Assembly (NCBI GenBank): GCA_013697635.1
Contig: JACCWM010000211.1
Span: 62,001 to 126,000, forward strand
Direction: 5' to 3'
Origin: Lujinxingiaceae bacterium
Lineage (GTDB): Bacteria; Myxococcota_A; Bradymonadia; Bradymonadales; Bradymonadaceae
DNA: 64,000 nt
Shown piece by piece: positions 1 to 64,000 of the stretch. How positions within the stretch are numbered: position 1 is the stretch's first letter; each line of letters starts with the position of its first letter. The position numbers were made by a program, and so were the translations under genes. Below the pieces are notes generated by a model. That model did not search any database. It worked only from the letters and a program-made list of their open reading frames with translations, and had not been told where the DNA came from.

Positions 1-1495
1 TGTGGGTGCGCTTCAAGAGGGCGCGGCCGATCTCGGCCAGCGCGCTCTGGTCGTTCTCGGCCTTGGCGAAGCGCTCACGAAAAGTGAGGATGATGTCGAC
101 CAGATCGGCCAGGTGGGTGGCGGCCCCGTGGCCGATGCCGTGCACGCTCGCGGGATCTTTGGCAACGTGGGCCAGGGCGTCGAAGAAGCCGAGCTTCTCG
201 GCTGCTGCAAAGTCGCTGATGCGCTCGAGCAGGGTGGGGCCGATGCCGCGCGGGGGCACGTTGACGATGCGGCGAAGGTTGAGCTCGTCGTTGGGGTTGA
301 CGCAAATCTTGAGGTAGCCGACGAAGTCTTTGACCTCCTTGCGGTCAAAAAACTCCGTGGAGCCGATCACCGTGTAGGGGATCTTGAACGAACGAAGCGC
401 TTCTTCGAAGAGGCGAGCCTGAGGGTTGACGCGGTAGAGAATGGCAAAGTCGTGGTAGGTGAGCTGCAGATCGAACTTGATGCGCTCGATCTCGGCGGCC
501 ACGTACTCGGCCTCCTCGCGCTCGTTGGCGCAGTTGACCCATTTGAGCTTTTCGCCCTGGCCCTTGGCGCTCCAGAGCTGCTTCTCTTTTCGCACCTTGT
601 TGTGGGCGATGAGCACGTTGGCGGCGGTCAGGATGTTGTTCGTCGAGCGGTAGTTCTGCTCGAGCTTGACCACGCGCGTGCCCTTGAACTTGTGCTCGAA
701 CTCCAGAATGTTCTCGGCCACGGCGCCGCGAAAGCCGTAGATGCTCTGGTCGTCGTCGCCCACGACCACGATGTTCTGGTGATCTTTGACGATCTCCTCC
801 AAAAACATGAGCTGGGTCTGGTTGGTGTCCTGGTACTCGTCGACCATGACGTATTGAAACTTCTGGGCGTACTTTTTGCGCACCTCTTCGCTCTCGCGAA
901 AGACGGCCACGGGCAAACAGATCAGATCGTCGAAGTCGACGGCGTTGAGGCCACGAAGCGCGCGCTGATACTGGGTGAAGACGCGCTGGGCAAAGGGCAT
1001 CAGCGCGTCGAACTGCAGCTCGGGCACGCTCGCTGGATCGGCCAGAGCCATTTTCGCCAGGCTGATGATCGCCAGGATGCGCTTGGGGTCGACGACCTTG
1101 GGATCGAGCTTGAGCTCCTTCATCGCCTCTTTGACGACGTTGACCTGGTCGCCGGCGTCGAGAATGGTGAAGGGTTTTTTGTAGCCAAGCACGCCAATAT
1201 CACGGCGCAAGATGTCCGCGCCCAGGCTGTGAAAGGTCGACAAGTAGAGTTGCTCGGCGACTTTGGGGCCGACGAGCTTGGCCACGCGCTCGTGCATCTC
1301 GCGGGCGGCCTTGTTCGTAAAGCTCATCGCCAGAATATGGCCCGGCGCGATGCCTTGCTCGAGCAAATAGCCGATGCGCTGGGTGATCACGCGCGTCTTG
1401 CCGCTGCCGGCGCCGGCCAGGATCAAGAGCGGCCCGGCGATGTGCTTGACGGCGTCGCGCTGCTGAGGGTTGAGCAGATGAAGTTGCAGATCCAT
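1..1495 (-). CDS. UvrD/Rep/PcrA-type superfamily 1 DNA helicase, C-terminus cut by window edge
   Basis: This is the N-terminal ~498 residues of an ATP-dependent 3'-5' DNA helicase acting in repair or replication restart. The start at 1495 gives MDLQLHLLNPQQRDAVK, the Q-motif region, followed at once by the Walker A motif GAGSGKTRVI. Further in, the chain carries the VVVGDDDQSIYGFRGA motif (Walker B/motif III region) and the LEQNYRST motif IV of UvrD-like enzymes, then a 2B-type region (AILYRVNPQARLFEEAL). The reading frame stays open to base 2, so the gene continues outside the window. Rep, PcrA and UvrD cannot be told apart without the C-terminus; the DDDQSIY form and short N-terminus are Rep-like. 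It is transcribed away from the lamin-tail gene. The long plus-strand open frame over it is only an antisense shadow. Confidence 0.93.
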   Translation of the reverse strand, partial: MDLQLHLLNPQQRDAVKHIAGPLLILAGAGSGKTRVITQRIGYLLEQGIAPGHILAMSFTNKAAREMHERVAKLVGPKVAEQLYLSTFHSLGADILRRDIGVLGYKKPFTILDAGDQVNVVKEAMKELKLDPKVVDPKRILAIISLAKMALADPASVPELQFDALMPFAQRVFTQYQRALRGLNAVDFDDLICLPVAVFRESEEVRKKYAQKFQYVMVDEYQDTNQTQLMFLEEIVKDHQNIVVVGDDDQSIYGFRGAVAENILEFEHKFKGTRVVKLEQNYRSTNNILTAANVLIAHNKVRKEKQLWSAKGQGEKLKWVNCANEREEAEYVAAEIERIKFDLQLTYHDFAILYRVNPQARLFEEALRSFKIPYTVIGSTEFFDRKEVKDFVGYLKICVNPNDELNLRRIVNVPPRGIGPTLLERISDFAAAEKLGFFDALAHVAKDPASVHGIGHGAATHLADLVDIILTFRERFAKAENDQSALAEIGRALLKRTH

Positions 1496-1620
1496 GGATA
1501 TGGCTGGGTGTTGGGGGCAGATAAGACGAGCGGGTTGGGTCCGGCGGTCAGTATCTCACGCATGGCGTGGGCGGCGTCAAATGGAACCTGACGCCGGCTT
1601 CGCCAAGTTGAACTAACTCC

Positions 1621-1649
1621 TTGAGTTCCCGCGCTCATTTATCTATGAC
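1621..1649 (+). promoter_or_regulatory. possible sigma70 promoter for the lamin-tail lipoprotein gene
   Basis: TTGAGT at 1621-1626 and TATGAC at 1644-1649 are separated by 17 bp, each matching four of six consensus bases. They lie in the gap between two divergent genes, about 70 bp before the start at 1722. This is an eye match only. Confidence 0.3.
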
Positions 1650-1721
1650 TAGCCCCGATTGGAGCATGAATAAGTCAATCGGGCCGTCGACGAGGTCGCC
1701 CACAATCAGGAGTTAAGAGTG

Positions 1722-3776
1722 ATGTCGCGAGTTGTAGAAGGTAGCCCTCGGGCGATTTGGACGGCGCTTGTGTTGGTGCTGGCGTTGGGTGTCGTGGCCT
1801 GTGGTGAAGACGAACGTCAGAGCAGAACGCCGAACAATCAGGCGAACAACACCAACAACTCCAACAACTCCAACAACAGCGAGCCGCAGTGCGTGGTCGG
1901 TGACGACGATGGCTGCGACGACGGCCTGGTTTGTAGCAGTGACGCGCTTTGTGTGGCGCCCAACGCGTGTGAAGACCACGGCGACTGCGACTCACCGCCG
2001 GTGGGCGCGACGTGTCAGGGGCCTGACGTCGTCACGCTGGTCGGGCGCTGCGCGGCCGAGGCCGGTGTGAAGCGTTGCACCTATCCCGAGCAGCGCGTCG
2101 AGTGCGAGCTGGCTTGCGTAGGCGGCGCCTGCGTCGAGGCCAATTGCGCCGGTGTCGTGTGCAACGCACCGCCGTCGACCTCCTGTGCCGCCGATGACAC
2201 CACCTTGAATAGCTACGAGCCGCTCGGCAGCTGTTTCGAGGACACCGGTGCGTGCGTCTACACGCTCGTGGCCCAGGCCTGTGCCCACGGCTGTGAGGCA
2301 GGAGCGTGCGTTGCGGGCGTATGCACCGACGTGGTCTGTGACTCGGTCCCGGCCAACCGCTGCGACGCCAATACGGCCGTCGTCTATGCCGAGGCCGGCA
2401 CGTGCCGCGATTCGGATGGGGCCGCGACTTGCTCGTATCCATTTTCCTTCGACAACTGCTCCTACCGCCAAGCAACGTGCAACAACGGCGCCTGTGAGGG
2501 TGGAATCACGCAAAAGGGCGGGGTGGTGATCGTCGAGTACATGGCGCATCCCAACGGCTTTTTTGGTGGCGCCGGCGAGTGGTTCGAGATCGTCAATACT
2601 TCGGGTAGCCCGATCAATCTAGCAGGCTGGAAAATCCGAAGCGGCGGCGTCAGCGTGCAGCAATCCGACGAGGAGCACATGCTGGTCAACCCCCCGTCGT
2701 TTCCGGCCGGCGCGCGCTTGTTGCTCTCCAACAGCAGTAACCCGGGCCAGGACGGCACCGTTGAGCCCTATTATCAATACCCGCGCTCGGAGGTGACCTT
2801 CAACAACGGCTCGGATTGGCTTGCCCTGGTCAACGCCGCCGATGAGATCGTCGACTACGTCTTCTATGAGGCCGGCTCGATCATCGAGGGGCGCTCGCGC
2901 AAGCTGAACCCGGACGTGGCCGCCACGGTCGAGTCCAACGATGATTTTGGTAATTGGTGCCCGAGCATGACCGAGACCTACGGCACAAACAACGCGAACT
3001 ACGGCTCGCCGGCTTCGGACAACCCGGCCTGCTCGGCCAGCCCGTGTTTAGGCGCGGTTTGCACGAAGCCGGCGGCCTTTTGCAATCGCGATGGCAACGC
3101 CGTGCAGTATGCCAAAAACACGGCGACCTGTGAGGTCAGCCGCTTCAACAACCCGTTTTGCGACTTTGGTGCGACCGTGGTCGAGTGCAACGCCTCCACC
3201 GAGTACTGCCTCTCGGGTGCGTGCGAGGCCTTGCCGACAAACCTGCCGCTGCCTGGCGAGGTGGTCTTTAGCGAGTTCATGGGCAATCCCAGCGTCAACG
3301 ATGCGCTCGGTGAGTGGATCGAGCTGTACAACCGCACCGATCGGGCGCTGTCGCTTTTCTCACTGTCGATCACGGACAACGAGGTCGCCAACTCCTTTGA
3401 TTCGTACACGATCGTCGATCGCAACGCCGTGATCGCGGCCAAAGGCTACATCGTCTTTGTGCGCAACACGGACGCTGCGCTCAACGGCGGCATCAGCGGT
3501 GGCTTTTTCTATTCGGGCAGCCACCTCAAGAATGCGCCTGGCGAGGAGATGCGCATTCGTCTCGTCGACCGCAACGGCACGCTGATCAACGAGGCGCACT
3601 ACGGTGCGCCTTCGAACGGCGTCTCCCAGCAGTTGAGCGTGGATTTCTACGAGGGCGACGCGATCTACAACCCGGCCGCCAGCCTCGACGCCGCCAGTTG
3701 GTGTGCCGGCGAGGGTGTGTACGGCGACGGCGGCTCGGGAACGCCGGGTGCGTCCAACCTGATCTGCCCGCTGTGA
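1722..3776 (+). CDS. secreted lipoprotein with two lamin-tail domains
   Basis: This is a lipoprotein of 684 residues. A hydrophobic signal peptide ends in a lipobox (LGVVAC), followed by an Asn-rich linker (repeated NNSNN units) typical of surface lipoproteins of this bacterial group. Residues ~55-260 are a cysteine-rich region with repeated C-x-x-x-x-C pairs. Two lamin-tail domains follow, at roughly 265-410 and 505-680, each opening with an (I/F)-(V/S)-E-(Y/F)-M motif and a G-E-W-(F/I)-E-(I/L) motif. Lamin-tail domains are immunoglobulin-like folds often found on bacterial surface proteins; the ligand here is unknown. AGGAG at 1708-1712 precedes both a GTG at 1719 and the ATG at 1722; ATG is preferred. 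The gene stands alone between a divergent helicase and mnmG. Confidence 0.85.
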   Translation: MSRVVEGSPRAIWTALVLVLALGVVACGEDERQSRTPNNQANNTNNSNNSNNSEPQCVVGDDDGCDDGLVCSSDALCVAPNACEDHGDCDSPPVGATCQGPDVVTLVGRCAAEAGVKRCTYPEQRVECELACVGGACVEANCAGVVCNAPPSTSCAADDTTLNSYEPLGSCFEDTGACVYTLVAQACAHGCEAGACVAGVCTDVVCDSVPANRCDANTAVVYAEAGTCRDSDGAATCSYPFSFDNCSYRQATCNNGACEGGITQKGGVVIVEYMAHPNGFFGGAGEWFEIVNTSGSPINLAGWKIRSGGVSVQQSDEEHMLVNPPSFPAGARLLLSNSSNPGQDGTVEPYYQYPRSEVTFNNGSDWLALVNAADEIVDYVFYEAGSIIEGRSRKLNPDVAATVESNDDFGNWCPSMTETYGTNNANYGSPASDNPACSASPCLGAVCTKPAAFCNRDGNAVQYAKNTATCEVSRFNNPFCDFGATVVECNASTEYCLSGACEALPTNLPLPGEVVFSEFMGNPSVNDALGEWIELYNRTDRALSLFSLSITDNEVANSFDSYTIVDRNAVIAAKGYIVFVRNTDAALNGGISGGFFYSGSHLKNAPGEEMRIRLVDRNGTLINEAHYGAPSNGVSQQLSVDFYEGDAIYNPAASLDAASWCAGEGVYGDGGSGTPGASNLICPL

Positions 3777-3795
3777 TGCAACCGGAATATCCGAC

Positions 3796-3835
3796 GCCTT
3801 CGATTAATTAGGATTTCGCCTGCTTACTCGAAGGC
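3796..3835. repeat. inverted repeat (8-bp arms) upstream of mnmG
   Basis: GCCTTCGA at 3796-3803 is repeated in inverse as TCGAAGGC at 3828-3835, with a 24-nt AT-richer loop. It lies between the lipoprotein stop and the mnmG start. It could be a weak terminator of the upstream gene or an operator/leader hairpin for mnmG; there is no U tract. Confidence 0.35.
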
Positions 3836-3853
3836 TCACACGAGGCTCGCCCA

Positions 3854-5743
3854 ATGCTCACCCATCCCAAGAAATACGACGCCGTGGTCATCGGCGGCGG
3901 CCACGCAGGCTGCGAGGCGGCCTACGCGTTGGCGACGATGGGTCATGCGACCCTGTTGTTGACGATGAACATCGATACCATCGGGCACATGAGCTGCAAT
4001 CCGGCGATCGGCGGGGTGGCCAAGGGTCATCTGGCCAAAGAAGTCGACGCTTTGGGCGGCTTGATGGGGCGCATCTGTGATGCGACCGCGATCCACTACA
4101 AGCGCCTCAACATGAGCAAGGGTCCGGCGGTGCGCTCGAGCCGGGCGCAGTGCGATATGGCGGCCTACCGCTGCGAGATGCAGCGCGCGTTGATGGCGAC
4201 CGAGAACCTCGACATCAAGCAGGGCAGCATCGAGGACTTGCGCTTTGGCGAGGTCGACGGCAAGCCGGTGATTGAGGGGGTCGTCTCCAGTCTCAATGTC
4301 TTCTACGAGGCGCGCGCAGTGGTGATCACTACCGGCACGTTCTTGCGGGGGCTGTGTCACGTCGGCCTGGACAACTTCAAGGCCGGACGCGCAGGCGATC
4401 AGGCCTCCTACGGGCTTGCCACAACCCTTGGCCGCCTCAACCTGGAGATGGGGCGGCTCAAGACCGGCACGACCCCGCGCCTGGATGCGCGCACGATCGA
4501 TTACAGCGCGCTCGAGGCGCAACCGGGCGACAGTCCCCCGGCTCGCTTCAGCTTCTACCACGCGCCGGCGATGATCGAGCAGGTCGACTGCCACATCACC
4601 CACACCAACGAGCGCACCCACGAGATCATCCGGGCGAACACCGACCGATCGCCGATGTTTACCGGCGTCATCGAGGGAATCGGTCCACGCTACTGTCCGA
4701 GCCTCGAGGACAAGGTGGTGCGCTTTCGCGACAAGACCCAGCACCAGGTGTTCCTCGAGCCCCAGGGTCTCGACACCGTCGAGGTCTATCCCAACGGCCT
4801 GTCAACGAGCTTGCCGCTCGATGTGCAGATCGCCTTTTTGCAGACCATACCAGGCCTGGAGAAGGCCGAGATCATGCGCCCGGGCTATGCCGTGGAGTAC
4901 GACTTCGTCAATCCCGTGCAGCTTCACCACACGCTCGAGCTTCGCGGCGTCGAGGGGCTGTTTTTGGCAGGCCAGATCAACGGCACATCGGGCTACGAGG
5001 AGGCCGCCGCTCAGGGCCTGATGGCGGGCATCAACGCCGCCTTGAAGCTTCGCGGCGAGGATCCGCTCGTACTGGGCCGAGCCGAGGCGTACATCGGCGT
5101 GCTCATCGACGATCTGGTCACGCGCGGCGTCGACGAGCCGTATCGCATGTTCACCAGCCGCGCCGAGTACCGCCTGCTGCTTCGTGAGGACAACGCCGAC
5201 TGGCGTCTGAGCGCCCACGGCCACCGCGTCGGTCTGCTCGCCAGCGAGCATTTCTCGATCTTCGAGCACAAAAAAGCCACGATCGAGCATGTGCGTGAGG
5301 TCTTGCGCGCAACCCACATCGGCGGCTCCGCACAAAACCTGCGCTTTTGCCAGGACCACGGCATCGATAGCCTGGGCAACGGCACCACCCTCGAAGAGCT
5401 GTTGCGCCGCCCGAACCTCGACTTTGCTCGCCTCTTGCCGATCGCCTCGCACTTTGCACCGGCGCTCGGCCTCGAGTCCATAAGCGCCCAGGTCAGCGAG
5501 GCAGTCGAGATTCAGGTCAAGTACGAGGGCTACATCGATCGCCAGCTTCGCCAGGTCGAGCGCCACCAGGAGATGGAAGGGGCGTTGATCCCCGCCAACA
5601 CCGATTACGAAAAGATCCACGGGCTCTCCTACGAGCTGCGCGAGAAGCTCGCCCGCGTTCAGCCCCGCAGCGTCGGCCAGGCCTCGCGCATCATCGGCAT
5701 GACACCGGCGGCGATCTCGACCTTGCTCATCCACCTACGCTAA
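3854..5743 (+). CDS. mnmG: tRNA uridine-5-carboxymethylaminomethyl(34) synthesis enzyme MnmG (GidA)
   Basis: MnmG is the FAD-dependent partner of MnmE that installs the carboxymethylaminomethyl group on U34 of certain tRNAs in the cytoplasm. The 629-residue length is normal for the long form. The FAD-binding dinucleotide fold [10 protein letters not shown] is at residues 14-23. It is followed by the family signatures SCNPAIGG-x-AKGHL and [11 protein letters not shown], and by [10 protein letters not shown] in the middle. The C-terminal helical domain ends with a motif ([12 protein letters not shown]) that contacts MnmE/tRNA. Neither mnmE nor rsmG is adjacent, unlike the common mnmG-rsmG-parAB order. 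The gene ends facing the DnaC-like gene, with a copy of the dispersed palindrome in the gap. Confidence 0.98.
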
Positions 5744-5778
5744 ATCGACCACCAGCACCCGACGATCAGGCCGTCTGT

Positions 5779-5837
5779 GCGGCGGCGGGCTGCCGAGGCC
5801 GGCCCCTCAGGGGACCCGACTGTGCGAATAGTGATCG
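5779..5837 (+). repeat. dispersed palindromic element, copy A
   Basis: This is one of five copies of a short element whose invariant core is CCCCTCAGGGGACCCGAC (here 5803-5820). It is preceded by GCGGCGGGCTGCC and followed by a GYGAATA-N-TGATCG tail shared with the copy at 30932-30988. The arms (GTCG/GGCC plus CCCCT, then AGGGG plus CGAC) can fold into a hairpin. It fills the gap between the converging 3' ends of mnmG and the DnaC-like gene. Confidence 0.8.
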
Positions 5838-5838
5838 T

Positions 5839-6732
5839 TTAGGGGTCGGTTTTGCGTTTGCGGTAGTCGGGGGCCTCGATGGCGACGAAATCGCTCATCT
5901 CGAAGAGCCGGCTGAAGATGCGCTCGCCGATGCGCTCGCGCAGGGTCTCACTGAGCGCGTTGCGGCGAAACTCGGGGCTGTGGGTGTCGCCGACGTGGGA
6001 GGGCAGGGCGTCGAGCGGGTAGTTGGTCGTAAAGAGCGTGGTCAGGCCGCGGTTGTAGCGCTTGGAGATGATCTCGTCGATCACGGAGAGCTGCCACTCG
6101 TTGTTGCGGCCCTTGCCGAGCTCGTCGATGGCGAGCACGGGCACGTCCATCAAGGGGCCGAGGATCGCCGACTCGCCGCGGCCCTGGTCGAATTGCTCGC
6201 GGATCTCGCTCAAGAGGTGGGTGAACTCGACAAAGCGCGCGACGATGCCTTTCTCCAGGGTGAGGTGGCGAACTACGGCGGCGAGCAGATGGGTCTTGCC
6301 GGTGCCGACCTCGCCGTGGAGCAAGAAGCCGCGCTCGCCTGGGACAAAACCCATCGTCCATTTGTAGAGGCGAAGGCGCACGCGGGGCAAGTTGCCCACC
6401 GGGCGGGCCTTGCCCTTTGGATCGGGCTCGTCGGTTTGGAATTCCTCGAGCGTTGCGCCGTGCGCATGGTAGCGCGCAGGGATGCGCGCGTCGTTGAAGG
6501 TGGCGATGCGGTCTCGAAGCACCGTGCAAACCGGACAATTGCGCACGAAGCTGTAGCCCTGTGGGTTTCGATCGAAGGTGTACTCCTCGCCGTTGCAGGC
6601 CGGGCAGACGTCAAAGCACTCGGTGCAGATATCAGCGCGCGCGACGTCCACCGCGGCGCGTGTCACATAGCGCTTGCGGTCGCAGCGCGGGCAGTTGGCC
6701 TTGTAATCATCCAAATTCAGCATTTCGTTCAT
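5839..6732 (-). CDS. DnaC/IstB-like AAA+ ATPase with N-terminal cysteine cluster
   Basis: This is a protein of 297 residues. The C-terminal part is an AAA+ ATPase of the DnaC (helicase loader) type: Walker A GEVGTGKTHLL at 140-150, Walker B VLAIDELGKG, and an SVIDEIISKRYNRG stretch followed by a sensor-like TLFTTNYPL. The N-terminal 70 residues carry eight cysteines in four pairs (C14/C17, C36/C39, C43/C46, C66/C69), which look like two zinc-binding sites. A helicase-loader or other nucleic-acid remodelling role is inferred from the family. The start at 6732 (MNEMLNLDD) is chosen because AGGGA lies six bases before it; the frame continues upstream to 6819, but that extension crosses a terminator hairpin and is not protein-like. 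Confidence 0.82.
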   Translation of the reverse strand: MNEMLNLDDYKANCPRCDRKRYVTRAAVDVARADICTECFDVCPACNGEEYTFDRNPQGYSFVRNCPVCTVLRDRIATFNDARIPARYHAHGATLEEFQTDEPDPKGKARPVGNLPRVRLRLYKWTMGFVPGERGFLLHGEVGTGKTHLLAAVVRHLTLEKGIVARFVEFTHLLSEIREQFDQGRGESAILGPLMDVPVLAIDELGKGRNNEWQLSVIDEIISKRYNRGLTTLFTTNYPLDALPSHVGDTHSPEFRRNALSETLRERIGERIFSRLFEMSDFVAIEAPDYRKRKTDP

Positions 6733-6744
6733 CGACCATCCCTG

Positions 6745-6805
6745 AAACAAAAACAGCGCCACAACACACGTTACGCGGTGAGCGTAACAGTGGGTTGCGG
6801 CGCTG
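6745..6805 (-). terminator. rho-independent terminator, possibly an attenuator
   Basis: Read on the minus strand, a two-part stem forms. The outer arms are CAGCGCCGCAAC and GTTGTGGCGCTG (one mismatch-tolerant position) and the inner arms are GTTACGC and GCGTAAC. A TTTTTGTTT tract follows directly (plus-strand 6745-6753). It ends the upstream surface-protein gene (stop at 6854) but sits only about a dozen bases before the DnaC-like start codon at 6732. Confidence 0.75.
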
Positions 6806-6853
6806 ACAATGGAGCGCAAAGCCTGTCGGCGAGAAAGCCTCGAGTGTTAAATC

Positions 6854-9046
6854 TCAGCGCCTGCGTCGGCCCAGGGCGAGCAGGCCAAACAAGGCGACCA
6901 GGCCCAGCCAGGTGCCGGAGACGGGCGCGAGCGGTGCGGCGCTGCAGGCGAGGCCGCCGCCGGTGACGAAGAGCGTCAGTGGCTCGGTGCCATCACCGTC
7001 ACCGTCTCCGTCACCGTCGCCGTCACCCGGGCCAGGGTTATTGTTGTCGCCCGGGTTATTGTTGTTGTCATTGCCAATCGAGCTGTCGACGTTGACCGTG
7101 ATCGTGCGATCGGTCGTGTTACCGGCCCCGTCGGTGGCAACAACGCGAATCTCATGCTCGCCGTCGTCGAGCACCACGTCGACGCCGACCGACCAATTTC
7201 CATCAGCATCGGCGATGGTCGTGCCGACGAGTTCGCCGTCGACGTAGACATCGATGCGCGCGCCCGGCTCGGCGGTGCCGGTGATCGTGGGCTTGTTTCC
7301 GGTATCGGCTCCGTCCTGCGGATGATCGATGGCAAGCTCGGGCGGAACGGTGTCCACCGTGATGATCACCGTATCGGAGGTGCGCACGCCGTCGGGATCG
7401 ATGGCGATGACGACAATGACGCGGTCACCGTCTTCGTCGAGGTGCTCGTCAATGTCGAATGACCAGTTTCCGTCCGCGTCAGCGATGGTCGTGCCGACGA
7501 GCACTCCATCGACGTAGACCTCGATGGTCGAACCGGGATTGGCCGTGCCGGTCAAAGGCGGTGTGGGTTTTTTGGTGGCGTCGCCCTCGGGCGAGGTGAT
7601 CGTGACGCTGCCCTCGTAGTCGGTGTCGATGATGATCGTAATCGTGACGCTCAGCGACGTGCCATCGGAGTTCTCGGTTCGCACTTCGATAGTGTGCTCG
7701 CCGTTGGGCAGCGCGTCGTGCGGTGTAAACGACCAGTTTCCGTCTTCATCGGCCGTGGTCGTGCCGATCAGCTCGCCGTCGACATAGATCTCGACGGTCG
7801 TACCGGGCTCGGCCGTTCCCGTGATCGTTGGCGTATCGTCGACGACCGTGGTGTCGTTGGCAGGGCCATTGATCGTCAGATCGCACACATCGCCGACCCC
7901 GTTGCCGCTCGAGTCGGTCTGATCGGGGTTGGCGACGTTGGGGCAGTTGTCGAGCTGATCGGGGATGCCGTCGCCATCGGGATCGAGGCCGCAAAAGCTC
8001 GGCTCGCTCACGCAGGCCCAGCCAGACTCGACGGCGCACGTGTCGCTGCAGCCATCGCCCGATTGGGTATTACCTTCGTCGCAGCTCTCGTCGGCATCGA
8101 TCTTGGCGTTGCCGCAAGTCTCCACGCCGTGGTCGGTTTCCTTGGCGCCGCAGATCGGCTCATCGGCTGCGCCAACGAGCTCGGAGCAATCGCCGGGCTC
8201 GGCGTTCGCGTCGGTCCACGTCGGCAGCCAGATCAGATCACCGCTGACCAGCGAGAACGCAGCTGGAAGGCCGGCGACATCGGCGTTGACCAGGTTGACG
8301 CCGCTGGCGCTATTGGCGGCGCGTGTCGCGTCCGTGGTGCTGACAAAGGAGATCTCCTCGAGCGCGTAGGACATCTCAAAGACGGCAGGGCCGGTCATCT
8401 GATAGTAGATCACGTCGATCGGATAGACACCGGGCTGGTCGAACTTGACGCGAAAGGTGTCGACGCGATGGGCACGAACGCCGTCATGTTTGCCAATGAC
8501 CGCGGCGCCAATGCGCAGCTCAAAGCCCTCGTCGCTGCGAATCGCGAAGGTCATGGTGCCGGCCTGGGCGACATTGAGATTTCCGCGAAGGCGCATGCCA
8601 AAGCGCACCGCACCCACCGCACCGCCGTGGGCCTCGCAGGCGAGGTTTCCCCAGTGCTCGTGGGTATGGGCCCAGGGAAAGAGCAGGTTGGCATCGAAGT
8701 CGCCGCCTGTGGAGGCGTCGAAACCGTTGTGGAAGTCGGCCGTCGGTACCAGGGCAAAGAAGGTGAGATCGGGTTGGTAGCGATGGCGCCGGCCCGGGTT
8801 GACGGTCAACAACTCGTCGGCCCGGCGAAGCGTGTTAAGCGAGAAGTTGTCGTTTCCGCGCGTAAACTGGGCGCAAAATCCGTCACCCGTGCCATTATTG
8901 GGTGTATTGGCGATGCGAGCGGCGGCCCCGATCGTGACGACCTGGGCATTGGCCTCAGGCATGCTCCAGGCGCTGGCAAAAAGGGCAAGACCCATGGCAA
9001 CAGTCAGTGCGGCGAGACGATGACCGGAAGTAGCATGTGCTTTCAT
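6854..9046 (-). CDS. surface protein: PA14-like, Cys-rich/T3 region, three Ig-like repeats, MYXO-CTERM-like tail
   Basis: This exported protein has 730 residues. After a signal peptide (ending ANAQ), residues ~35-270 resemble a PA14-type carbohydrate-binding beta domain (DEGFELRIGAAVIGKHDG). A Cys-rich repeat of DUF4215 style follows (CGNAKIDADESCDEGNTQSGDGC), then one T3 repeat (DPDGDGIPDQLDNCPN). Three tandem bacterial Ig-like repeats come next, each with GTAEPG-x-x-(V/I)-x-(I/V)-YVDGEL(I/V)GTT and DGNWS motifs. After an Asn/Gly/Asp linker the tail has a cysteine (GGLACS), a hydrophobic helix and RRRR, as in MYXO-CTERM signals. The start at 9046 has GGAG eight bases upstream; ATG at 9052 overlaps the preceding stop (ATGA) and is the alternative. 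It is likely co-transcribed with the OmpA-like gene. Confidence 0.85.
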   Translation of the reverse strand: MKAHATSGHRLAALTVAMGLALFASAWSMPEANAQVVTIGAAARIANTPNNGTGDGFCAQFTRGNDNFSLNTLRRADELLTVNPGRRHRYQPDLTFFALVPTADFHNGFDASTGGDFDANLLFPWAHTHEHWGNLACEAHGGAVGAVRFGMRLRGNLNVAQAGTMTFAIRSDEGFELRIGAAVIGKHDGVRAHRVDTFRVKFDQPGVYPIDVIYYQMTGPAVFEMSYALEEISFVSTTDATRAANSASGVNLVNADVAGLPAAFSLVSGDLIWLPTWTDANAEPGDCSELVGAADEPICGAKETDHGVETCGNAKIDADESCDEGNTQSGDGCSDTCAVESGWACVSEPSFCGLDPDGDGIPDQLDNCPNVANPDQTDSSGNGVGDVCDLTINGPANDTTVVDDTPTITGTAEPGTTVEIYVDGELIGTTTADEDGNWSFTPHDALPNGEHTIEVRTENSDGTSLSVTITIIIDTDYEGSVTITSPEGDATKKPTPPLTGTANPGSTIEVYVDGVLVGTTIADADGNWSFDIDEHLDEDGDRVIVVIAIDPDGVRTSDTVIITVDTVPPELAIDHPQDGADTGNKPTITGTAEPGARIDVYVDGELVGTTIADADGNWSVGVDVVLDDGEHEIRVVATDGAGNTTDRTITVNVDSSIGNDNNNNPGDNNNPGPGDGDGDGDGDGDGTEPLTLFVTGGGLACSAAPLAPVSGTWLGLVALFGLLALGRRRR

Positions 9047-9048
9047 GA

Positions 9049-10506
<1,458 letters not shown>

Positions 10507-10777
10507 ACCATCGCTCCTTGGATTGCATAGGCAACAACCACGCAATGGGTCGACTCTCAAGCGCCGAGAATTCGCTGACAAATTCTCCTCCCCGGCGAGC
10601 ACGAATTAGCAAGTGTTGACTCATCCACATCGTTAGCAAAAGCGCTCACTGAACGCAATGTTTGCGTCAAGTGCCCGGTATTGTTGGCTTATGCCGCGTG
10701 TAACGCAAGTTGGACCGCCAATTTCTTGGCGTTTTTGTCCCAGTGGCCGGCAGCGCCCGGGCTGGAGAGTGGCGGTG

Positions 10778-11293
10778 TCAGCTGGCCGCGAGGGCAGGGG
10801 CGATGCTCTCCCAGAGTCTGCGCTCCTCGCGCTTCATCTCGGCCTCGTATTGGGCGTCGTCGTGATCGTAGCCGACCAAGTGGAGCAGGCTGTGGATGAG
10901 CAAGAAGGCGACCTCATGGGTCAGCGACCAGGCAAAGTGCGCCGGATCGGCGCCCAGCTCCTCGGCGACCCGGCGTTGATGGTCCTGGCTGTCGACGAGG
11001 CGTTCGGCGTACTCGAGGCTGATCACCACGTCACCGAGCGCCATGATGTCGGCGTCGATCTCGTCGGGCTCGTGCAAGGGAAACGAGAGTACGTCGGTGG
11101 GACAGTCCTCGCCCATCCATTCGCGGTTGAGCGCGTGGATGTGGGAATCATCGGTCAAGACGAGCGAGAGCTCCGGATCACGGAGTTCCAAGGCGTGGTA
11201 GAGCGCGGCGAGGTTTTGTTGAATCATCTGACGGATCATCTTTGTCGCGGGATGCTTCTTCGCCTTTCCTTGCAGCGTTATCTCGACGGGCAT
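10778..11293 (-). CDS. ybeY: rRNA maturation endoribonuclease YbeY
   Basis: YbeY is a zinc metallo-RNase acting in 16S rRNA 3'-end maturation and late ribosome quality control. The protein has 171 residues. It carries DCPTDVLSFPL, the family signature, and the metal site HSLLHLVGYDH, which fits H-x3-H-x5-H. The chosen start (MPVEITLQG) matches the usual YbeY N-terminus but lies 116 bp inside the upstream 7TM-HD gene in another frame. The gene pair order 7TM-HD phosphodiesterase then ybeY is also seen in Firmicutes (yqfF-yqfG). Confidence 0.93.
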   Translation of the reverse strand: MPVEITLQGKAKKHPATKMIRQMIQQNLAALYHALELRDPELSLVLTDDSHIHALNREWMGEDCPTDVLSFPLHEPDEIDADIMALGDVVISLEYAERLVDSQDHQRRVAEELGADPAHFAWSLTHEVAFLLIHSLLHLVGYDHDDAQYEAEMKREERRLWESIAPALAAS

Positions 11294-13949
11294 CGTTGAC
11301 CTTGGGTTCGTCCTCAACAGCCTCCTGAGCGATCTCCCAGACGTCCGAGCTGCTGTCGGCCGCTGAAAGTCCTTCGGAAGTGGAGGTTTCTTGAGTCGGA
11401 TGGGGTCTGGCGATCGCGCCAGGCACGGAGTCGGTCGTGAGGCGGCTGGCCGTCACCACGCGTTGCTTCTTGGTGGTCTTTTGTTTTCGCCCCTCGATCT
11501 CCTGGGTTTGACGCGTGCTCTCCTTGTCAGCGTCCTTCTTGCTGCCCTGATTTTGGCCAGGGTATTCGGGGCGGTGATGGTAGATGCCCGTGAGGATACG
11601 GGTGAAAGCCTTGGCGATCGAATTGAGGTCTTTGAGCGTCAGATCGCACTCGTCGAGCTGGCCGTCGGTGAAGGCCTTGTTGATCATGGTCTGCACGAGC
11701 CCTTTGAGGCGCGCTGGGCTGGGATTGGGCAGCGAACGGCTGGCGGCCTCGATCGAGTCGGCAAGCAGGCAAATCGCCGTCTCGCGGCTCTGAGGCTTGG
11801 GGCCCGGATAGCGGTAATCCTTCTCGTCAACCTCGGGGATGTCCGGATCCTCTTGTTCTTTGGCGCGGTGGTAGAAATAAGCGATCAGGCTGGTGCCGTG
11901 ATGTTGGGCGATGAAGTCCTGGATCTCGACCGGAAGGCGGTTCTGGCGGGCCATGTCGAGGCCGTCCTTGACGTGGCTCTTGATGATCAGCGCGCTCATA
12001 TTGGGCTTGAGCTTGTCGTGGGGGTTCTCATTGATGCGCTGATTTTCGGCGAAGTACTGGGGGTTCTTGGCCTTGCCGATGTCGTGGTAGTAGGAGCCCA
12101 CGCGGGCAAGCAGCGGGTTGCAGCCGATCGACTCGGCGGCCGACTCGCACAACGAGCCGACCATCATGCTGTGGTGATAGGAGCCTGGCGAGCGCAGGAT
12201 CAGCTCGCGCAAGAGCGGGTGGTTGAGATTGGCAAGCTCGAGCAGCTTGATGTCCGTCGTATAGCTGAAGACGGCCTCAAAGAGCGGCAGTACGGCCGAG
12301 AGAAAGAAGCCGGCAGCGAGGCCACCGGCAAAGCCCAGGCCGATTTGCAACAAGGTGGCGACCTGAAAGAGCTCGCCGCCGATGAGCGCGAAGGCAACGA
12401 TGCTCACCGCGTTGACCGCGCCCACGGCCAGGCCTGACCACATCAAGGCCATGCGATGCTTGACGTGCTGCACGGTGGTGATGCCGACCAGGGTGCCCAG
12501 CGCCGTATAAGCCGTGAAAAAGAGCGAGTTCTCGGCGATCATGCCGACCAGGATGCAAAACAAGATCGTGAAGATGATCGCGTGCTCGCTGTTGAGCACC
12601 AGGCGGATCAACATGCCACCGGCGGCCACCGGAATTGCGAAATACCAGGCCTGCACCGGGATCAGCACGCTCTGCTCGGCGATGGCATGGCTCATCGCCG
12701 TGCCCATGCGTGTAAAGAGCAGCATCATCAACAGCGTCGTGCCCATGAAGACGATGTCCTTTGGCCGCGGCTGAAAGCGACGCACGTTCTTTCGCCCAAA
12801 GACAAAGAGCGTCATCAGCAAGAGCAGGCACAAGACGGCGACACCGGCCAAAATCTGGGTCTGCTGTAGGCTCTCCTCGTCTTCGAGCATCTTTTGAATG
12901 ATGCGGTAATGGCGCTCGGTGACGATGTGACCCTTGTCGACGACGATCTGGCCCTTTCGAAACTCCTCGCTCAAGATCTGATCGGCGACCGAGTCGCGGG
13001 CCGTTTTGCGTTTTTCGAGGGTTTTGGCCTCATTGAAGGTGGTGTTGGGCCGCACCATCAATGTCGCCGTGGCCAAAATGGCCTGGCGCAAGTCAGCGCC
13101 GTGCACCGAGATCATCTCGCGGCGCGCGGCCTCTTCAATGAGCCTGGGGATACCATCGGGTCCAACGAAGCGATCGCCCAGATCGGTGACGTGGTACTCG
13201 ATCAAGAGCTTGTCGTCGCGCAGACGGCGCAGGTAGATGCCATGTTCGCTCTCGCGCTCCATGCGGCGCACATTGGCCACGATCAGGTGTGACATGGCCT
13301 CGGCGACCATGGCTGCGAGCACGTTCTCGACGTCGACGGGAAAGCCTCGGCGCGCAAATGCGTCGAAGTCATTGTCGGAGATGCGCAACTTGACGATCGT
13401 GTCGAAGTGATCGGCGCGAAGCTGATGGCCCAGGCGCGAACGTCGCTCGACAGTGACGGACTCCAGAAGGACTCGTGCGGCAATCGTAGTGCCGTCGCCC
13501 TGGGCGACGATCTCCTCGAGGCGAGCGGGTGCCTGAGTCTCGAGGCTTTCGCGGATCTCTTCGGCCATGGCCTGGCGCATGCCCGAGAAGGCTTTTCGCA
13601 CGTCGTCACGCAGGGTTTCGGACAACGACTCCTGCCAATCGTAAACGGAGGGAACCGAGAGGGCGACCTCTTCGCGAAGACGATTGGAGGCGACGTGATC
13701 CTTCTCCGAAAAGGAAAAGTCGCGCGTGGCCTCGATCGTAAAGGGCGCGACCTGGCCGACGATCGAATCATTGAGCACGCGGTCGCGCACGTCGAAGCCG
13801 GCGGTCATGATGGCGACCAGGGCAGCGACGAAGGCACCAAAAGCGATGAATTGCACAGCCACGTTGTCGACAAAACGTCGCAGCCGGCTCTCTCGCGATC
13901 CCTTGGCCTTTACCAACACGCTCTTGGTCCAGCGCGTGTCTTTGGGCAT
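11178..13949 (-). CDS. 7TM-HD family cyclic-dinucleotide phosphodiesterase (PgpH-like)
   Basis: This is a membrane protein of 923 residues. One N-terminal helix (residues ~28-50) precedes a ~340-residue extracytoplasmic 7TMR-HDED region. About seven transmembrane helices follow (~395-590), then a cytoplasmic HD domain with GSYHHSMMVG and YYHDIGKAKNP (HD near residue 622) and DSIEAASRSL. Known PgpH members hydrolyse c-di-AMP; the substrate here is inferred. The last ~150 residues are charged, low-complexity and unique to this protein. The start at 13949 has AGGA six bases upstream. The 3' end overlaps ybeY by 116 bp. Confidence 0.9.
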   Translation of the reverse strand: MPKDTRWTKSVLVKAKGSRESRLRRFVDNVAVQFIAFGAFVAALVAIMTAGFDVRDRVLNDSIVGQVAPFTIEATRDFSFSEKDHVASNRLREEVALSVPSVYDWQESLSETLRDDVRKAFSGMRQAMAEEIRESLETQAPARLEEIVAQGDGTTIAARVLLESVTVERRSRLGHQLRADHFDTIVKLRISDNDFDAFARRGFPVDVENVLAAMVAEAMSHLIVANVRRMERESEHGIYLRRLRDDKLLIEYHVTDLGDRFVGPDGIPRLIEEAARREMISVHGADLRQAILATATLMVRPNTTFNEAKTLEKRKTARDSVADQILSEEFRKGQIVVDKGHIVTERHYRIIQKMLEDEESLQQTQILAGVAVLCLLLLMTLFVFGRKNVRRFQPRPKDIVFMGTTLLMMLLFTRMGTAMSHAIAEQSVLIPVQAWYFAIPVAAGGMLIRLVLNSEHAIIFTILFCILVGMIAENSLFFTAYTALGTLVGITTVQHVKHRMALMWSGLAVGAVNAVSIVAFALIGGELFQVATLLQIGLGFAGGLAAGFFLSAVLPLFEAVFSYTTDIKLLELANLNHPLLRELILRSPGSYHHSMMVGSLCESAAESIGCNPLLARVGSYYHDIGKAKNPQYFAENQRINENPHDKLKPNMSALIIKSHVKDGLDMARQNRLPVEIQDFIAQHHGTSLIAYFYHRAKEQEDPDIPEVDEKDYRYPGPKPQSRETAICLLADSIEAASRSLPNPSPARLKGLVQTMINKAFTDGQLDECDLTLKDLNSIAKAFTRILTGIYHHRPEYPGQNQGSKKDADKESTRQTQEIEGRKQKTTKKQRVVTASRLTTDSVPGAIARPHPTQETSTSEGLSAADSSSDVWEIAQEAVEDEPKVNDARRDNAARKGEEASRDKDDPSDDSTKPRRALPRLGTP

Positions 13950-14376
13950 AGCGTTTCCTGCGGCTCGAAGGCGAATCAACCAGTACACGCGCGCGATTGG
14001 GCGGCGCGCCGTCCCTATCAGGCCATCAGCATGACCCTTATCGTACGCGGGGGCAAGTAGCGATGGAGCCCCGCGCCCTACCGTGGGGGCAGACCACCTA
14101 AAATGCGCGTTCTCAACCTCGTTGGGACTTGCCTCAATTCCGTCAAGTCCGTACCATTGCACGCAATGACCCGGTTGATGTCAGCAGGTGTAGGATAAAT
14201 CTCACACCATACTACAATTGGGCATGGAATTAAGAACGGCCACCTGTTATATTGCTTTGGCAACGAAGTAAATAGGTTGGGAAAAGATTCCAGGCGACGT
14301 CAAAATGTACAATTGATTGATATGCGTGGTGTTTGAGGCAGGTCTTCCAAAACGGCAAGAACGTGAGGAGAGAAAC
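13950..14376. other. 427-bp non-coding gap between divergent genes
   Basis: This gap separates the 7TM-HD gene (minus) from the T3-repeat gene (plus). The part nearest the T3 gene (about 14190-14340) is clearly more AT-rich than its surroundings, as expected for promoters. I see no convincing -35/-10 pair, no tRNA fold and no known riboswitch motif. Open frames across it are extensions of the neighbouring genes and lack protein character. Confidence 0.6.
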
Positions 14377-15699
14377 ATGAGACGTCATCTGGCTTATCTG
14401 GCAACAATTCTATTGACTGGGCTGCTTGTCGTACCGACGGCGGTTGCTGAGGAGGCGCGTGCCTTCGAGTGTGACGGTCGTTTTGAGGACTGCGGCACTC
14501 CGGAACTCAGCGGTGGCGGCGGCGGTGGTGGCGGCGGCAGCATTCTGATTGCCAACACCGACAAGGGCACCAGCTACCAGTTTGCTGATGACTACGATGA
14601 CGACGGCGTCGAGGACAACTTCGACAACTGCCCGCGCGTCTACAATCCCGACCAGGCCGACAGCGATGGCGACGGCGTAGGCGATGCCTGTGACAACTGC
14701 CCCAACGATGCCAACCCCGACCAGGCCAATCTCGACGGCGACGACAAGGGCGATGCCTGTGACGACGATCGCGATGGCGATGGCGTTGCCAACGCCCAGG
14801 ACAACTGCCCGGACGTTTACAACCCCGACCAGGCCGATCTCGATGGCGACGGCAAGGGTGATGCTTGCGATCCAGACATCAACGGCAACGGCACCCCCAA
14901 TGAGTCGGATCCCTGCCCGATGAAGCTTGGCGGCGTTGCAGGTGACGACACCGACGAGTGCTTCCCGGACAGCGACAACGACGGCACGCCGGACGTGCAC
15001 GACAACTGCCCCTACCACTACAATCCCGACCAGGCCGATCTCGATGGCGACGGTGTAGGCGACGAGTGCGATCCGGACGTCGACGGCGATGGCGTTGTCA
15101 ACGCGCTGGACAACTGCCCCAACGTTCCCAACCCCGATCAGGCCGACAGCGACCGTGACGGCGTTGGCGATGCTTGCGACCCGGACTACTGCTTCGTGGT
15201 GCTCGGAGACACGGGTAACTGCCTCGACCCGGCCAAGACGCTCGCTGCCTACAGCCCGTCGATGTTCGGCCAAACCGGTGAGCCGGTTCGTCTGCGCATG
15301 TTTGCCAATCAGCAAAATCAGGCACTTCGCTTCGAGTGGTTGCTGGTCAAGCAGCCGGCCGGATCGAAGGCCAGCATCGAGAATGCTCGTGGCACGGTCA
15401 CCGTCTCGACGCCCTTCGAGTACCGCTACCTGGTCAACACGGTTCCCCAGATCGTGCCCGACCTGCCCGGCACCTATGAGGTCAAGCTTGTGATCGAGAC
15501 GATCTGGGAGGACCGCGTCAGTGGAACCCTCAACGAGACGCAGAGCTTCACCGCCGCGCTGACTGTCGAGGGCGATCCGGTCGTCAAAGAGGAGTCGGCC
15601 GGTGGCTGCTCCGTGACTCCGGGTCAAAGCACCAGCGGCTACGGCTTGCTCCTGCTTCTCGGTCTGGTGGGTCTCGTGCGCCGCAAGCTTCGCCGCTAA
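14377..15699 (+). CDS. thrombospondin type 3 repeat protein with MYXO-CTERM-like tail
   Basis: This exported protein has 440 residues. A signal peptide (MRRHLAYLATILL...AVAEE) is followed by a nine-glycine linker, then about seven T3 repeats (residues ~65-275). Their pattern is D-x-DGDG(V/K)-(G/A)-DAC-D and NCP-x-x-x-NPDQA(D/N), which binds calcium in known T3 proteins. A ~110-residue beta-rich domain follows. The tail is GGCSVTPG, a Leu-rich helix and RRKLRR, matching the Cys/helix/Arg layout of MYXO-CTERM signals. A surface-anchored, calcium-stiffened protein is inferred. The start is set by GAGGAG seven bases upstream and the signal peptide; the frame is open for 20 further codons upstream. 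Confidence 0.88.
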   Translation: MRRHLAYLATILLTGLLVVPTAVAEEARAFECDGRFEDCGTPELSGGGGGGGGGSILIANTDKGTSYQFADDYDDDGVEDNFDNCPRVYNPDQADSDGDGVGDACDNCPNDANPDQANLDGDDKGDACDDDRDGDGVANAQDNCPDVYNPDQADLDGDGKGDACDPDINGNGTPNESDPCPMKLGGVAGDDTDECFPDSDNDGTPDVHDNCPYHYNPDQADLDGDGVGDECDPDVDGDGVVNALDNCPNVPNPDQADSDRDGVGDACDPDYCFVVLGDTGNCLDPAKTLAAYSPSMFGQTGEPVRLRMFANQQNQALRFEWLLVKQPAGSKASIENARGTVTVSTPFEYRYLVNTVPQIVPDLPGTYEVKLVIETIWEDRVSGTLNETQSFTAALTVEGDPVVKEESAGGCSVTPGQSTSGYGLLLLLGLVGLVRRKLRR

Positions 15700-15714
15700 G
15701 CGAGGCCGAACGAC

Positions 15715-15756
15715 GGTGAGCTAGGGCAATCCTTGCTCACCGCGCTCAGATTGAGC
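15715..15756 (+). terminator. two adjacent stem-loops after the T3-repeat gene
   Basis: GGTGAGC (15715-15721) pairs with GCTCACC (15735-15741), and the inner AGG/CCT extends the stem. CGCTCA-GAT-TGAGCG follows at 15742-15756. There is no U tract, so this may be a weak or factor-dependent terminator, or 3'-end protection, between the T3 gene and the lipoprotein operon. Confidence 0.45.
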
Positions 15757-15851
15757 GGCGGCGGTCCGAAGTCCTTGCATCGGCTCGCCGCCGCGGGCAT
15801 CATCTCCTTAGCTTTTTGGATGTTGGCCCCTCTTCTAGCCTAGTCTCCCAG

Positions 15852-17897
15852 ATGAAATCATTGTTCCCGGCGCTTCTCGTTGTGCTCGTGCTCGCAAGCT
15901 GCACGGACGCTCGATTGCAGAGGCTGGAGGGAGATCCTCTCCCGGAATACGACAATAAGCTGCGTTTGGAAGGGGAGTTTTGCACCGAGCCCAGCGGGCA
16001 GGTGGTCTTTCCGATCAAGGTCTTGTTCATCCTCGACCAGTCCAACTCACTGCAGTGCCTCGACAGCGAGAATCGGCGCTTTGCCGCGCTGAACAGCGCG
16101 CTTCGCACGTTGCGCAGCGCTCCACAGACCCAATTTGCCTTTGTTGGCTTCTCGTCCTGGGTGCGTCAGCAAAACTTTACGCGCAACCTCGACGACGTTG
16201 CTCAGTTCCTCGATCCGGCCGGCGGGCTGGGTCCAGCCACCGATTACCAGGGCGCGCTGGCCACGGCCTTGCGCCTGATCGAGCAGGACATCGTGGCCAC
16301 CGACGCCATGGAGCGTGCTCGCACGCGCTACATCATCAACTTTGTCAGCGATGGCGTCCCGGAGCCTCGGTGCACGGCAGGCTGTGACAGCTCCCGGCCG
16401 CCGGACAGCCTCTACGGCGTGTGCAACACGACGCGTGATATTCCCGAGGGCGAGTACGTGGAGCTGACCCCGTGTCAGCCCTACAACCAGCCCCAGCAGA
16501 TCGTGCGCCGCGTCGAGGAGCTGCTCGCGCTCAAGGACATCTATTCGGTAGGCGACATCACGCTCAACTCCGTGCTTCTCTTCTCGCCACAAGAGATCGT
16601 CGAGGGGATTTGTCCGGGCGCTGCAGCTCAGTTTGGCTACGATCGCGTCGAGGCCCAGGCCGCACTGCTGGCCATGGCGAACGCCGGAAACGGGGTGTTT
16701 CGTGACATCAACCTGGCGCAGTCTGGCGATGACTTCTTGCGCGTCGATGTCTCCAGCGTCAAGGCCGACTACGGGCTTGCGACGATGATCGCTCATAATG
16801 AGAACGCGCGCCGCACGCCCCGGGGCCTCGAGCCCGACAGCGACGGTGACGGATTGGCTGACGCCCTCGAGCATGAGCTTGGCACCGACCCCTACAACCG
16901 CGACACCGATGGCGATGGCTACAGCGACTTTTTCGAGCATCATTTTCGCCGTGAGGGCTTCGATCCAAAACGCTCGAGTGCGCCGGCGATTTCGTGCAGC
17001 GATCGTCGCGATCGCGACGGCGACGGTCTGGCCGAGTGCGAGGAGGCTTATCTGGGCACCTCGCCGACCAATCCGGACACCGACGGTGACGGGGTGCCCG
17101 ATGGCCTGGAGTTCGTACTCGGGACCAACCCGCTGCTGGCCGATGGCTTCATGGATCCCGACTTTGACGGCGTGATCAACATCGACGAGATCCGCGCCGG
17201 CACGAATCCCTTGCACGCCGACGAGGATGTTTATCGCGAGCAGCGCATGCTCTACAACCTGACGGATCTGGGACTCAAGCAGTTCGAGAACCAAAATGGG
17301 CGCACCGAAGACCGGCGCTGCTATCGCTTCGACATCAGCCGTGTTCCGCTTGCCGTGACGACACTGCCACGCGAGCGCGGTCGTAACCGCGTGCTGATCC
17401 ACACGCGCGAGCGACTGTCGCGCATGGGCGGCATCACCGGCATCTCGCGGGTGGCATGCTTTGAGGCCGTCTACAACGAGGGCCGCATGAAGAATCCGTC
17501 ATCCGGTGTCATCGACGTCTCACAAAAGGCCCTCGATCACGCGCATGCCACGCTCGCTCAAAAGCTTGGGGCGCTGGCGGATTGCCCTTATTTCGCGCTG
17601 GCCGAAGACGAGTGGTTTACGCGCCCCGATCTGGAGCGCTTTATCAATCGCTGCCTGCCCGGTAAGATTCAGCTCGGAGAGCAGTTGTTTACCCGCGCCC
17701 AGATCAACGAGTTGCTCGATCGCAACATGGATCAGGACGCCGAGCTTCGGCTGCCGACTCGAGCCCATGAGCTCTTCGTTCCGCTGCCGAGCTTTCGCGA
17801 GGATCGTCATTGTTTTCGGCCCTGGGAGTTCGAGCGCGTCGAGGAGTTGCTCAACGATATGGTCGATGCCTGTATGACTTGCACGCCGCCTGAGTGA
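15852..17897 (+). CDS. VWA-domain lipoprotein with T3/EF-like Asp repeats, paralogue 1
   Basis: This lipoprotein has 681 residues, with signal peptide MKSLFPALLVVLVLASC (cysteine at the end of the lipobox). Residues ~50-315 form a von Willebrand factor A-type domain whose metal site reads DQSNS (D-x-S-x-S) after a beta strand VLFIL. Repeats of the D-x-DGDG-x-x-D type follow (DSDGDGLADALEHELGTDPYN and two more). A conserved C-terminal domain opens at CYRFDISR and is shared with the genes at 17905 and 37586. Residues ~575 onward add a unique cysteine-containing tail. VWA domains mediate metal-dependent adhesion or complex assembly. ATG at 15852 is chosen for its signal peptide; the frame also opens at a TTG upstream. 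Confidence 0.85.
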   Translation: MKSLFPALLVVLVLASCTDARLQRLEGDPLPEYDNKLRLEGEFCTEPSGQVVFPIKVLFILDQSNSLQCLDSENRRFAALNSALRTLRSAPQTQFAFVGFSSWVRQQNFTRNLDDVAQFLDPAGGLGPATDYQGALATALRLIEQDIVATDAMERARTRYIINFVSDGVPEPRCTAGCDSSRPPDSLYGVCNTTRDIPEGEYVELTPCQPYNQPQQIVRRVEELLALKDIYSVGDITLNSVLLFSPQEIVEGICPGAAAQFGYDRVEAQAALLAMANAGNGVFRDINLAQSGDDFLRVDVSSVKADYGLATMIAHNENARRTPRGLEPDSDGDGLADALEHELGTDPYNRDTDGDGYSDFFEHHFRREGFDPKRSSAPAISCSDRRDRDGDGLAECEEAYLGTSPTNPDTDGDGVPDGLEFVLGTNPLLADGFMDPDFDGVINIDEIRAGTNPLHADEDVYREQRMLYNLTDLGLKQFENQNGRTEDRRCYRFDISRVPLAVTTLPRERGRNRVLIHTRERLSRMGGITGISRVACFEAVYNEGRMKNPSSGVIDVSQKALDHAHATLAQKLGALADCPYFALAEDEWFTRPDLERFINRCLPGKIQLGEQLFTRAQINELLDRNMDQDAELRLPTRAHELFVPLPSFREDRHCFRPWEFERVEELLNDMVDACMTCTPPE

Positions 17898-17904
17898 GTT
17901 CTTG

Positions 17905-19977
17905 ATGCATCAGCGCCATAAAAGCGGCAGTCGACTGCAAAATGTGATGGGACAACTCTGGTTGTTCGTGTTGCTGGTGGCCTTGCCCGCGCTTGTCACC
18001 TGCACCGAGGCCAAGCTCGAACCCATTCCTCGCGAAATTGGTACCCGCGACGATAAGCTTGAGATCACCGGCTCGATCTGCACGAGCGAGCCGGACACGC
18101 TGGTCTTTCCGCTACGACTTTTGTTCGTCGTCGACACGTCGTCGTCGATGATCGTCGTCGATCCTCCCGATCCGATCACCGGGGAGACCAACCGGGAGAG
18201 GGCAGTTCGCGAGACATGGACGCGCCTGCTCGAGCAGTCTCCGGAGGGCGTTGAGGTCGGCATTATCCGCTTTTCGGCCGAGTCCCAATCGACCGTTGCC
18301 ATTGCCGATGCCGATGGCATTCCTCAGAACTACTTTACTGCAGACCCCGATCGATTAGCGGAGGGCACCGCAGCGCTGCGCGAGGTCAGCCGAACGACCA
18401 ATTACATCAACGCGCTGGGCGAGGCGTACTACGAGATCCGAAACGAGCTGATCAATGCTGAGCTCGAGTCCTTGCCCTTGAGCAAGTACATCGTGATCTT
18501 CTTGTCCGACGGTGTGCCCAACGTCGACGCCTCCGACGCGCGCGACTTGAGCCGCGATCGGATCATGGCGTCGGTGCGCGCGCTTCGCGAGCTGACCAAC
18601 ACCTTTCGCGTCGGGGATTTCTCATTTCATACGGCGTTTTTGGCCAGTGGGCAGGCCGTCATCGATCAAGAAGCCCAGGGATTGCTGCGCGAGATGGCGC
18701 GCGTCGGTGGTGGTAATTTTCGAAACTTCCCCTCCGGCGAAGAGCTCAATTTTCTTTTTGCCGAGCTGACCGTGTTGCGCCGGGTCTTTACCCTCGAGCG
18801 CATCGGCGCATTCAACACCAACGTCGTCATGGACCGCAATCAGATCCCCGCGCGCCCCGATCCGGTCGAGGACGTGGGTCTGGGCGATGTTGGCGACGCT
18901 GACGCAAGTCGTGAGGATGCGACGGCTGTGCCCGACGACGACGTGGGCGTGAGCGATGTCGACGCTGGCCCGGTGGTTGTGCCAGGGCCGCAGACGCCGC
19001 TGTTCATCGATCTGACCAAATCGGGCTATCCCGAATGTGGCGAGCCGCTTATTGATACCGACGGCGACGGGCTCTCCGATCTGGTCGAACTCGAGATTGG
19101 TACCAGTCCATTTTTGCGAGACACCGACGGCGACGGGCTCAATGATTTTCTCGAATGGCAATTTCGCGAGTCGGGCCTCGATGCGCTCAACCCGCGCGAC
19201 TCGCAGTGCTACGTGCCTTCGCCTTGCGTCGACTCGAACAACGACGGCTACTGCGATTGTTTGCTCGACGCCAATCTCGACGGCATCTGCGATTGTGTGA
19301 GCAACCCCAACATCGCTTGTCTCGACGACCTCGGCCATGATTGCCTCGACCTTGACGAAGACGGGCTGTGCGACTGTCCCGATCTCGACGGTGACGGCTA
19401 CTGTGACTACTCGGATCGCACCGGCGACGGGATGCACGATTGCGAGGAGGTGCTCTACGGCACCTCTCAGCGCGGCGTTGACAGCGATGGTGATGGCTAT
19501 CCGGATATCGTCGAGATTCGCTTTCAGACCGACCCGGTGCGAAACGACGCCCAGGACGATCTCGACCTCGACGGCGTTCCAAACGGCATCGAGATCCAGG
19601 CGGCCACCGATCCCAACTGCAATGATTCGCGCATCCGCTCACAGACGGCTTATCGCTACCAGCTTCAGCAAATCAGCCAGGAAGGCAACAAGACCTGCTA
19701 CGAGTTTGGGGTCAGCAATATCACGCTGGTGCCCACGATGAGCAATCCCGACGCGGTGTATCCGGGCAACAACTGGAACCGCGTGTTGCTCTACGCCGGA
19801 GAGGTGCCCTTTGACGATCCGCGCGCCTCAGGCCGCTTTCGCTTTGCCTGCGTGATGGTCAACTACAATCCCGACGGCAGCTACAAGAACCCACCCTCGG
19901 GGCGCGTGCGGCTCAGCGAAGCGGACTTCGTCGAGGTGGGCACCTTTGATCCCGATCTTCACTGTATATGGCCTTGA
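17905..19977 (+). CDS. VWA-domain lipoprotein with T3/EF-like Asp repeats, paralogue 2
   Basis: This protein has 690 residues and begins 7 bp after the preceding stop. The signal peptide ends VTCTEAK (lipobox LVTC). The VWA domain has an intact metal site DTSSS and a SDGVPN motif. An acidic linker rich in Asp-Val (residues ~310-355) follows. Then come T3-like calcium repeats, several with added cysteines (DSNNDGYCDC, DLDEDGLCDC, DLDGDGYCDY). The C-terminal domain opens CYEFGVSNI and contains NPPSGRVRLS, homologous in pattern to the ends of the 15852 and 37586 products. A surface adhesion or scaffold role is inferred from the domains. Translation is likely coupled to the neighbours. Confidence 0.85.
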   Translation: MHQRHKSGSRLQNVMGQLWLFVLLVALPALVTCTEAKLEPIPREIGTRDDKLEITGSICTSEPDTLVFPLRLLFVVDTSSSMIVVDPPDPITGETNRERAVRETWTRLLEQSPEGVEVGIIRFSAESQSTVAIADADGIPQNYFTADPDRLAEGTAALREVSRTTNYINALGEAYYEIRNELINAELESLPLSKYIVIFLSDGVPNVDASDARDLSRDRIMASVRALRELTNTFRVGDFSFHTAFLASGQAVIDQEAQGLLREMARVGGGNFRNFPSGEELNFLFAELTVLRRVFTLERIGAFNTNVVMDRNQIPARPDPVEDVGLGDVGDADASREDATAVPDDDVGVSDVDAGPVVVPGPQTPLFIDLTKSGYPECGEPLIDTDGDGLSDLVELEIGTSPFLRDTDGDGLNDFLEWQFRESGLDALNPRDSQCYVPSPCVDSNNDGYCDCLLDANLDGICDCVSNPNIACLDDLGHDCLDLDEDGLCDCPDLDGDGYCDYSDRTGDGMHDCEEVLYGTSQRGVDSDGDGYPDIVEIRFQTDPVRNDAQDDLDLDGVPNGIEIQAATDPNCNDSRIRSQTAYRYQLQQISQEGNKTCYEFGVSNITLVPTMSNPDAVYPGNNWNRVLLYAGEVPFDDPRASGRFRFACVMVNYNPDGSYKNPPSGRVRLSEADFVEVGTFDPDLHCIWP

Positions 19978-19978
19978 T

Positions 19979-22078
19979 ATGAAGAGAACCAATAGTTTGT
20001 GCCTGGGCTTTGTCGTCGTCGCCGCCGCTGCGCTGCTGACCGCAAGCTGTTCGGGCGAGCCAGATTTGGTCGATGGCGAGAACAACGCCAACAACAAGCC
20101 GACCAGCGCGCAGTGTGAGCGCGATGAGGCAAATCGCGCCGAAGATGCCGTCGCGCTTACCGCCGGCGAGTCAACGACAGGCTATATCTGTCCGATCGCT
20201 GACAAGGACTGGTATCGCTTCAGCGTGCCGGCAAGCGACCGCGTCGTGCAGGTTTCGCTGGCGCTCGCCTCGGCGCTCAGCCAACTCGAGCTGACCTACG
20301 AGATCTGGTCGACCGATGCCGCCGGCAAGGCGATTGCCGCCGTCTCACGCCCGCTGGCAACCGCTATCGGTGAGAAGATCGATACGACCGAGTGCATCGC
20401 GCCGGGCACCTACGCCCTGGTGGTTCGCGATCACCTCGACAGCGCACAAGACGTCCGCCATCGCTATGAACTCGTCGTCAATACGCTGCCCGATCCCGAT
20501 TCCAACGAGCCCAACGACGATGCATCCAAGGCGACCGCGATCGTATCGGGGCAGGCCAAGAGTGGCACAGTGGCCTGTCGCGGCGACGAGGACTGGTTTG
20601 CCATTGATGTTCCAGCTCGCCACTTGATGCGCGTTCGGCTCACCAGCGCGAAGGCTGCCTACGAGCCCACCTTCAGCGTGAAGACGGCCGACGGTGAGAC
20701 CGTGGTCCGTGAGAGCAATCTCTCGGGCAGCGTGAAGGAAACGGCATTGGATCGCTACGTGGGCTTGTCTGGCGCCGGGCGCTACTTTGTGGTCGTCTCC
20801 GATGACAATGGCTTGCACGCTGATCCGAAAGTTCCCTACCAACTGACCGTCGACCTGATCGAGGACCGCGATACCAACGAGCCCAACAACAGCGCCGCGA
20901 CAGCCACACCCCTGTCGCAAAATGCCGTCAGTTGTGGCACGAGCTGGTCGTCCACCATGGAGTTTCGCGGCACGATCGGCGCGCCGGGCGATAATGACTG
21001 GTATCGCTTGCCGCTTCAGGGCTGCGAGAAGGGCATCATCGAGGCGGAGATGGTCTTTGACACCGCGTCGATGAGCAATGAGCAGCAGTGGGAGTTTGCG
21101 AGCAAGCTGCAGGCGACGCTGACGATGATTCGCCCGCACGAGGCGACGAGCTGTACGGCCGATGCGCAGTGCGCAGCCCTGGAGATGCCCTGCTCGGAGA
21201 ACCTCGGCTGCGCGGGCTATTTTGAGACATGCCGCGCCGATCGCAAGTGTGCCGGCGCATTGGTCTGCCTGCCTGAGGGCGTCTGCGGCGCCAACCAGGT
21301 GCAGCGCCGCTACGCGTGCAGCAACCAGCTCCCGGAGTGTCAGCCCTCGGCTGCGCCAGCACCGGGCAAGAATCAGGCGATCATCGCCGCGCCGCTCTTT
21401 GGCGAGAATGTCGTCTACTTGCGGGCCAGCGACTTTCAGGCTCAGGCGGCCATGCCGGACGTTTTCTACACGTTGCGCGTTCGCGTGCGAAACGATCCTG
21501 ACGATCACGAGCCGTCCAATCTGTTCACCAATCTCGTTCAAAATCCGTTGCCAATCAGCCGCCACCAGAGCTTCGCCACGGAGATCCCCGTTCACGACTG
21601 CACCGGTGAGCAGCCCGAGTGCTGTTCGGGCGGCACCTGGATTCGTGGCCATATCGCCTACGAGAGCGACCAAGACTGGTACAAGTACGAGCATCCCTGC
21701 CGCGGCGACGACTGCACGCTGCGCTTCCACTACCGCGTCGATGCCGGGCCGGTCGACGTGGTCATGAACATCTACCGCGGCGGCAGCCTCTGGTACACGA
21801 TCTTCGACAACGAGCAGCGCGACACACAACCGGCGATCAATGGAGTTTTGGGAGGCATGAGCGCGCAGAACAAGTGTTTTTATGGCTCGAAGTTGCACAA
21901 CGGCGACTACTACCTCCATGTGCGTGACATCTTCGAGTTGTACTCCGATCGCGCCACGGTCAAGCCCGAGTCGCGCAATTGGAGCGCCGATCAATCGTAT
22001 TCATTCTGTGTGGAGAAGATCTCCAACCAGTGCGAGGTACCGCCATGCAAGCTATTCGACAACGGGTGTGGACTCTGA
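19979..22078 (+). CDS. lipoprotein with bacterial pre-peptidase C-terminal (PPC)-type domains
   Basis: This is a 699-residue lipoprotein starting 1 bp after the previous stop. The signal peptide ends LLTASC and is followed by an Asn-containing linker (ENNANNK). Two to three PPC-like beta domains carry the family hallmark D-x-(N/E)-EPN(D/N)-(D/S)-A-x-x-A and, further on, D(W/E)-(Y/F)-x-(F/I)-x-V. A cysteine-rich stretch (~residues 385-450) interrupts the middle. A last beta domain (SDQDWYKYEHP) lies near the C-terminus. PPC domains usually accompany secreted enzymes or binding proteins, but no catalytic domain is visible. Its place between VWA lipoproteins and a beta-propeller suggests a joint surface assembly. 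Confidence 0.8.
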   Translation: MKRTNSLCLGFVVVAAAALLTASCSGEPDLVDGENNANNKPTSAQCERDEANRAEDAVALTAGESTTGYICPIADKDWYRFSVPASDRVVQVSLALASALSQLELTYEIWSTDAAGKAIAAVSRPLATAIGEKIDTTECIAPGTYALVVRDHLDSAQDVRHRYELVVNTLPDPDSNEPNDDASKATAIVSGQAKSGTVACRGDEDWFAIDVPARHLMRVRLTSAKAAYEPTFSVKTADGETVVRESNLSGSVKETALDRYVGLSGAGRYFVVVSDDNGLHADPKVPYQLTVDLIEDRDTNEPNNSAATATPLSQNAVSCGTSWSSTMEFRGTIGAPGDNDWYRLPLQGCEKGIIEAEMVFDTASMSNEQQWEFASKLQATLTMIRPHEATSCTADAQCAALEMPCSENLGCAGYFETCRADRKCAGALVCLPEGVCGANQVQRRYACSNQLPECQPSAAPAPGKNQAIIAAPLFGENVVYLRASDFQAQAAMPDVFYTLRVRVRNDPDDHEPSNLFTNLVQNPLPISRHQSFATEIPVHDCTGEQPECCSGGTWIRGHIAYESDQDWYKYEHPCRGDDCTLRFHYRVDAGPVDVVMNIYRGGSLWYTIFDNEQRDTQPAINGVLGGMSAQNKCFYGSKLHNGDYYLHVRDIFELYSDRATVKPESRNWSADQSYSFCVEKISNQCEVPPCKLFDNGCGL

Positions 22079-23484
22079 AGCCGAGGCAGCGCTACGGCGG
22101 GGCGGCGCTCTTGGTCTCGTGTGCCCTGATCTGCACGGCCTGCGGTGAGGGTGAACCCACACAAGACGAGCCCGATGCGACGAGCGATACAACTCGGCCG
22201 CCCCGGCCCAAGACCGATCGTTGGAAGCTGTCGACGCTCGACGTCGATTTCGTCGGACTCAATTTGCGCATGGCCACCTCCGCCCAGGGCGTGGTGGGCG
22301 TGGCCTACTACCGCACCGAGGGCGTCGAAGGCGATCTGTGCACCGAGCTCGGCGTGGAGAACCCGCCGATCAAGACGAACTGGGAGCTCAAATACGCCCA
22401 GCTCAGTGGTGACTCCTGGAGCATTGAGACGGTGGCCGACGCGCCATTTATCGGCCAGCCGCCGGGTCTTGATTTGAAGTTCAACCCGGCCAACAAGCCG
22501 GTGATCGCGACGATGGCCGGCGCGCCCGTCGTGGCCCTTCGTTATTGCGGAGTCAACAATGCCGCGCTCTACACGCGCGAGGGGACAAGCTGGCAACTCG
22601 ACACGGCCGTCTCGACCAGCGGCGCTGCGGCCTCCGGCGACAGCTCGAGCGACTTTGGATTCGTCGTCGGCTACTGGCCGGCGCTGGCCTTCGACGCGGC
22701 TGGACAGCCCGCGCTGGCCTATCGCGACGTGCATGCCGGGGGCATCCAAAACGACGACTTCACCCGCGCCGATCTCGAGTTTGCCTACAAGCGCGGTGCG
22801 AGTTGGTCGGCTTTTCCTGTCGACATGGGGCGCGGCGCCGGCAACTTCAACCGCATGATCTTCGATGCCGTCGATCGCCCCGTGCTGGCCTACTACAATC
22901 CCACCGAACTCACCGCTGAGCCACGCATTGGCATCTGGGTCACCCGCTCCGAGGACGGTGGCGCAAGCTGGCAGCGCACCCAGCTCTTCAACCGCGCAAC
23001 CTCCGAGGGGCCTGACGTCTTGCGCCACCCGCAGACCGGAGATTTGCACGTTGCCTTCTACAACTCGCAACGAGGTTACCCGCAGCTCGCCACACTCAGC
23101 GACCACGACGCCTTTGAGTCCGTCTCGGCCTGGAAGCTCGATGACATTGGCAACAACCTCTATGACGAAGGCGTCACGCCCTCGCTGGCGGTCAACGCCG
23201 ACGGCCAGTTGGCGATCGCCTACTACCGCTGCGTCAAGGCGTCGGCGGGGCTGGGCCGCTGCCACTCCGACGACGACGCGCTGATTTTTGCCTACAACGA
23301 CGGCAACGAGTGGCGCCACGAAGTGGTCGACAGCGGCGACGCCGGCGGCCCCTGTGGCAGCCGCCCGGCGCTGGCATTTGATGCCGAGCATCGTCCAATC
23401 ATCGCCTATCGCTGCGACACGCTTGTCGACGATAAGGTCGAAACCCACGTCAAGTTCGCACGCCGCGAGCGCCTGCCACAGTGA
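22045..23484 (+). CDS. beta-propeller (BNR/sialidase-like) lipoprotein
   Basis: This is a 479-residue lipoprotein; the signal peptide ends ALICTACGEGE (lipobox). The body consists of about six to seven blade-like repeats containing variants of P-x-LAFDA-x-G-x-P-x-LAY(Y/R). Examples are PALAFDAAGQPALAYRD, RMIFDAVDRPVLAYYN, PSLAVNADGQLAIAYYR and PALAFDAEHRPIIAYRC. A BNR-like phrase, RSEDGGASWQRT, lies mid-chain. This indicates a sialidase-fold propeller, but no catalytic Arg triad was identified, so enzymatic activity is not claimed. The start at 22045 has GAGG upstream and overlaps the previous gene by 34 bp. Confidence 0.8.
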   Translation: MQAIRQRVWTLKPRQRYGGAALLVSCALICTACGEGEPTQDEPDATSDTTRPPRPKTDRWKLSTLDVDFVGLNLRMATSAQGVVGVAYYRTEGVEGDLCTELGVENPPIKTNWELKYAQLSGDSWSIETVADAPFIGQPPGLDLKFNPANKPVIATMAGAPVVALRYCGVNNAALYTREGTSWQLDTAVSTSGAAASGDSSSDFGFVVGYWPALAFDAAGQPALAYRDVHAGGIQNDDFTRADLEFAYKRGASWSAFPVDMGRGAGNFNRMIFDAVDRPVLAYYNPTELTAEPRIGIWVTRSEDGGASWQRTQLFNRATSEGPDVLRHPQTGDLHVAFYNSQRGYPQLATLSDHDAFESVSAWKLDDIGNNLYDEGVTPSLAVNADGQLAIAYYRCVKASAGLGRCHSDDDALIFAYNDGNEWRHEVVDSGDAGGPCGSRPALAFDAEHRPIIAYRCDTLVDDKVETHVKFARRERLPQ

Positions 23485-23497
23485 TCGGAGCAACACC

Positions 23498-24214
23498 ATG
23501 AGCCCCATCTGCCAACGGATCACTGTGGTTGTTCTGCTCGCGCTCGTTTTCGCTGGGCTCAGCGCCTGCGACAAGGGCGAGGGCGAGCTTAGCGGCAGCG
23601 TCTCCGAGTTCTACGACATCTCATATCACCACATGCGCGCGCGCCTCTACAGCTCCGAGCTGGCGATCGAGTACGTGCGCGAAAGCGGCGATGTACCAGT
23701 ACGCATCTCGCTTCGTCGCGAGGCCTTCGCGCTGGCGCCGGGCACCTACGATCTCAAACTAAACGGCGACATCAGCGGCCAATCCCGCCACCATGAGCTT
23801 CCTCGCCTCGAATCGGGCCGCATCGAGCTCAAGGAGTTTCGCGCTGAGGTGGGCTTTATCGTGCGCGGCGAGTTCTCGGCCACCCTTCGCGCCGGCGACA
23901 CCAAGGCCAGCATCCGTGGAAGCTTCGAGGCGCCACTCGAGATCATCGACGACGGCACTCGCCCCGATGTGGGCATCGTCGAGCCACCCGACATTGTCGT
24001 AATCATTGAGGATATCCTGGTTCCGGTCGAAGATATTGTGGTCCCGGTCGAGGATATTGTGGTTCCTGTCGTGGATATCCTGGTGCCGGTTGAGGATATT
24101 GTGGTTCCCGTCGAGGATATCCTGGTACCCGTCGAAGACATAACGCCGATTGAAGACACGACGCCCGTCGAGGACACGACAGCCGATGTGCAATTCGACG
24201 CCGAGGCTGGCTAG
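23498..24214 (+). CDS. small lipoprotein ending in tandem EDI[LV]VPV repeats
   Basis: This is a lipoprotein of 238 residues with GGAG eight bases before ATG; the signal peptide ends GLSACDK. Residues ~25-165 form an unrecognised, beta-rich globular domain. The C-terminal ~60 residues are a strict tandem array of seven-residue units EDI(L/V)VPV (six copies), then shorter EDI/T-T-P-I/V units. Such an alternating acidic/proline-valine rod could span a layer of the envelope. It is the last gene of the five-lipoprotein run, 13 bp after the propeller gene, and its 3' end overlaps the convergent gene by 4 bp. Function unknown. Confidence 0.8.
   Translation: MSPICQRITVVVLLALVFAGLSACDKGEGELSGSVSEFYDISYHHMRARLYSSELAIEYVRESGDVPVRISLRREAFALAPGTYDLKLNGDISGQSRHHELPRLESGRIELKEFRAEVGFIVRGEFSATLRAGDTKASIRGSFEAPLEIIDDGTRPDVGIVEPPDIVVIIEDILVPVEDIVVPVEDIVVPVVDILVPVEDIVVPVEDILVPVEDITPIEDTTPVEDTTADVQFDAEAG
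24008..24181 (+). repeat. in-frame tandem repeat: six 21-bp units, then 18-bp units
   Basis: Six units of 21 bp (24008-24133) encode EDI(L/V)VPV. Two 18-bp units and a partial one (24134-24181) encode EDITPI, EDTTPV and EDTT. Units differ mostly at third codon positions (GAG/GAA, CCG/CCC/CCT, GTC/GTT/GTG), so the protein pattern is better kept than the DNA. Confidence 0.9.
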
Positions 24215-24720
24215 CGCGTTTCTTCGAACGTCAAGGTCAGCAAGTAATCCGCCGACATATCCGAGAAGATCTCGAGCAAGTGGTCGCCGCGCCCCTCGAT
24301 GTCGAAGTGAAACTCGATGATCCGATCCTTGCCCGCGAACTCGAAGAGATCGATGTCACGCGGATGCTCTTCTTGAACATTGCCACAATCTGGCGGGTGC
24401 AGCAGCACATGCAGCTCCGTGCCGGGCGAGAGCATCTCGGTGAGCAGAAAGCGCGCCACCAGGCGTCCGCTCTCGACTTCGCTGTGCACCACGGCGCGAA
24501 AGCCGCCCGGAAAAGTCCCACGAAAGAACTCGTCGTCGCGCAGCACACACGAGGCGCGAACCCTGCAGACCGGAATTGCCGCGCCACACGGGTTTTGCAA
24601 GCGCCCCTGGGTGAAGGTCGTCTCGTCGTTGACGCAGGCAGCGAGCAGGCCGAGGCTTGCAACGAGAGCGAGCGCAAAAGGCATCAAGCGGGCGCCGGTG
24701 GGCAGGATGGCAAAAGTCAT
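24211..24720 (-). CDS. small hypothetical lipoprotein
   Basis: This protein has 169 residues. The signal peptide contains ALVASLGLLAAC, a good lipobox, followed by a ~140-residue domain with four more cysteines (two in PCGAAIPVCRVRASC) and beta-rich segments. No family is recognised. It converges on the EDIVVPV-repeat lipoprotein with a 4-bp overlap of coding ends and is divergent from the outer-membrane barrel gene. A second possible start is ATG at 24684, but the upstream one gives a better positively charged n-region. Confidence 0.7.
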   Translation of the reverse strand: MTFAILPTGARLMPFALALVASLGLLAACVNDETTFTQGRLQNPCGAAIPVCRVRASCVLRDDEFFRGTFPGGFRAVVHSEVESGRLVARFLLTEMLSPGTELHVLLHPPDCGNVQEEHPRDIDLFEFAGKDRIIEFHFDIEGRGDHLLEIFSDMSADYLLTLTFEETR

Positions 24721-24820
24721 GTGCGTCCATGGGTCGTCGAGCTACGGTCAGCAGGGCTGAGTGTAGCGCAGGCCGTAGAATTTCGGCAACGTGCCATTTA
24801 TGGAGCAAGGAGGTTCTTGA

Positions 24821-24850
24821 TTGCTCATTGCCTCATAATTGATCTATGCT
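24821..24850 (+). promoter_or_regulatory. possible promoter of the Glt/Nfs-like plus-strand operon
   Basis: TTGCTC (24821-24826) and TATGCT (24845-24850) have an 18-bp spacer in the divergent gap, about 85 bp before the barrel gene. The match is modest; it is listed because it is the only plausible pair in the most AT-rich part of the gap. Confidence 0.2.
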
Positions 24851-24936
24851 CCGGCTCAGCCTACAGAGGTTGGACAGCGTGCAATGGCGTAGCCTTTGCG
24901 ATGTCGAGATGGTTAACGTGATGTGGAGAACTCGTG

Positions 24937-25584
24937 ATGATTTGGCCTAAGGCCGTCCGGCGTCTCTTGTGGACCCTGGCGCTCATCTTGTTCGCGATGC
25001 CGGCGCTTGCCCAGGCAAGCGATGGTGGCGATGATCTTCGGCCGTATTCGTCGCTGGTCGTTCAGAACCGAAAACATACACCCACTCATGAGCTCAACCT
25101 CAAGCTGGGCGTGTTGCCGCTCGACGCCTTTACCAAAGGCGTGACGCTGGGCGGATCGTACACCTTTCATTTTACCGATTTGATCGCGTGGGAGCTCATC
25201 GGCTTTCACTACTCGTTTCACGTCGACACCAACCTCAAAGACGAGCTCGAGGTCTATATCTTGAGGCCGACGCCTTTTGAGGTGCTCGACTACTACGTGA
25301 CGAGCAACGTGGTGTTCAAGCCCCTGTATTGGAAGGGTTCGTGGCTCAATTCGAGCCTGACCTATGGGGAGTTGTTCTTCTCGCTCGGTGGCGCCTATGC
25401 GTGGTTTACGCGCAGCGCACGTCCGGGTGTGAGCGCGGGTGGTGGCGCGCGTCTTTACGTCTCGCGGTTGTTCTCGTTTCAGGTCGATCTGCGCTATCTG
25501 GCGTTCTTTGACGACAAATTTTTGGATACTTTCGAAGTAAAAGATGAACTCTCGATCGGCTTTGGTACGTCCATTGGTTTTTGA
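24937..25584 (+). CDS. outer-membrane beta-barrel protein (myxobacterial OMP type)
   Basis: This protein has 215 residues. A signal peptide (MIWPKAVRRLLWTLALILFAMPALAQA) is followed by a short linker and an eight-strand-like barrel. Alternating hydrophobic/polar strands (LNLKLGVLPLDAFTKGVTLGGSY, GEL(F)FSLGGAYAWF, GGARLYVSRLFSFQVDLRYL) lead to a C-terminal Phe. The layout matches the small outer-membrane barrels that accompany Glt and Nfs machinery in Myxococcus; that link is inferred from neighbours. GGAG lies eight bases before ATG 24937; an in-frame GTG at 24934 is less likely. The following gene starts 41 bp before its stop. Confidence 0.82.
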   Translation: MIWPKAVRRLLWTLALILFAMPALAQASDGGDDLRPYSSLVVQNRKHTPTHELNLKLGVLPLDAFTKGVTLGGSYTFHFTDLIAWELIGFHYSFHVDTNLKDELEVYILRPTPFEVLDYYVTSNVVFKPLYWKGSWLNSSLTYGELFFSLGGAYAWFTRSARPGVSAGGGARLYVSRLFSFQVDLRYLAFFDDKFLDTFEVKDELSIGFGTSIGF

Positions 25585-27013
25585 ACCTCGCCGAGTACTT
25601 GGGGCCGCCTTGCTACTGGTGTTGTGGGCTGTTGGAGCCTGCGCGCCATCGGCGCTCTCTGGCGAGCGCGACGAGGTCTTCGCGTTGGCCGTCGAGGCCT
25701 CGCTCAACGAAGATGCCGTGCTGGCCTCGCGCGCAGCTCACCACTATCTGCGCGGTGCCACGGTCGACGATCCGCGCTACGACCGTGCGATGCGCCTTTT
25801 GGCCGAGAATGCCGAGCGCCTGGGCCTGACTTATCCGGCCTCGCTCTGGTATCTGGACATCGCGCGATCTCGACGCGACGTGGAGCTTGTGCGCGACGCG
25901 GTCTCGGGCCTCGAGCGCATTATGTCCACCCATCCCTACGACGAACATACGATCGTGCACGGCTACCTGGGATCGGCCGACATCAGCGGGCTATCGGCCG
26001 CTCAGCAGGCGTTTGTCGACTACCAGCAGGGTCTCGACAGCATGCGCCGCGGGGTCGATGACTGGGCCAAGAAGAAATTCGAAGAGATTCCTGTCGCAAG
26101 CCCGTACCATGCGCGCGCGCAGTACGTGATGGCGATTCGTCTGGTCGCGCGCTACAAGCTCGACGAGGCGCGCGAGGCGCTCGAGATTCTCGAAGATCTC
26201 GACGATCTGCCGGCGGATCTGGAGATCGACATCCATCGCACGATGGCGCGGATCATGTTCGAGGAGCGCCGCTTCAACGACGCGCTCAAGGAGTACGAGT
26301 CGATTCGAAAGAGCGCGCCCGACGATCCCGAGCTGCTGCTCGAGATGGCCTGGACCGAGTATTATCGCGGAGAGTATCGCCGCTCGCTGGGTCTTTTGCT
26401 CGCGCTCGATGCGCCGGGCTATCGCGGCTTGATCGCGCCGGAGCGCTACCTGCTCGAGGCGCTCAATCTCCAACAGCTTTGCCAGTTCGAGCCTGCGCGC
26501 TTGGCCGCGGTTCGTCTGGGCGCACGCTACGGCGCCGCGCTCAACGATTTGCGAAGCGGCGTGCCGCTCAAGGACAGCCAGGCATTGCGCTCGGCGGCTG
26601 GGCTTCGAGAGGGTGGTAAGGACGTGGCGCAGTTTCGAAAGCGCCTTCGCATCGAGCGCGAGCTCGTCGCCACACTGGCTCGGCGCATGGGCCCAGAGCT
26701 CACGGCGAGCATGGTGGCGATCTATGATGTCGGACTGGCCGAGGCCGGCCGGCGCGAGGATGAGCTCTTGACCGTCGAGATGGAGCGCGTCGCCAGCGAA
26801 TTGCTTGGAGCCGAGGAGGGCGTACGCCTGATCTTGCACGAACTCAGCGTCGCCTTGTTGCGCGGTCGCGGGCGTACCACGGGCCCCAAAACCTTGGCCT
26901 CGTTTCAAGTTCCGGCCAGCGGTGAGATGGTTTACTACCAGTTCGAAGGCGAGTTTTGGACCGATGAGCTCGACGACCTGATCGTGCCGATGGAGGACCG
27001 ATGCATCGATTGA
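25544..27013 (+). CDS. TPR-repeat lipoprotein of the Glt/Nfs-like cluster
   Basis: This is a 489-residue lipoprotein with a lipobox in LWAVGAC. Residues ~45-320 form helical TPR-like repeats (RAAHHYLRGATVDDPRYDRAMRLLAENAERLG, DYQQGLDSMRRG, EILEDLDDLPADLEIDIHRTMARIMFEERRFNDALKEYESIRK). The C-terminal 150 residues are helical without obvious repeats and end in an acidic segment. It overlaps the barrel gene at its start and the large TPR gene by 13 bp at its end, so the three are translated together. It probably acts as a periplasmic or inner-leaflet outer-membrane scaffold; specific orthology to a named Glt protein is not claimed. Confidence 0.8.
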   Translation: MNSRSALVRPLVFEPRRVLGAALLLVLWAVGACAPSALSGERDEVFALAVEASLNEDAVLASRAAHHYLRGATVDDPRYDRAMRLLAENAERLGLTYPASLWYLDIARSRRDVELVRDAVSGLERIMSTHPYDEHTIVHGYLGSADISGLSAAQQAFVDYQQGLDSMRRGVDDWAKKKFEEIPVASPYHARAQYVMAIRLVARYKLDEAREALEILEDLDDLPADLEIDIHRTMARIMFEERRFNDALKEYESIRKSAPDDPELLLEMAWTEYYRGEYRRSLGLLLALDAPGYRGLIAPERYLLEALNLQQLCQFEPARLAAVRLGARYGAALNDLRSGVPLKDSQALRSAAGLREGGKDVAQFRKRLRIERELVATLARRMGPELTASMVAIYDVGLAEAGRREDELLTVEMERVASELLGAEEGVRLILHELSVALLRGRGRTTGPKTLASFQVPASGEMVYYQFEGEFWTDELDDLIVPMEDRCID

Positions 27014-30000
27014 GTCTGATGCGAGGCTTCTTCACAGCGGCGCTGCTCGCCCTGGTGATGCTCGGAAGCGCTTCGTGTGCGACGAGCAGCTTCGAGGTGC
27101 GCGATACACCCGAGATCGAGATGCTGCGCCTTCGCATCACGAAGGTGCGAAACGCCATCTTCGAGACGCGCGAGACGATCTCGATGTCGCGCGGCGCGCC
27201 CTATTTGCCGGAGCTGTACTTGCGCCTGGCCGAGCTGTTGAGCGAGGAGGCGCGCTACCACTATCAGCTGGCCTTTGAGCGCGAACGCCGCTCGACGCGC
27301 GATCTATACGTGCCCGAGGTGCGCCTCTTGAAAGAGGAGTCCATCGAGATCTACACGATGGTCTTGCGCCGTTTTCCGACCAACTCGCTTGCGCCGCGCA
27401 TGCTCTTCAATCTCAGCCACGAGCATCGTGAGCTGGGTAACTTCGACCCGATGCGCGTGGCCTTGCAGCGCCTTGTTGAGGAGCATCCGACCAGCCCGCT
27501 GCGCTTTCAAGCCCTGCTGGTGCTCGGTGACAACGAGTTCGACAAAAACGAGCTCAAAGAGGCCGAGCTCTATTACAAGCAGATCACGCGTGGCGATCTC
27601 AACGCGAGCTCGGGTCTGGCGCACTACAAGTTGGGTTGGGTCTGGGTCAACTTTGGCGAGTGTAAGAAGGCGCTCACGGATTTCGAGTTGGCGATCTCCA
27701 AGACACAGGCCTGGCTCGATCACACGGAGGAGATCAAGCGCACGCGCCAGGGCGTGGCACAGCTTGGCGAGCAGACGTTGGGCGCCGATCAGGACATGGA
27801 CGTGCGACGAAGCGCGCTCGTGGATTTGGCCTATTGCTACTCCCAGGAGCGCTCACACGAGCGCGCGGTCGCCTTTTTTCGCGAGCGCGCCTATGACCGT
27901 GCAACCTATGTCATTGCGCTGGGACGCCTGGCCAACCGCTACCGCATGATGGAGCAATACAAGGGCCTGCTCGCCATCTCGCGCGAGTTGCTCGCCTTTG
28001 GACCGGCCGAAGAGGACCGCCTCGACGACGCGCGCACGCTCTACACGGCGATGACTCAGCTTCGCGAATTCGACCAGATTGGCACCGACATCGAGCTGAT
28101 CGCCTCGGCCTTTACGCGCTATCATACGCAGATTGCCGTGGCCAACGACGTGCGTGGTCGGCTGCGTGACGAGTTCGAAGTCTATGTGCGCGACGTGATG
28201 ACGCGCGCGCAGACCCGTCTTCAAGAGACCCCAGCGGGCGACAAGCAAGTCGCGCTCGCGCTGCAACTAGCCCACGCTTATGGCGTCTACGCCGACACGT
28301 TTCCCCAGGCTGACCAACTCGCTCCGATGTTGCTCAACATGGCCGAAGTGCTCGTGATCGCCGGCGAAGAGCTCGATGCCGGCCTGCGCGCTTTGCAGGC
28401 AGCGGACTTGCTCGAAGAGGGCGATGAACGCAAAAACGCGCTCTACGACGCCGTGGTCAATTTCCAGGCGAGCCTGAGCAAAGAGATCGGCCGTCGCCAG
28501 TATGACCGTGTGGCGGCGCGCGCTGCGCTTCGTCGTGCCGGCCATGCGCTGGTGTCCTTTGATCTAGACAAGGATCGCCGTCGGCGTGTTCGATTTGCCA
28601 TGGCCCAGTCCTACTATGACGAGGGGCGCTACATCGAAGCCATCGACAAGCTCTCGGCCGTGGCCTACGAGTATCCGGCAAGCGAGGAGAGCGAGGCGGC
28701 CATTCGTATGGTGCTCGACAGCTACAATATGCGCAGCGACTACGACGGCTTGATCTATGCGAGCCGGCGTTTTCTCGACGGAAGAAGTCCGGCCAATCCC
28801 AATCTCAAGGGCGAGATTCAGCAGATCTTGGCCGCCGCTGAACAGCGAAAGCTCGACACCTTGTCGCTGCAAGCCGCAGGCGAAGATGGCGGGGAGCTCT
28901 CGCCGCTCGAGGATTTTGCCAAGATTCACAAAGGTACGCCGCTCGGTGAGCGTGCGCTGCTCAACGCCTTTGTGGCCGCGCGTGCCACGGGCGACACCAG
29001 CCGCATGTACGCGCTTGCCGACGAGATTGCCGGGACCTATCCCAAGAGCGAGCAGCTCTCGGGCATCTATTCGACGCTCGCCCAGACCGCGGTTTCGCGC
29101 TTCGAGTACGACCGCGCGATCGGCTTTTTGCAGCGCGCGGCCACGTACAACCCGGAGCGTCGTGCCCAACTCTTGACCGTGGCAGGCTCGTTGCTCGAGG
29201 AACTCGGTGACGTGGCGCAGGCCGAGAAGCTCTACCGCGAGGCGATCGGTGCCGGACGTGTCGGCGGTGCACGCGCTAACGCGATTAGCCAGCTCTCCTT
29301 TTTGCTCGAGCGACGCTCCACGCCGGCTCAACTCATCCAGCAGCTGACGCCGCATCTGGGCGATGGCAACCCCGAGTTGACGGTGCGTCTGGGCCTTGCT
29401 CAGTTGGCCACCGGTCAGACCGATTCGGGCGGCGATCTGCTCCAGCGCGTGCTGCGAGACGGCGAGGGCGCGAGTGGCGAGGCTCAAGCCCGCGCGCACT
29501 ATGGTCTGGCCGAGGTCATGCTCGCCACGCTGAACACCTTTCCCAGTCTCGAGGACATCGACCTGCTCCAAGACTACATCATGCTCGTCGAGGTCACACA
29601 GCAGAGCTATCTCAACGCCGCACGCCAGGGCAGCGCCCACTATACGACGGTCTCCTTGAGCCGTCTGGCATTCGCCCTTCGCCAGGGCGCCAACCAGTTG
29701 CGCAGCGTCAAGCTTGGCGGACTCGACGGCGGACAACGCCAGCAGGTCGAGAACGCGCTCAAGCAGCGTGTCGAGTCGCTCGAGGCCACCGCCAGCGAGG
29801 CGCTTGACGCGTGTGCCGCGAGGCTTTGGACCAACTTGACCTACGATCCGGTGGTGCGAAAGTGCATCGACGGCATGGCCTGGGAGTTTACCCTGGCGCA
29901 GTTCATCGCGATTCAGCCGCGCCAGAAGGTCTCCGATCCTGCAGGGCTCGACGAGCTGCGCGAGCGCCTCTCGCGCAATGCCGACGATGTTGATGGCCTT

Positions 30001-30297
30001 CGCGATCTCGGCCTGAAGTTTCTCGAAGCCGGCGATGCCCACGTCGCACGTCTGGTGTTTGCGCGTGCCGTTCAGGCAGGCGGCGGTCCCGTCGAGCAGA
30101 ACCTGCTCGGCGAGGCGAGCTTTCGCGTCGGTGATACGACCGGCGCGTTTGAAGCGTTTGCGCGTGCGGCCGAGGGTGGCCTCGAGGCTGGCCGACAAAA
30201 CCTCGCCAAGCTGCTTCGAAACGAGGGACTCGCCAAGTACGCCGACGAGGTCTTCAAGCGCTATCCCGAAGGCCGCGCCGGAGGTCGACAGATATGA
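27001..30297 (+). CDS. large TPR protein resembling GltD(AgmU)/NfsD
   Basis: This protein has 1098 residues. A signal peptide contains a possible lipobox (LGSASC). The rest is almost wholly helical TPR repeats, for instance AELYYKQITRGDLNASSGLAHYKLGWVWVNFGECKKALTDFE and EKLYREAIGAGRV near residue 750. Size, repeat content and position before a GltE-like lipoprotein match AgmU/GltD and NfsD, periplasmic scaffolds of the Myxococcus gliding and spore-coat machines. The match is by architecture and context, not a computed alignment. The start overlaps the previous stop by 13 bp with GGAGG just before it, and the stop shares ATGA with the next start. Confidence 0.8.
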   Translation: MHRLSLMRGFFTAALLALVMLGSASCATSSFEVRDTPEIEMLRLRITKVRNAIFETRETISMSRGAPYLPELYLRLAELLSEEARYHYQLAFERERRSTRDLYVPEVRLLKEESIEIYTMVLRRFPTNSLAPRMLFNLSHEHRELGNFDPMRVALQRLVEEHPTSPLRFQALLVLGDNEFDKNELKEAELYYKQITRGDLNASSGLAHYKLGWVWVNFGECKKALTDFELAISKTQAWLDHTEEIKRTRQGVAQLGEQTLGADQDMDVRRSALVDLAYCYSQERSHERAVAFFRERAYDRATYVIALGRLANRYRMMEQYKGLLAISRELLAFGPAEEDRLDDARTLYTAMTQLREFDQIGTDIELIASAFTRYHTQIAVANDVRGRLRDEFEVYVRDVMTRAQTRLQETPAGDKQVALALQLAHAYGVYADTFPQADQLAPMLLNMAEVLVIAGEELDAGLRALQAADLLEEGDERKNALYDAVVNFQASLSKEIGRRQYDRVAARAALRRAGHALVSFDLDKDRRRRVRFAMAQSYYDEGRYIEAIDKLSAVAYEYPASEESEAAIRMVLDSYNMRSDYDGLIYASRRFLDGRSPANPNLKGEIQQILAAAEQRKLDTLSLQAAGEDGGELSPLEDFAKIHKGTPLGERALLNAFVAARATGDTSRMYALADEIAGTYPKSEQLSGIYSTLAQTAVSRFEYDRAIGFLQRAATYNPERRAQLLTVAGSLLEELGDVAQAEKLYREAIGAGRVGGARANAISQLSFLLERRSTPAQLIQQLTPHLGDGNPELTVRLGLAQLATGQTDSGGDLLQRVLRDGEGASGEAQARAHYGLAEVMLATLNTFPSLEDIDLLQDYIMLVEVTQQSYLNAARQGSAHYTTVSLSRLAFALRQGANQLRSVKLGGLDGGQRQQVENALKQRVESLEATASEALDACAARLWTNLTYDPVVRKCIDGMAWEFTLAQFIAIQPRQKVSDPAGLDELRERLSRNADDVDGLRDLGLKFLEAGDAHVARLVFARAVQAGGGPVEQNLLGEASFRVGDTTGAFEAFARAAEGGLEAGRQNLAKLLRNEGLAKYADEVFKRYPEGRAGGRQI

Positions 30298-30917
30298 GGC
30301 GAATTGCGATGAATTCAAAGCGTAGCTTCAGGGGCGCATGTGGCCTGGCCCTGATTGCGCTGATCTTTGCCGGGACGCTCGGCTGCGCAGGCGTCAAACC
30401 GATTGATTTGCACGACGCTTCGGTGCCGATCGAAGGCCGGCGCCTGGTCGCCGATGCCCAGGACGGCATCGCGATCGCCCGCGCCCAGCAGGACAACGCC
30501 CGCGTCAGCTTGCGCGCCTCCCAGAAGTGGCGCAATGACATCGCCTCACTCAAAGGCGTGCCCGGCGGCGCCACCGACGTCCTCGCCAAGCTCAACGAAC
30601 TCGCCGCCGTGCGCCTTCGCCTGAGCGAGATTCAACTCGAGCGCGCCAACGCCGAGCTTGAGTTGGCCGTCGCCAAATACGACCTCGTCACCGCCCGCGT
30701 CGCCGTGCGAAACGACCTGGCCGTCTACGACCTGGAAAAACTCAATCTCAAAGCCGAAGCCATCTTGAACCGCGCACGCGAGATCGACCGCCAGACGGTC
30801 GGACAACTCGAGCACCTCGACAAGGTCACGCGCGCCTGGTGGACGTCGTACACGGGCTTCGTGCAAGGCGGCGGCGATGCACGCACCTTCTTTGCGGCCT
30901 TTGAACGCACGCCCTGA
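30294..30917 (+). CDS. coiled-coil lipoprotein resembling GltE/NfsE
   Basis: This protein has 207 residues. A signal peptide ends FAGTLGCAG (lipobox), and the rest is predicted to be two long helices (RLVADAQDGIAIARAQQDN, LRLSEIQLERANAELELAVAKYD) forming a coiled coil. In Myxococcus the small lipoprotein GltE partners the large TPR protein GltD; the same order here supports that reading, but it is inference. The start ATGA overlaps the stop of the TPR gene; an alternative Met lies at 30309. It is the last plus-strand gene before the converging motor operon. Confidence 0.75.
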   Translation: MRRIAMNSKRSFRGACGLALIALIFAGTLGCAGVKPIDLHDASVPIEGRRLVADAQDGIAIARAQQDNARVSLRASQKWRNDIASLKGVPGGATDVLAKLNELAAVRLRLSEIQLERANAELELAVAKYDLVTARVAVRNDLAVYDLEKLNLKAEAILNRAREIDRQTVGQLEHLDKVTRAWWTSYTGFVQGGGDARTFFAAFERTP

Positions 30918-30931
30918 AAACGGGCTTCAGT

Positions 30932-30988
30932 CGATCAGTATTCACATAGTCGGGTCCCCTGAGGGGTCGGACTTCGGCGGCCCGCTGC
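30932..30988 (-). repeat. dispersed palindromic element, copy B
   Basis: On the minus strand this reads GCAGCGGGCCGCCGAAGTC, then the invariant core CCCCTCAGGGGACCCGAC, then TATGTGAATACTGATCG. It is the closest match to copy A over about 57 bp. It lies between the converging Glt-like operon and motor operon, next to a strong terminator. Confidence 0.8.
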
Positions 30989-31012
30989 CCGAAAGAGCGA
31001 TCGGTCGCTCAT

Positions 31013-31042
31013 AAAAAAACACGACCGAAGTCGTGTTTTTTT
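31013..31042. terminator. bidirectional rho-independent terminator
   Basis: Seven A residues, CACGAC, loop CGAA, GTCGTG and seven T residues form a perfect 13-bp palindromic stem, giving a U tract in both directions. It separates the converging operons ending at 30917 and 31072. A second small hairpin (GAGCGA-TCGG-TCGCTC, 30995-31010) sits beside it. Confidence 0.9.
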
Positions 31043-31071
31043 AGGAAGTCATTGTCGCGTCGATCGGGGCT

Positions 31072-31635
31072 TTAGTTGCAGAGATCCGCGCGCTTGTCGC
31101 CGGCTGCGACGACGATCGGTGAGGCGCAGGGAAGGGCGGCCTTGGTGGCGCCTTCTTCGACGACGCGCGCGCAGATCGGTACGATCAGGGTCGGGTAGTT
31201 GGTGGCGTTGGATTGGATGACGAGGGCGACCTGGTCGGAGTCGCTGCCGCCGTTGGGATCGCGTCGCTCGTAGGTGACGCGCATGGCGGCCTCAGCGCCG
31301 AGGGTGGCGGTTGCCGGCACGGGGCCTTCGATGATGAACTGCTCGGTGTCCGATCCATTCTTGGTGGGGTCACCGACCAGGCAGGTCTTGGTGATCTTGA
31401 CGTCGTTCGAGCATGTCGATTGCAGGAGTAAAACCCACTCGAAGGGCGTGCGGGTGTTCGATGTCAGGTTGGCGGGATTGTTGCCCAGCGGATAGAACTC
31501 GCCAAGGGAGACGGGGCTCAAATGCGGGAGGATCTCTGGGCCCTCGCAGAGGCTCGATTCGGATTCGCTGCTGCAGCCGATCGTTGCGGCCAGGACCAGG
31601 GCGAGGGGGACTGCGAACTTGAGGTGGTTGAACAT
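31072..31635 (-). CDS. small lipoprotein at the end of the motor operon
   Basis: This is a lipoprotein of 187 residues. The signal peptide ends AATIGCSSES (lipobox). The ~165-residue body is beta-rich with three cysteine pairs and resembles an immunoglobulin-like 'choice of anchor' domain (TPFEWVLLLQSTCSNDVKI, MRVTYERRDPNGGSDSDQVALVIQSNA); no named family is certain. It starts 24 bp after the kinase/TonB-like gene, so it is probably the distal member of the motor operon, and its product may sit on the outer membrane near the complex. Confidence 0.75.
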   Translation of the reverse strand: MFNHLKFAVPLALVLAATIGCSSESESSLCEGPEILPHLSPVSLGEFYPLGNNPANLTSNTRTPFEWVLLLQSTCSNDVKITKTCLVGDPTKNGSDTEQFIIEGPVPATATLGAEAAMRVTYERRDPNGGSDSDQVALVIQSNATNYPTLIVPICARVVEEGATKAALPCASPIVVAAGDKRADLCN

Positions 31636-31659
31636 CGGAAAACTCCTGAATACGCGGTT

Positions 31660-34600
31660 CTAATTGCTCTGGAAAACGAAGGGAAAGCGAATCGTGACGG
31701 TATCACCGCCCTGGGGGCTGGGAAACTTCATGCTGCGGATGACGCCGAGCACGCAGTTGGAGACGCCAGGGTCACCCATGGTGCTGGCCTGCTCGCGGGC
31801 GTTGCTGACGCTGCCGTCTTTGTTGACGATCCACTCGAAGGTGATCTGGCCGCCGAGCGAGGGATTTTTGAGCAGGGCGCTCTCATAGCAGCCCTGAATG
31901 CGTCCCTGGTAGCGGTTGATGACCTTCATGACGTCGCCTGCCGAGAGGCTGCCCTCGACGCGTGAGAGCGCCTGTACTGAGCGTACGCGGCCACGAACGG
32001 TGCCGCTCGAGGCACGTTTGTCGAGCTTGCCGGTGTCTTTGGCGACACGGCCGCCAGTGAGATCGCCGAGCTTGCCGCCGCCGCCCGAGGCGATGTTGAC
32101 CTTGTCGCCTTCGATGCCCGAGAGCGTGCCGCCGACCCGAAAGGCCGAGGACTTCGAGGTGGCAGCGATCGCGTCGATGTTACTGACAACGTCCTTGACC
32201 GTTTCACCTTCGCCGGCCACGGGCGAGGCCAATACGTTGAGCAGGTTCTCGGCCTTGTTCTTTGAAGGCGCCTTGCCCCCGCGGTCGCGCATGCGCTTAT
32301 CGAGTTGTTCGCGCAAGGCCTTGGGAATCATGACCTGCTGCTCGGTGGGATCGACCGGCTTGGGTCGCTCGATCTTCTTGGGCTCGGGACGCTCTTTGGG
32401 CGGCGGTGGCTCGACCTTGGGCGGTGGCTCGACTTTGGCGAGCTGACCCTCGGCGAAGACCTCGGCCCTGGGGTCGTCTTCGATGACCAGGCGTATGCCG
32501 AGCAATTGACTGGTGACGGCGATCGTGCCCAAAATACCCGCCACATGCAGAAGTGACGCAGCCACAAAGGCAATCGCGTAGACGCCTACGCTGCGCGACC
32601 AGTTGCGACGCTGCTCGGGAGCCGGCGGGTTGGGTGGATAGAAGAAACGGATCTGGAAGCTTATCAGCGTGTCATGGATGACCATGACCTCGCCGATGGC
32701 GAGGTTGATGTCGTTGGTACCCGCGAGCGGCTCGCGCGCGTCTTCGGTGCCCAGTCGGCGCACCCAGCCGCTGACCGGCTCGGTGAGCTTGACCGTGACG
32801 CGCTTTCCGGACATGTGCACGGAGAACTTGCCCTTGACCGGGCGATAGCGTCGGCGCAGTCCACGCAGGACGTGCGCGTCGATCACACGGCCGTTGAGCG
32901 TGCGCACGATTTCGACGACAGGATCGGGAGCGTGCTGATCGGCGTTGGTTTGCCTGCGTGCGATCGCGTTGTCGATGATCTCCTCGAGCGAGAAGGGCGC
33001 GACAAAGGCTGGGTCTTCGTCCTCGTCCTCCTCGTCGCAAAAGGCGCCGGCAAAGCCTGTCAGCTGCTGGTCAGGTGCGCTGTTGCCAAGAGGCGGCTCG
33101 CTGCGTGCGACTTCGGCGCTCGCTGCGGCGGACCACTGGACCTGGTCGTCGATCATCGAAGGGTCGAGAGAGATGCTTGGCAGATCGGGCTCGGGCTCGC
33201 GGCTCGGAAGCGGCGTAGAGGAGCGCAACGGGTCGCTTGGCGGCGGGCTCGAGCCGGGAAAGAGGACGGCGTCGGCAGCGGGTCTCTTGGGTGCGCCAGC
33301 AGGCGTTGCCGTGGGGCGCGGGTCGACTTTTTCAAACGTGGTGTCGAGCGTGTCGACGCCAGCCTCGCCAACGAAGCCTGCCGGAGCCGACGAGGTGTCG
33401 GGCTCGGGCTTGAGCGAGAAGTCGAGCTCGCCGAGCGCCTCGAGCTCGGCCGATTCAAGCTGGTCGATGGTCGAGTCGATCGTTGACTCGCCCACGCTCG
33501 GCTGCGACTTGGCCTTGGTCTTGGCCAAGAGGGCCTGGGCCTTTCGCTTGCGCTCCAGGGCGGCCGAAGCCATGGCGACCATCTGGCGCCCGGAGCGCAT
33601 CTCGACGGTGGCGTCGTTGATATCCTCCTCGTCGTCGGACTGAACCTCGGAGTCGTAAGCCTCCATGGCGTCGGGAATGGCCGAGAGCAGGTCGTCGAGC
33701 GGAAAGAGATCGGGCAGCCCGCCGAGCGAGGGCTCGCGCCGACTGCCCAGCGTGATGTCGTCCGCGCTCGCTGCATCGCCAGGCGATGTCAGCTCGTTGG
33801 TGGTCTCGGGAATTTCAATATCGCCGGTGGCATCGCCCCAATCTTCGAGGCCATCCAGCTCGAGGGCATCTTGAAACGGCGAGGTGACCGCGGTGCTCTC
33901 GTCCGGTGAAGCCACACCCCACTGCAAGGTCGGCATGCTCTTGGGAGCATTGAGCTTGATGTCGGAGCGTGAGCGATCACGCTCGCGCTCCAGATCGGCG
34001 GAGTGGGCTACCGCCGTATTCTCCTCGCGCGGGCTGGACGTGGCATCGATCGGGCGAAACAGGCTGCTGAGCAGCTTGATCACGTCCTCGGTGCGGCCCT
34101 GGGGCTCGATGTTGGCAAGCGATTGCCAGCGCGGTTCACGGTCGGAGAAGATTTTTTGCAGTGTTCGCCCAAGGCTCGGTTCCTGGCCGCTGGCATTGAG
34201 CGAGTTGAGCAGGCGCTCCATGGCCGTGGCGAGCTGATGGCAGTCGGCGAAGCGGTCGTGCGGATCCTTGGAGAGGGTCTTGAGCACGAGCGAGTCGAGA
34301 AAGGGTGGTACTGCCTCGTTGTATTTGGAGGGCGGATCGACCGGATCATCGCAGATCGCGCGCATCAAATCGAAGGAATTGGTCTGCTCGAAGAGGCGTC
34401 GCCCCGTCAACAGCTCCCAGATGACGATGCCCATGGCGAAGATGTCGCTGCGGCTGTCTCCCCAGCTTCCCATGCACTGCTCGGGCGCCAGGTAGCCGAA
34501 CTGCCAGGCGGCGCGTGCGTTGCTCTGGTGGCGGCGCTGATTGAGCGCGGCGGCGATGCCCATGTCGACGACTTTGATCTCGCCGGTGTAGGTGACCACG

Positions 34601-35055
34601 ACATTGTGGGGGCGGATATCGCCATGGACGACGCTTGTCGGATAACCTCGGTCGTCGACCAGGCGATGTGCGCCGTCGAGCGCGCGGGCAACTTCGATGC
34701 AGACCTTGAGCGCAAAGGCGACCGGCACGCCGGCCGTGGTGTTGAGCTGGCGCACGCGGTTGATGATGTCGGCCAGGTTCTCGCCGTAGATGAACTCACG
34801 GATGACGTAGAAGGCGTCGCCTTCGCGCTCTAGGCCGAAGACGCGGGCAAGCTTTTGGTCTTGAATACGCGCGACGCGGCGCACCTGCTCGGTGACCACG
34901 CGCAAAATCTCCGCGTTGGCCGGAATCTGCTTGACCACGACCAGACGTGGGCGACGCTCTCCTTGACCGGAGTCCATCGCCACCCAGGTGTTGGTCAGCT
35001 CATCCCCGCTGAGCTGGGTCAGGATGTGGTATCGCCTCTGTATAATGTGGGTCAT
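31660..35055 (-). CDS. Ser/Thr-kinase-like domain fused to AgmX/PglI-type TonB-like energy transducer
   Basis: This is a membrane protein of 1131 residues. Residues ~9-285 have a protein-kinase fold: VVVKQI (Lys near 40), catalytic loop HGDIRPHN (~142-149), VVDMG in the DFG position, and YLAPEQC. The Gly-rich loop is absent, HRD is HGD, and the loop Lys is Arg, so catalysis may be weak or lost. A long acidic, low-complexity region follows (~300-690), then a beta-rich block (~710-815), one transmembrane helix (~825-850), and a Pro/Glu/Lys-rich periplasmic stretch (KVEPPPKVEPPPPKE). The C-terminal ~95 residues (GDVMKVINRYQGRIQGCYESAL...MKFPSPQGGDTVTIRFPF) are an AgmX/PglI-type, TonB-like domain. 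It likely couples the ExbB/ExbD motor to outer-membrane partners, as GltG/GltJ do. Confidence 0.85.
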   Translation of the reverse strand: MTHIIQRRYHILTQLSGDELTNTWVAMDSGQGERRPRLVVVKQIPANAEILRVVTEQVRRVARIQDQKLARVFGLEREGDAFYVIREFIYGENLADIINRVRQLNTTAGVPVAFALKVCIEVARALDGAHRLVDDRGYPTSVVHGDIRPHNVVVTYTGEIKVVDMGIAAALNQRRHQSNARAAWQFGYLAPEQCMGSWGDSRSDIFAMGIVIWELLTGRRLFEQTNSFDLMRAICDDPVDPPSKYNEAVPPFLDSLVLKTLSKDPHDRFADCHQLATAMERLLNSLNASGQEPSLGRTLQKIFSDREPRWQSLANIEPQGRTEDVIKLLSSLFRPIDATSSPREENTAVAHSADLERERDRSRSDIKLNAPKSMPTLQWGVASPDESTAVTSPFQDALELDGLEDWGDATGDIEIPETTNELTSPGDAASADDITLGSRREPSLGGLPDLFPLDDLLSAIPDAMEAYDSEVQSDDEEDINDATVEMRSGRQMVAMASAALERKRKAQALLAKTKAKSQPSVGESTIDSTIDQLESAELEALGELDFSLKPEPDTSSAPAGFVGEAGVDTLDTTFEKVDPRPTATPAGAPKRPAADAVLFPGSSPPPSDPLRSSTPLPSREPEPDLPSISLDPSMIDDQVQWSAAASAEVARSEPPLGNSAPDQQLTGFAGAFCDEEDEDEDPAFVAPFSLEEIIDNAIARRQTNADQHAPDPVVEIVRTLNGRVIDAHVLRGLRRRYRPVKGKFSVHMSGKRVTVKLTEPVSGWVRRLGTEDAREPLAGTNDINLAIGEVMVIHDTLISFQIRFFYPPNPPAPEQRRNWSRSVGVYAIAFVAASLLHVAGILGTIAVTSQLLGIRLVIEDDPRAEVFAEGQLAKVEPPPKVEPPPPKERPEPKKIERPKPVDPTEQQVMIPKALREQLDKRMRDRGGKAPSKNKAENLLNVLASPVAGEGETVKDVVSNIDAIAATSKSSAFRVGGTLSGIEGDKVNIASGGGGKLGDLTGGRVAKDTGKLDKRASSGTVRGRVRSVQALSRVEGSLSAGDVMKVINRYQGRIQGCYESALLKNPSLGGQITFEWIVNKDGSVSNAREQASTMGDPGVSNCVLGVIRSMKFPSPQGGDTVTIRFPFVFQSN

Positions 35056-35093
35056 CGTGTCGTCAGTTTGGGTTCACACAACGTGCGTGGCGC

Positions 35094-35579
35094 TTAGTCG
35101 TCGGCTCCATCCTTGCCCTTGGCTTGCTGAAATTGCGTCGTCCAACCCGGCCCGAGCGACGAGTAAACAGTGTTCTCCAGGTAGCTGGTGCGTCGATCGG
35201 TCATCGAGGGCAGCGGCCTGGGGGTGCGTTGAAACAAGAAGACGGCGCCGGCGCCGGCCGTCTCACCGCGGATCAGGCGCGCGTCAAACTCCATGCGCCC
35301 TCCGCGAAGCAGCGTCGGCGGGGGCGCCTGCTGGTTTTGAGAGGACTGCGGCGCGTCGTCGTCGTCATCATCATCCTCGTCCTGCTGTTTGGGCGGCGGG
35401 GTGGGCGCGGTGCGTGCTTTGGTCTTTTTCTTGGTGCGCTGGGCGAGCATCGGCTGGGTGCTCGACGGTGCGCTCTGGGTGCCCGAGTCGGCACCAGGCA
35501 ATACGTCGGCCGTGCTTGTGGTGGCGATCAACAGGCCGGCCAGCACCGTCAGGACTAAAAATGTCGTCTCTCGTCTCAT
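35094..35579 (-). CDS. small secreted acidic protein in the motor operon
   Basis: This protein has 161 residues. The signal peptide is MRRETTFLVLTVLAGLLIATTSTAD. A Lys-rich stretch (TKKKTKAR), a run of seven or more Asp residues and a Gln/Pro-rich linker follow, then a ~65-residue C-terminal part with TLLRGGRMEFDARLIRGETAGAGAVFLFQR and SYLENTVY. The C-terminal pattern recurs in my memory of small proteins beside gliding-type motor genes, but I cannot name the family. ATG at 35579 has AGGA seven bases upstream; GTG and TTG codons just before it extend the frame. It lies between the second ExbD gene and the kinase/TonB-like gene. Confidence 0.75.
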   Translation of the reverse strand: MRRETTFLVLTVLAGLLIATTSTADVLPGADSGTQSAPSSTQPMLAQRTKKKTKARTAPTPPPKQQDEDDDDDDDAPQSSQNQQAPPPTLLRGGRMEFDARLIRGETAGAGAVFLFQRTPRPLPSMTDRRTSYLENTVYSSLGPGWTTQFQQAKGKDGADD

Positions 35580-35589
35580 CACCAAATCC

Positions 35590-36060
35590 TCATTTCTTCA
35601 TGATTGCGAGGCGATAGCGGGCAAAGCCTGCCATCGACGAGGAGCGCATCACCAGATAAAGCGTCTGGTAGTCGAGATCCTTGTCGGCCTGAATCGTCAC
35701 CACGGTCTGTTCTTCCTCGTCGACGGTGAAGTCCATCTGTTCAGCATAGACCTTCAGCGCTTCGACAAGTTCCGGAATTTCGCCGGCTGTGTAAAAGTCT
35801 GCGGGAAATTTGCCGTCTTCGAGGCGCATCAAGACCTTTTGCTCGACGATCAGCGCCTGAGGATTGATCACGACGTTGACCGAAGGTTTGAACACCGAGC
35901 GCGCCGAGGACTCTGGCAACCTGAGGTCAGGATCGAGCTTGAAGGCCTGGTCCTCGGCTTCAAAGCTGACGATCAGGAAGATCAAGATGATCGTGAACAT
36001 GTCGAGAAGCGAGGTGAGCATCAGCCCTTTGGGCTTGGAGCGCTTCATGAATCGACTCAT
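35590..36060 (-). CDS. ExbD/TolR-family motor protein with the conserved Asp (AglQ/AglS-like)
   Basis: This protein has 156 residues. A short cytoplasmic N-terminus is followed by a single helix, LTSLLDMFTIILIFLIVSF, in which Asp20 is in the position of the proton-carrying Asp of ExbD/TolR. A periplasmic ExbD domain of ~115 residues follows. With ExbB it should form a proton-driven stator. It begins 3 bp after the other ExbD-type gene ends, so the two are tightly co-translated, as in the Myxococcus aglRQS operon. Confidence 0.9.
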   Translation of the reverse strand: MSRFMKRSKPKGLMLTSLLDMFTIILIFLIVSFEAEDQAFKLDPDLRLPESSARSVFKPSVNVVINPQALIVEQKVLMRLEDGKFPADFYTAGEIPELVEALKVYAEQMDFTVDEEEQTVVTIQADKDLDYQTLYLVMRSSSMAGFARYRLAIMKK

Positions 36061-36063
36061 CGC

Positions 36064-36642
36064 TCACTCCTCCTCATCGTCGTAGTCATCATCATCGAGC
36101 ACCGGTGAATCGGGACCTGGAGGAATGAACTTCGAGAAGACCGTGACCGGGAAGAGTTCTTCGAACTTTGCGTCACCCTTGTCGTCAAAACCCAGCGGCC
36201 GCTCGCGCACGCCGTCGACGACCTCGACGAGCACCTGGTAGGGCAATTCGTTGTGCGGCAAGATCGTCATCGTCGTGCTCTCTGGATAGAGCTGCTTGAC
36301 GCGGGTCAGGCGGGTGCGAAGGCCCTCGATATCATACTGGTCATCTTTTTTGGGCAACTCGATCGAGAGCGCCGAGAGCGCCTCCTCGCCCAGGCTGGTG
36401 CTGGCAAAGCTGAGGGCGATTGCGTCGGGCTTGATCACCAGGTTGGCCGAGACGGTCGTTGGCGTCGCAGGCACGTCCGAGGCATTGGGATCGTGGGTTG
36501 CGGTCGCCGTCGGAATGACGCCGATCTGGTAGAATGCCGCTCCCAGCAGCAAAAATGGAATCAGAACCATGAACAGGTTCATGACCGGTACGACGTTGAG
36601 GTCGTATACCTCGCTGGTCTTGCGGCGCCTCTTGTTGAACAC
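36064..36642 (-). CDS. ExbD/TolR-family protein with Asn in place of the motor Asp
   Basis: This protein has 192 residues. The N-terminal motif DLNVVPVMNLFMVLIPFLLL lines up with the ExbD signature (E/D)-(I/L)-N-V-x-P-L-V-D-V-x-x-V-L-L. The essential Asp is replaced by Asn22. The periplasmic part is longer than that of its partner, has a Thr/Pro-rich linker (residues ~45-65), and ends in an acidic tail (DDDDYDDEEE). It may serve as a structural, non-proton-carrying half of a mixed TolR dimer. It lies directly between exbB and the canonical exbD. Confidence 0.88.
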   Translation of the reverse strand: MFNKRRRKTSEVYDLNVVPVMNLFMVLIPFLLLGAAFYQIGVIPTATATHDPNASDVPATPTTVSANLVIKPDAIALSFASTSLGEEALSALSIELPKKDDQYDIEGLRTRLTRVKQLYPESTTMTILPHNELPYQVLVEVVDGVRERPLGFDDKGDAKFEELFPVTVFSKFIPPGPDSPVLDDDDYDDEEE

Positions 36643-36688
36643 GTGGTCTCTCTTCCGTTTGCTACGACGCCCAAAGGCAGCAGATCAC

Positions 36689-37480
36689 TTAGACGGCCTG
36701 ACGGCTTCGCCCATCCTGGCTTGCCGGCGCGGTGCGTGCCGGCGAGTCATTGTGGGCGACACCGCTGATCGAGACGAGCAGCGCCGTGGCGCCGCCTTCG
36801 GCCTCGACCATGATCTGCTCGGAGCGCTTGGAGAGAAAGTGGTGAAAGACCAGCAGCGGAACGGCCACGCCGATACCAAAAGCCGTGGTGTACATGGCCT
36901 GGGAGATACCGGCGGCCAGGGCTTCCTGGCGCTCGACGGCCGATGCGGCCGCGACGCTGGAGAAGGCCGAGATCAGACCGAAGATCGTGCCGAGCAGACC
37001 GAGCAGCGTCGAGGTGTTGGCCAAGACGGCCATCAGGTCGACACCGCGTTGCAGGCTGGGGATGGCCGAGAGCAGCTCCTTTTCCATGGCGCGCTCGATG
37101 TCTTTCTCGCGACGATTGGCGCGCAGCAGACCGGCCTTGGTGACGGCGATCAGCGGATGCTTGCTCGATACCTCGCAGGCGTCGAGCGCGTCACGAAAGC
37201 GGCGGTGCTCGACAAAATCGCCGATTTTGGACACGAAGGAGCGCACATTGAGCCGGCGCAATACGTAGAGCTCGACCATGCGAATCAAAAACAGGGCGAC
37301 GCCAACGATCGAGACGCACAAAATGACATACATCATGAAGCCGCCGGCATCGAGATACTGGCGCATTACAAAGCCGGCGCTGGCTGGCGCCTCGCCGCCG
37401 GCGGTAGCCAAAATCCCGAGACCCAGGTTTTGCAGCACGCTGACGCTGCTTGTAAGGCTATCAAGACCGATCGCATTCAT
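36689..37480 (-). CDS. MotA/TolQ/ExbB-family proton channel protein (AglR-like)
   Basis: This protein has 263 residues. An N-terminal periplasmic/hydrophobic segment precedes the first transmembrane helix (GGFMMYVILCVSIVGVALFLIRMVEL). A ~90-residue cytoplasmic loop and two closely spaced helices follow: VLANTSTLLGLLGTIFGLISAF, the TolQ/ExbB signature, and GISQAMYTTAFGIGVAVPLLVFHHFL. In E. coli ExbB the last motif reads GIAEAL; Gln replaces that Glu here. The product should form the pentameric channel around two ExbD subunits. It is the first gene of the minus-strand motor operon, preceded by a plausible promoter. Confidence 0.92.
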   Translation of the reverse strand: MNAIGLDSLTSSVSVLQNLGLGILATAGGEAPASAGFVMRQYLDAGGFMMYVILCVSIVGVALFLIRMVELYVLRRLNVRSFVSKIGDFVEHRRFRDALDACEVSSKHPLIAVTKAGLLRANRREKDIERAMEKELLSAIPSLQRGVDLMAVLANTSTLLGLLGTIFGLISAFSSVAAASAVERQEALAAGISQAMYTTAFGIGVAVPLLVFHHFLSKRSEQIMVEAEGGATALLVSISGVAHNDSPARTAPASQDGRSRQAV

Positions 37481-37534
37481 TGGCTTGCCCTTCAGATGGT
37501 GTGGTTTGCTGCCAGCTCAATAGTTAGCTCTAGT

Positions 37535-37562
37535 GCTATAGCACAGCTTTGGCGGCGGTTAA
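37535..37562 (-). promoter_or_regulatory. possible promoter of the ExbB-ExbD motor operon
   Basis: On the minus strand TTAACC (37557-37562) and TATAGC (37535-37540) are 16 bp apart, about 55 bp before the exbB start. The -10 overlaps a perfect 12-bp palindrome, GTGCTATAGCAC (37533-37544), which could be an operator. Confidence 0.35.
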
Positions 37563-37585
37563 CAGTGTAAGATCGTATCCGTTTT

Positions 37586-39583
37586 TCATTCGAGTCCGGG
37601 ACGCGGCATGGGAATGCGAGGCCGAACGAATTCGTCGTCCGAGACCCAGATGATCGCGTCATCAGGTGTGCGTCGGTCGGGCGGATCGTAGACCACCGGG
37701 ATCGAGGCCATGCGAAACGGTCCGGGGATGTCCAGGCGGCCCTCCGGGGCCTGGGCAAAGAAGAGCATGATGTTGTTGGTGCCGGCCGGATTGATGCCGT
37801 CGTCGAGCTCGCGCGTGGGCATCAGCCGAATGTTTCGAATCGTGTAGCTGAGGCAGTGGCGGCGCCGATAAACGATGCGCAGCGGCTCGACGAGATCGGC
37901 GGGCGGCAGATCGATGAGCGTGATCTCGACAAAGATGCGCCGGCCATCCTCGCCTTGAATCGGCGCATAGGAGGCGCTTTGCAGCTCGACGACGCCGCCG
38001 CGCTCAACGGAGACCGGCTCGCCGGCACGTGTATCGTTGGCGTCTTGCCAGCTCAAGGTCTGAGCGGCGGCATTAAAGCGCAGCACGCCGACTCCGGGCG
38101 TGGTGCCCGGGCTCATGTCGGTGACGCGCACACCGGTCATCTGGCGTAAATTGGCCGCGAAGAGCTCGGTGACAAAGCCCTCGTCCTCGATCTCGTAGCG
38201 GTAGGAGTGCGAGAGGTGGGCGTTGGTATCGACGCTTCGCGGGTCGGTGTGCTGGATAATCTCATCGCCGTTTGAGACGCCGTCGCTGTCGGAGTCGAGG
38301 TGAGCGTCGGGGTTGAGATAATCCGTGCCGTAGAGCACCTCCAAGATGTCGGGAATCCCGTCACCGTCGGAGTCGACCAGCGAGGGCTCGGTGCCAAGCG
38401 CGTAGTTGTCGCAATCGGTCAGCCCATCGGCGGTGACATCGCGTCCGGGAGCGAGCAACGAGCAGGCCGCCAGCGCATCGGCGGCGAACGGGTTGAGGCC
38501 GGTCAAAATCTCGACAAAGTCAGTGATGCCATCGCCATCGGTGTCCGGGTTGGTCGGCGAGAGGCCTAGTTTCTCCTCTTCAATGTCGCTGAGGCCGTCG
38601 CCATCGGAGTCGACCACCGGGCCATTGGGGGTGGGTTTGGCGTTCATGTTCGCGGCGATCAGCAACTTGGCATGCATGACGATGCGAAGGCCCAGCAAGT
38701 TGAGCGCGCTGTATCCAAAGCCGCCGATCGTATTGAAGCGCTGAAACTCGCCGCGCCCGGCAAAGGCCATGGCCTCCATGGCCTGCTGGACCTCGTCGTT
38801 GGGCTGGCGACGTCCATCGGGCAGGGGATCGAGATTGGGCTCGGCGGCGAGTTGGATGGCATGAAACTTCAGGCCACCGCCACCCATCTGGGAGATGACG
38901 TCACGAAGCCTGGCGACCTCTTCGCCGGCCTTTTGGGCCTCGCACGCGGGCGAGGGACCGGCGTTTTGCTCGATGCATTGCAAGTCGTTGGGCGCGCAGC
39001 AGTCTTCGCCGTCCGCCATGGGCTGCGCCGGGCCGGCATTGACCATGATGACGACGTACTGGGTAATTACGCGCAGGCCGGCGGGCATCGTCGCCAGATC
39101 GCCCTCGATGAGCGAGCGCGTCAGCCCGATGGCCTGGCGGTAGTCGCGGCATTGATCGTCGGCCGCGCAACCCGTGGGATTGCCGATTTGTGCGAGCGCG
39201 GCGTGCAGCTCGCCGGGGTTGCGCGTGAAGTTGCCCTCGACTGGGGCATGCTTTCGCGGCTGGCCGGAGTAGCCGATGACGGCGAGTTGATTCTCACGAC
39301 CGGCGGTGGCCGTTTGCACGAAGTCGCGCAGGCTGTTGATGCGCTCCGAGCCGGGATCGAAACCCGCAAAGAGCGGGCCTGCGGCCTGGTCGATCAACAA
39401 GATCACACGAATGGGAAACTGGGCTTCGACGGGATCTTCGCTGCAAACGCGTCCGGCCAGCGTCACACGGTCGGCCTGTTTGCGCGCACCGTCCTGGCTG
39501 TAGAGCGTTGTATCGGTGCAACTCGAGCTGGCCAAGACTGCAGTAAGTGCAAGGATCACGGCGTTTCGCAATCGGGCGCTCAC
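37586..39583 (-). CDS. VWA-like lipoprotein with T3 repeats, paralogue 3, metal site lost
   Basis: This lipoprotein has 665 residues (lipobox LASSSC). It parallels the products at 15852 and 17905: the short Cys-Thr-(D/E) start, the strand FPIRVILLID, the central D-x-DGDG-x-x-D calcium repeats (DSDGDGLSDIEEEKLGLSPTN and others) and the C-terminal domain CLSYTIRNIRLMPTRE. Where the others have D-x-S-x-S, this one has DQAAG, so the VWA metal site is probably inactive. It begins with GTG; GGAG lies five bases upstream, and the GTGA overlaps the stop of the preceding lipoprotein gene, indicating coupling. It lies upstream of, and on the same strand as, the motor operon, but a promoter-like gap separates them. 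Confidence 0.82.
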   Translation of the reverse strand: MSARLRNAVILALTAVLASSSCTDTTLYSQDGARKQADRVTLAGRVCSEDPVEAQFPIRVILLIDQAAGPLFAGFDPGSERINSLRDFVQTATAGRENQLAVIGYSGQPRKHAPVEGNFTRNPGELHAALAQIGNPTGCAADDQCRDYRQAIGLTRSLIEGDLATMPAGLRVITQYVVIMVNAGPAQPMADGEDCCAPNDLQCIEQNAGPSPACEAQKAGEEVARLRDVISQMGGGGLKFHAIQLAAEPNLDPLPDGRRQPNDEVQQAMEAMAFAGRGEFQRFNTIGGFGYSALNLLGLRIVMHAKLLIAANMNAKPTPNGPVVDSDGDGLSDIEEEKLGLSPTNPDTDGDGITDFVEILTGLNPFAADALAACSLLAPGRDVTADGLTDCDNYALGTEPSLVDSDGDGIPDILEVLYGTDYLNPDAHLDSDSDGVSNGDEIIQHTDPRSVDTNAHLSHSYRYEIEDEGFVTELFAANLRQMTGVRVTDMSPGTTPGVGVLRFNAAAQTLSWQDANDTRAGEPVSVERGGVVELQSASYAPIQGEDGRRIFVEITLIDLPPADLVEPLRIVYRRRHCLSYTIRNIRLMPTRELDDGINPAGTNNIMLFFAQAPEGRLDIPGPFRMASIPVVYDPPDRRTPDDAIIWVSDDEFVRPRIPMPRPGLE

Positions 39584-40227
39584 AGGCTCTCCTCGCTATC
39601 GGCGGCATCGAGGCCGACATCGGGTTGCGGGCAATAGTATACGGGCCTGGGCACGGGAGTCTGATCATCGGGCACCGCCACATCGGCAGGCTCGCGGCCC
39701 ACGTCGGCTTGCTGCGGCGGCGCGCCTGGCGCACAGAGCCCTGAGCTGACCTCGCGCGGAACCTGATCACAGCGCCCGTTGACACAGGTCTGGCCCAGCG
39801 GACAGCTAAAGCCCAAGCACGCGCGTCGCAAGATGGTCGTGATCTCGCCATCAGGCGCGTTGGCCATGTCAGCGCGCCGCTCGAAGCGCACCCGCTCGAT
39901 TCCATCGAGAAAGCCCGAAACGACGATCCACACATCGCCGGCAACCGGATCGAAGTGCACGGCTTGCGGCAGCGTCTTTACACGTTCGGCGGGGCACTCG
40001 AGCAATTCCAGAATACCCGTGCGCTGCTGCACGCGCGCCTCATCGAGCACCGTTACACGGATGGCGTCGAGTTCGCCTGGAACGCTCATGTCACTGCATA
40101 CGCTGATCTGAACTTGAGCATCATCGCGTGAGCATCCCCCAAGGGTGATCAGCGTGAGGATCAGCCAGAGGCCAAGTCCTGCTAAGATAAGGCGCCGATT
40201 GACGAAGAGCAGGGAATTCAAGGGCAT
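39580..40227 (-). CDS. lipoprotein co-translated with VWA-like paralogue 3
   Basis: This protein has 215 residues. A signal peptide (LAGLGLWLILTLITLGGC) ends in a lipobox. A ~110-residue beta-rich domain and a cysteine motif (ACLGFSCPLGQTCVNGRCDQV) follow, then a disordered Pro/Asp-rich tail. No named family is recognised. The start at 40227 (MPLNSLLF) is preferred for the signal peptide and a GGA-rich leader; the frame is open much further upstream but without protein character. The stop overlaps the GTG start of the VWA-like gene. Confidence 0.72.
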   Translation of the reverse strand: MPLNSLLFVNRRLILAGLGLWLILTLITLGGCSRDDAQVQISVCSDMSVPGELDAIRVTVLDEARVQQRTGILELLECPAERVKTLPQAVHFDPVAGDVWIVVSGFLDGIERVRFERRADMANAPDGEITTILRRACLGFSCPLGQTCVNGRCDQVPREVSSGLCAPGAPPQQADVGREPADVAVPDDQTPVPRPVYYCPQPDVGLDAADSEESL

Positions 40228-40478
40228 CAATTCCATCCATTGTGTTGCATGATTGGCCGGCGCCCACAATATCAGCTCAGATCGACGCCGGCAATCCTGG
40301 GAACGCCCCGCATGGCCCGCTCCGTCGTGATCAGCAATCGAGCTCGAAGGCACTATTTTGGCGTGAAGGCTGTGTTTTGGGCCACAGGGGAACAATATTG
40401 CATTGTCAAAAGGTAAGATATGTTCAATGTTGTGGGCTCGAAGGCCACAGTCGCAGTGAACCAGCACCCAGTCCAATC

Positions 40479-40997
40479 ATGACCGATGATAACCGCTCGA
40501 AGTCGCCGAGACGTTGGTTTGCGTTCGCGCTGACCCTGACCCTTGTCGCGATCAGTGGTGGCCACGCTGGATGCGAGCGCGCGGGCGTCGCGCCGGAGCA
40601 AGCGCGCGCCGAGGCGCCTTCGCCGGCCAAGAGGACGGGTCTGTATACAGCCAGACTCAACGCGCGCTCGTTGGACGTTGGCGCTGAGCCGGTGAAGGTT
40701 ACCCTGACCGTGGAGCCGGGGCCCGGCTTGAAGATCAATTTGGAGTATCCGTGGCACGTGGCGTTGCAGGAGAGCGACGGAATATCCTTTGCGACAGCTT
40801 CCTTTGGAAAGGGTGATATCGAGTTGAGCGAAGAGCGTGCGGTGGTGCCCGTTGTGGTCAGCGCACACAAAGCCGGTGATTTGAGCATGGTGGTCATCGC
40901 AAACATGAGCGTTTGCAACGACGATCGCTGCGAGATCTTGCGCGATGAGCAGCTTCTGCTCAAGATTGAGGCTGTCGAAGAGATCAACCAGCCCTGA
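40479..40997 (+). CDS. exported protein with DsbD-N-like Ig fold
   Basis: This protein has 172 residues. A signal peptide ends ISGGHAGC, a tolerable lipobox. The ~110-residue domain has GPGLKINLEYPWHVAL and a late CNDDRC (C-x4-C) in a beta context. This recalls the N-terminal thiol domain of DsbD and related proteins that handle redox exchange; the assignment is tentative. It opens the plus-strand run that continues with prkA 37 bp downstream. The start at 40479 is fixed by the signal peptide; the frame extends upstream through non-coding-like sequence. Confidence 0.7.
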   Translation: MTDDNRSKSPRRWFAFALTLTLVAISGGHAGCERAGVAPEQARAEAPSPAKRTGLYTARLNARSLDVGAEPVKVTLTVEPGPGLKINLEYPWHVALQESDGISFATASFGKGDIELSEERAVVPVVVSAHKAGDLSMVVIANMSVCNDDRCEILRDEQLLLKIEAVEEINQP

Positions 40998-41034
40998 GGT
41001 TTCACCCGCAGTAGCTAATCAAGGTAGAGCGACC

Positions 41035-43374
41035 ATGAAGAACAGCCAGGACTTGTTGTCGAGCGTGACCTCGCAGGTCGAGGGCAGCTTTCGGACCAAT
41101 CGCCGGATCATGAGCTTTCCGCAGTTCTTGGACGCCTTTGCGGAGCATCCCCGTCGCTACGCGCGCAACTCGGCGCAGTACGTGCGCGATTGCTTTTTGC
41201 ATTTTGGAACGGAGACCAAGCCTCAGGCCTGGGGGGAGGTGACGCACTTCAACCTCTTCGATGCGCCCTTTGAGGATGGCCGCGATCGGCTGGTGGGCCA
41301 GGAGCGCACGCAGGAGCGCGTGTTCAAGTTGCTCGACAACTTCGTGCGAGAAGGCGAAATCAACAAGTTGATCTTGTTGCACGGGCCCAATGGCAGCGCG
41401 AAGAGCACGTTCATCGATACGATCATGCGGGCGCTGGAGTTTTATTCGCACGCCGAGGAGGGTGCGCTCTATCGCTTCAACTGGATTTTCCCCAATGAGA
41501 AGATCGCCTCGGGCGCCTCGATAGGCTTCGGGGGCATGAGCGCGCGAACGGTCGACAAGTCGACCCTGGAGACCTTTGCCTTTCTCGATGAGCAGGAGAT
41601 CGATGCCAAGATATCGAGCGATCTCAAAGACCATCCCCTGTTGTTGATCCCCCAAGATCAGCGCGAGGCGTTGTTGCTGCGCTTTATTCAGAGCGCGGTG
41701 GTTCCAAGCTCGATCGACGAGCGCCAAAAGGAGCGGGCGCGGCGCTCGCTCGATGCCAAAAAGGGCAAAAAGAAGGACACCGAGGAGGAGCGCGACCAGG
41801 AGAGTCCTTTTGCGCTCAGCGCCTATATCTTGCGCGGCGATTTGAGCCACACCAGCCGCCAGATCTTCGACGCGTTGTTGACGGCCTATCGAGGTGATTT
41901 CCAAAAGGTGATCAAGCACGTGCAGGTCGAGCGCTTTTTCATCAGCCGGCGCTATCGCAGCGGGGCAGTGACCGTTGAGCCGCAGATGCGCGTCGATGCG
42001 GGTATACGCCAGCTCACCGTCGATCGCAGCCTCTCGGCGCTGCCCGCGAGTCTGCAAAACCAAACCCTCTTTGAGCCCTCCGGCGATCTGGTCGATGCCA
42101 ATCGGGGCATGATCGAGTACGACGACCTCTTCAAGCGCCATCCCGACTTGAACAAGTACCTGCTGGCGACGAGCGAGAAGGCGACCGTCTCGTTGGAGAA
42201 CCGCATCTTGCATCTGGACATGATCTTGATGGCCACGGGCAATGAAGACTACCTCGACGCCTACAAGCAAACGGCGGATTACGCCTCGTTCAAGGGTCGC
42301 GTTGAGCTTGTTCGCGTGCCGTATTTGCTCGATCACACGGTCGAGGAGATCATCTACCGCGAGCAGCTCGCCAGCCTGAACTTCGTCAAGCGCATTGCCC
42401 CGCATACGACCTTTGTTGCCGCGCTTTGGGCGGTTCTCACCCGGCTCAACCGGCCCCAGCCCGACGGCTATCCGAGCACGATTCGCGACGTCGTCTCCAA
42501 GCTCACACCGCTGGAGAAGGCCGATCTGTATGCCCGTGGCAAGGTGCCCCCCAATATCGGTCCAGAGCGCGCGCGCGAACTCAAGTCGATCATCGCTCAA
42601 CTCATGGAGGAGGGCGGTGGCACCTCGGAGTACGAGGGGCGGCGGGGGGCGAGCCCACGCGAGATGAAAATGATCTTGCTCAACGCCAGCCAAAACGATG
42701 CTTATCCGACGCTATCGCCGCTGGCTGTCTTCGACGAACTCGAGGAACTCGTGCGCGATCCCAGCGTCTTTCCCTTTTTGCAGATGAAGCCCGATGGCGA
42801 CTACCACCGCCACGATCGCTTCATCAATACGGTGCGCGAGCGTTATCTGGACATCATCGATCTCGAGATCCGAAGCGCAATGGGGCTGGTCGAAGAGGAT
42901 CGCTACCAGCAGCTCTTCTCGCGCTACATCGATCATGTCAGCCAGTCGCTCAAGGGTGAAAAGGTCTACAACAAGTTGACGAGCACCTACGAGAACCCGG
43001 ATGAGGAGTTCATGCGTGAGATCGAGGCCACGGTCAACATGGAGGAGGACGCCGACGACTTCCGCCACAGCCTGATCTCGTCGATCGGTGCTTTTTCGAT
43101 CGATAATCCGGGCGTCAAGGTCGACTATCTGGTGATTTTCCCCAATTTGTTCGAGAAGTTACAGGAAGCCTTCTTCTCGGAGCGTGCCAAGCAGATTCAG
43201 AAGATCGAGGAGAATTTGCTGACTTTTTTCGAAGATGAGCAGCCTCAACTCAGCAAGTCCGAGCTCGAATCGGTCGAGACGACGCTGACAAATCTCAAGG
43301 AGCGTTACAATTATTGCGACGAGAGCGCCCGCGAGGCGGTGGCGTTTTTGCTCTCGAACCGTTATAAGGACTGA
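41035..43374 (+). CDS. prkA: PrkA-family serine protein kinase
   Basis: This cytoplasmic protein has 779 residues, longer than E. coli YeaG (about 640). The N-terminal AAA-like PrkA domain has Walker A GPNGSAKST at 117-125, preceded by the family phrase EDGRDRLVGQERTQERVFKLLDNF. A Lys-rich insertion (~residues 235-262) interrupts it. The C-terminal PrkA kinase domain carries IRSAMGLVEEDRYQQLFSRYIDHVSQSLKGEKVYN and FMREIE. PrkA proteins act in stress and sporulation control in known bacteria. The usual partners yeaH (DUF444) and spoVR/ycgB are not next to it. AAGG precedes ATG by ten bases. Confidence 0.94.
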   Translation: MKNSQDLLSSVTSQVEGSFRTNRRIMSFPQFLDAFAEHPRRYARNSAQYVRDCFLHFGTETKPQAWGEVTHFNLFDAPFEDGRDRLVGQERTQERVFKLLDNFVREGEINKLILLHGPNGSAKSTFIDTIMRALEFYSHAEEGALYRFNWIFPNEKIASGASIGFGGMSARTVDKSTLETFAFLDEQEIDAKISSDLKDHPLLLIPQDQREALLLRFIQSAVVPSSIDERQKERARRSLDAKKGKKKDTEEERDQESPFALSAYILRGDLSHTSRQIFDALLTAYRGDFQKVIKHVQVERFFISRRYRSGAVTVEPQMRVDAGIRQLTVDRSLSALPASLQNQTLFEPSGDLVDANRGMIEYDDLFKRHPDLNKYLLATSEKATVSLENRILHLDMILMATGNEDYLDAYKQTADYASFKGRVELVRVPYLLDHTVEEIIYREQLASLNFVKRIAPHTTFVAALWAVLTRLNRPQPDGYPSTIRDVVSKLTPLEKADLYARGKVPPNIGPERARELKSIIAQLMEEGGGTSEYEGRRGASPREMKMILLNASQNDAYPTLSPLAVFDELEELVRDPSVFPFLQMKPDGDYHRHDRFINTVRERYLDIIDLEIRSAMGLVEEDRYQQLFSRYIDHVSQSLKGEKVYNKLTSTYENPDEEFMREIEATVNMEEDADDFRHSLISSIGAFSIDNPGVKVDYLVIFPNLFEKLQEAFFSERAKQIQKIEENLLTFFEDEQPQLSKSELESVETTLTNLKERYNYCDESAREAVAFLLSNRYKD

Positions 43375-43420
43375 TTCGTGGGTTGTGCCCCGCTTACTTG
43401 GAGACAAGGGAGATCGCTCG

Positions 43421-43876
43421 ATGGACGTATTAGCAAAGAGTAAGTACCTGGTCATCGTACTCACCGTGTTTGTAGGCTTTATGGCGTTTGGTGAGCCGGC
43501 GTTTGCCAACCCGGCGGCGCGCTACAAGCAGCAGATCGAGCAATTCAAGACGATGCTCGAGGAGCAAAAACAAGCCGATACCAAGGGGGTCAGCGAGAAG
43601 GATCGGGCGCTGACCGAGAAGTGGCTCCAAGAGTCCGAAGTGCTCTTGGCCAACGGTAACGGTGAGGCTACCGGGCGCCGACTTCGACGCGTGGAATATG
43701 CACTCGATCTGATCCGCGCGATGGTTGCCGCGTCGAACATCGACGCGCTGGCCCAGCAGCAGGAAGAGAATTTCCACAGCTCGGGCGAGCAGATCAACGC
43801 TTTTGAAGTCGAGATTACCGAGTTGCAGCGCAAGAAGGAAACGCTCAACCAAGAGTTGCAACGTGTCCGCCAGTGA
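43421..43876 (+). CDS. exported coiled-coil protein
   Basis: This protein has 151 residues. A signal peptide (MDVLAKSKYLVIVLTVFVGFMAFGEPAFA) is followed by helices only: ARYKQQIEQFKTMLEEQKQ, TEKWLQESEVLLANG and a C-terminal heptad stretch FEVEITELQRKKETLNQELQRV. GGGAG lies eight bases upstream of the start. It sits between prkA and an OmpA lipoprotein that also has a long coiled coil, suggesting the two associate in the periplasm. No named family is recognised. Confidence 0.78.
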   Translation: MDVLAKSKYLVIVLTVFVGFMAFGEPAFANPAARYKQQIEQFKTMLEEQKQADTKGVSEKDRALTEKWLQESEVLLANGNGEATGRRLRRVEYALDLIRAMVAASNIDALAQQQEENFHSSGEQINAFEVEITELQRKKETLNQELQRVRQ

Positions 43877-43909
43877 TTTTGAATTGAATCAAGCAGTCGG
43901 GGTTGTCCG

Positions 43910-45094
43910 ATGAACCTAGCGTTTACGAAAGTCGTCACACCATTTTTGATCTTTGCCTTGGTGGCCGCAATGGGCTGCAAGCCCGGCCCTGAATCCGAAG
44001 AGCTGCTCGAGCTCGAGCGCATGCTCCAAGATCCCAAGGCTCTGGAGATACGCGACTCGCCTGGAGCGAGCCGTTTTTTCCAGGAAGCGCGCCAGTTTCG
44101 TCGCGTCGCCCGTGAAGCCCATGACGAGCGCAAAGACGATCTCTCCCGCGAGTACGCCGTGTTGGGCACGCTTCGCTACCGAACGGCGGTGGCGATCGCC
44201 ATGCAGTTCGAGGCCAAGCAGCGCCTTGATTCGGCCAACGTGAAGCTCGAGGAGGTCAATCCCGTGCTTCGCGCCACCAACGCCGAGCGCAACAAGCTCG
44301 TCGGCGAGGTGACGCAACTCGAGCAGCAGATCGGGGCCAGCGTGCGAGCTCGCGCGGAGAACGAGCGCCAACAGGCGGACCAGAACAAGAGCACCTTCCA
44401 GGCGGCCAACACCACGTCCCAAACCTCGCTTGCTCAGGTTCACGATCGCATCCGTGAGGTCGAGGCGGTGCGCGCAAAGGCCCTCGAGGTCAAGGCTGAC
44501 CAGTTTGCCAAGGCGCTGTTCGATCGCGCTGACGGCCAGCTCCACTCGGCCCGTGATCTGGCCAACAGCCAGCCTGGCGCCACGGACATCATCATGCAGC
44601 AAGTCGAGCATGCCATGACGATGTACCGTGAGGCCCAGACTTCGGCCGAGCCTTTGTTCAAGGATGCCGAGCGCAAAATGCAGCCCGATAACCGCATCGC
44701 CGCGATCCGCACAGAGAGCCAGAACAACTTTGGCGCCCCCTATACGATCACCGAGTTCAATGGTGTGCGCATCGTCATGGCCCGCCTCTTCGAGCCGCAG
44801 ACGGGCAATTTCCGCTTCAACACGGAGTCCCTGATCGATGCGCTGGCCAAGGTCTGCCAGGACTACGGCGAATTCACCATTTCGATCGAGGGCTACACCC
44901 AGAGAAAGGGCGGCGCGACCGAAAACCTGGCTACCAGCCAGCTTCGCGCCCACAAGGTGCGCGACTATCTGATCAACAAGGGCGTCAAGTCCGAGCGCAT
45001 CACCACGGAAGGTTTTGGCCAAGATCGTCTTCGCTACACCGACAGCGCCGACAACAACGACCGCGTCGAAATTATCTTGCGTCATTCGCGCTGA
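43910..45094 (+). CDS. coiled-coil OmpA-family lipoprotein (DUF4398-like plus OmpA domain)
   Basis: This is a lipoprotein of 394 residues; the signal peptide ends LVAAMGC (lipobox). Residues ~30-240 are helical with a DUF4398-like pattern (AREAHDERKDDLSREYAVLGTLRYRTAVAIA, LFDRADGQLHSARDLANSQPG). The C-terminal domain is OmpA-like (NFRFNTESLIDALAKVCQDYG, ISIEGYTQRKGG, NNDRVEIIL), which binds peptidoglycan in known members. It should tether the outer membrane to the wall. Its stop shares one base with the pabB start (TGATG), coupling an envelope gene to folate synthesis genes. Confidence 0.88.
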   Translation: MNLAFTKVVTPFLIFALVAAMGCKPGPESEELLELERMLQDPKALEIRDSPGASRFFQEARQFRRVAREAHDERKDDLSREYAVLGTLRYRTAVAIAMQFEAKQRLDSANVKLEEVNPVLRATNAERNKLVGEVTQLEQQIGASVRARAENERQQADQNKSTFQAANTTSQTSLAQVHDRIREVEAVRAKALEVKADQFAKALFDRADGQLHSARDLANSQPGATDIIMQQVEHAMTMYREAQTSAEPLFKDAERKMQPDNRIAAIRTESQNNFGAPYTITEFNGVRIVMARLFEPQTGNFRFNTESLIDALAKVCQDYGEFTISIEGYTQRKGGATENLATSQLRAHKVRDYLINKGVKSERITTEGFGQDRLRYTDSADNNDRVEIILRHSR

Positions 45095-46458
45095 TGCAGC
45101 GCACGTCCCTCAAAGGAGCGCCTCCCATCGACGTCGCACGCCATCTTGGCGCCGAGCATCGAGGAGGCCTCATTTTTTTCGACTCGGGAAAATCCTCCAC
45201 CGGCAAGGCCCGCTGGTCGATCCTTGCCTGCCACCCAAGCGCCATCCTCACCGAACACGAAGGCCAGTTGATCGAGCTTCCCGGCGGCGATGCCGTCTGC
45301 GATCCGGTGGCCTGGATGGAACAAAAAGCGGCGCCGTTGCCGATGGGCCGGCCCCTCAGGGGACCCGACCCATCAACAACGGCGCCGTTTTTTGGTGGTG
45401 TTGCCGGATTCTTGGGGTTTGAGTTTGCCTGGTGGTTGGAGGCGATTGGCGCCAAGCCACGCGAGGCACAAACGCCGGTTTTGTGGGTAGGGGCCTTCGA
45501 TGCGGCGGCTTGTTTTGATCACGAGAGTGAAACGTGGCATGTGGGAGGGGTGCTCGATGGTGTGGGAGCGCGTGCGCTCATGGAGGCTATCGAGGTGGCG
45601 GGGTCAGGAGCGACGCCAGGGGGCAAGGGCGGGGGAGCGCGGTTGGGGATCGAGCCCGAAGTTTATCGTGAGCGCGTCGCCGAGTGTATCGACGCGATCT
45701 ATTGCGGTGAGATCTTCGAGGTCAATTATACGGAGCGCTTCAGGGGCCGATGGGATGGTGGGGCGTTCGGGCTGTTCGAGGCGCTGCGCGGGCGCGCGGA
45801 TGGCGCCTTTGGTGGCTTCCTGGATGCTGGTGAGTTTGCGATCGCGTCGGTGAGTCCGGAGCAGTTTGTGGCGGTTGATGGGCCGTGCGTGATGACGCGG
45901 CCGATCAAGGGGACACGGCCGCGCGGGGCGTCGGTCGAGGAGGACGCGCGCCTTGGGGCTGAGCTGCTGGTCAGTGAGAAAGATCGGGCTGAGAATGTGA
46001 TGATCGTCGACTTGATGCGAAACGACCTGACGCGGGTTTGTGCGCTGGGAAGCGTTCGGGCGAGCGCTGTGTGCGCGTTGGAGAGCTTTGAGGGCGTTCA
46101 CCACCTGGTGTCGACCGTCGAGGGCCGCCTCGAGCCAGGTTTTGAGGCGCTTGACGTGTTGTTGGCCTGTTTTCCCGCCGGGAGTATCACGGGGGCCCCC
46201 AAGCTGCGCGCGATCGAGCTGATCGCGAAAATTGAGCAGGACGCGCGCGGGCCTTACACAGGCTCGATGTTCTATCTGTCGCGCGAAGGTCGGCTCGACA
46301 GCAACGTGCTCATTCGCACGGCGACGCTGGTCGGGACCGATGCATGCTACGGTGCCGGGGGCGCCGTGGTCGCCGACTCCGATCCGGGCGAGGAACACCT
46401 CGAGGCCGAGCTCAAGGCGCGCGCGTTTGTGGCGGCGATGGGCGAGCAAACACCATGA
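45094..46458 (+). CDS. pabB: aminodeoxychorismate synthase component I
   Basis: PabB converts chorismate and ammonia to 4-amino-4-deoxychorismate for p-aminobenzoate and folate. The protein has 454 residues and a chorismate-binding domain from ~190: MTRPIKGTRPRG, with Lys272 in the PIKGT motif that distinguishes PabB from TrpE (PIAGT), then VMIVDLMRNDLTRVC and FPAGSITGAPKLRA. An N-terminal lobe precedes it. Residues ~78-100 (KAAPLPMGRPLRGPDPSTT and onward) are encoded by a long inverted repeat whose centre is a copy of the dispersed palindrome, placed just before the conserved FFGGVAGFLGFE. The reading frame is intact through it. It overlaps pabC by the ATGA motif. Confidence 0.95.
   Translation: MQRTSLKGAPPIDVARHLGAEHRGGLIFFDSGKSSTGKARWSILACHPSAILTEHEGQLIELPGGDAVCDPVAWMEQKAAPLPMGRPLRGPDPSTTAPFFGGVAGFLGFEFAWWLEAIGAKPREAQTPVLWVGAFDAAACFDHESETWHVGGVLDGVGARALMEAIEVAGSGATPGGKGGGARLGIEPEVYRERVAECIDAIYCGEIFEVNYTERFRGRWDGGAFGLFEALRGRADGAFGGFLDAGEFAIASVSPEQFVAVDGPCVMTRPIKGTRPRGASVEEDARLGAELLVSEKDRAENVMIVDLMRNDLTRVCALGSVRASAVCALESFEGVHHLVSTVEGRLEPGFEALDVLLACFPAGSITGAPKLRAIELIAKIEQDARGPYTGSMFYLSREGRLDSNVLIRTATLVGTDACYGAGGAVVADSDPGEEHLEAELKARAFVAAMGEQTP
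45323..45394 (+). repeat. dispersed palindromic element, copy C, inside pabB within a ~70-nt inverted repeat
   Basis: The invariant core CCCCTCAGGGGACCCGAC lies at 45352-45369. Around it, the arms AAAAAGCGGCGCCGTTGCCG (from 45323) and their near-complement ending in AACGGCGCCGTTTTTT (to 45394) pair over about 35 bp with few mismatches. The left arm keeps the GCGGCG/TGCCGA flank seen in other copies. It is in frame with pabB and adds no stop. Confidence 0.85.
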
Positions 46459-47192
46459 GCGAGGACCGCAGCTATCTGTATGGTGACGGTTTGTTCGAGA
46501 CGGTGCGCGTCGACGCCGGCGTGCGCTGGCTTTCGCGCCATGTTGGGCGGCTGACAGCGAGCGGGCAGGCGTTGGGGTTTCCGACCAGCGTGATTGACCA
46601 GGCTTGTGCGGCGCTCGAGGCGCTCGAGTCGGCGACGCCGGGGATCTGGCGTGTGACCATGAGTCGTCCTGGCGAGGGCATGGACTGGGGCGGGCAGGGC
46701 GGTGTCTCGGTGCGCTGCCGGCTGTTTTCGCCGGCGCTGCCACCCAAGCTCGGCCTGATGGCCGGCTTCTATTTGCCCGACGATATGCTCAGGCACCACA
46801 AGTCGACGAGTTATCTGGGGTATGTCGAGGCTCGCCGGCGCGCGAGGTTGGAGGGATTTGACGATGCGCTCTTGTTGTCTGCCGGCGGATTGGTTGGGGA
46901 GGCGACGGCGGCCAATGTCATCGTTGTGCTCTCCGGGCGTGCGGTGACGCCGCCGGTGCGAGGGATCGTGGCCGGCGTGACGCGTGCGGGCTTGATCGAG
47001 CTGGCAGCAACTCATGGCGAGGCTATCGAGGAGCGCGCGATCTTGCGCGCTGAGTTGGAACACGCCGATGAGATCGTGCTGGTTTCGGCGGGCGTGGGTG
47101 CGATGTCGGCCGCTTCGCTGTGTGGGCGAGCGTTGGGCAGCGTCTGGGGTGAGCGGGCGGCGAACTGGCTCGCTGAAGTGGCCCGTCGATGA
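46455..47192 (+). CDS. pabC: aminodeoxychorismate lyase (class IV aminotransferase fold)
   Basis: This is a PLP enzyme that releases pyruvate from aminodeoxychorismate to give p-aminobenzoate. The protein has 245 residues. The start MSEDRSYLYGDGLFETVRV matches the class IV N-terminus. HKSTSYLGYVEARRRAR carries Lys116 as the likely PLP lysine, and GEATAANVIVV is the cofactor phosphate-binding motif. Position between pabB and pabA, with four-base overlaps on both sides, settles it as PabC rather than a branched-chain aminotransferase. An in-frame extension upstream of 46455 lies inside pabB and is not used. Confidence 0.92.
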   Translation: MSEDRSYLYGDGLFETVRVDAGVRWLSRHVGRLTASGQALGFPTSVIDQACAALEALESATPGIWRVTMSRPGEGMDWGGQGGVSVRCRLFSPALPPKLGLMAGFYLPDDMLRHHKSTSYLGYVEARRRARLEGFDDALLLSAGGLVGEATAANVIVVLSGRAVTPPVRGIVAGVTRAGLIELAATHGEAIEERAILRAELEHADEIVLVSAGVGAMSAASLCGRALGSVWGERAANWLAEVARR

Positions 47193-47800
47193 AGCTATTG
47201 GCCAAGGTCGACAGGCGCTGGGAGCATCGCGAGGCTGGTGAAGTGGTGTTGCTCGATAATCGTGACTCCTTTGTCTACAACCTCGCGCATCGCTTCTTTG
47301 AGCTCGGCCAGCGCGTGGTCGTGGTGCGCAGCGACTCCGTGAGTCTCGAGGAGCTCATTGCGTGGCAGCCGAGAGCGTTGGTGGTGTCACCGGGGCCCGG
47401 CCATCCCGACGAGGCTGGCGTATCAGTGGAGTCGATTCGCCATTTCTGCGGGCAGGTGCCGATCCTGGGCGTCTGCCTTGGCCATCAGGCGATCGCGACG
47501 GCCTTTGGAGGCGTCGTCGAGGCCAGCGGGCGGCCTCGCCATGGCAAGAGCAGCATGGTTGAACACGATGGTCTCGGGCTCTTTGCTGGACTGGCCAATC
47601 CGGTTGAAGTCGGGCGTTATCATTCGCTGGTGGTACGGGAGCCCGTTGTGGCATGCCTGGAGATTACGGCGCGCGCCGATGGCTTCGTGATGGGGCTTGC
47701 GCACCGCGAGCACCCGACTTTTGGGGTGCAGTTTCACCCGGAGAGCGTATTGACGCCCGCCGGTTATGGTCTGTTGCAGAATTTTCTAAAGGTGCTTTGA
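47189..47800 (+). CDS. pabA: aminodeoxychorismate synthase component II, glutamine amidotransferase
   Basis: This subunit provides ammonia from glutamine to PabB. The protein has 203 residues. A ~16-residue N-terminal extension precedes the usual VVLLDNRDSFVYNLAH. The class I triad is visible: nucleophile Cys96 in GVCLGHQAI, and His and Glu in FHPES near 183-187. The ATGA overlap with pabC supports the long start. In other bacteria this subunit may also serve anthranilate synthase; the context here is p-aminobenzoate. Confidence 0.94.
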   Translation: MKLLAKVDRRWEHREAGEVVLLDNRDSFVYNLAHRFFELGQRVVVVRSDSVSLEELIAWQPRALVVSPGPGHPDEAGVSVESIRHFCGQVPILGVCLGHQAIATAFGGVVEASGRPRHGKSSMVEHDGLGLFAGLANPVEVGRYHSLVVREPVVACLEITARADGFVMGLAHREHPTFGVQFHPESVLTPAGYGLLQNFLKVL

Positions 47801-47801
47801 G

Positions 47802-48479
47802 ATGCCCGACCAAACACGCAATGTTTCGCCGAGTTTTCCCTACGATACGGTGCGCTTCGAAGACGGAACCAAGGCTGCAATTCCCCAGGGATGGGCCTTG
47901 CTGCCTCCTGGAGATGCCACGCTGACCCGGCGCGTCAAGGCGGCCGGTCCGAGTTGGACAGTGCAGGAGAAGAAGGGGCGCAAGACCTTCTCCCACGGCG
48001 TCTGGGCGCCCGCTGCCAACATCGAAGCCCAGCGCGAGAAGACCGAAGCCGAGCGAGAGACCCCCGAGTACGCGCGCAAGCGTGCCACGGATCTGGCACG
48101 CAAGGAGAAGAAGCACGAGGAATACGTCGAGGATTTTTGCGGGGCAGTGCTTAGCTACCTCAACTTCAACGAGCGCTTTGCGACGATTGCTAAGACGCTT
48201 GCCGAGGCGGTCACCGTGCACGCCACGCCGGTGGGAAGCGGCACGGTGGCACGCACCGAACGCATCCCTATCGAGGAGCGCGCCGAAGCGGCAGTGATCG
48301 CCTGGATGCGCCACCAGACCACGGCCTACGACGACATGCGCATCGCGCGGGTCAAGGGCAAGCGACGCGAGGTTCGCCGGGAGTTGGCGAAGCGCTCCAA
48401 GGCGCTGTTGCAGAGCTATCGTGATGGCGTGGCCGTCGCCGGCTGCCCGTTGCAAAAGGCGTTGGAGCAACGAGGCTAG
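47802..48479 (+). CDS. DUF2293-type protein
   Basis: This is a cytoplasmic, basic protein of 225 residues starting 1 bp after pabA. The N-terminal ~70 residues (FPYDTVRFEDGTKAAIPQGWALLPPGDATLTRRVKAAGPSW) look like a small beta domain. The C-terminal part has ERAEAAVIAWMRHQTTAYDD and KRREVRRELAKRSKALLQSYR, the DUF2293 pattern. That family has no firm function; the Arg-rich helix suggests nucleic-acid binding. The coding end overlaps the convergent TPR gene by 4 bp. Confidence 0.78.
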   Translation: MPDQTRNVSPSFPYDTVRFEDGTKAAIPQGWALLPPGDATLTRRVKAAGPSWTVQEKKGRKTFSHGVWAPAANIEAQREKTEAERETPEYARKRATDLARKEKKHEEYVEDFCGAVLSYLNFNERFATIAKTLAEAVTVHATPVGSGTVARTERIPIEERAEAAVIAWMRHQTTAYDDMRIARVKGKRREVRRELAKRSKALLQSYRDGVAVAGCPLQKALEQRG

Positions 48480-51394
48480 ATCTCGTGGATGATCCGCTCG
48501 GTGGCGTCCCAGAGCTTGCGCATCTCGAGGCGTTTGAAGATCTCGCCGGCGAGCTCGAGCTGCTTTTTGCCCTGGACGAGTTGGCCCTGCTCGACAAGGA
48601 AGTGACCATAGCTTGAGAGGCAGCGGCCAAGTTGGCTCTCGTTGCCGACCTCTTCGAGGATGGCGATGGCGTCGCGGTAGTGGTTGTCGGCCAGGGCAAT
48701 GCTTTGTTGGCCCAGCTCATTGTCAAAGATGAAGTGGGCGTGCACGTCGGCCAGGCTCTGGGTGCCGATGCCGATGAGCACCTGGGCTTCGAGGCCGCGG
48801 GCGAGTTCGAGGGCGTCGCCGATGCGCTCGAGGGCGAGCTTGCGATCGGAGTCCTTAAGGGCAAGCTTGCTCAAGTTTCGCAGCACGTCGAAGAGCACGC
48901 GCTTCTCACCGCTGTCTTCGGCGACCTGCATGGCTTGGGTGAGCACCTCGGCGGCCTGATCGGCCAAACCGGCCATCAAGTAGGCCTCGCCCAGGTTGTT
49001 GAGCACGATGCCCTCGAGGCCGCGGTAGCCAATGTTGCGGGCCATCTGAAGGGCTTCTTTGAAGAGGGTGGTGGATTGCTCGACCTCACCGCGCTCAAGG
49101 CACAAGACACCAAGATTGTTGAAGCTGTCGGCGACGCCCTGACGATCATCGATCGAGCGGCGAAGCTCGAGGGCTTCTCGAAAGTAGACCATGGCGTCGC
49201 GCAGCTCGCCGCGCTGCAACTTGAGCGAACCCAGGTGGTTGAGGCTGAGCGCGATCGAGCGCGCATCGGCGGTCTCGCGGCGAAGCTGGAGGCCCGACGA
49301 GTAGAATTGCAGGGCACGGTCGTATTGGCCGCGGATCCAGTGAATCTTGCCGATGTCGTCCAGCGTGCTGGCAACGCCTCGGATGTCGGCGTCCTTTCGA
49401 AACAGGTCGAGTGCACGCTCGAAGTTATCGAGGGCCTCGTCGTATTCGCCGAGGCTGCGGTAGGCGCGACCGATCTTGTTGTAGGCGACGCCGCCCTTGG
49501 CCGAGTCGTTGATGATCCAGGAGAAGCGCAGCATCTCGCGAAAGTAGGCCAAGGACTGGTCGTACTCGCCGAGCAGATCGTGGACGCCGCCAAGGTCGTG
49601 GAAGGCGCGCAGTTTGAGGGCGATGTCGGCGTCACTCAAATAGGACAGGCCCTTGGTGTAGAGCTCGACGGACTTTCGGTTCATGTAGCGGGCGCGGGCG
49701 TAGTCGGCAGCATCGATGTACTTTCTGGCAGCTTGTTCCAGGCAGCGGGCGCTGTCGTAGTGGCGCGCGATCATCTCGGCGGCGCGGTGGGCATCGTCGC
49801 CGTCGCCGGCGTTGCGCTCGACCCACTGAGCGATCAGACGATGGTAGCGCTGCTTGCGGGCGCTGTTGAGATGGCTGTAGAGCGCCTCGCGCTCGATGCG
49901 GTGTTTGAACTGAAGCTCCTCGAAGCCGCGAATCCAGCTGTCGTCTTGACGGCGGATCATGTCCTTTCGCTCCAGGCTCTCGAGGATTTCGGCGAGGCGC
50001 TCGTCGATGGTGACGTCGGCCCAGTAGCGAACGTTGTTTTGATCCTGGTCGATCTGCAGGTGGTAGAGACAGCGCACGAGTTCGGGCCAAAAAAAGGTGC
50101 CCACGGTCGCGGCCATCTCGAGGACGTTGCGCTCGTCGTCGGTCAGGGCGTTGAGGCGCGCCTGCACGGTCTCCTCGACCGTGGAGGGCAGCGCGATCTC
50201 GGCAACGCGCTCGGTGTGGATCTTCCAGTCCTGCTGGCGCGTATCGATCACACCTTCGCTGATCAGTATGCGAAGCATCTCCTCGACCGAGAGCGGGTTT
50301 CCATGGGCGCTCGCGACGATCTTCTCCAGCAACGCCGAGGGCACCTCGCCCGCCTTTCGTAGCGTATCGCGCACGAAGTCGCACACTTCTGTGTCGCTCA
50401 GTGGGCGAAGCGCTATCGGGATCTCGACGTTGAGCTCCTTGACGAGCTGGTGGGTGATCAGCTCATCGGGGTTCCACGACAGGATAAAGAGGATCGGGGC
50501 GCCGATGAGGTGGCGCGTCAAGTGAGCGACGAGATTGAGCGATTGGCCCGTGGCGTATTGCAGGTCTTCAAAGATGATGACGAGCGGGTTTTTGCGCGCG
50601 TCAGCGCGCAGCAGCTGCTCGACGGCGTCAAAGCAGCGCTCTTCGAGCTGAAAAGCGCCCTCCGTGTCGCGAAAATTCGGGACGTAGGGTGAATTGGGAA
50701 AGGAGAGACCGACGAGATGGCCAACCAGGTGGCTGACGCGCTCGGCGTCCTGGCTGCCAATGATGGCTTCGACGGCCTCCTCGAGCTGGCGGCGCGCGGT
50801 TGCCGGCGCTTCTTGATCCGAGATGTAGAAGCGGTTCTTGAGCAGGCGACCAAACATCGAGTAGGCGCCGCCGACCTCGTCGCGACAAGCGGCCTGCAGA
50901 AAAACCGTTTCGGAGTAGGCTTCCTCGATCTGGCGCTGGAACTCGGCTATCAAACGGCTCTTTCCAAGCCCGAGCGAGCTTGCCACCGAGACCAGCACGG
51001 CGCGCTGCTCGTCGCTGGCGCTTGCCAGAGCCTTGTGCAGGCTGGCGATATCACCGGCGCGCCCGACCATGCGTGTTTCAATGCCGTAGACGCGCCAGGT
51101 CTCGAGCGGCTCACGCTCGCGTGCGCGGCTCAGCGTGACGATGCGCGTGATCACCGCCATCGGTGAGCCGCAGGAGGTGCAATACTCTGCGCTGACGGTG
51201 TTGCCCGCGCTGCACGAGGGGCATGGCGTGCGGTCGGCCGACTCGCTGAGCGCCTCACATTGACCGCAAAGGGGCGCGCCCCATGCGACTTCGATGCCAC
51301 ATTGATCGCAGCAAGGTTCGGGTAAGGTGGCGCTGCAACGGGTGCAAAGCGAGGAGCGTTCTTCGTTGAAATAGCCACAGTAAGTACAGTTCAT
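48476..51394 (-). CDS. double-zinc-ribbon / AAA-type NTPase / TPR regulatory protein
   Basis: This protein has 972 residues. The N-terminal 80 residues hold about six C-x2-C knuckles (MNCTYCGYF, LCTRCSA, CCDQCGI, LCGQCEA, PCPSCSA, YCTSCGS), that is, several zinc ribbons. Residues ~108-480 are a STAND-like ATPase: VGRAGDIASLHKAL, Walker A SSLGLGKSRLIAEF, Walker B PLVIIFEDLQYA, and an HGNPLSVEEMLRILI helix-turn region. Residues ~560-940 are about ten TPR repeats (AYNKIGRAYRSLGEYDEALDNFERALDLF and similar). The plan is that of the ATPase-TPR part of soluble class III adenylyl cyclases and kinase-linked regulators, but no cyclase or kinase domain is present. A signalling or scaffold function is inferred. 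Confidence 0.85.
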   Translation of the reverse strand: MNCTYCGYFNEERSSLCTRCSATLPEPCCDQCGIEVAWGAPLCGQCEALSESADRTPCPSCSAGNTVSAEYCTSCGSPMAVITRIVTLSRAREREPLETWRVYGIETRMVGRAGDIASLHKALASASDEQRAVLVSVASSLGLGKSRLIAEFQRQIEEAYSETVFLQAACRDEVGGAYSMFGRLLKNRFYISDQEAPATARRQLEEAVEAIIGSQDAERVSHLVGHLVGLSFPNSPYVPNFRDTEGAFQLEERCFDAVEQLLRADARKNPLVIIFEDLQYATGQSLNLVAHLTRHLIGAPILFILSWNPDELITHQLVKELNVEIPIALRPLSDTEVCDFVRDTLRKAGEVPSALLEKIVASAHGNPLSVEEMLRILISEGVIDTRQQDWKIHTERVAEIALPSTVEETVQARLNALTDDERNVLEMAATVGTFFWPELVRCLYHLQIDQDQNNVRYWADVTIDERLAEILESLERKDMIRRQDDSWIRGFEELQFKHRIEREALYSHLNSARKQRYHRLIAQWVERNAGDGDDAHRAAEMIARHYDSARCLEQAARKYIDAADYARARYMNRKSVELYTKGLSYLSDADIALKLRAFHDLGGVHDLLGEYDQSLAYFREMLRFSWIINDSAKGGVAYNKIGRAYRSLGEYDEALDNFERALDLFRKDADIRGVASTLDDIGKIHWIRGQYDRALQFYSSGLQLRRETADARSIALSLNHLGSLKLQRGELRDAMVYFREALELRRSIDDRQGVADSFNNLGVLCLERGEVEQSTTLFKEALQMARNIGYRGLEGIVLNNLGEAYLMAGLADQAAEVLTQAMQVAEDSGEKRVLFDVLRNLSKLALKDSDRKLALERIGDALELARGLEAQVLIGIGTQSLADVHAHFIFDNELGQQSIALADNHYRDAIAILEEVGNESQLGRCLSSYGHFLVEQGQLVQGKKQLELAGEIFKRLEMRKLWDATERIIHEI

Positions 51395-51504
51395 ACAAAA
51401 ACACTCTTGCCACGTGTGAGACGCGCGAATCAGGGCCGGCGAAGCTCCTGACTAGAGCGTTTCCGTTGAAAGATCAAGAGCTTTCCTGTGTGCTAATTAC
51501 TCGC

Positions 51505-52905
51505 TCAACGCTCGGCAAAGGTGTCAGGCTCGACGAGCACGGCCTTGCCGCCGGTCGTTTCAATGACGTCTTTGAAGCTGCGAGCGCGCTCATTGGCCAG
51601 TCCCCACGCGATTACGCACGGGGCGTTTTCAGCCAGACGAAGGGCGGCGTGGTACTCGATCGAGAGCAGGATGCTGAGCACTTGGCCGATGCGGCGATCG
51701 GAGTAGCCAGGATGGCGCAGGACGACATCGACAAGCGGAGTTGTCGCATCGGGGCGGCGAAGGCGCTGGTCGGCAAAATCGCCCTTTCGAAGCCCATCGC
51801 CGGCTGCACCACTCGCTGCAGCGAAGCCGCCGGCGCCAAGGTCAAGCACGATGCCGTCGTTATTTGTGGTAGCGCCTTGGCCAGGCAGCGGGGCGGGACT
51901 GGCAGAGAGGATCGTGCTCGAAGCGCTTGCGCTCGCTGGCGCTGCGTCCTGGCGAAGTCCCAGTACATCGAAGATGTCGATGCCAAGGCGGCCAAAGTCC
52001 TGGATTTTTTGAAAGTAAGCCTCGATTTTATGCTGCAAATCGGCGCGGCCTGCCGGGTTGCGCAGGGTTTCGTCGGCTGATTGGATACGCAGATAGAAGT
52101 TGCTTTGGTGGGGCTCGGAGAGCGCGCGCTCGGCGCGCTCGGAGTCGCCAAGTGGGGTGACATCGGCGTCAAAGCGAACACGCAGGTGGTGCGCGAGCCC
52201 GTCGGCAAGGCGCGTGAGTTCCACAGGGCGCAAGACGGTGTCGACGCTGACCGCGGCCTCGAGGTGGTCGCCGACAACCGACACGTTGGCGCGCTCGATG
52301 TTGCCGGTCTCAGCGAAGGCTGGAGCGGTTGCTGAGCTGGCGCCGCTTCCGATCGTTTCGAAGACGAAGCCCTCGGTCGATGTTCCCCCAGCCTGCGGCA
52401 ACGCCGTTTCGGGCTGGGCTGGCGAGGCCTCGTTGGCGGGCATCGCGACGCCCAGCGCCTCTTTGAGCGATGCCACGCTGAGCCCTTCATCGGCGCCTGC
52501 GACCAGATCGCCCAACTTCATCAGGGCGAGCAGGGCCTTTCGATAGGTTTCGACGCCGTCTTGGGTGTCCAGCGCAAGCGTTGTGCTGAGCTCCCAGGGG
52601 ACTTGTTTGCTTTGCGCCTGCCAGACGGTGTTGCTTCGCTGAGCGAGTCCGGCCACGAGGGCATCGAGAACGGCGTCCGTCTGGGCCGTGGATGGGCCGG
52701 GCGCGATCTGAGCGCGCAGGGCGAGCGAGTCTTCGGCGTCGTTGGGCGAGGCCAGAACCCGCAAAAAGCCGGTGCGGGCAAAGCGCGCGAGGGTCTGAAA
52801 CCACATGCCATGCGCGCCATCAGGGGCGGCGGTGGACTGCGGGGTGATGCCAAGCTCGTCGAGAACCTGACGCCAGGCGGACTCAGTATGGGTGTCGGGG
52901 GACAT
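51505..52905 (-). CDS. uncharacterised protein with possible L7/L12-like C-terminal fold
   Basis: This is a cytoplasmic protein of 466 residues with no signal peptide. The N-terminal ~155 residues are mainly helical. Two Ala/Ser/Thr/Pro-rich linkers (~155-195 and ~325-345) separate a central region with (V/A)-SVDTVLRPVELTRLADGLAHHLRVRFDADVT. The last ~65 residues (VVLRHPGYSDRRIGQVLSILLSIEYHAALRLAENAPCVIAWGL...FKDVIETTGGKAVLVEP) resemble the ribosomal L7/L12 C-terminal alpha/beta fold, which is also found in unrelated proteins. GGAG lies seven bases before ATG. Function unknown. Confidence 0.7.
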   Translation of the reverse strand: MSPDTHTESAWRQVLDELGITPQSTAAPDGAHGMWFQTLARFARTGFLRVLASPNDAEDSLALRAQIAPGPSTAQTDAVLDALVAGLAQRSNTVWQAQSKQVPWELSTTLALDTQDGVETYRKALLALMKLGDLVAGADEGLSVASLKEALGVAMPANEASPAQPETALPQAGGTSTEGFVFETIGSGASSATAPAFAETGNIERANVSVVGDHLEAAVSVDTVLRPVELTRLADGLAHHLRVRFDADVTPLGDSERAERALSEPHQSNFYLRIQSADETLRNPAGRADLQHKIEAYFQKIQDFGRLGIDIFDVLGLRQDAAPASASASSTILSASPAPLPGQGATTNNDGIVLDLGAGGFAAASGAAGDGLRKGDFADQRLRRPDATTPLVDVVLRHPGYSDRRIGQVLSILLSIEYHAALRLAENAPCVIAWGLANERARSFKDVIETTGGKAVLVEPDTFAER

Positions 52906-53039
52906 GCGCGTTCTCCAGGCCGGAAGATCTCAAGGGACAACGCTGATTTCTAATCGACATTCCCGCTCCAACGCAAGTGGAGGATGAAAGTCGTGCCTGG
53001 ATTGAGGTAGGAAGTGCAGTAAGCGTGGGGCAAAACCAA

Positions 53040-53216
53040 TCAGGACATGTCGATGATGATCACGCCACGCTCGGACTCGGTCTCTTCTTCCGATTCGTGC
53101 TCGCGCTCACGGCGGGGCTCGTAGTCGGGAATGTAGAGGGGAAGCTCCAGGGCCTCGGGTTGCCATTCACTACGCTGGCGCTTGAGTTCATCGTAAATGA
53201 GGTGCTCGGGAAGCAT
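53040..53216 (-). CDS. 58-residue small acidic protein
   Basis: This is a short frame of 58 residues beginning MLPEHLIYDELKRQRSEW. It continues through PLYIPDYEPRRERE to an acidic stretch (ESEEETESERG) and ending GVIIIDMS. GGAG lies five bases before ATG, and a near-consensus sigma70 promoter lies about 110 bp upstream. Codon use is GC-rich at third positions as in neighbouring genes. The compact mix of a hydrophobic start, Pro-Asp-Tyr-Glu-Pro motif and acidic tail looks like a real conserved small protein rather than chance. Function unknown. Confidence 0.75.
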   Translation of the reverse strand: MLPEHLIYDELKRQRSEWQPEALELPLYIPDYEPRREREHESEEETESERGVIIIDMS

Positions 53217-53327
53217 CGCGACTCCGTCTTTATGGAGGCTGGTGAGGCCCTTTGGACATCTTGGCAGCAGGTGTCTCCGCCACTGGTGGGATCATAACCG
53301 GCTGGCCGTTTACAATCTTCCTGTATC

Positions 53328-53356
53328 ATTCTAGTTAGAGTGAAAAAAATGTCCAA
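53328..53356 (-). promoter_or_regulatory. sigma70-type promoter for the 58-residue protein gene
   Basis: On the minus strand, TTGGAC (53351-53356) and TAGAAT (53328-53333) have an exact 17-bp spacer containing a T-rich run, each matching four or five consensus bases. It points at the small gene starting at 53216 and is the best promoter I see in the window. Confidence 0.65.
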
Positions 53357-53379
53357 CTCTTTTATGCCCATTTTGGACA
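53350..53379. promoter_or_regulatory. possible operator: TGTCCAA / TTGGACA inverted repeat
   Basis: TGTCCAA at 53350-53356 and TTGGACA at 53373-53379 are perfect 7-bp inverse copies. The first overlaps the -35 box of the promoter above, so a dimeric regulator could bind here. The centre-to-centre distance of 23 bp is compatible with two helical turns. Confidence 0.35.
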
Positions 53380-53409
53380 CGTCATCCGACCTGAATACCT
53401 GAGCGATAT

Positions 53410-53694
53410 TCAGGGTTTGTCGTCGATCGCAGAGTCGCCGTTCTGCTGGTCAACGGTCGGTTGGCTCTCTTCGCCAAAAGCTTCGTCGACGGATTCGCTG
53501 CTTGTTTGGAGCGCAGGCTCGCGATCTAGTGTAGCGAGAAACTCCTGGTCGAAGATCTCCTCGAAGGCGACGAGCTGAGATGTCTGTTCGGGCACGAGCG
53601 TTGCGAGCGTCGCCCCGGTGGTGAAGGCGGTGGTCTGAGCGACGCGCTTTTGGGTGAGGGCACGAAGCGAGGGGACTTTCTCGTTGGCGTTCAT
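53410..53694 (-). CDS. small acidic hypothetical protein
   Basis: This protein has 94 residues, starting at MNANEKVPSLRALTQK, 4 bp after the membrane-protein gene ends. The first half is neutral and Thr/Ala-rich (TQKRVAQTTAFTTGATLATLVPEQTSQL); the second half is acidic (FEEIFDQEFLATLDREP, ESVDEAFGEES). No signal peptide, helix-spanning segment or family is recognised. Spacing says it is co-transcribed with the membrane protein upstream. An upstream in-frame extension overlaps that gene and is not used. Confidence 0.6.
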   Translation of the reverse strand: MNANEKVPSLRALTQKRVAQTTAFTTGATLATLVPEQTSQLVAFEEIFDQEFLATLDREPALQTSSESVDEAFGEESQPTVDQQNGDSAIDDKP

Positions 53695-53698
53695 CGGG

Positions 53699-54670
53699 TC
53701 ACTTGGGTTCGGGGGCGCCGGGCGCGCGTCGTTCGCTGTAGAAGGCGAAGATCGCGCCGTAAAATAGCACGCCGACGCCGGCCAGCGAAGCAAACAAGAA
53801 GAGCTCGCCAGCGAGCCGGATCGCCAGACCGAGCAAGTCGAGCGCTGGTGCGAGCATCAGGGCGTTTTGGACCATCAAGACCACCCAGTAGATCGCCATG
53901 GGTATGAGCAAGACGGCCAGCATCGTGACAAAGATGCGGTAGAGCTCGAAGACGTGATCGGTGACGAAAGCGGCGGCCTTCAATACCGATTCTGTGAGGC
54001 TTTCGTCTTCGAGAAACATCGGAGCCGCGACGACTTCGACGCTCAAGCGCACGAGCACGGCCAAGACGGCATAGATCGACAGGCCAAGGGCCCACAGAGC
54101 TGCGCGGCCAAGCAGGGGAAGCTCGGCCAGACCGCCGCCGGGCCCAAGGGCAAGTGCGCTTGCGACGATCACGGATGCGGCACAGAGCACAAGGCCGGCA
54201 CGCGCGCCAAGCGAGACAAGCGAGAGGCCGATGACGCCATCGAGGCGCCGACTGGCGCGCTCGAAAAAGGGGATCGGCTCGTCGTCACCATCTTTCAGGC
54301 CCGATGCGAGCGTGGAGAAGACGCCGCCCATGACCAGAGCATCGACGAGCAATGCGCTCAACCAGACCACAAAGAGAATGCCGCAGCTTCCCAGCAAGAA
54401 GGCGGGGCTTCGCAAAATGGCGTTGAGTTCGAAGAGCCAGGAACTCGAGCGGCCCGTGTGCGCGAAGGCGTCGAGGTGGGCTGCAAACAGCGCGGCGATG
54501 CTGACCAGCGCGATCAGCGCCGCGACGCGCGCAAAGAAGCCCGATCCAATCTTCCAGACCACAAGGCGCGGGTTTTTGACGAGCACCGCGAAGGCGGTCT
54601 TATAGTAGGGCCAGGCCGTGAACTTGGTCTTGGCCACCGTGGCTTCGCTCTCAGTGTTTGTTGGGGTCAT
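53699..54670 (-). CDS. polytopic inner-membrane protein
   Basis: This protein has 323 residues with about six transmembrane helices, for example ARVAALIALVSIAALFAAH, AFLLGSCGILFVVWLSALLVDAL, LVLCAASVIVASALAL, LSIYAVLAVLVRL, FVTMLAVLLIPMAIYWVVLM and LFASLAGVGVLFYGAIFAFY. A soluble N-terminus (~30 residues) precedes them. The layout, with a conserved-looking FLEDESLTESVLKAAAFV amphipathic stretch between helices, resembles DUF-type proteins related to the glycerophosphodiesterase membrane domain. No catalytic motif is visible. It is divergent from the SDR gene. Confidence 0.72.
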   Translation of the reverse strand: MTPTNTESEATVAKTKFTAWPYYKTAFAVLVKNPRLVVWKIGSGFFARVAALIALVSIAALFAAHLDAFAHTGRSSSWLFELNAILRSPAFLLGSCGILFVVWLSALLVDALVMGGVFSTLASGLKDGDDEPIPFFERASRRLDGVIGLSLVSLGARAGLVLCAASVIVASALALGPGGGLAELPLLGRAALWALGLSIYAVLAVLVRLSVEVVAAPMFLEDESLTESVLKAAAFVTDHVFELYRIFVTMLAVLLIPMAIYWVVLMVQNALMLAPALDLLGLAIRLAGELFLFASLAGVGVLFYGAIFAFYSERRAPGAPEPK

Positions 54671-54764
54671 TGCCTGGCTTGCTCTGCGCGGGTGAAAATG
54701 CTCTTGTGGGGCTCCGAATGCAGTTTACTAGCCCGGCAAGACGATATCAAAGAGGTAGTTCGAC

Positions 54765-55562
54765 ATGGCCAAGCGATTTGAAGAGAAGGTGGTCTGGATC
54801 ACGGGCGGCGGCACGGGCCTTGGACTCGCGCTCGCCAACGAGTTTGCCGATCAAGGCGCGTCTGTGGTCGTCTCCGGGCGGCGCGCCGACAAGCTCGATG
54901 CCGTGGTCGAGGCGCTCGAGGCCAAGGGCGTGCGCGCCCTGGCAGTGGCCTGTGATGTGACCGCCGAACCACAAATTGTCGCTGCCGTCGCCGCGATCGT
55001 GGCGCACTTTGGTCGCCTCGACGTCGCCGTGGCCAATGCCGGCTTTAGTGTCGGCGGATCGATCGAGAGCTTGGACGCCGATGCCTGGCGCCGCCAGATG
55101 GAGACCAACGTCGTTGGACTCGCTCAGACCGCGCGTCATGCGCTTCCCGAGCTTCGAAAGAGTGGCGGGCGCCTCGTGTTGGTCGGCAGCGTGTTGGGAA
55201 CGCTCGGCCTCGCCAACAATGGCCCCTACTGCGCCTCAAAATTCGCCGTTCGCGGACTGGGCCAGGCCCTGAGCCTGGAGTTGGCCGGCTCCGGGGTGAG
55301 TTGCACGACGGTGCAGCCCGGATTTGTCGAGAGCGAAATTGGCCGCGTCGACAACGACGGCGTCTACCGCGAGGAGTGGACCGACAAACGCCCGAGTAAG
55401 CTCATGTGGCCAGCCGATCGGGCGGCGCGCGTCGTGGTCAAAGCGATCTGGTCCCGCCGCCGAGAGTACACCTTTACAGCGCACGGCAAGCTCGCCGTAT
55501 TTATTGGCAACCACATGCCCTCGCTTGTCTACCATGTAGCCAAAGCGTTCGGGCCCAAATGA
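54765..55562 (+). CDS. short-chain dehydrogenase/reductase (SDR)
   Basis: This is a classical SDR of 265 residues. The NAD(P)-binding motif TGGGTGLG is at 13-20, and Arg residues after the second strand (SGRRADK) favour NADPH. A CDVT motif, ANAG, the catalytic Ser in VLVGSVLG, and Tyr-x3-Lys in YCASK follow. The C-terminal ~60 residues, with REYTFTAHGKLAVFIGNHMPSLVYHVAKAFG, could pack on a membrane, as in lipid or sphingoid-base reductases. The substrate cannot be set from sequence alone. A GAGG-type ribosome site lies ahead of ATG. Confidence 0.9.
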   Translation: MAKRFEEKVVWITGGGTGLGLALANEFADQGASVVVSGRRADKLDAVVEALEAKGVRALAVACDVTAEPQIVAAVAAIVAHFGRLDVAVANAGFSVGGSIESLDADAWRRQMETNVVGLAQTARHALPELRKSGGRLVLVGSVLGTLGLANNGPYCASKFAVRGLGQALSLELAGSGVSCTTVQPGFVESEIGRVDNDGVYREEWTDKRPSKLMWPADRAARVVVKAIWSRRREYTFTAHGKLAVFIGNHMPSLVYHVAKAFGPK

Positions 55563-55595
55563 GCTCGCCGAAGAGCGCAGCACAGCGCGATTAAT

Positions 55596-55651
55596 GACGG
55601 CGGGCTGCCATGGGTCGACCCCTCAGGGGACCCGACTATGGGGATTTTGTG
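55596..55651 (+). repeat. dispersed palindromic element, copy D
   Basis: GACGGCGGGCTGCCATGGGT, the invariant core CCCCTCAGGGGACCCGAC (55619-55636), and a TATGGGGATTTTGTG tail degenerate from the tail of copies A and B. It lies between the converging SDR and 5'-nucleotidase genes. Confidence 0.8.
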
Positions 55652-55664
55652 AGGGGCAATAACT

Positions 55665-57107
55665 TCAGTAGTCGTGGGGCAGGATACCGCGTTGGGCGCG
55701 GAAAAACATAAAAGGTGTGTAGCGAAGAAAGTTGGAGACGCGTGACATGTAAATGTCGGCGTAGCGCTCGACCTGGCGCGTGAGGTGGCTCTTGTCGTTG
55801 CCCGAGCGCATCAAATAGCCCCAGGTGGGATTGAAGTCCGTGCCGTCTTGGATGACGAGTGGGCCGATGCGGGCGTCGATCTTGACGAGCTCGCGGCGCA
55901 GCTCCGCGATGCGTGAGCTGAGCTCTTTGGGATCCTGGTTTTCCTCGAGAGGCGGGCCGTAGCCGCCCTGGCGGCGTTGCAGCTGCAGGCGCGCCTGGGA
56001 GAAGAGGTCTTCGAGGGCGACCTTCTCCATCATCAGCGCGTGGATCTGGTCCTGACGCTCGCTGGCCAGCGAGATCGCGTGGATCTCCTCTTCAAGCTCG
56101 CGCACGACCAGAGCGGTGCGCCAGCGTAGCACGTTCTTGGTGACGTTGACGTCGGCAAAGAGATGATCGCCAACATAGAGGATCTCGTCGCCGGACATGC
56201 CCAAAAAGTCCTCGATGACCGCAGCGTTGCCTCCCAGATAGATGCCGCCTTCTTCGAGCGGGCCGATCCAGGGGCTGAGAAGTCCCTGCTCGGTGACGAC
56301 CTTGAAGATTGGGCCGCTTTGGGAGAAGAAGGCTGGCTTTCTGGCTGAGACGACGATCAGGTGAAAGAGCTCGCGCCAGGTCATGTCACCGGGCAAAAAG
56401 GCGTCGAAGGCATATTCAAGCATAAAGCGCGTGTACTCCCACTCGGAGTTGGTGATCACGATCATCTTCTTGCCGGCTTCGCGCTGATCGAGCAAGGTCA
56501 GGGGCATTTGCGGGTCGAGATCGACATAGCGTTCCGGAGTGGCCATGATTTCGGCCTTGAGCTCGCCCTCGATGTGGGCCGCGTCGAGCAGGTCTTGGAC
56601 GCGGTTGTAGAGATCGTGATAGCCGAGCACCTCGGGCAGCACGCCGCGGTCGAGCAGATCGACGAGCTGTGAGTACATGCAGCCGGCCGAGATCGAGAAG
56701 AAGGTGTTGAGGAAGATGTAGCGGCTTTCGTTGAGGTCGACAAGGATGCGCGAGTAGGCCTTCTTCATCGCGGCATAGCTCAAGACCTCCATGCCGTGGG
56801 CTGCGCGCCAGATGTAGCCAAAGCGGTTGGCCTTGACGATGTTTCCAAGCTTGACGTCGATGATCAGTCCGCGCGCGACCCACTGCGGATCGAAGTGCAG
56901 ATCCTCGACCGGCCAGCCCACAGCCAACAAGCGCTGTTTGATGTGCTCATAGGCACGACCCTCCCAGGCCTCGACGTTGTAGTGGACCAGTGTGTAGTCC
57001 ATGTCATAGCCGATCGCCTTGATCGAGCGCAGGTTGAGGGTGCGGTTGCAATAGATGCCACGCTCAAAGGGTATGTCGGTATAGATCTCCTTGGTGCCTA
57101 AGGTCAT
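55665..57107 (-). CDS. HAD-IG family 5'-nucleotidase
   Basis: This is a cytosolic haloacid-dehalogenase hydrolase of 480 residues. Motif I is AIGYDMDYTLVHYN, with the D-x-D nucleophile pair near residue 35. Motif II is VITNSEWEYTR, and the acidic motif is GDEILYVGDHLFADV. This is the purine 5'-nucleotidase (cN-II-like) branch, which dephosphorylates nucleoside monophosphates. A coiled segment (~375-440) is typical of the long bacterial members. AGGAG lies seven bases before ATG 57107; the frame extends upstream into the next gene without coding character. Confidence 0.9.
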   Translation of the reverse strand: MTLGTKEIYTDIPFERGIYCNRTLNLRSIKAIGYDMDYTLVHYNVEAWEGRAYEHIKQRLLAVGWPVEDLHFDPQWVARGLIIDVKLGNIVKANRFGYIWRAAHGMEVLSYAAMKKAYSRILVDLNESRYIFLNTFFSISAGCMYSQLVDLLDRGVLPEVLGYHDLYNRVQDLLDAAHIEGELKAEIMATPERYVDLDPQMPLTLLDQREAGKKMIVITNSEWEYTRFMLEYAFDAFLPGDMTWRELFHLIVVSARKPAFFSQSGPIFKVVTEQGLLSPWIGPLEEGGIYLGGNAAVIEDFLGMSGDEILYVGDHLFADVNVTKNVLRWRTALVVRELEEEIHAISLASERQDQIHALMMEKVALEDLFSQARLQLQRRQGGYGPPLEENQDPKELSSRIAELRRELVKIDARIGPLVIQDGTDFNPTWGYLMRSGNDKSHLTRQVERYADIYMSRVSNFLRYTPFMFFRAQRGILPHDY

Positions 57108-57129
57108 CTTGGTACTCCTGAACGTGCGA

Positions 57130-60100
57130 TCAAAGCGTGGGGCGTTGGAAGTCTTCGAGGTTGAAAAAGCTACAGTCGGGCATGGCCATCTTCTCGAAGC
57201 AATGATCATCGCGCAGCTCCTGGCCGCCGGTGACCAGATACCAGCCAACTTGATTGGTCATGAAGGTGTTGATGTCGAAGGCCGCCGTCGGCCTGGGTGC
57301 GTTGAAGGTGTGCTCGCCATAGGTTGTCAGATAGGGAAGGCGCAGTCCGCTGATGCCATAGGGTGTTGTGACGGTGGCCCGAAGGGGTTTGTCGGTGGTC
57401 GGCTTGACGTCGTCGTTGTCGGGCTGGCCAGGCAGGCGAAAGCGGCCTTCGTCGAGGTTGTCCGGGTCGAAGAGCGTGTTCGGATGGCTGGGAAAGCGAT
57501 TGAGCCAGTGGATGCCCTCGTAGACGAAGTTCTTGATCAGAAAGTCGTTCTGGGTCGTGCCATAGCGCTCGTCGAACTCGAGGGTATCAAGCACGCCGGC
57601 TGAGCGGGCCATGGCCAAAGCGGTGCTGATCGGTACTGTCTGATCGCCGAGCGTGCCGACGGCGACGAAGTTCGTGCCGCCCTCTCGAAACGCCGGCGTC
57701 TCATAGGGATATTTCAGCGGGCGCAAAAAGTAGTGAGGGGCGTAGACGGCCGGATCGGCCACCTCGAGCAAGGTCTGAGCGATGCCAATGAAGCTGCGAA
57801 AGCGTGGCGTCTGACGCTTGAGCCCCCAGCCCTGCATCAGGGCGGCGAGCGGCGCGCCGGCCGGATAGACGATGTTTTGAAAGATCAGGTTTTGGGGAAA
57901 GGTATCGATGGTCTGTTTGAGTTGCCCGCCAGCGTCATAGATCTCGATGACAAGCGGGTCGCCGTAGATGCGCGGATTGTCGGCTGTTCGCAATCGGAGC
58001 TCGCGGGCGTGTTCGCTGTCCTCGACGCTCGCAGGGTCAAAGGAGCGCAGGCACTGTCCCTGGGGTTTACACGTGCCGTCGGCGGCGCAGTAGTTGTTGT
58101 TGGGACACTCGACGTCGTTGCAGCGGCGCGCGACGGCGCAGCCCATGAGTGTATCAAAGGCGCTGATCTTGGGATTGAAGCCCATGCGGGCGCGCCGCAT
58201 GGTGCCGGGCTCGGCGTCGGTGGCCACACTGACGCGAAAGCCCCCACCGCGCACCAGGGCATAACTCTGGCGCTCGTCTTCTGGGATCAGGTGGTTCTTC
58301 TCGCGCACGAGGTTTCGAAGCACGACGCGATCGCCGTCTTCAAGCAGGTCGATGTCACCAAAGTGCACCAGCGCGTCGCGCTCGGCCGTCGCGAGCAACC
58401 ATTCAAGGCGCATCTGCCCGGTGCGCTCGCCACGTTGGTTGACGTACGGCCTGCCGACGAGCGCAGGCCCGACCATGCGCAAGACGACGCCAGCGCGCAC
58501 GTTGCTGATCGTGGTGCGAAGCGCAATGTCGGCCAGCCCACCGCCGCCGGCGTTGGAGACGGCGGCACGAATGGTCGGCTCGATGCCAGCGAGAACACCG
58601 GTTTGCAGACCACCAAGGGAGGTGCCCCAGGCCAGGTAGGCGCGCTCGCCGCCAAAATCGACGGTGCCGTCGCCGTTAAAGTCGCCGGCAATCTCGGAGC
58701 GTCCATTGCCGCTGTGGTCCCAGTCGGAGATGATCGCGCGGCGCGCGATCACATAGGGGTCGCTCTCGTCGATCGTGTCGGGAAAGAGGCGCTTTCCGTC
58801 AAAGGATCGAAGGATGCGCACGAACTGCATCTGGTCGATCGTGGTCTGGCGGATCATGTCACGCGAGTGCAGCAAATCGGAGGTGAAGTAGTCGCCACCG
58901 GTGTCGGCCATGCCATCGTTGGTCAAATCGCGGGCGCGATGATGCTCGAGCACCCCCTTGAGGTTTGGAATGCCTCGACTGGCGGCGACACGCTCGACGG
59001 CCACCTGGTACTCGGGCGGAATGGAGAGTCCGTGGCCAACTGCATCGATCGTGCAGGTCGCCAGGCCGAACTTGGCCATGGCGCCAGCAAAGACCAGAAT
59101 TTCCAGGCGTGTTGAGCCGATCGCGTGACTGTAGATGATCACCGGAAACGGCGCTGCGCGCCCCGGGCGAGCCTTGGGCACCATACAGATGAAGGGCACC
59201 TCGGACGCTCCGACATGGGCCTCGCCATTCTCCAGATCGATCCAGAAGGACTCGTCGTCCTCGAGCAAGTTGGCATCCGCGAGCGCTGCAGCGAGTCCTT
59301 TTGCACCCAGTCCGCTCTTGTCGGCCAGAAAATTTGGTGAGAGGAAGCTACCCGAGACCATGTACTCGATATTCTTGAAGGATTCCTCAATAACGCGTGC
59401 GCCTTCGGGGCCAGCTTCTTGAGCGGCGATCGGGATAATCAGCGCGAGCAGGCTCGACAGGTCGAGGGTCATGGGCTCGTCGGCGCCGGGTTTCTTGGCG
59501 TTGTGGATGGTGTGCAACTCGGCTGGAAAACGCTCGCCAAGCCACTTGAGCGAGCCATGTCCGTAGAGCCCGGCGCGCACGGCCTCGAGCTCCTCGGTTG
59601 CCACCTGTGTGGTGAAGCTCCAGGCAAAGCGCACATCACGCAGATCCGGCCCGAAGCGCTCGGGCAGCTTCGCTGGCAGAATCTCGCGAAGCGGCTCGAG
59701 GTCCGAGGTCTGGTTGGTGTGGTTGACGAAGTCAAAGGGGCTGTCGACGGGCAGGCCATTGGCCCCGCGAAGGGCGCGTGTGAGCACGACGGCGTAGGTC
59801 GTGCCCTGGGCCAGCGGGTGGACGGGGCGCATGATCAAGGTGTTGGTCTCGCGCTCGTAGAAATCGAGCATCTGACCGGGCTCATAGGGATCGCCGCCCG
59901 GTGTACGTGTGTTGGGCACGCCCTGGATGCCGTCGTCGTTGCTGTCGGCCATTGGATCGAACACGCCTTCGACCTCAAAGGGGGCTTCGGTGCCCGATTC
60001 GAAGAGCAGATTCGTGCCCATTGCTCGCGAATCATTTACGAAATAGCCGTTGGGTCGGGCCAGCGTAATCGGAAAGTTGCCGCGTCCCAGGTCGAGCAAC

Positions 60101-60555
60101 TCGAGCTTGCCAAAGTCCGGGCTCTTTCGATCGATGTTGACCAGGTAGACGGCGTCATCGGAGAAGTCGGGCACGTCCTCGTGATGGCGGGCGATGATAT
60201 TCTCAATGTCGAGCGGCGCATCAAAGGCAACGCTCAAGGGTGAGAAGAGGCCAAAACCGCTCATGCGATTGATGTACAAGCGCACACGCTCTTCGGCGTG
60301 GGTGGCGCCCAGCCTGGAGATGTTGACCCGCTTGCCGGTGGGGCTTGCCGGGTCGATGCGTGTGGCAATATCGTTTGGAAAGGGAATCTCGGGAAATGGA
60401 CGCACATCGACGTCAAAGAGCACCTTGGGTCCGCCCGTGGGTGCAGCGATGCGCAGGCCGACGGGCCCACTGTCGTCCAGGCAACTCGAGAAGATCATGG
60501 TGCTGGCCAACAGGGCCAGCCAGCACCGATGCCGCGCCGCTTCTTGGAAATTCAT
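57130..60555 (-). CDS. large lipoprotein with alpha/beta-hydrolase domain
   Basis: This protein has 1141 residues. A signal peptide ends MIFSSCLDD (lipobox). Residues ~45-300 form an Ig-like/bacterial-lipase N-terminal region (FPEIPFPNDIATRID, RPVHPLAQGTTYAVVLT). An alpha/beta-hydrolase core follows: FPVIIYSHAIGSTRLE (oxyanion region), AYLAWGTSLGGLQTGVLAG with the nucleophile Ser in G-x-S-x-G, and a late FVAVGTLGDQTVP that could supply the acid. An EF-like phrase (DFNGDGTVDFGG) and a Cys-rich stretch (CNDVECPNNNYCAADGTC) are inserted. It is probably an outer-membrane esterase or lipase; the substrate is unknown. It starts 6 bp after the ppa stop, so they are likely one operon. Confidence 0.82.
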   Translation of the reverse strand: MNFQEAARHRCWLALLASTMIFSSCLDDSGPVGLRIAAPTGGPKVLFDVDVRPFPEIPFPNDIATRIDPASPTGKRVNISRLGATHAEERVRLYINRMSGFGLFSPLSVAFDAPLDIENIIARHHEDVPDFSDDAVYLVNIDRKSPDFGKLELLDLGRGNFPITLARPNGYFVNDSRAMGTNLLFESGTEAPFEVEGVFDPMADSNDDGIQGVPNTRTPGGDPYEPGQMLDFYERETNTLIMRPVHPLAQGTTYAVVLTRALRGANGLPVDSPFDFVNHTNQTSDLEPLREILPAKLPERFGPDLRDVRFAWSFTTQVATEELEAVRAGLYGHGSLKWLGERFPAELHTIHNAKKPGADEPMTLDLSSLLALIIPIAAQEAGPEGARVIEESFKNIEYMVSGSFLSPNFLADKSGLGAKGLAAALADANLLEDDESFWIDLENGEAHVGASEVPFICMVPKARPGRAAPFPVIIYSHAIGSTRLEILVFAGAMAKFGLATCTIDAVGHGLSIPPEYQVAVERVAASRGIPNLKGVLEHHRARDLTNDGMADTGGDYFTSDLLHSRDMIRQTTIDQMQFVRILRSFDGKRLFPDTIDESDPYVIARRAIISDWDHSGNGRSEIAGDFNGDGTVDFGGERAYLAWGTSLGGLQTGVLAGIEPTIRAAVSNAGGGGLADIALRTTISNVRAGVVLRMVGPALVGRPYVNQRGERTGQMRLEWLLATAERDALVHFGDIDLLEDGDRVVLRNLVREKNHLIPEDERQSYALVRGGGFRVSVATDAEPGTMRRARMGFNPKISAFDTLMGCAVARRCNDVECPNNNYCAADGTCKPQGQCLRSFDPASVEDSEHARELRLRTADNPRIYGDPLVIEIYDAGGQLKQTIDTFPQNLIFQNIVYPAGAPLAALMQGWGLKRQTPRFRSFIGIAQTLLEVADPAVYAPHYFLRPLKYPYETPAFREGGTNFVAVGTLGDQTVPISTALAMARSAGVLDTLEFDERYGTTQNDFLIKNFVYEGIHWLNRFPSHPNTLFDPDNLDEGRFRLPGQPDNDDVKPTTDKPLRATVTTPYGISGLRLPYLTTYGEHTFNAPRPTAAFDINTFMTNQVGWYLVTGGQELRDDHCFEKMAMPDCSFFNLEDFQRPTL

Positions 60556-60561
60556 CAGCCT

Positions 60562-61176
60562 TTAGTCCCCAAATTGTTCGTCGTAGTCGGCGATCGCCGC
60601 CATAACCAATTTTTGTGCGTGTTCTGCGCCATAGATCGTGTCGACTTCGACCTGCGCGGCTTCCTCGCCAGGCACCATCTTGTAGGTCAAGAAGTAGTGG
60701 CGAAGTCGCTCGATGAGCACGGCGGGCACATCATTGATCTCATCGGCCATGCCCCAGACGTTGTCGTTTTCCAACACGGCCACGATCTTGTCGTCGGCCT
60801 CGCCATTGTCGATCATGTGCAGCCCGCCAATGACCTTGACGTTGAGCAGCACCTCGGCGCGATTGATCGGCCGCTCGCTCAGCACGCAGATATCCAACGG
60901 ATCTTTGTCACCCTTGTCGGCCTTGGCAGACAGCGCCCCGACGCGCGGACCGCAGTAGGTTCGCGGAATGAATCCGTACAGCGCCGGTGGCTGCGACGAA
61001 TAGCGCTGAGGCCGGTCGACACGCAAGTAGCCGGTTTCTTTGTCGATCTCGTATTTGACCGAGTCGAAGGGTGTAAGCTCGATGTAGGCGTGCACGACGC
61101 GCGGCGCGTCAGGCCCGACCGAGAGACCATGCCAGGGATGGGGACGCCAACGGTAGAAAGGGGAGGGAAAAGCCAT
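60562..61176 (-). CDS. ppa: inorganic pyrophosphatase, family I
   Basis: This cytoplasmic enzyme hydrolyses pyrophosphate to drive biosynthesis. The protein has 204 residues, somewhat longer than the E. coli enzyme. Metal and substrate residues are visible: the E-I-D-K-E-T-G-x-L start of the active sheet, [10 protein letters not shown], and [12 protein letters not shown] (D-x-D-P-L-D). A later [10 protein letters not shown] and a helix with HYF and YK follow the family order. ATG at 61176 is preferred because GGAG lies nine bases upstream; ATG at 61191 is the alternative. Confidence 0.93.
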
Positions 61177-61293
61177 CTCGACGAGCTCCATGCGGGGGGT
61201 ATTGGTGCATAAATAGCGGATGAATCGTGGCCATTCGCTGGGTGCGTGTCAATGGGGATTTCGAGATGGGCAGGGCAGGCCACGCCCGGCGGC

Positions 61294-61355
61294 CATAATT
61301 CGCATAATCCTGAGGGTCGGGTCCCCTGAGGGGTCGATCTTTGACAGCCCGCTGC
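61294..61355 (-). repeat. dispersed palindromic element, copy E
   Basis: On the minus strand this reads GCAGCGGGCTGTCAAAGAT, the invariant core CCCCTCAGGGGACCCGAC, then CCTCAGGATTATGCGAATTATG, in which the GYGAAT tail reappears after a short insertion. This copy lies between the tandem genes galE and ppa rather than between converging ones. Confidence 0.78.
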
Positions 61356-61369
61356 GACAATTCGCCCGT

Positions 61370-62356
61370 TTAGCTTTGGGGGGGCGAGGCGCCTCGCTCC
61401 CATGCGTAGGCGGTGCGCACGATGGTGTCGAGATCGTCGAAGCGTGGCGTCCAAGAGAAGAGTTCACGTAGTTTCGAGGAGTTGGCAGTGAGTTCGGGCG
61501 GGTCGCCGGCGCGTCGGGGTGCCAGGCGGACCTCGAAGTCGGTGTTGCTTGCCGACTTGACGGTGGCCAAAACCTCTTGGACGGAGAAGCCGTGGCCGTA
61601 GCCGCAGTTGAGAATCTGGGAGGCGTGGCCGGCGCTGAGGTGCTCGAGGGCCATGACGTGTGCGGTCGCAAGGTCGCTGACGTGGATGTAGTCCCGAACG
61701 CAGGTGCCGTCAGGGGTTGGGTAATCGGTGCCAAAAACTTCGATGAAAGGGCGCCGACCAAGGGCGGTCTGGGTGGCGACCTTGATCAGATGCGTGGCCT
61801 CGGGCGTGGACTGTCCGGTGCGGCCCCTTGCGTCGGCGCCGGCGACGTTGAAGTAGCGCAGCGCAACGTAGCGAAAGTCGTGGGCATGGGCCAAGTCGGC
61901 GAGCATCCACTCTGTCATCAGCTTGGAGCGGCCGTAGGGGTTGATCGGCACGGTCGGGGTAAGCTCGGTGACCGGCGAGTGCTCGGGGATGCCGTAGACG
62001 GCGGCGGTCGAGGAGAAAATGAACTTGTCGATGCCGTGGCTGGTGCAGCTCTCTAGCAGGGAGCGCGTCTTGGAGGTGTTGTTCAAGTAATACTTGAGGG
62101 GATTTGAGACCGACTCGGGAACGACGATGCTGCCGGCAAAGTGGAGCACAGCCTGAGCCCCAAGCTTTGTGAAGATCTGGCCGACGCGCTCGGTATCGGC
62201 GATATCGCCTTCGATGAACTCGGCCTGCGCCGGCACGTTCTCGCGAACACCGGTGACGAGGTTATCGAGCACGACGACCTCATGGCCGGCATCGAGGAGC
62301 TCAAAGGCGACGTGACTTCCGATGTATCCGGCACCGCCGGTGACGAGGACTTTCAT
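61370..62356 (-). CDS. galE: UDP-glucose 4-epimerase
   Basis: This is an extended-SDR sugar-nucleotide enzyme of 328 residues that interconverts UDP-glucose and UDP-galactose, feeding surface polysaccharide. MKVLVTGGAGYIGSH is the NAD-binding start, then LHFAGSIVVPES, catalytic Ser-Thr-Ala in FSSTAAVYG, and Tyr-x3-Lys in NPYGRSK. The GalE phrases ALRYFNVAGAD and GTCVRDYIHVSDLA are intact. The start is taken at the canonical MKVLVTGG; 16 in-frame residues upstream lack support. It is divergent from a flippase gene, consistent with a polysaccharide locus continuing beyond the window. Confidence 0.95.
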   Translation of the reverse strand: MKVLVTGGAGYIGSHVAFELLDAGHEVVVLDNLVTGVRENVPAQAEFIEGDIADTERVGQIFTKLGAQAVLHFAGSIVVPESVSNPLKYYLNNTSKTRSLLESCTSHGIDKFIFSSTAAVYGIPEHSPVTELTPTVPINPYGRSKLMTEWMLADLAHAHDFRYVALRYFNVAGADARGRTGQSTPEATHLIKVATQTALGRRPFIEVFGTDYPTPDGTCVRDYIHVSDLATAHVMALEHLSAGHASQILNCGYGHGFSVQEVLATVKSASNTDFEVRLAPRRAGDPPELTANSSKLRELFSWTPRFDDLDTIVRTAYAWERGASPPQS

Positions 62357-62508
62357 GGGGACTGGCCTGGGTTGGTGGTATGCGATGGCTTTACACGTGG
62401 TCAATGAAACTAGTGCAAGTGTTGGGTGAAGGCAACGGATAAGGCCAGCTGGTTAGGGTTGCGGATCTGGACGCTCTGAGAGGGGCGTGGTAGGGCGATC
62501 CGGGTGCG

Positions 62509-64000
62509 ATGGACGTGGCGTGTGGTCAAGGCGTACGCGATATGGGCAGTGGCGATAACAGCGAATATTTTACGACCGAGCACCTCGACGAGGATATCGG
62601 GCGGCGCACCGTTCAGGGCGGCGCGATCACGGCTGTTGCGCAGGTGGTCAAGTCGCTCGTCGAGATCGGGGCGACGATTGCGTTGGCGCGCTTGTTGATG
62701 CCCCAAGACTTCGGTTTGGTGGGCATGGTCGTCGCGGTAACCGGCTTTTTGGCGATGTTTAAGGATCTCGGCCTGTCGATGGCGACGATCCAGCGTGCTC
62801 GAATCGATCATGCCCAGGTCAGCACGCTGTTTTGGATCAACCTGGCCTTCAGCGTGCTGATCATGGTCGTGACCGTGGCGCTGGCACCGGTCATCGCCTG
62901 GTTCTTCGACGAGCCGCGCCTGATCTGGATAACCGTGGGGCTTGCCGGCGCGTTTGTTTTCAGCGGTTTGACCGTGCAGCACGACGCCTTGCTTCGCCGC
63001 CAGATGCGCTTTGGGGCGATCGCTTTGGTCGAGGTCGCCGCACTGGTGCTCAGCCTGGCCCTGGCTGTGTGGTTGGCCGTCGACGGTTGGGGCTACTGGG
63101 CGCTGGTGGCGCGCCAGGTGCTGGCGGCTGGCGTGGCAGCGCTGGGCGTCTGGCTTGCCTGCTCGTGGCGGCCGGGGCTGTGGAGTCGTCAGGCCGATGT
63201 GCGCTCGATGTTGGGCTTTGGCGGAAACCTTACGGGCTTCAACTTCGTGAACTATTTTGCACGAAATCTCGACGATATCTTGATCGGACGCTTCTACGGC
63301 GCTGCGCCACTGGGGCTCTATCAAAAGGCCTACGAGGTCTTGATGATCCCGCTCAAGCAGATCAACAATCCTGTCAGCTCAGTGGCGATCCCTGCCTTGA
63401 GCCGGTTGCGTGACGACGCTCCGCGCTACCGAGCAGCGTATTTGCGTATCCTGGAGAAGGTGCTGCTGTTGACCATGCCGCTTGGCGCGTACTTGGTCAT
63501 GACGGCAGATTGGCTTGTGCTGGTGGTGCTCGGCGAGCAGTGGATCGAAGCCGGTCGAATCTTTGCCGTGCTTGGCGTCTTGGCTTTCTCGCAGCCGCTG
63601 GGCAATTCGGCCGGTTGGCTGTTCATCACTCAAGATCGCACCCGCGAGATGCTCTACTGGGGACTTGTCGGCTCCGCGCTTGCTGCGCTCTCGTTTGTGG
63701 CGGGCTTGCCCTGGGGTGCACTCGGTGTTGCCGCCGCCTATGCGATCAGCGGATTGCTCGTACGTACGCCGATCCTGTTGTGGTATGTAGGCCGGCGCGG
63801 CCCAGTCAGTGCTTTGGACATCTATCGCACGGCGGCACCTTACTTTGCGACGGCCGCTGGCGTGGTCGGCGCGCTGGTCGGACTTCGCCATCTCTGCCAG
63901 GGCGTCGAGCCGCTGGCAGGCCTTGTGGCTTCGCTGTTGGTTACGATCGTCGTCACGTTGGCGGTCTTGGGTTGTATACCGTCGGGGCGCAGGGCGCTGG
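62509..64000 (+). CDS. polysaccharide flippase (Wzx/RfbX family), 3' end cut by window edge
   Basis: The first ~497 residues of an inner-membrane flippase are present; the frame is open to the window end. A short polar N-terminus (DNSEYFTTEHLDEDIGRRTVQG) is followed by GGAITAVAQVVKSLVEIGATIALARLL and MPQDFGLVGMVVAVTGFLAMFKDLGL, the standard start of the lipopolysaccharide/oligosaccharide transporter family. Many more helices follow, with NYFARNLDDILIGRFYG and LGLYQKAYEVLMIPLKQINNPVSSVAIPALSRL. It should move lipid-linked repeat units across the membrane. The start could also be ATG at 62542; neither has a strong ribosome site. Confidence 0.9.
   Translation, partial: MDVACGQGVRDMGSGDNSEYFTTEHLDEDIGRRTVQGGAITAVAQVVKSLVEIGATIALARLLMPQDFGLVGMVVAVTGFLAMFKDLGLSMATIQRARIDHAQVSTLFWINLAFSVLIMVVTVALAPVIAWFFDEPRLIWITVGLAGAFVFSGLTVQHDALLRRQMRFGAIALVEVAALVLSLALAVWLAVDGWGYWALVARQVLAAGVAALGVWLACSWRPGLWSRQADVRSMLGFGGNLTGFNFVNYFARNLDDILIGRFYGAAPLGLYQKAYEVLMIPLKQINNPVSSVAIPALSRLRDDAPRYRAAYLRILEKVLLLTMPLGAYLVMTADWLVLVVLGEQWIEAGRIFAVLGVLAFSQPLGNSAGWLFITQDRTREMLYWGLVGSALAALSFVAGLPWGALGVAAAYAISGLLVRTPILLWYVGRRGPVSALDIYRTAAPYFATAAGVVGALVGLRHLCQGVEPLAGLVASLLVTIVVTLAVLGCIPSGRRAL

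Follow-up and report, generated by a model that had tools for sequence, protein, structure and literature searches.

The window (the whole analysed stretch of 64,000 nucleotides from a Lujinxingiaceae genome) carries a locus which probably encodes a divergent trans-envelope force transducer of the Glt/Nfs type, which has a separate AglRQS-type motor and a VWA-domain surface lipoprotein of its own and is dedicated to pulling or moving the latter. For AglR-Q-S, GltG, GltF, GltC, GltD and a GltA/GltB-type barrel, the underlying homology and the gene order were shown at the level of profile comparison, trees and synteny.

The ORF check of the window confirmed the gene layout claimed in the earlier note: all ten ORFs were present at the positions and on the strands given there, with domain matches to ExbB, ExbD, Pkinase, the AgmX/PglI tail and TPRs. 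They form two convergent operons, four plus-strand genes (24934-30917) facing six minus-strand genes (31072-37480). A further gene of the conserved unit, encoding a VWA/TSP3 lipoprotein (37586-39583, minus strand), adjoins the ExbB gene and was missed in the earlier reading. In other Myxococcota an 11-gene operon including the VWA/TSP3 lipoprotein gene is located on a single strand: ten such loci, all outside the class's own layout, contain VWA, GltF, GltG, barrel, GltC, GltD, coiled-coil lipoprotein and AglRQS genes (L165-L171, L177, L234 and L235). The convergent pair in the window is a rearranged form of this one-strand operon, to which the description as a "minimal" machine fits poorly.

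The linkage of the two operons, which had been proposed as a check, proved to be conserved in relatives. Within the class, the plus-strand operon recurs in 16 of 57 genomes. True orthologues of the window ExbB are confined to 12 of these 16 (Fisher p = 2.6e-9, without correction for shared ancestry), and the remaining four had the plus-strand operon with no such motor detected. This co-occurrence far exceeds chance. The distribution of the system among genomes is patchy; in the phylum scan two candidates were scored per genome, which makes its carrier count a lower bound, and a second scan (50 genomes, up to 15 candidates each) gave four carriers. A plus-strand block of surface lipoprotein genes upstream (14317-24214; TSP3, two VWA, PPC, BNR-like and repeat-tailed products, with Pfam matches to VWA and TSP3) is probably an extended part of the locus: homologues of its parts adjoin the same operon in L052, L054, L055, L056, L059 and L061, and TSP3 and VWA homologues are present in L234 and L235 as well. 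Scans for sigma-70 promoters and terminators yielded no more than in shuffled sequences.

The ExbB/TolQ motor protein (36689-37480, minus strand; PF01618, 91.6 bits) was placed inside the Agl clade of the ExbB tree with 100/98 support, together with AglR of contig C26 and two Corallococcus Agl-type motors, while ten other ExbB/TolQ proteins fell outside. Each of the two ExbD proteins (domain matches of 47.5 and 39.9 bits) fitted one Agl type and not the other: the product of 35590-36060 (minus strand) matched AglS (hhalign, 98.7% vs 5.3% for AglQ) and keeps the transmembrane Asp (SLLDMF), while that of 36064-36642 (minus strand) matched AglQ (99.5% vs 20.7% for AglS) and has Asn in place of this Asp (PVMNLF). 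The assignment of the motor to the AglRQS type made in the earlier note is supported for all three subunits. The Asp was present in all AglS-type sequences examined and the Asn in every readable AglQ-type orthologue of the class; the same pattern was found in the core-type motor on C26. An Asn in the AglQ type combined with a proton-carrying Asp in the AglS type, as opposed to the AglQ Asp of the Myxococcus xanthus Agl-Glt machine, looks like a new variation. It bears on the question of whether AglQ and AglS form homo- or heterodimers with AglR, which is stated as unknown (PMC9389320): the expectation would be homodimers of the AglS type or, alternatively, a heterodimer in which just one site can be protonated.

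The protein encoded at 31660-35055 (minus strand) was recognized as a GltG-type TonB-like transducer with a kinase-like cytoplasmic head (Pkinase, 81.6 bits) and without FHA. The membrane and periplasmic part typical of GltG, a transmembrane helix plus a TonB-like tail, is present, and the C-terminal half matched GltG families with E 3e-30 and 1.5e-33 over 352-404 columns (hhalign); the AgmX/PglI C-terminal domain scored 96.4 bits (cut-off 40). The label "AgmX-type" used before was incorrect and identity with AgmX/GltJ was rejected, the GltJ match being limited to the shared tail of about 93 residues. The kinase-like head has retained Lys, HGD and DMG and misses the Gly loop, while Lys, the HRD Asp, Asn and the DFG Asp occurred all together in one of nine orthologues; judging from these residues, the kinase domain appears degenerate in nearly all orthologues and mostly so in the window protein. 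The cytoplasmic head of GltG varies: distant relatives within the lineage have FHA, L234 and L235 have TPR, and the window protein has the kinase-like domain. This variation also looks new, and the swapped heads suggest that regulation plugs in separately from force output.

A small acidic periplasmic protein (35094-35585, minus strand) with the C-terminal motif MEFDxRLIRGE...R.SYL was assigned to the GltF type by profile comparison and synteny, its gene adjoining gltG as gltF does at C38. With close orthologues alone the score was 21.7 against a shuffled maximum of 21.0; in the final comparison, for which distant orthologues and Corallococcus GltF/NfsF were added to the alignments, the match to the merged GltF family including the latter reached 94.5% probability, E 8e-8 and a score of 38.3, a value attained in none of 300 column shuffles (maximum 18.7). 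The remaining product of the minus-strand operon, a lipoprotein (31072-31635), has a predicted ASH/HYDIN/PapD-like Ig fold (AlphaFold2 pLDDT 82.8), the best PDB matches being to HYDIN/central-pair and PapD-like domains at E 5e-5 and weaker, and is kept in relatives less widely than the VWA and coiled-coil lipoproteins.

On the plus strand, the outer-membrane beta-barrel (24934-25584) was of the GltA/GltB type, with E 2e-17 to the GltB and 2e-13 to the GltA family (hhalign) and 59.7 bits to TIGR04565 (OMP_myx_plus), just below the cut-off of 60. The following TPR lipoprotein (25544-27013; 489 aa, lipobox VGAC, NF033756 at 43 bits) matched the C38 and C15 GltC families with E 2e-21 and 9e-23 over 362-423 columns and ends with the FEGEFWTDE...C motif common to GltC sequences; it is of the GltC type. 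The large TPR protein (27001-30297; 1098 aa, lipobox SASC), for which GltD/NfsD identity had been proposed, is indeed GltD-like over its length, matching three GltD families with E 2e-47 to 2e-28 over 839-873 columns, other TPR families being far weaker (hhalign scores of 247-406 vs 46-89 for the GltE and GltC controls). The NCBIfam equivalog models for GltC, GltG and GltJ remained below their cut-offs, so that the families were assigned from profile-profile comparison together with the tree.

The last plus-strand gene (30294-30917) encodes a coiled-coil outer-membrane lipoprotein specific to this GltD lineage. Its earlier equation with GltE/NfsE had to be rejected: no significant match to GltE was obtained with hhalign, and it is not GltE because distant relatives encode the two proteins side by side (L164, L165, L172, L173, L175, L178, L179, L237, L238, L240 and Corallococcus L263). 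GltE is absent from the window locus and a dedicated copy was not found elsewhere in the genome, where the best matches include the GltE of other loci; GltE, which is essential for gliding of M. xanthus, has been lost in this lineage. The suggested profile check was positive for GltC, GltD, GltF, GltG, the GltA/B barrel and AglRQS and negative for GltE. The main inference of a Glt/Nfs-like machine with its own motor held, while the AgmX type, GltE and minimality did not and the kinase appears degenerate in nearly all orthologues.

In the GltD tree (built without the L235 row) a branch with 100% SH-aLRT support divides the window lineage from Glt, Nfs and the published "core complex", so that orthology was borne out neither with the gliding GltD, located on the opposite side of this branch, nor with NfsD. 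The host is related to predatory myxobacteria, and its machine has an ancient kinship with those that serve gliding and the spore coat in Myxococcus. The window lineage has a Corallococcus member, L263, with the order GltC-GltD-CC-GltE on a contig beginning inside GltC, where CC denotes the coiled-coil lipoprotein; as compared to the window, this locus retains GltE, and neither a motor nor a VWA gene was seen nearby. Because Corallococcus sicarius has four GltD proteins (GltD and NfsD plus a C26-type member and a member of the window lineage), the M. xanthus member of the lineage is probably one of the clusters G4 and G5, whose gltD homologues are MXAN_1922 and MXAN_1327.

The putative cargo is the 665-aa lipoprotein adjoining ExbB (37586-39583; lipobox SSSC, TSP3 repeats at 51.8 bits), which is proposed as a surface cargo or adhesin. 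A fold search recovered VWA domains with E about 5e-7, using a model whose confidence is low (pLDDT 58); Pfam matches to VWA were obtained for a paralogue, and in relatives with the motor the gene is kept beside ExbB or heads the operon. Likened by domain and lipoprotein description, it could correspond to CglB of the Agl-Glt system, the Glt adhesin and a VWA surface lipoprotein (PMC13104615, PMC12288465). No detectable profile similarity was found between it and the VWA-like lipoprotein encoded beside the canonical gltB-A-C cluster of the same genome. In the inner membrane-tethered vWA force transducers (PMC12204202), too, a VWA domain is linked genetically with a motor of the ExbB/TolQ type; however, the VWA protein is there itself the membrane-tethered transducer, while the window VWA protein is a predicted outer-membrane lipoprotein that stands beside a distinct transducer of the GltG type.

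In the machine proposed here, protons would cross, as in the Agl-Glt model, via ExbB and the Asp-bearing ExbD subunit, and the motor would act on the membrane helix of the GltG-type protein. AglR is a known binding partner of GltG, and Agl powers the cargo of Glt as well as that of Nfs (PMC3169522, PMC3858216). The TonB-like tail of the transducer would then contact the GltF-type peptide (GltF resembles a TonB box; PMC9389320) and the GltC/GltD scaffold through the peptidoglycan, the scaffold in turn coupling to the barrel and the outer-membrane lipoproteins. In this way the VWA lipoprotein would be exposed at the surface, moved there or pulled on, like CglB during gliding; the kinase-like head would more probably dock a cytoplasmic partner than phosphorylate one. 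The likely output is either a controlled attachment of the cell to surfaces or other cells or the movement of a surface protein, and not general gliding.

A task similar to that of the Agl-Nfs spore-coat machine, the moving or wrapping of surface polysaccharide with the VWA lipoprotein merely serving as an anchor, seems improbable. Among non-gliding Glt paralogues, Nfs comes closest as a functional precedent (PMC3858216), likewise having clustered genes and GltC-, D-, F- and G-type parts, and neither a GltI-sized ORF nor GltJ, both gliding-specific, was found at the window locus by ORF, domain and profile comparison (the genome has a GltJ-type protein on C15). But no glycosyltransferase, Wzx/Wzy or export gene turned up when products encoded around the locus were examined, the extra genes linked to it encode surface lipoproteins, and the window GltD is not on the Nfs side of the tree. 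In Nfs the AglRQS motor is borrowed and a GltE-type protein occurs (Corallococcus L262), while the window system comes with a motor of its own and with the VWA and coiled-coil lipoproteins as additions, but without GltE.

Roughly as doubtful is a second gliding motor, either condition-specific or contributing to gliding. It would account for the full AglRQS-GltCDFG set together with a CglB-like lipoprotein, and homologues of GltA/B, GltC, GltD, GltF, GltG, AglR, AglQ and AglS of the M. xanthus Agl-Glt machine are all present, although here the motor and cargo genes share one locus without GltE, GltI and GltJ and the GltG head is kinase-like instead of FHA. The probable genome of Bradymonas sediminis, a weak glider (PMC7188933), has the system, with its genes divided between two places; those probably belonging to Persicimonas and Lujinxingia, described as gliding in the same work, have neither it nor a window-type GltD. 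Furthermore, the genomes concerned all possess other Glt-type loci, and the extra M. xanthus clusters G3, G4, G5 and M2 are dispensable for gliding (Luciano et al., 2011; PMC3169522).

A motor and a transducer encoded in one locus are not new: a core machine of this organization has been described by the same authors (PMC3169522), and six of its seven group B genes (GltC, D, E, G and AglR, Q, S) are present in the window, again with the motor in the same locus. It is, nevertheless, very unlikely that the window contains just one more copy of this core complex despite the same gene logic. The canonical one-locus core machine of this genome, with its motor, is located on C26, across the 100% branch from the window GltD lineage; the window locus has no GltE, has gained the VWA and coiled-coil lipoproteins, includes the group A components GltF and GltA/B as judged by profile comparison, and has its FHA replaced. 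Finally, a Tol-Pal/Ton-like housekeeping or uptake system, whose Glt likeness would be limited to ExbB, ExbD and TonB-like parts that occur in all such systems (and are numerous in this genome, with seven ExbB and sixteen AgmX-tail matches), is hardly credible given an ExbB inside the Agl clade, matches along the length of GltD, GltC, GltF and the membrane-proximal part of GltG, the patchy distribution, and no TolB, Pal or TonB-dependent receptor among the products examined.

The preferred reading of a motor dedicated to a VWA surface lipoprotein may, tentatively, be extended to a third class of Agl-powered machines beside gliding and spore-coat wrapping: an adhesin mover, in which the cytoplasmic input head of the transducer has been swapped (FHA, TPR, pseudokinase) with the periplasmic output unchanged and only one of the two ExbD-type subunits is proton-capable. 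Functions are known for two Glt-type machines alone, those of gliding and of the spore coat, while M. xanthus has further copies. Because this lineage encodes the motor, the transducer and the probable surface cargo in one operon, gene order reveals the cargo and all of the genes can be moved or deleted together; the machine also provides natural variants on which the working of such motors can be tested.

All ten genes that the earlier note had assigned to two convergent operons were found as described on contig C32 of the 6.2-Mb genome: the outer membrane barrel (24934-25584, +), a small TPR lipoprotein (25544-27013, +), a large TPR protein of 1098 residues (27001-30297, +) and a coiled-coil (CC) lipoprotein (30294-30917, +), facing ExbB (36689-37480, -), ExbD1 (36064-36642, -), ExbD2 (35590-36060, -), an acidic protein (35094-35585, -), a kinase/TonB protein (31660-35055, -) and an Ig-fold lipoprotein (31072-31635, -). 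Pfam and NCBIfam matches backed ExbB, both ExbD, the kinase-like domain, the TPR proteins and the AgmX/PglI tail, while the myxobacterial OMP domain of the barrel matched just below the cut-off. The locus encodes a genuine trans-envelope machine of the Glt/Nfs type, complete and conserved, with its own motor.

The same genome carries three further Glt-type loci, on contigs C38 (L066; GltC-D-E-F-G), C15 (L067; VWA-like, GltB, A, C, D, E, F, J) and C26 (L068; GltC-D-E-F-AglR-Q-S-GltG), the last being a canonical core complex whose motor genes lie in the same cluster; their gene names were based on NCBIfam GltC matches, domain content and gene order. Families built from the class loci were compared with these three canonical clusters by hhalign. 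The proposed GltD-type identity of the large TPR protein was upheld by E-values of 2e-47, 4e-34 and 2e-28 to the GltD families (839-873 columns, scores 247-406) against far lower control scores of 46-89 over 104-273 columns with GltE and GltC. The small TPR lipoprotein matched GltC (E 2e-21 and 9e-23), the barrel GltB (E 2e-17), ExbD1 AglQ and ExbD2 AglS, the last two each type-specifically. The kinase/TonB protein, previously taken as AgmX-type (GltJ), matched GltJ over 93 columns only, while its C-terminal half matched GltG over 352-404 columns (E 3e-30 and 1.5e-33). By profile comparison, the acidic protein is GltF-type (probability 94.5%, E 8e-8; none of 300 column shuffles scored as high).

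The CC lipoprotein had no convincing match in these comparisons, and its former reading as GltE/NfsE had to be abandoned, because distant relatives have CC and GltE side by side at the same loci. Scanning of named genome contigs gave 36 loci, nearly all from uncultured Myxococcales or Deltaproteobacteria assemblies, and GltE followed CC in seven of them. GltE was lost in the window's lineage; the GltE profile of this lineage found in the window's genome, as best matches, GltE of C26 and C38, plus general TPR proteins. Eight of the 36 (L165-L171, L177) had the one-strand run VWA, GltF, GltG, barrel, GltC, GltD, CC, AglR, AglQ, AglS, and L234 and L235 the order VWA-AglR-AglQ-AglS-GltF-GltG-barrel-GltC-GltD-CC, also on one strand. 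Since distant relatives carry these genes on one strand, the two convergent operons are most simply read as a rearranged form of one operon. Some relatives (L238, L237, L240) had a tandem pair of barrel genes, like gltA and gltB. In L153 (6841-8265), L158 (6084-7427) and L237 (6268-7605), genes with FHA-type matches separated CC/GltE from the Ig-fold lipoprotein, with a sigma-54-type activator visible beside FHA in the first two; a dedicated regulator is possible.

Among 57 genomes of the class, 16 encoded the large TPR protein at full length or as a clear orthologue, and the order barrel-GltC-GltD-CC was kept at every locus with readable flanks. Orthologues of the window's ExbB (56-71% identity vs. 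near 40% for the next paralogue) occurred in 12 genomes, all among these 16 (Fisher p 2.6e-9, shared ancestry not being corrected for). The expected linkage of the two operons proved to be conserved, with the convergent layout on a single contig in G001, G009, G014, G015 and G040 besides the window; the halves were 230 kb apart in G002, and the motor was on a different contig in G048 and G053. In one family (G056, G054, G055; L062, L063, L064) the barrel-GltC-GltD-CC operon was present and no motor orthologue was found; this family may use the C26 motor in the way that Nfs relies on AglRQS.

In the GltD tree, a branch with 100% SH-aLRT separated all lineage members plus one Corallococcus sicarius sequence (L263, retaining GltC-GltD-CC-GltE) from Corallococcus GltD, NfsD and the C38, C15 and C26 types, while the ExbB tree placed the window's motor inside the Agl clade (support 100/98). 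The machine lacks GltE and the FHA head and stands apart in the tree, and so belongs neither to Glt proper, nor to Nfs proper, nor to the seven-gene core as defined. Two additional, functionally uncharacterised gltD homologues are described in Myxococcus xanthus, MXAN_1922 in cluster G4 and MXAN_1327 in cluster G5 (PMC3169522); given the Corallococcus sequence from a related genus, one of them probably belongs to the window's lineage. Another paper groups MXAN_1327 with a Tad-like pilus and lists it among genes upregulated in predation (PMC10196010), in contrast to its designation as a cluster G5 gltD homologue by Luciano et al. (2011; PMC3169522).

The GltG head varied: it was FHA in L168, L237 and L240 (Pfam) and L165, L166, L175 and L178 (visible in the sequence), TPR repeats in L234 and L235, and kinase-like in the window's class lineage. 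Among nine kinase-like heads, the full set of Lys, HRD-type Asp, Asn and DFG-type Asp survived only in that of the window, which had no Gly-rich loop; the catalytic Asp was lost in seven of the nine. From these residues, a scaffold or docking role would be more likely than catalysis. A conserved transmembrane aspartate has been reported for AglQ and AglS (PMC9389320). The AglQ-type subunit had Asn at this position in all class orthologues that could be read, as it did in L234, L235 and L240 and in core-type (C26) motors (L068, L090, L093, L099, L102, L105), while the AglS-type subunit had Asp in all sequences examined. In the L164-L177 operons, as in the two Corallococcus motors, Asp was present in both subunits. 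Neither the swapped heads nor the Asn/Asp variation was mentioned in the literature searched, which was largely without subscription papers.

The best candidate for the cargo, by position and predicted fold, is the VWA lipoprotein (37586-39583, -), which carries TSP3 repeats and adjoined ExbB at all class loci that had the motor and sufficiently long flanks; its low-confidence model (pLDDT 58) consistently had VWA domains as best PDB matches. The gliding adhesin CglB of M. xanthus is a surface lipoprotein with a VWA domain (PMC13104615, PMC12288465). It is adjoined by a conserved lipoprotein-like ORF (39580-40476, -; 31-38% identity in L050, L052, L054). A PrkA-type serine kinase gene (40945-43371, +) adjoins the locus, and beyond it lies the gene of a large protein that combines a double zinc ribbon with AAA and TPR domains (48476-51394, -). 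Upstream of the barrel, a block of surface lipoproteins (14317-24214, +; TSP3-rich, two VWA/TSP3, PPC-domain, BNR-like and repeat-tailed) had homologues in the corresponding position in several relatives. The predicted structure of the Ig-fold lipoprotein resembled ASH/HYDIN/PapD-like domains in a fold search.

Persicimonas and Lujinxingia are described as gliding (PMC7188933), and the M. xanthus clusters G3, G4, G5 and M2 are dispensable for gliding (PMC3169522). The genomes taken as Persicimonas and Lujinxingia among the 57 lacked the window's system and carried other Glt-type loci; the system is thus not needed for gliding if these genomes are correctly identified. A motor and transducer in one locus are already known; what is new is the lineage itself, together with its candidate VWA cargo, the exchange of GltG heads and the motor with Asn in one ExbD-type subunit and Asp in the other.
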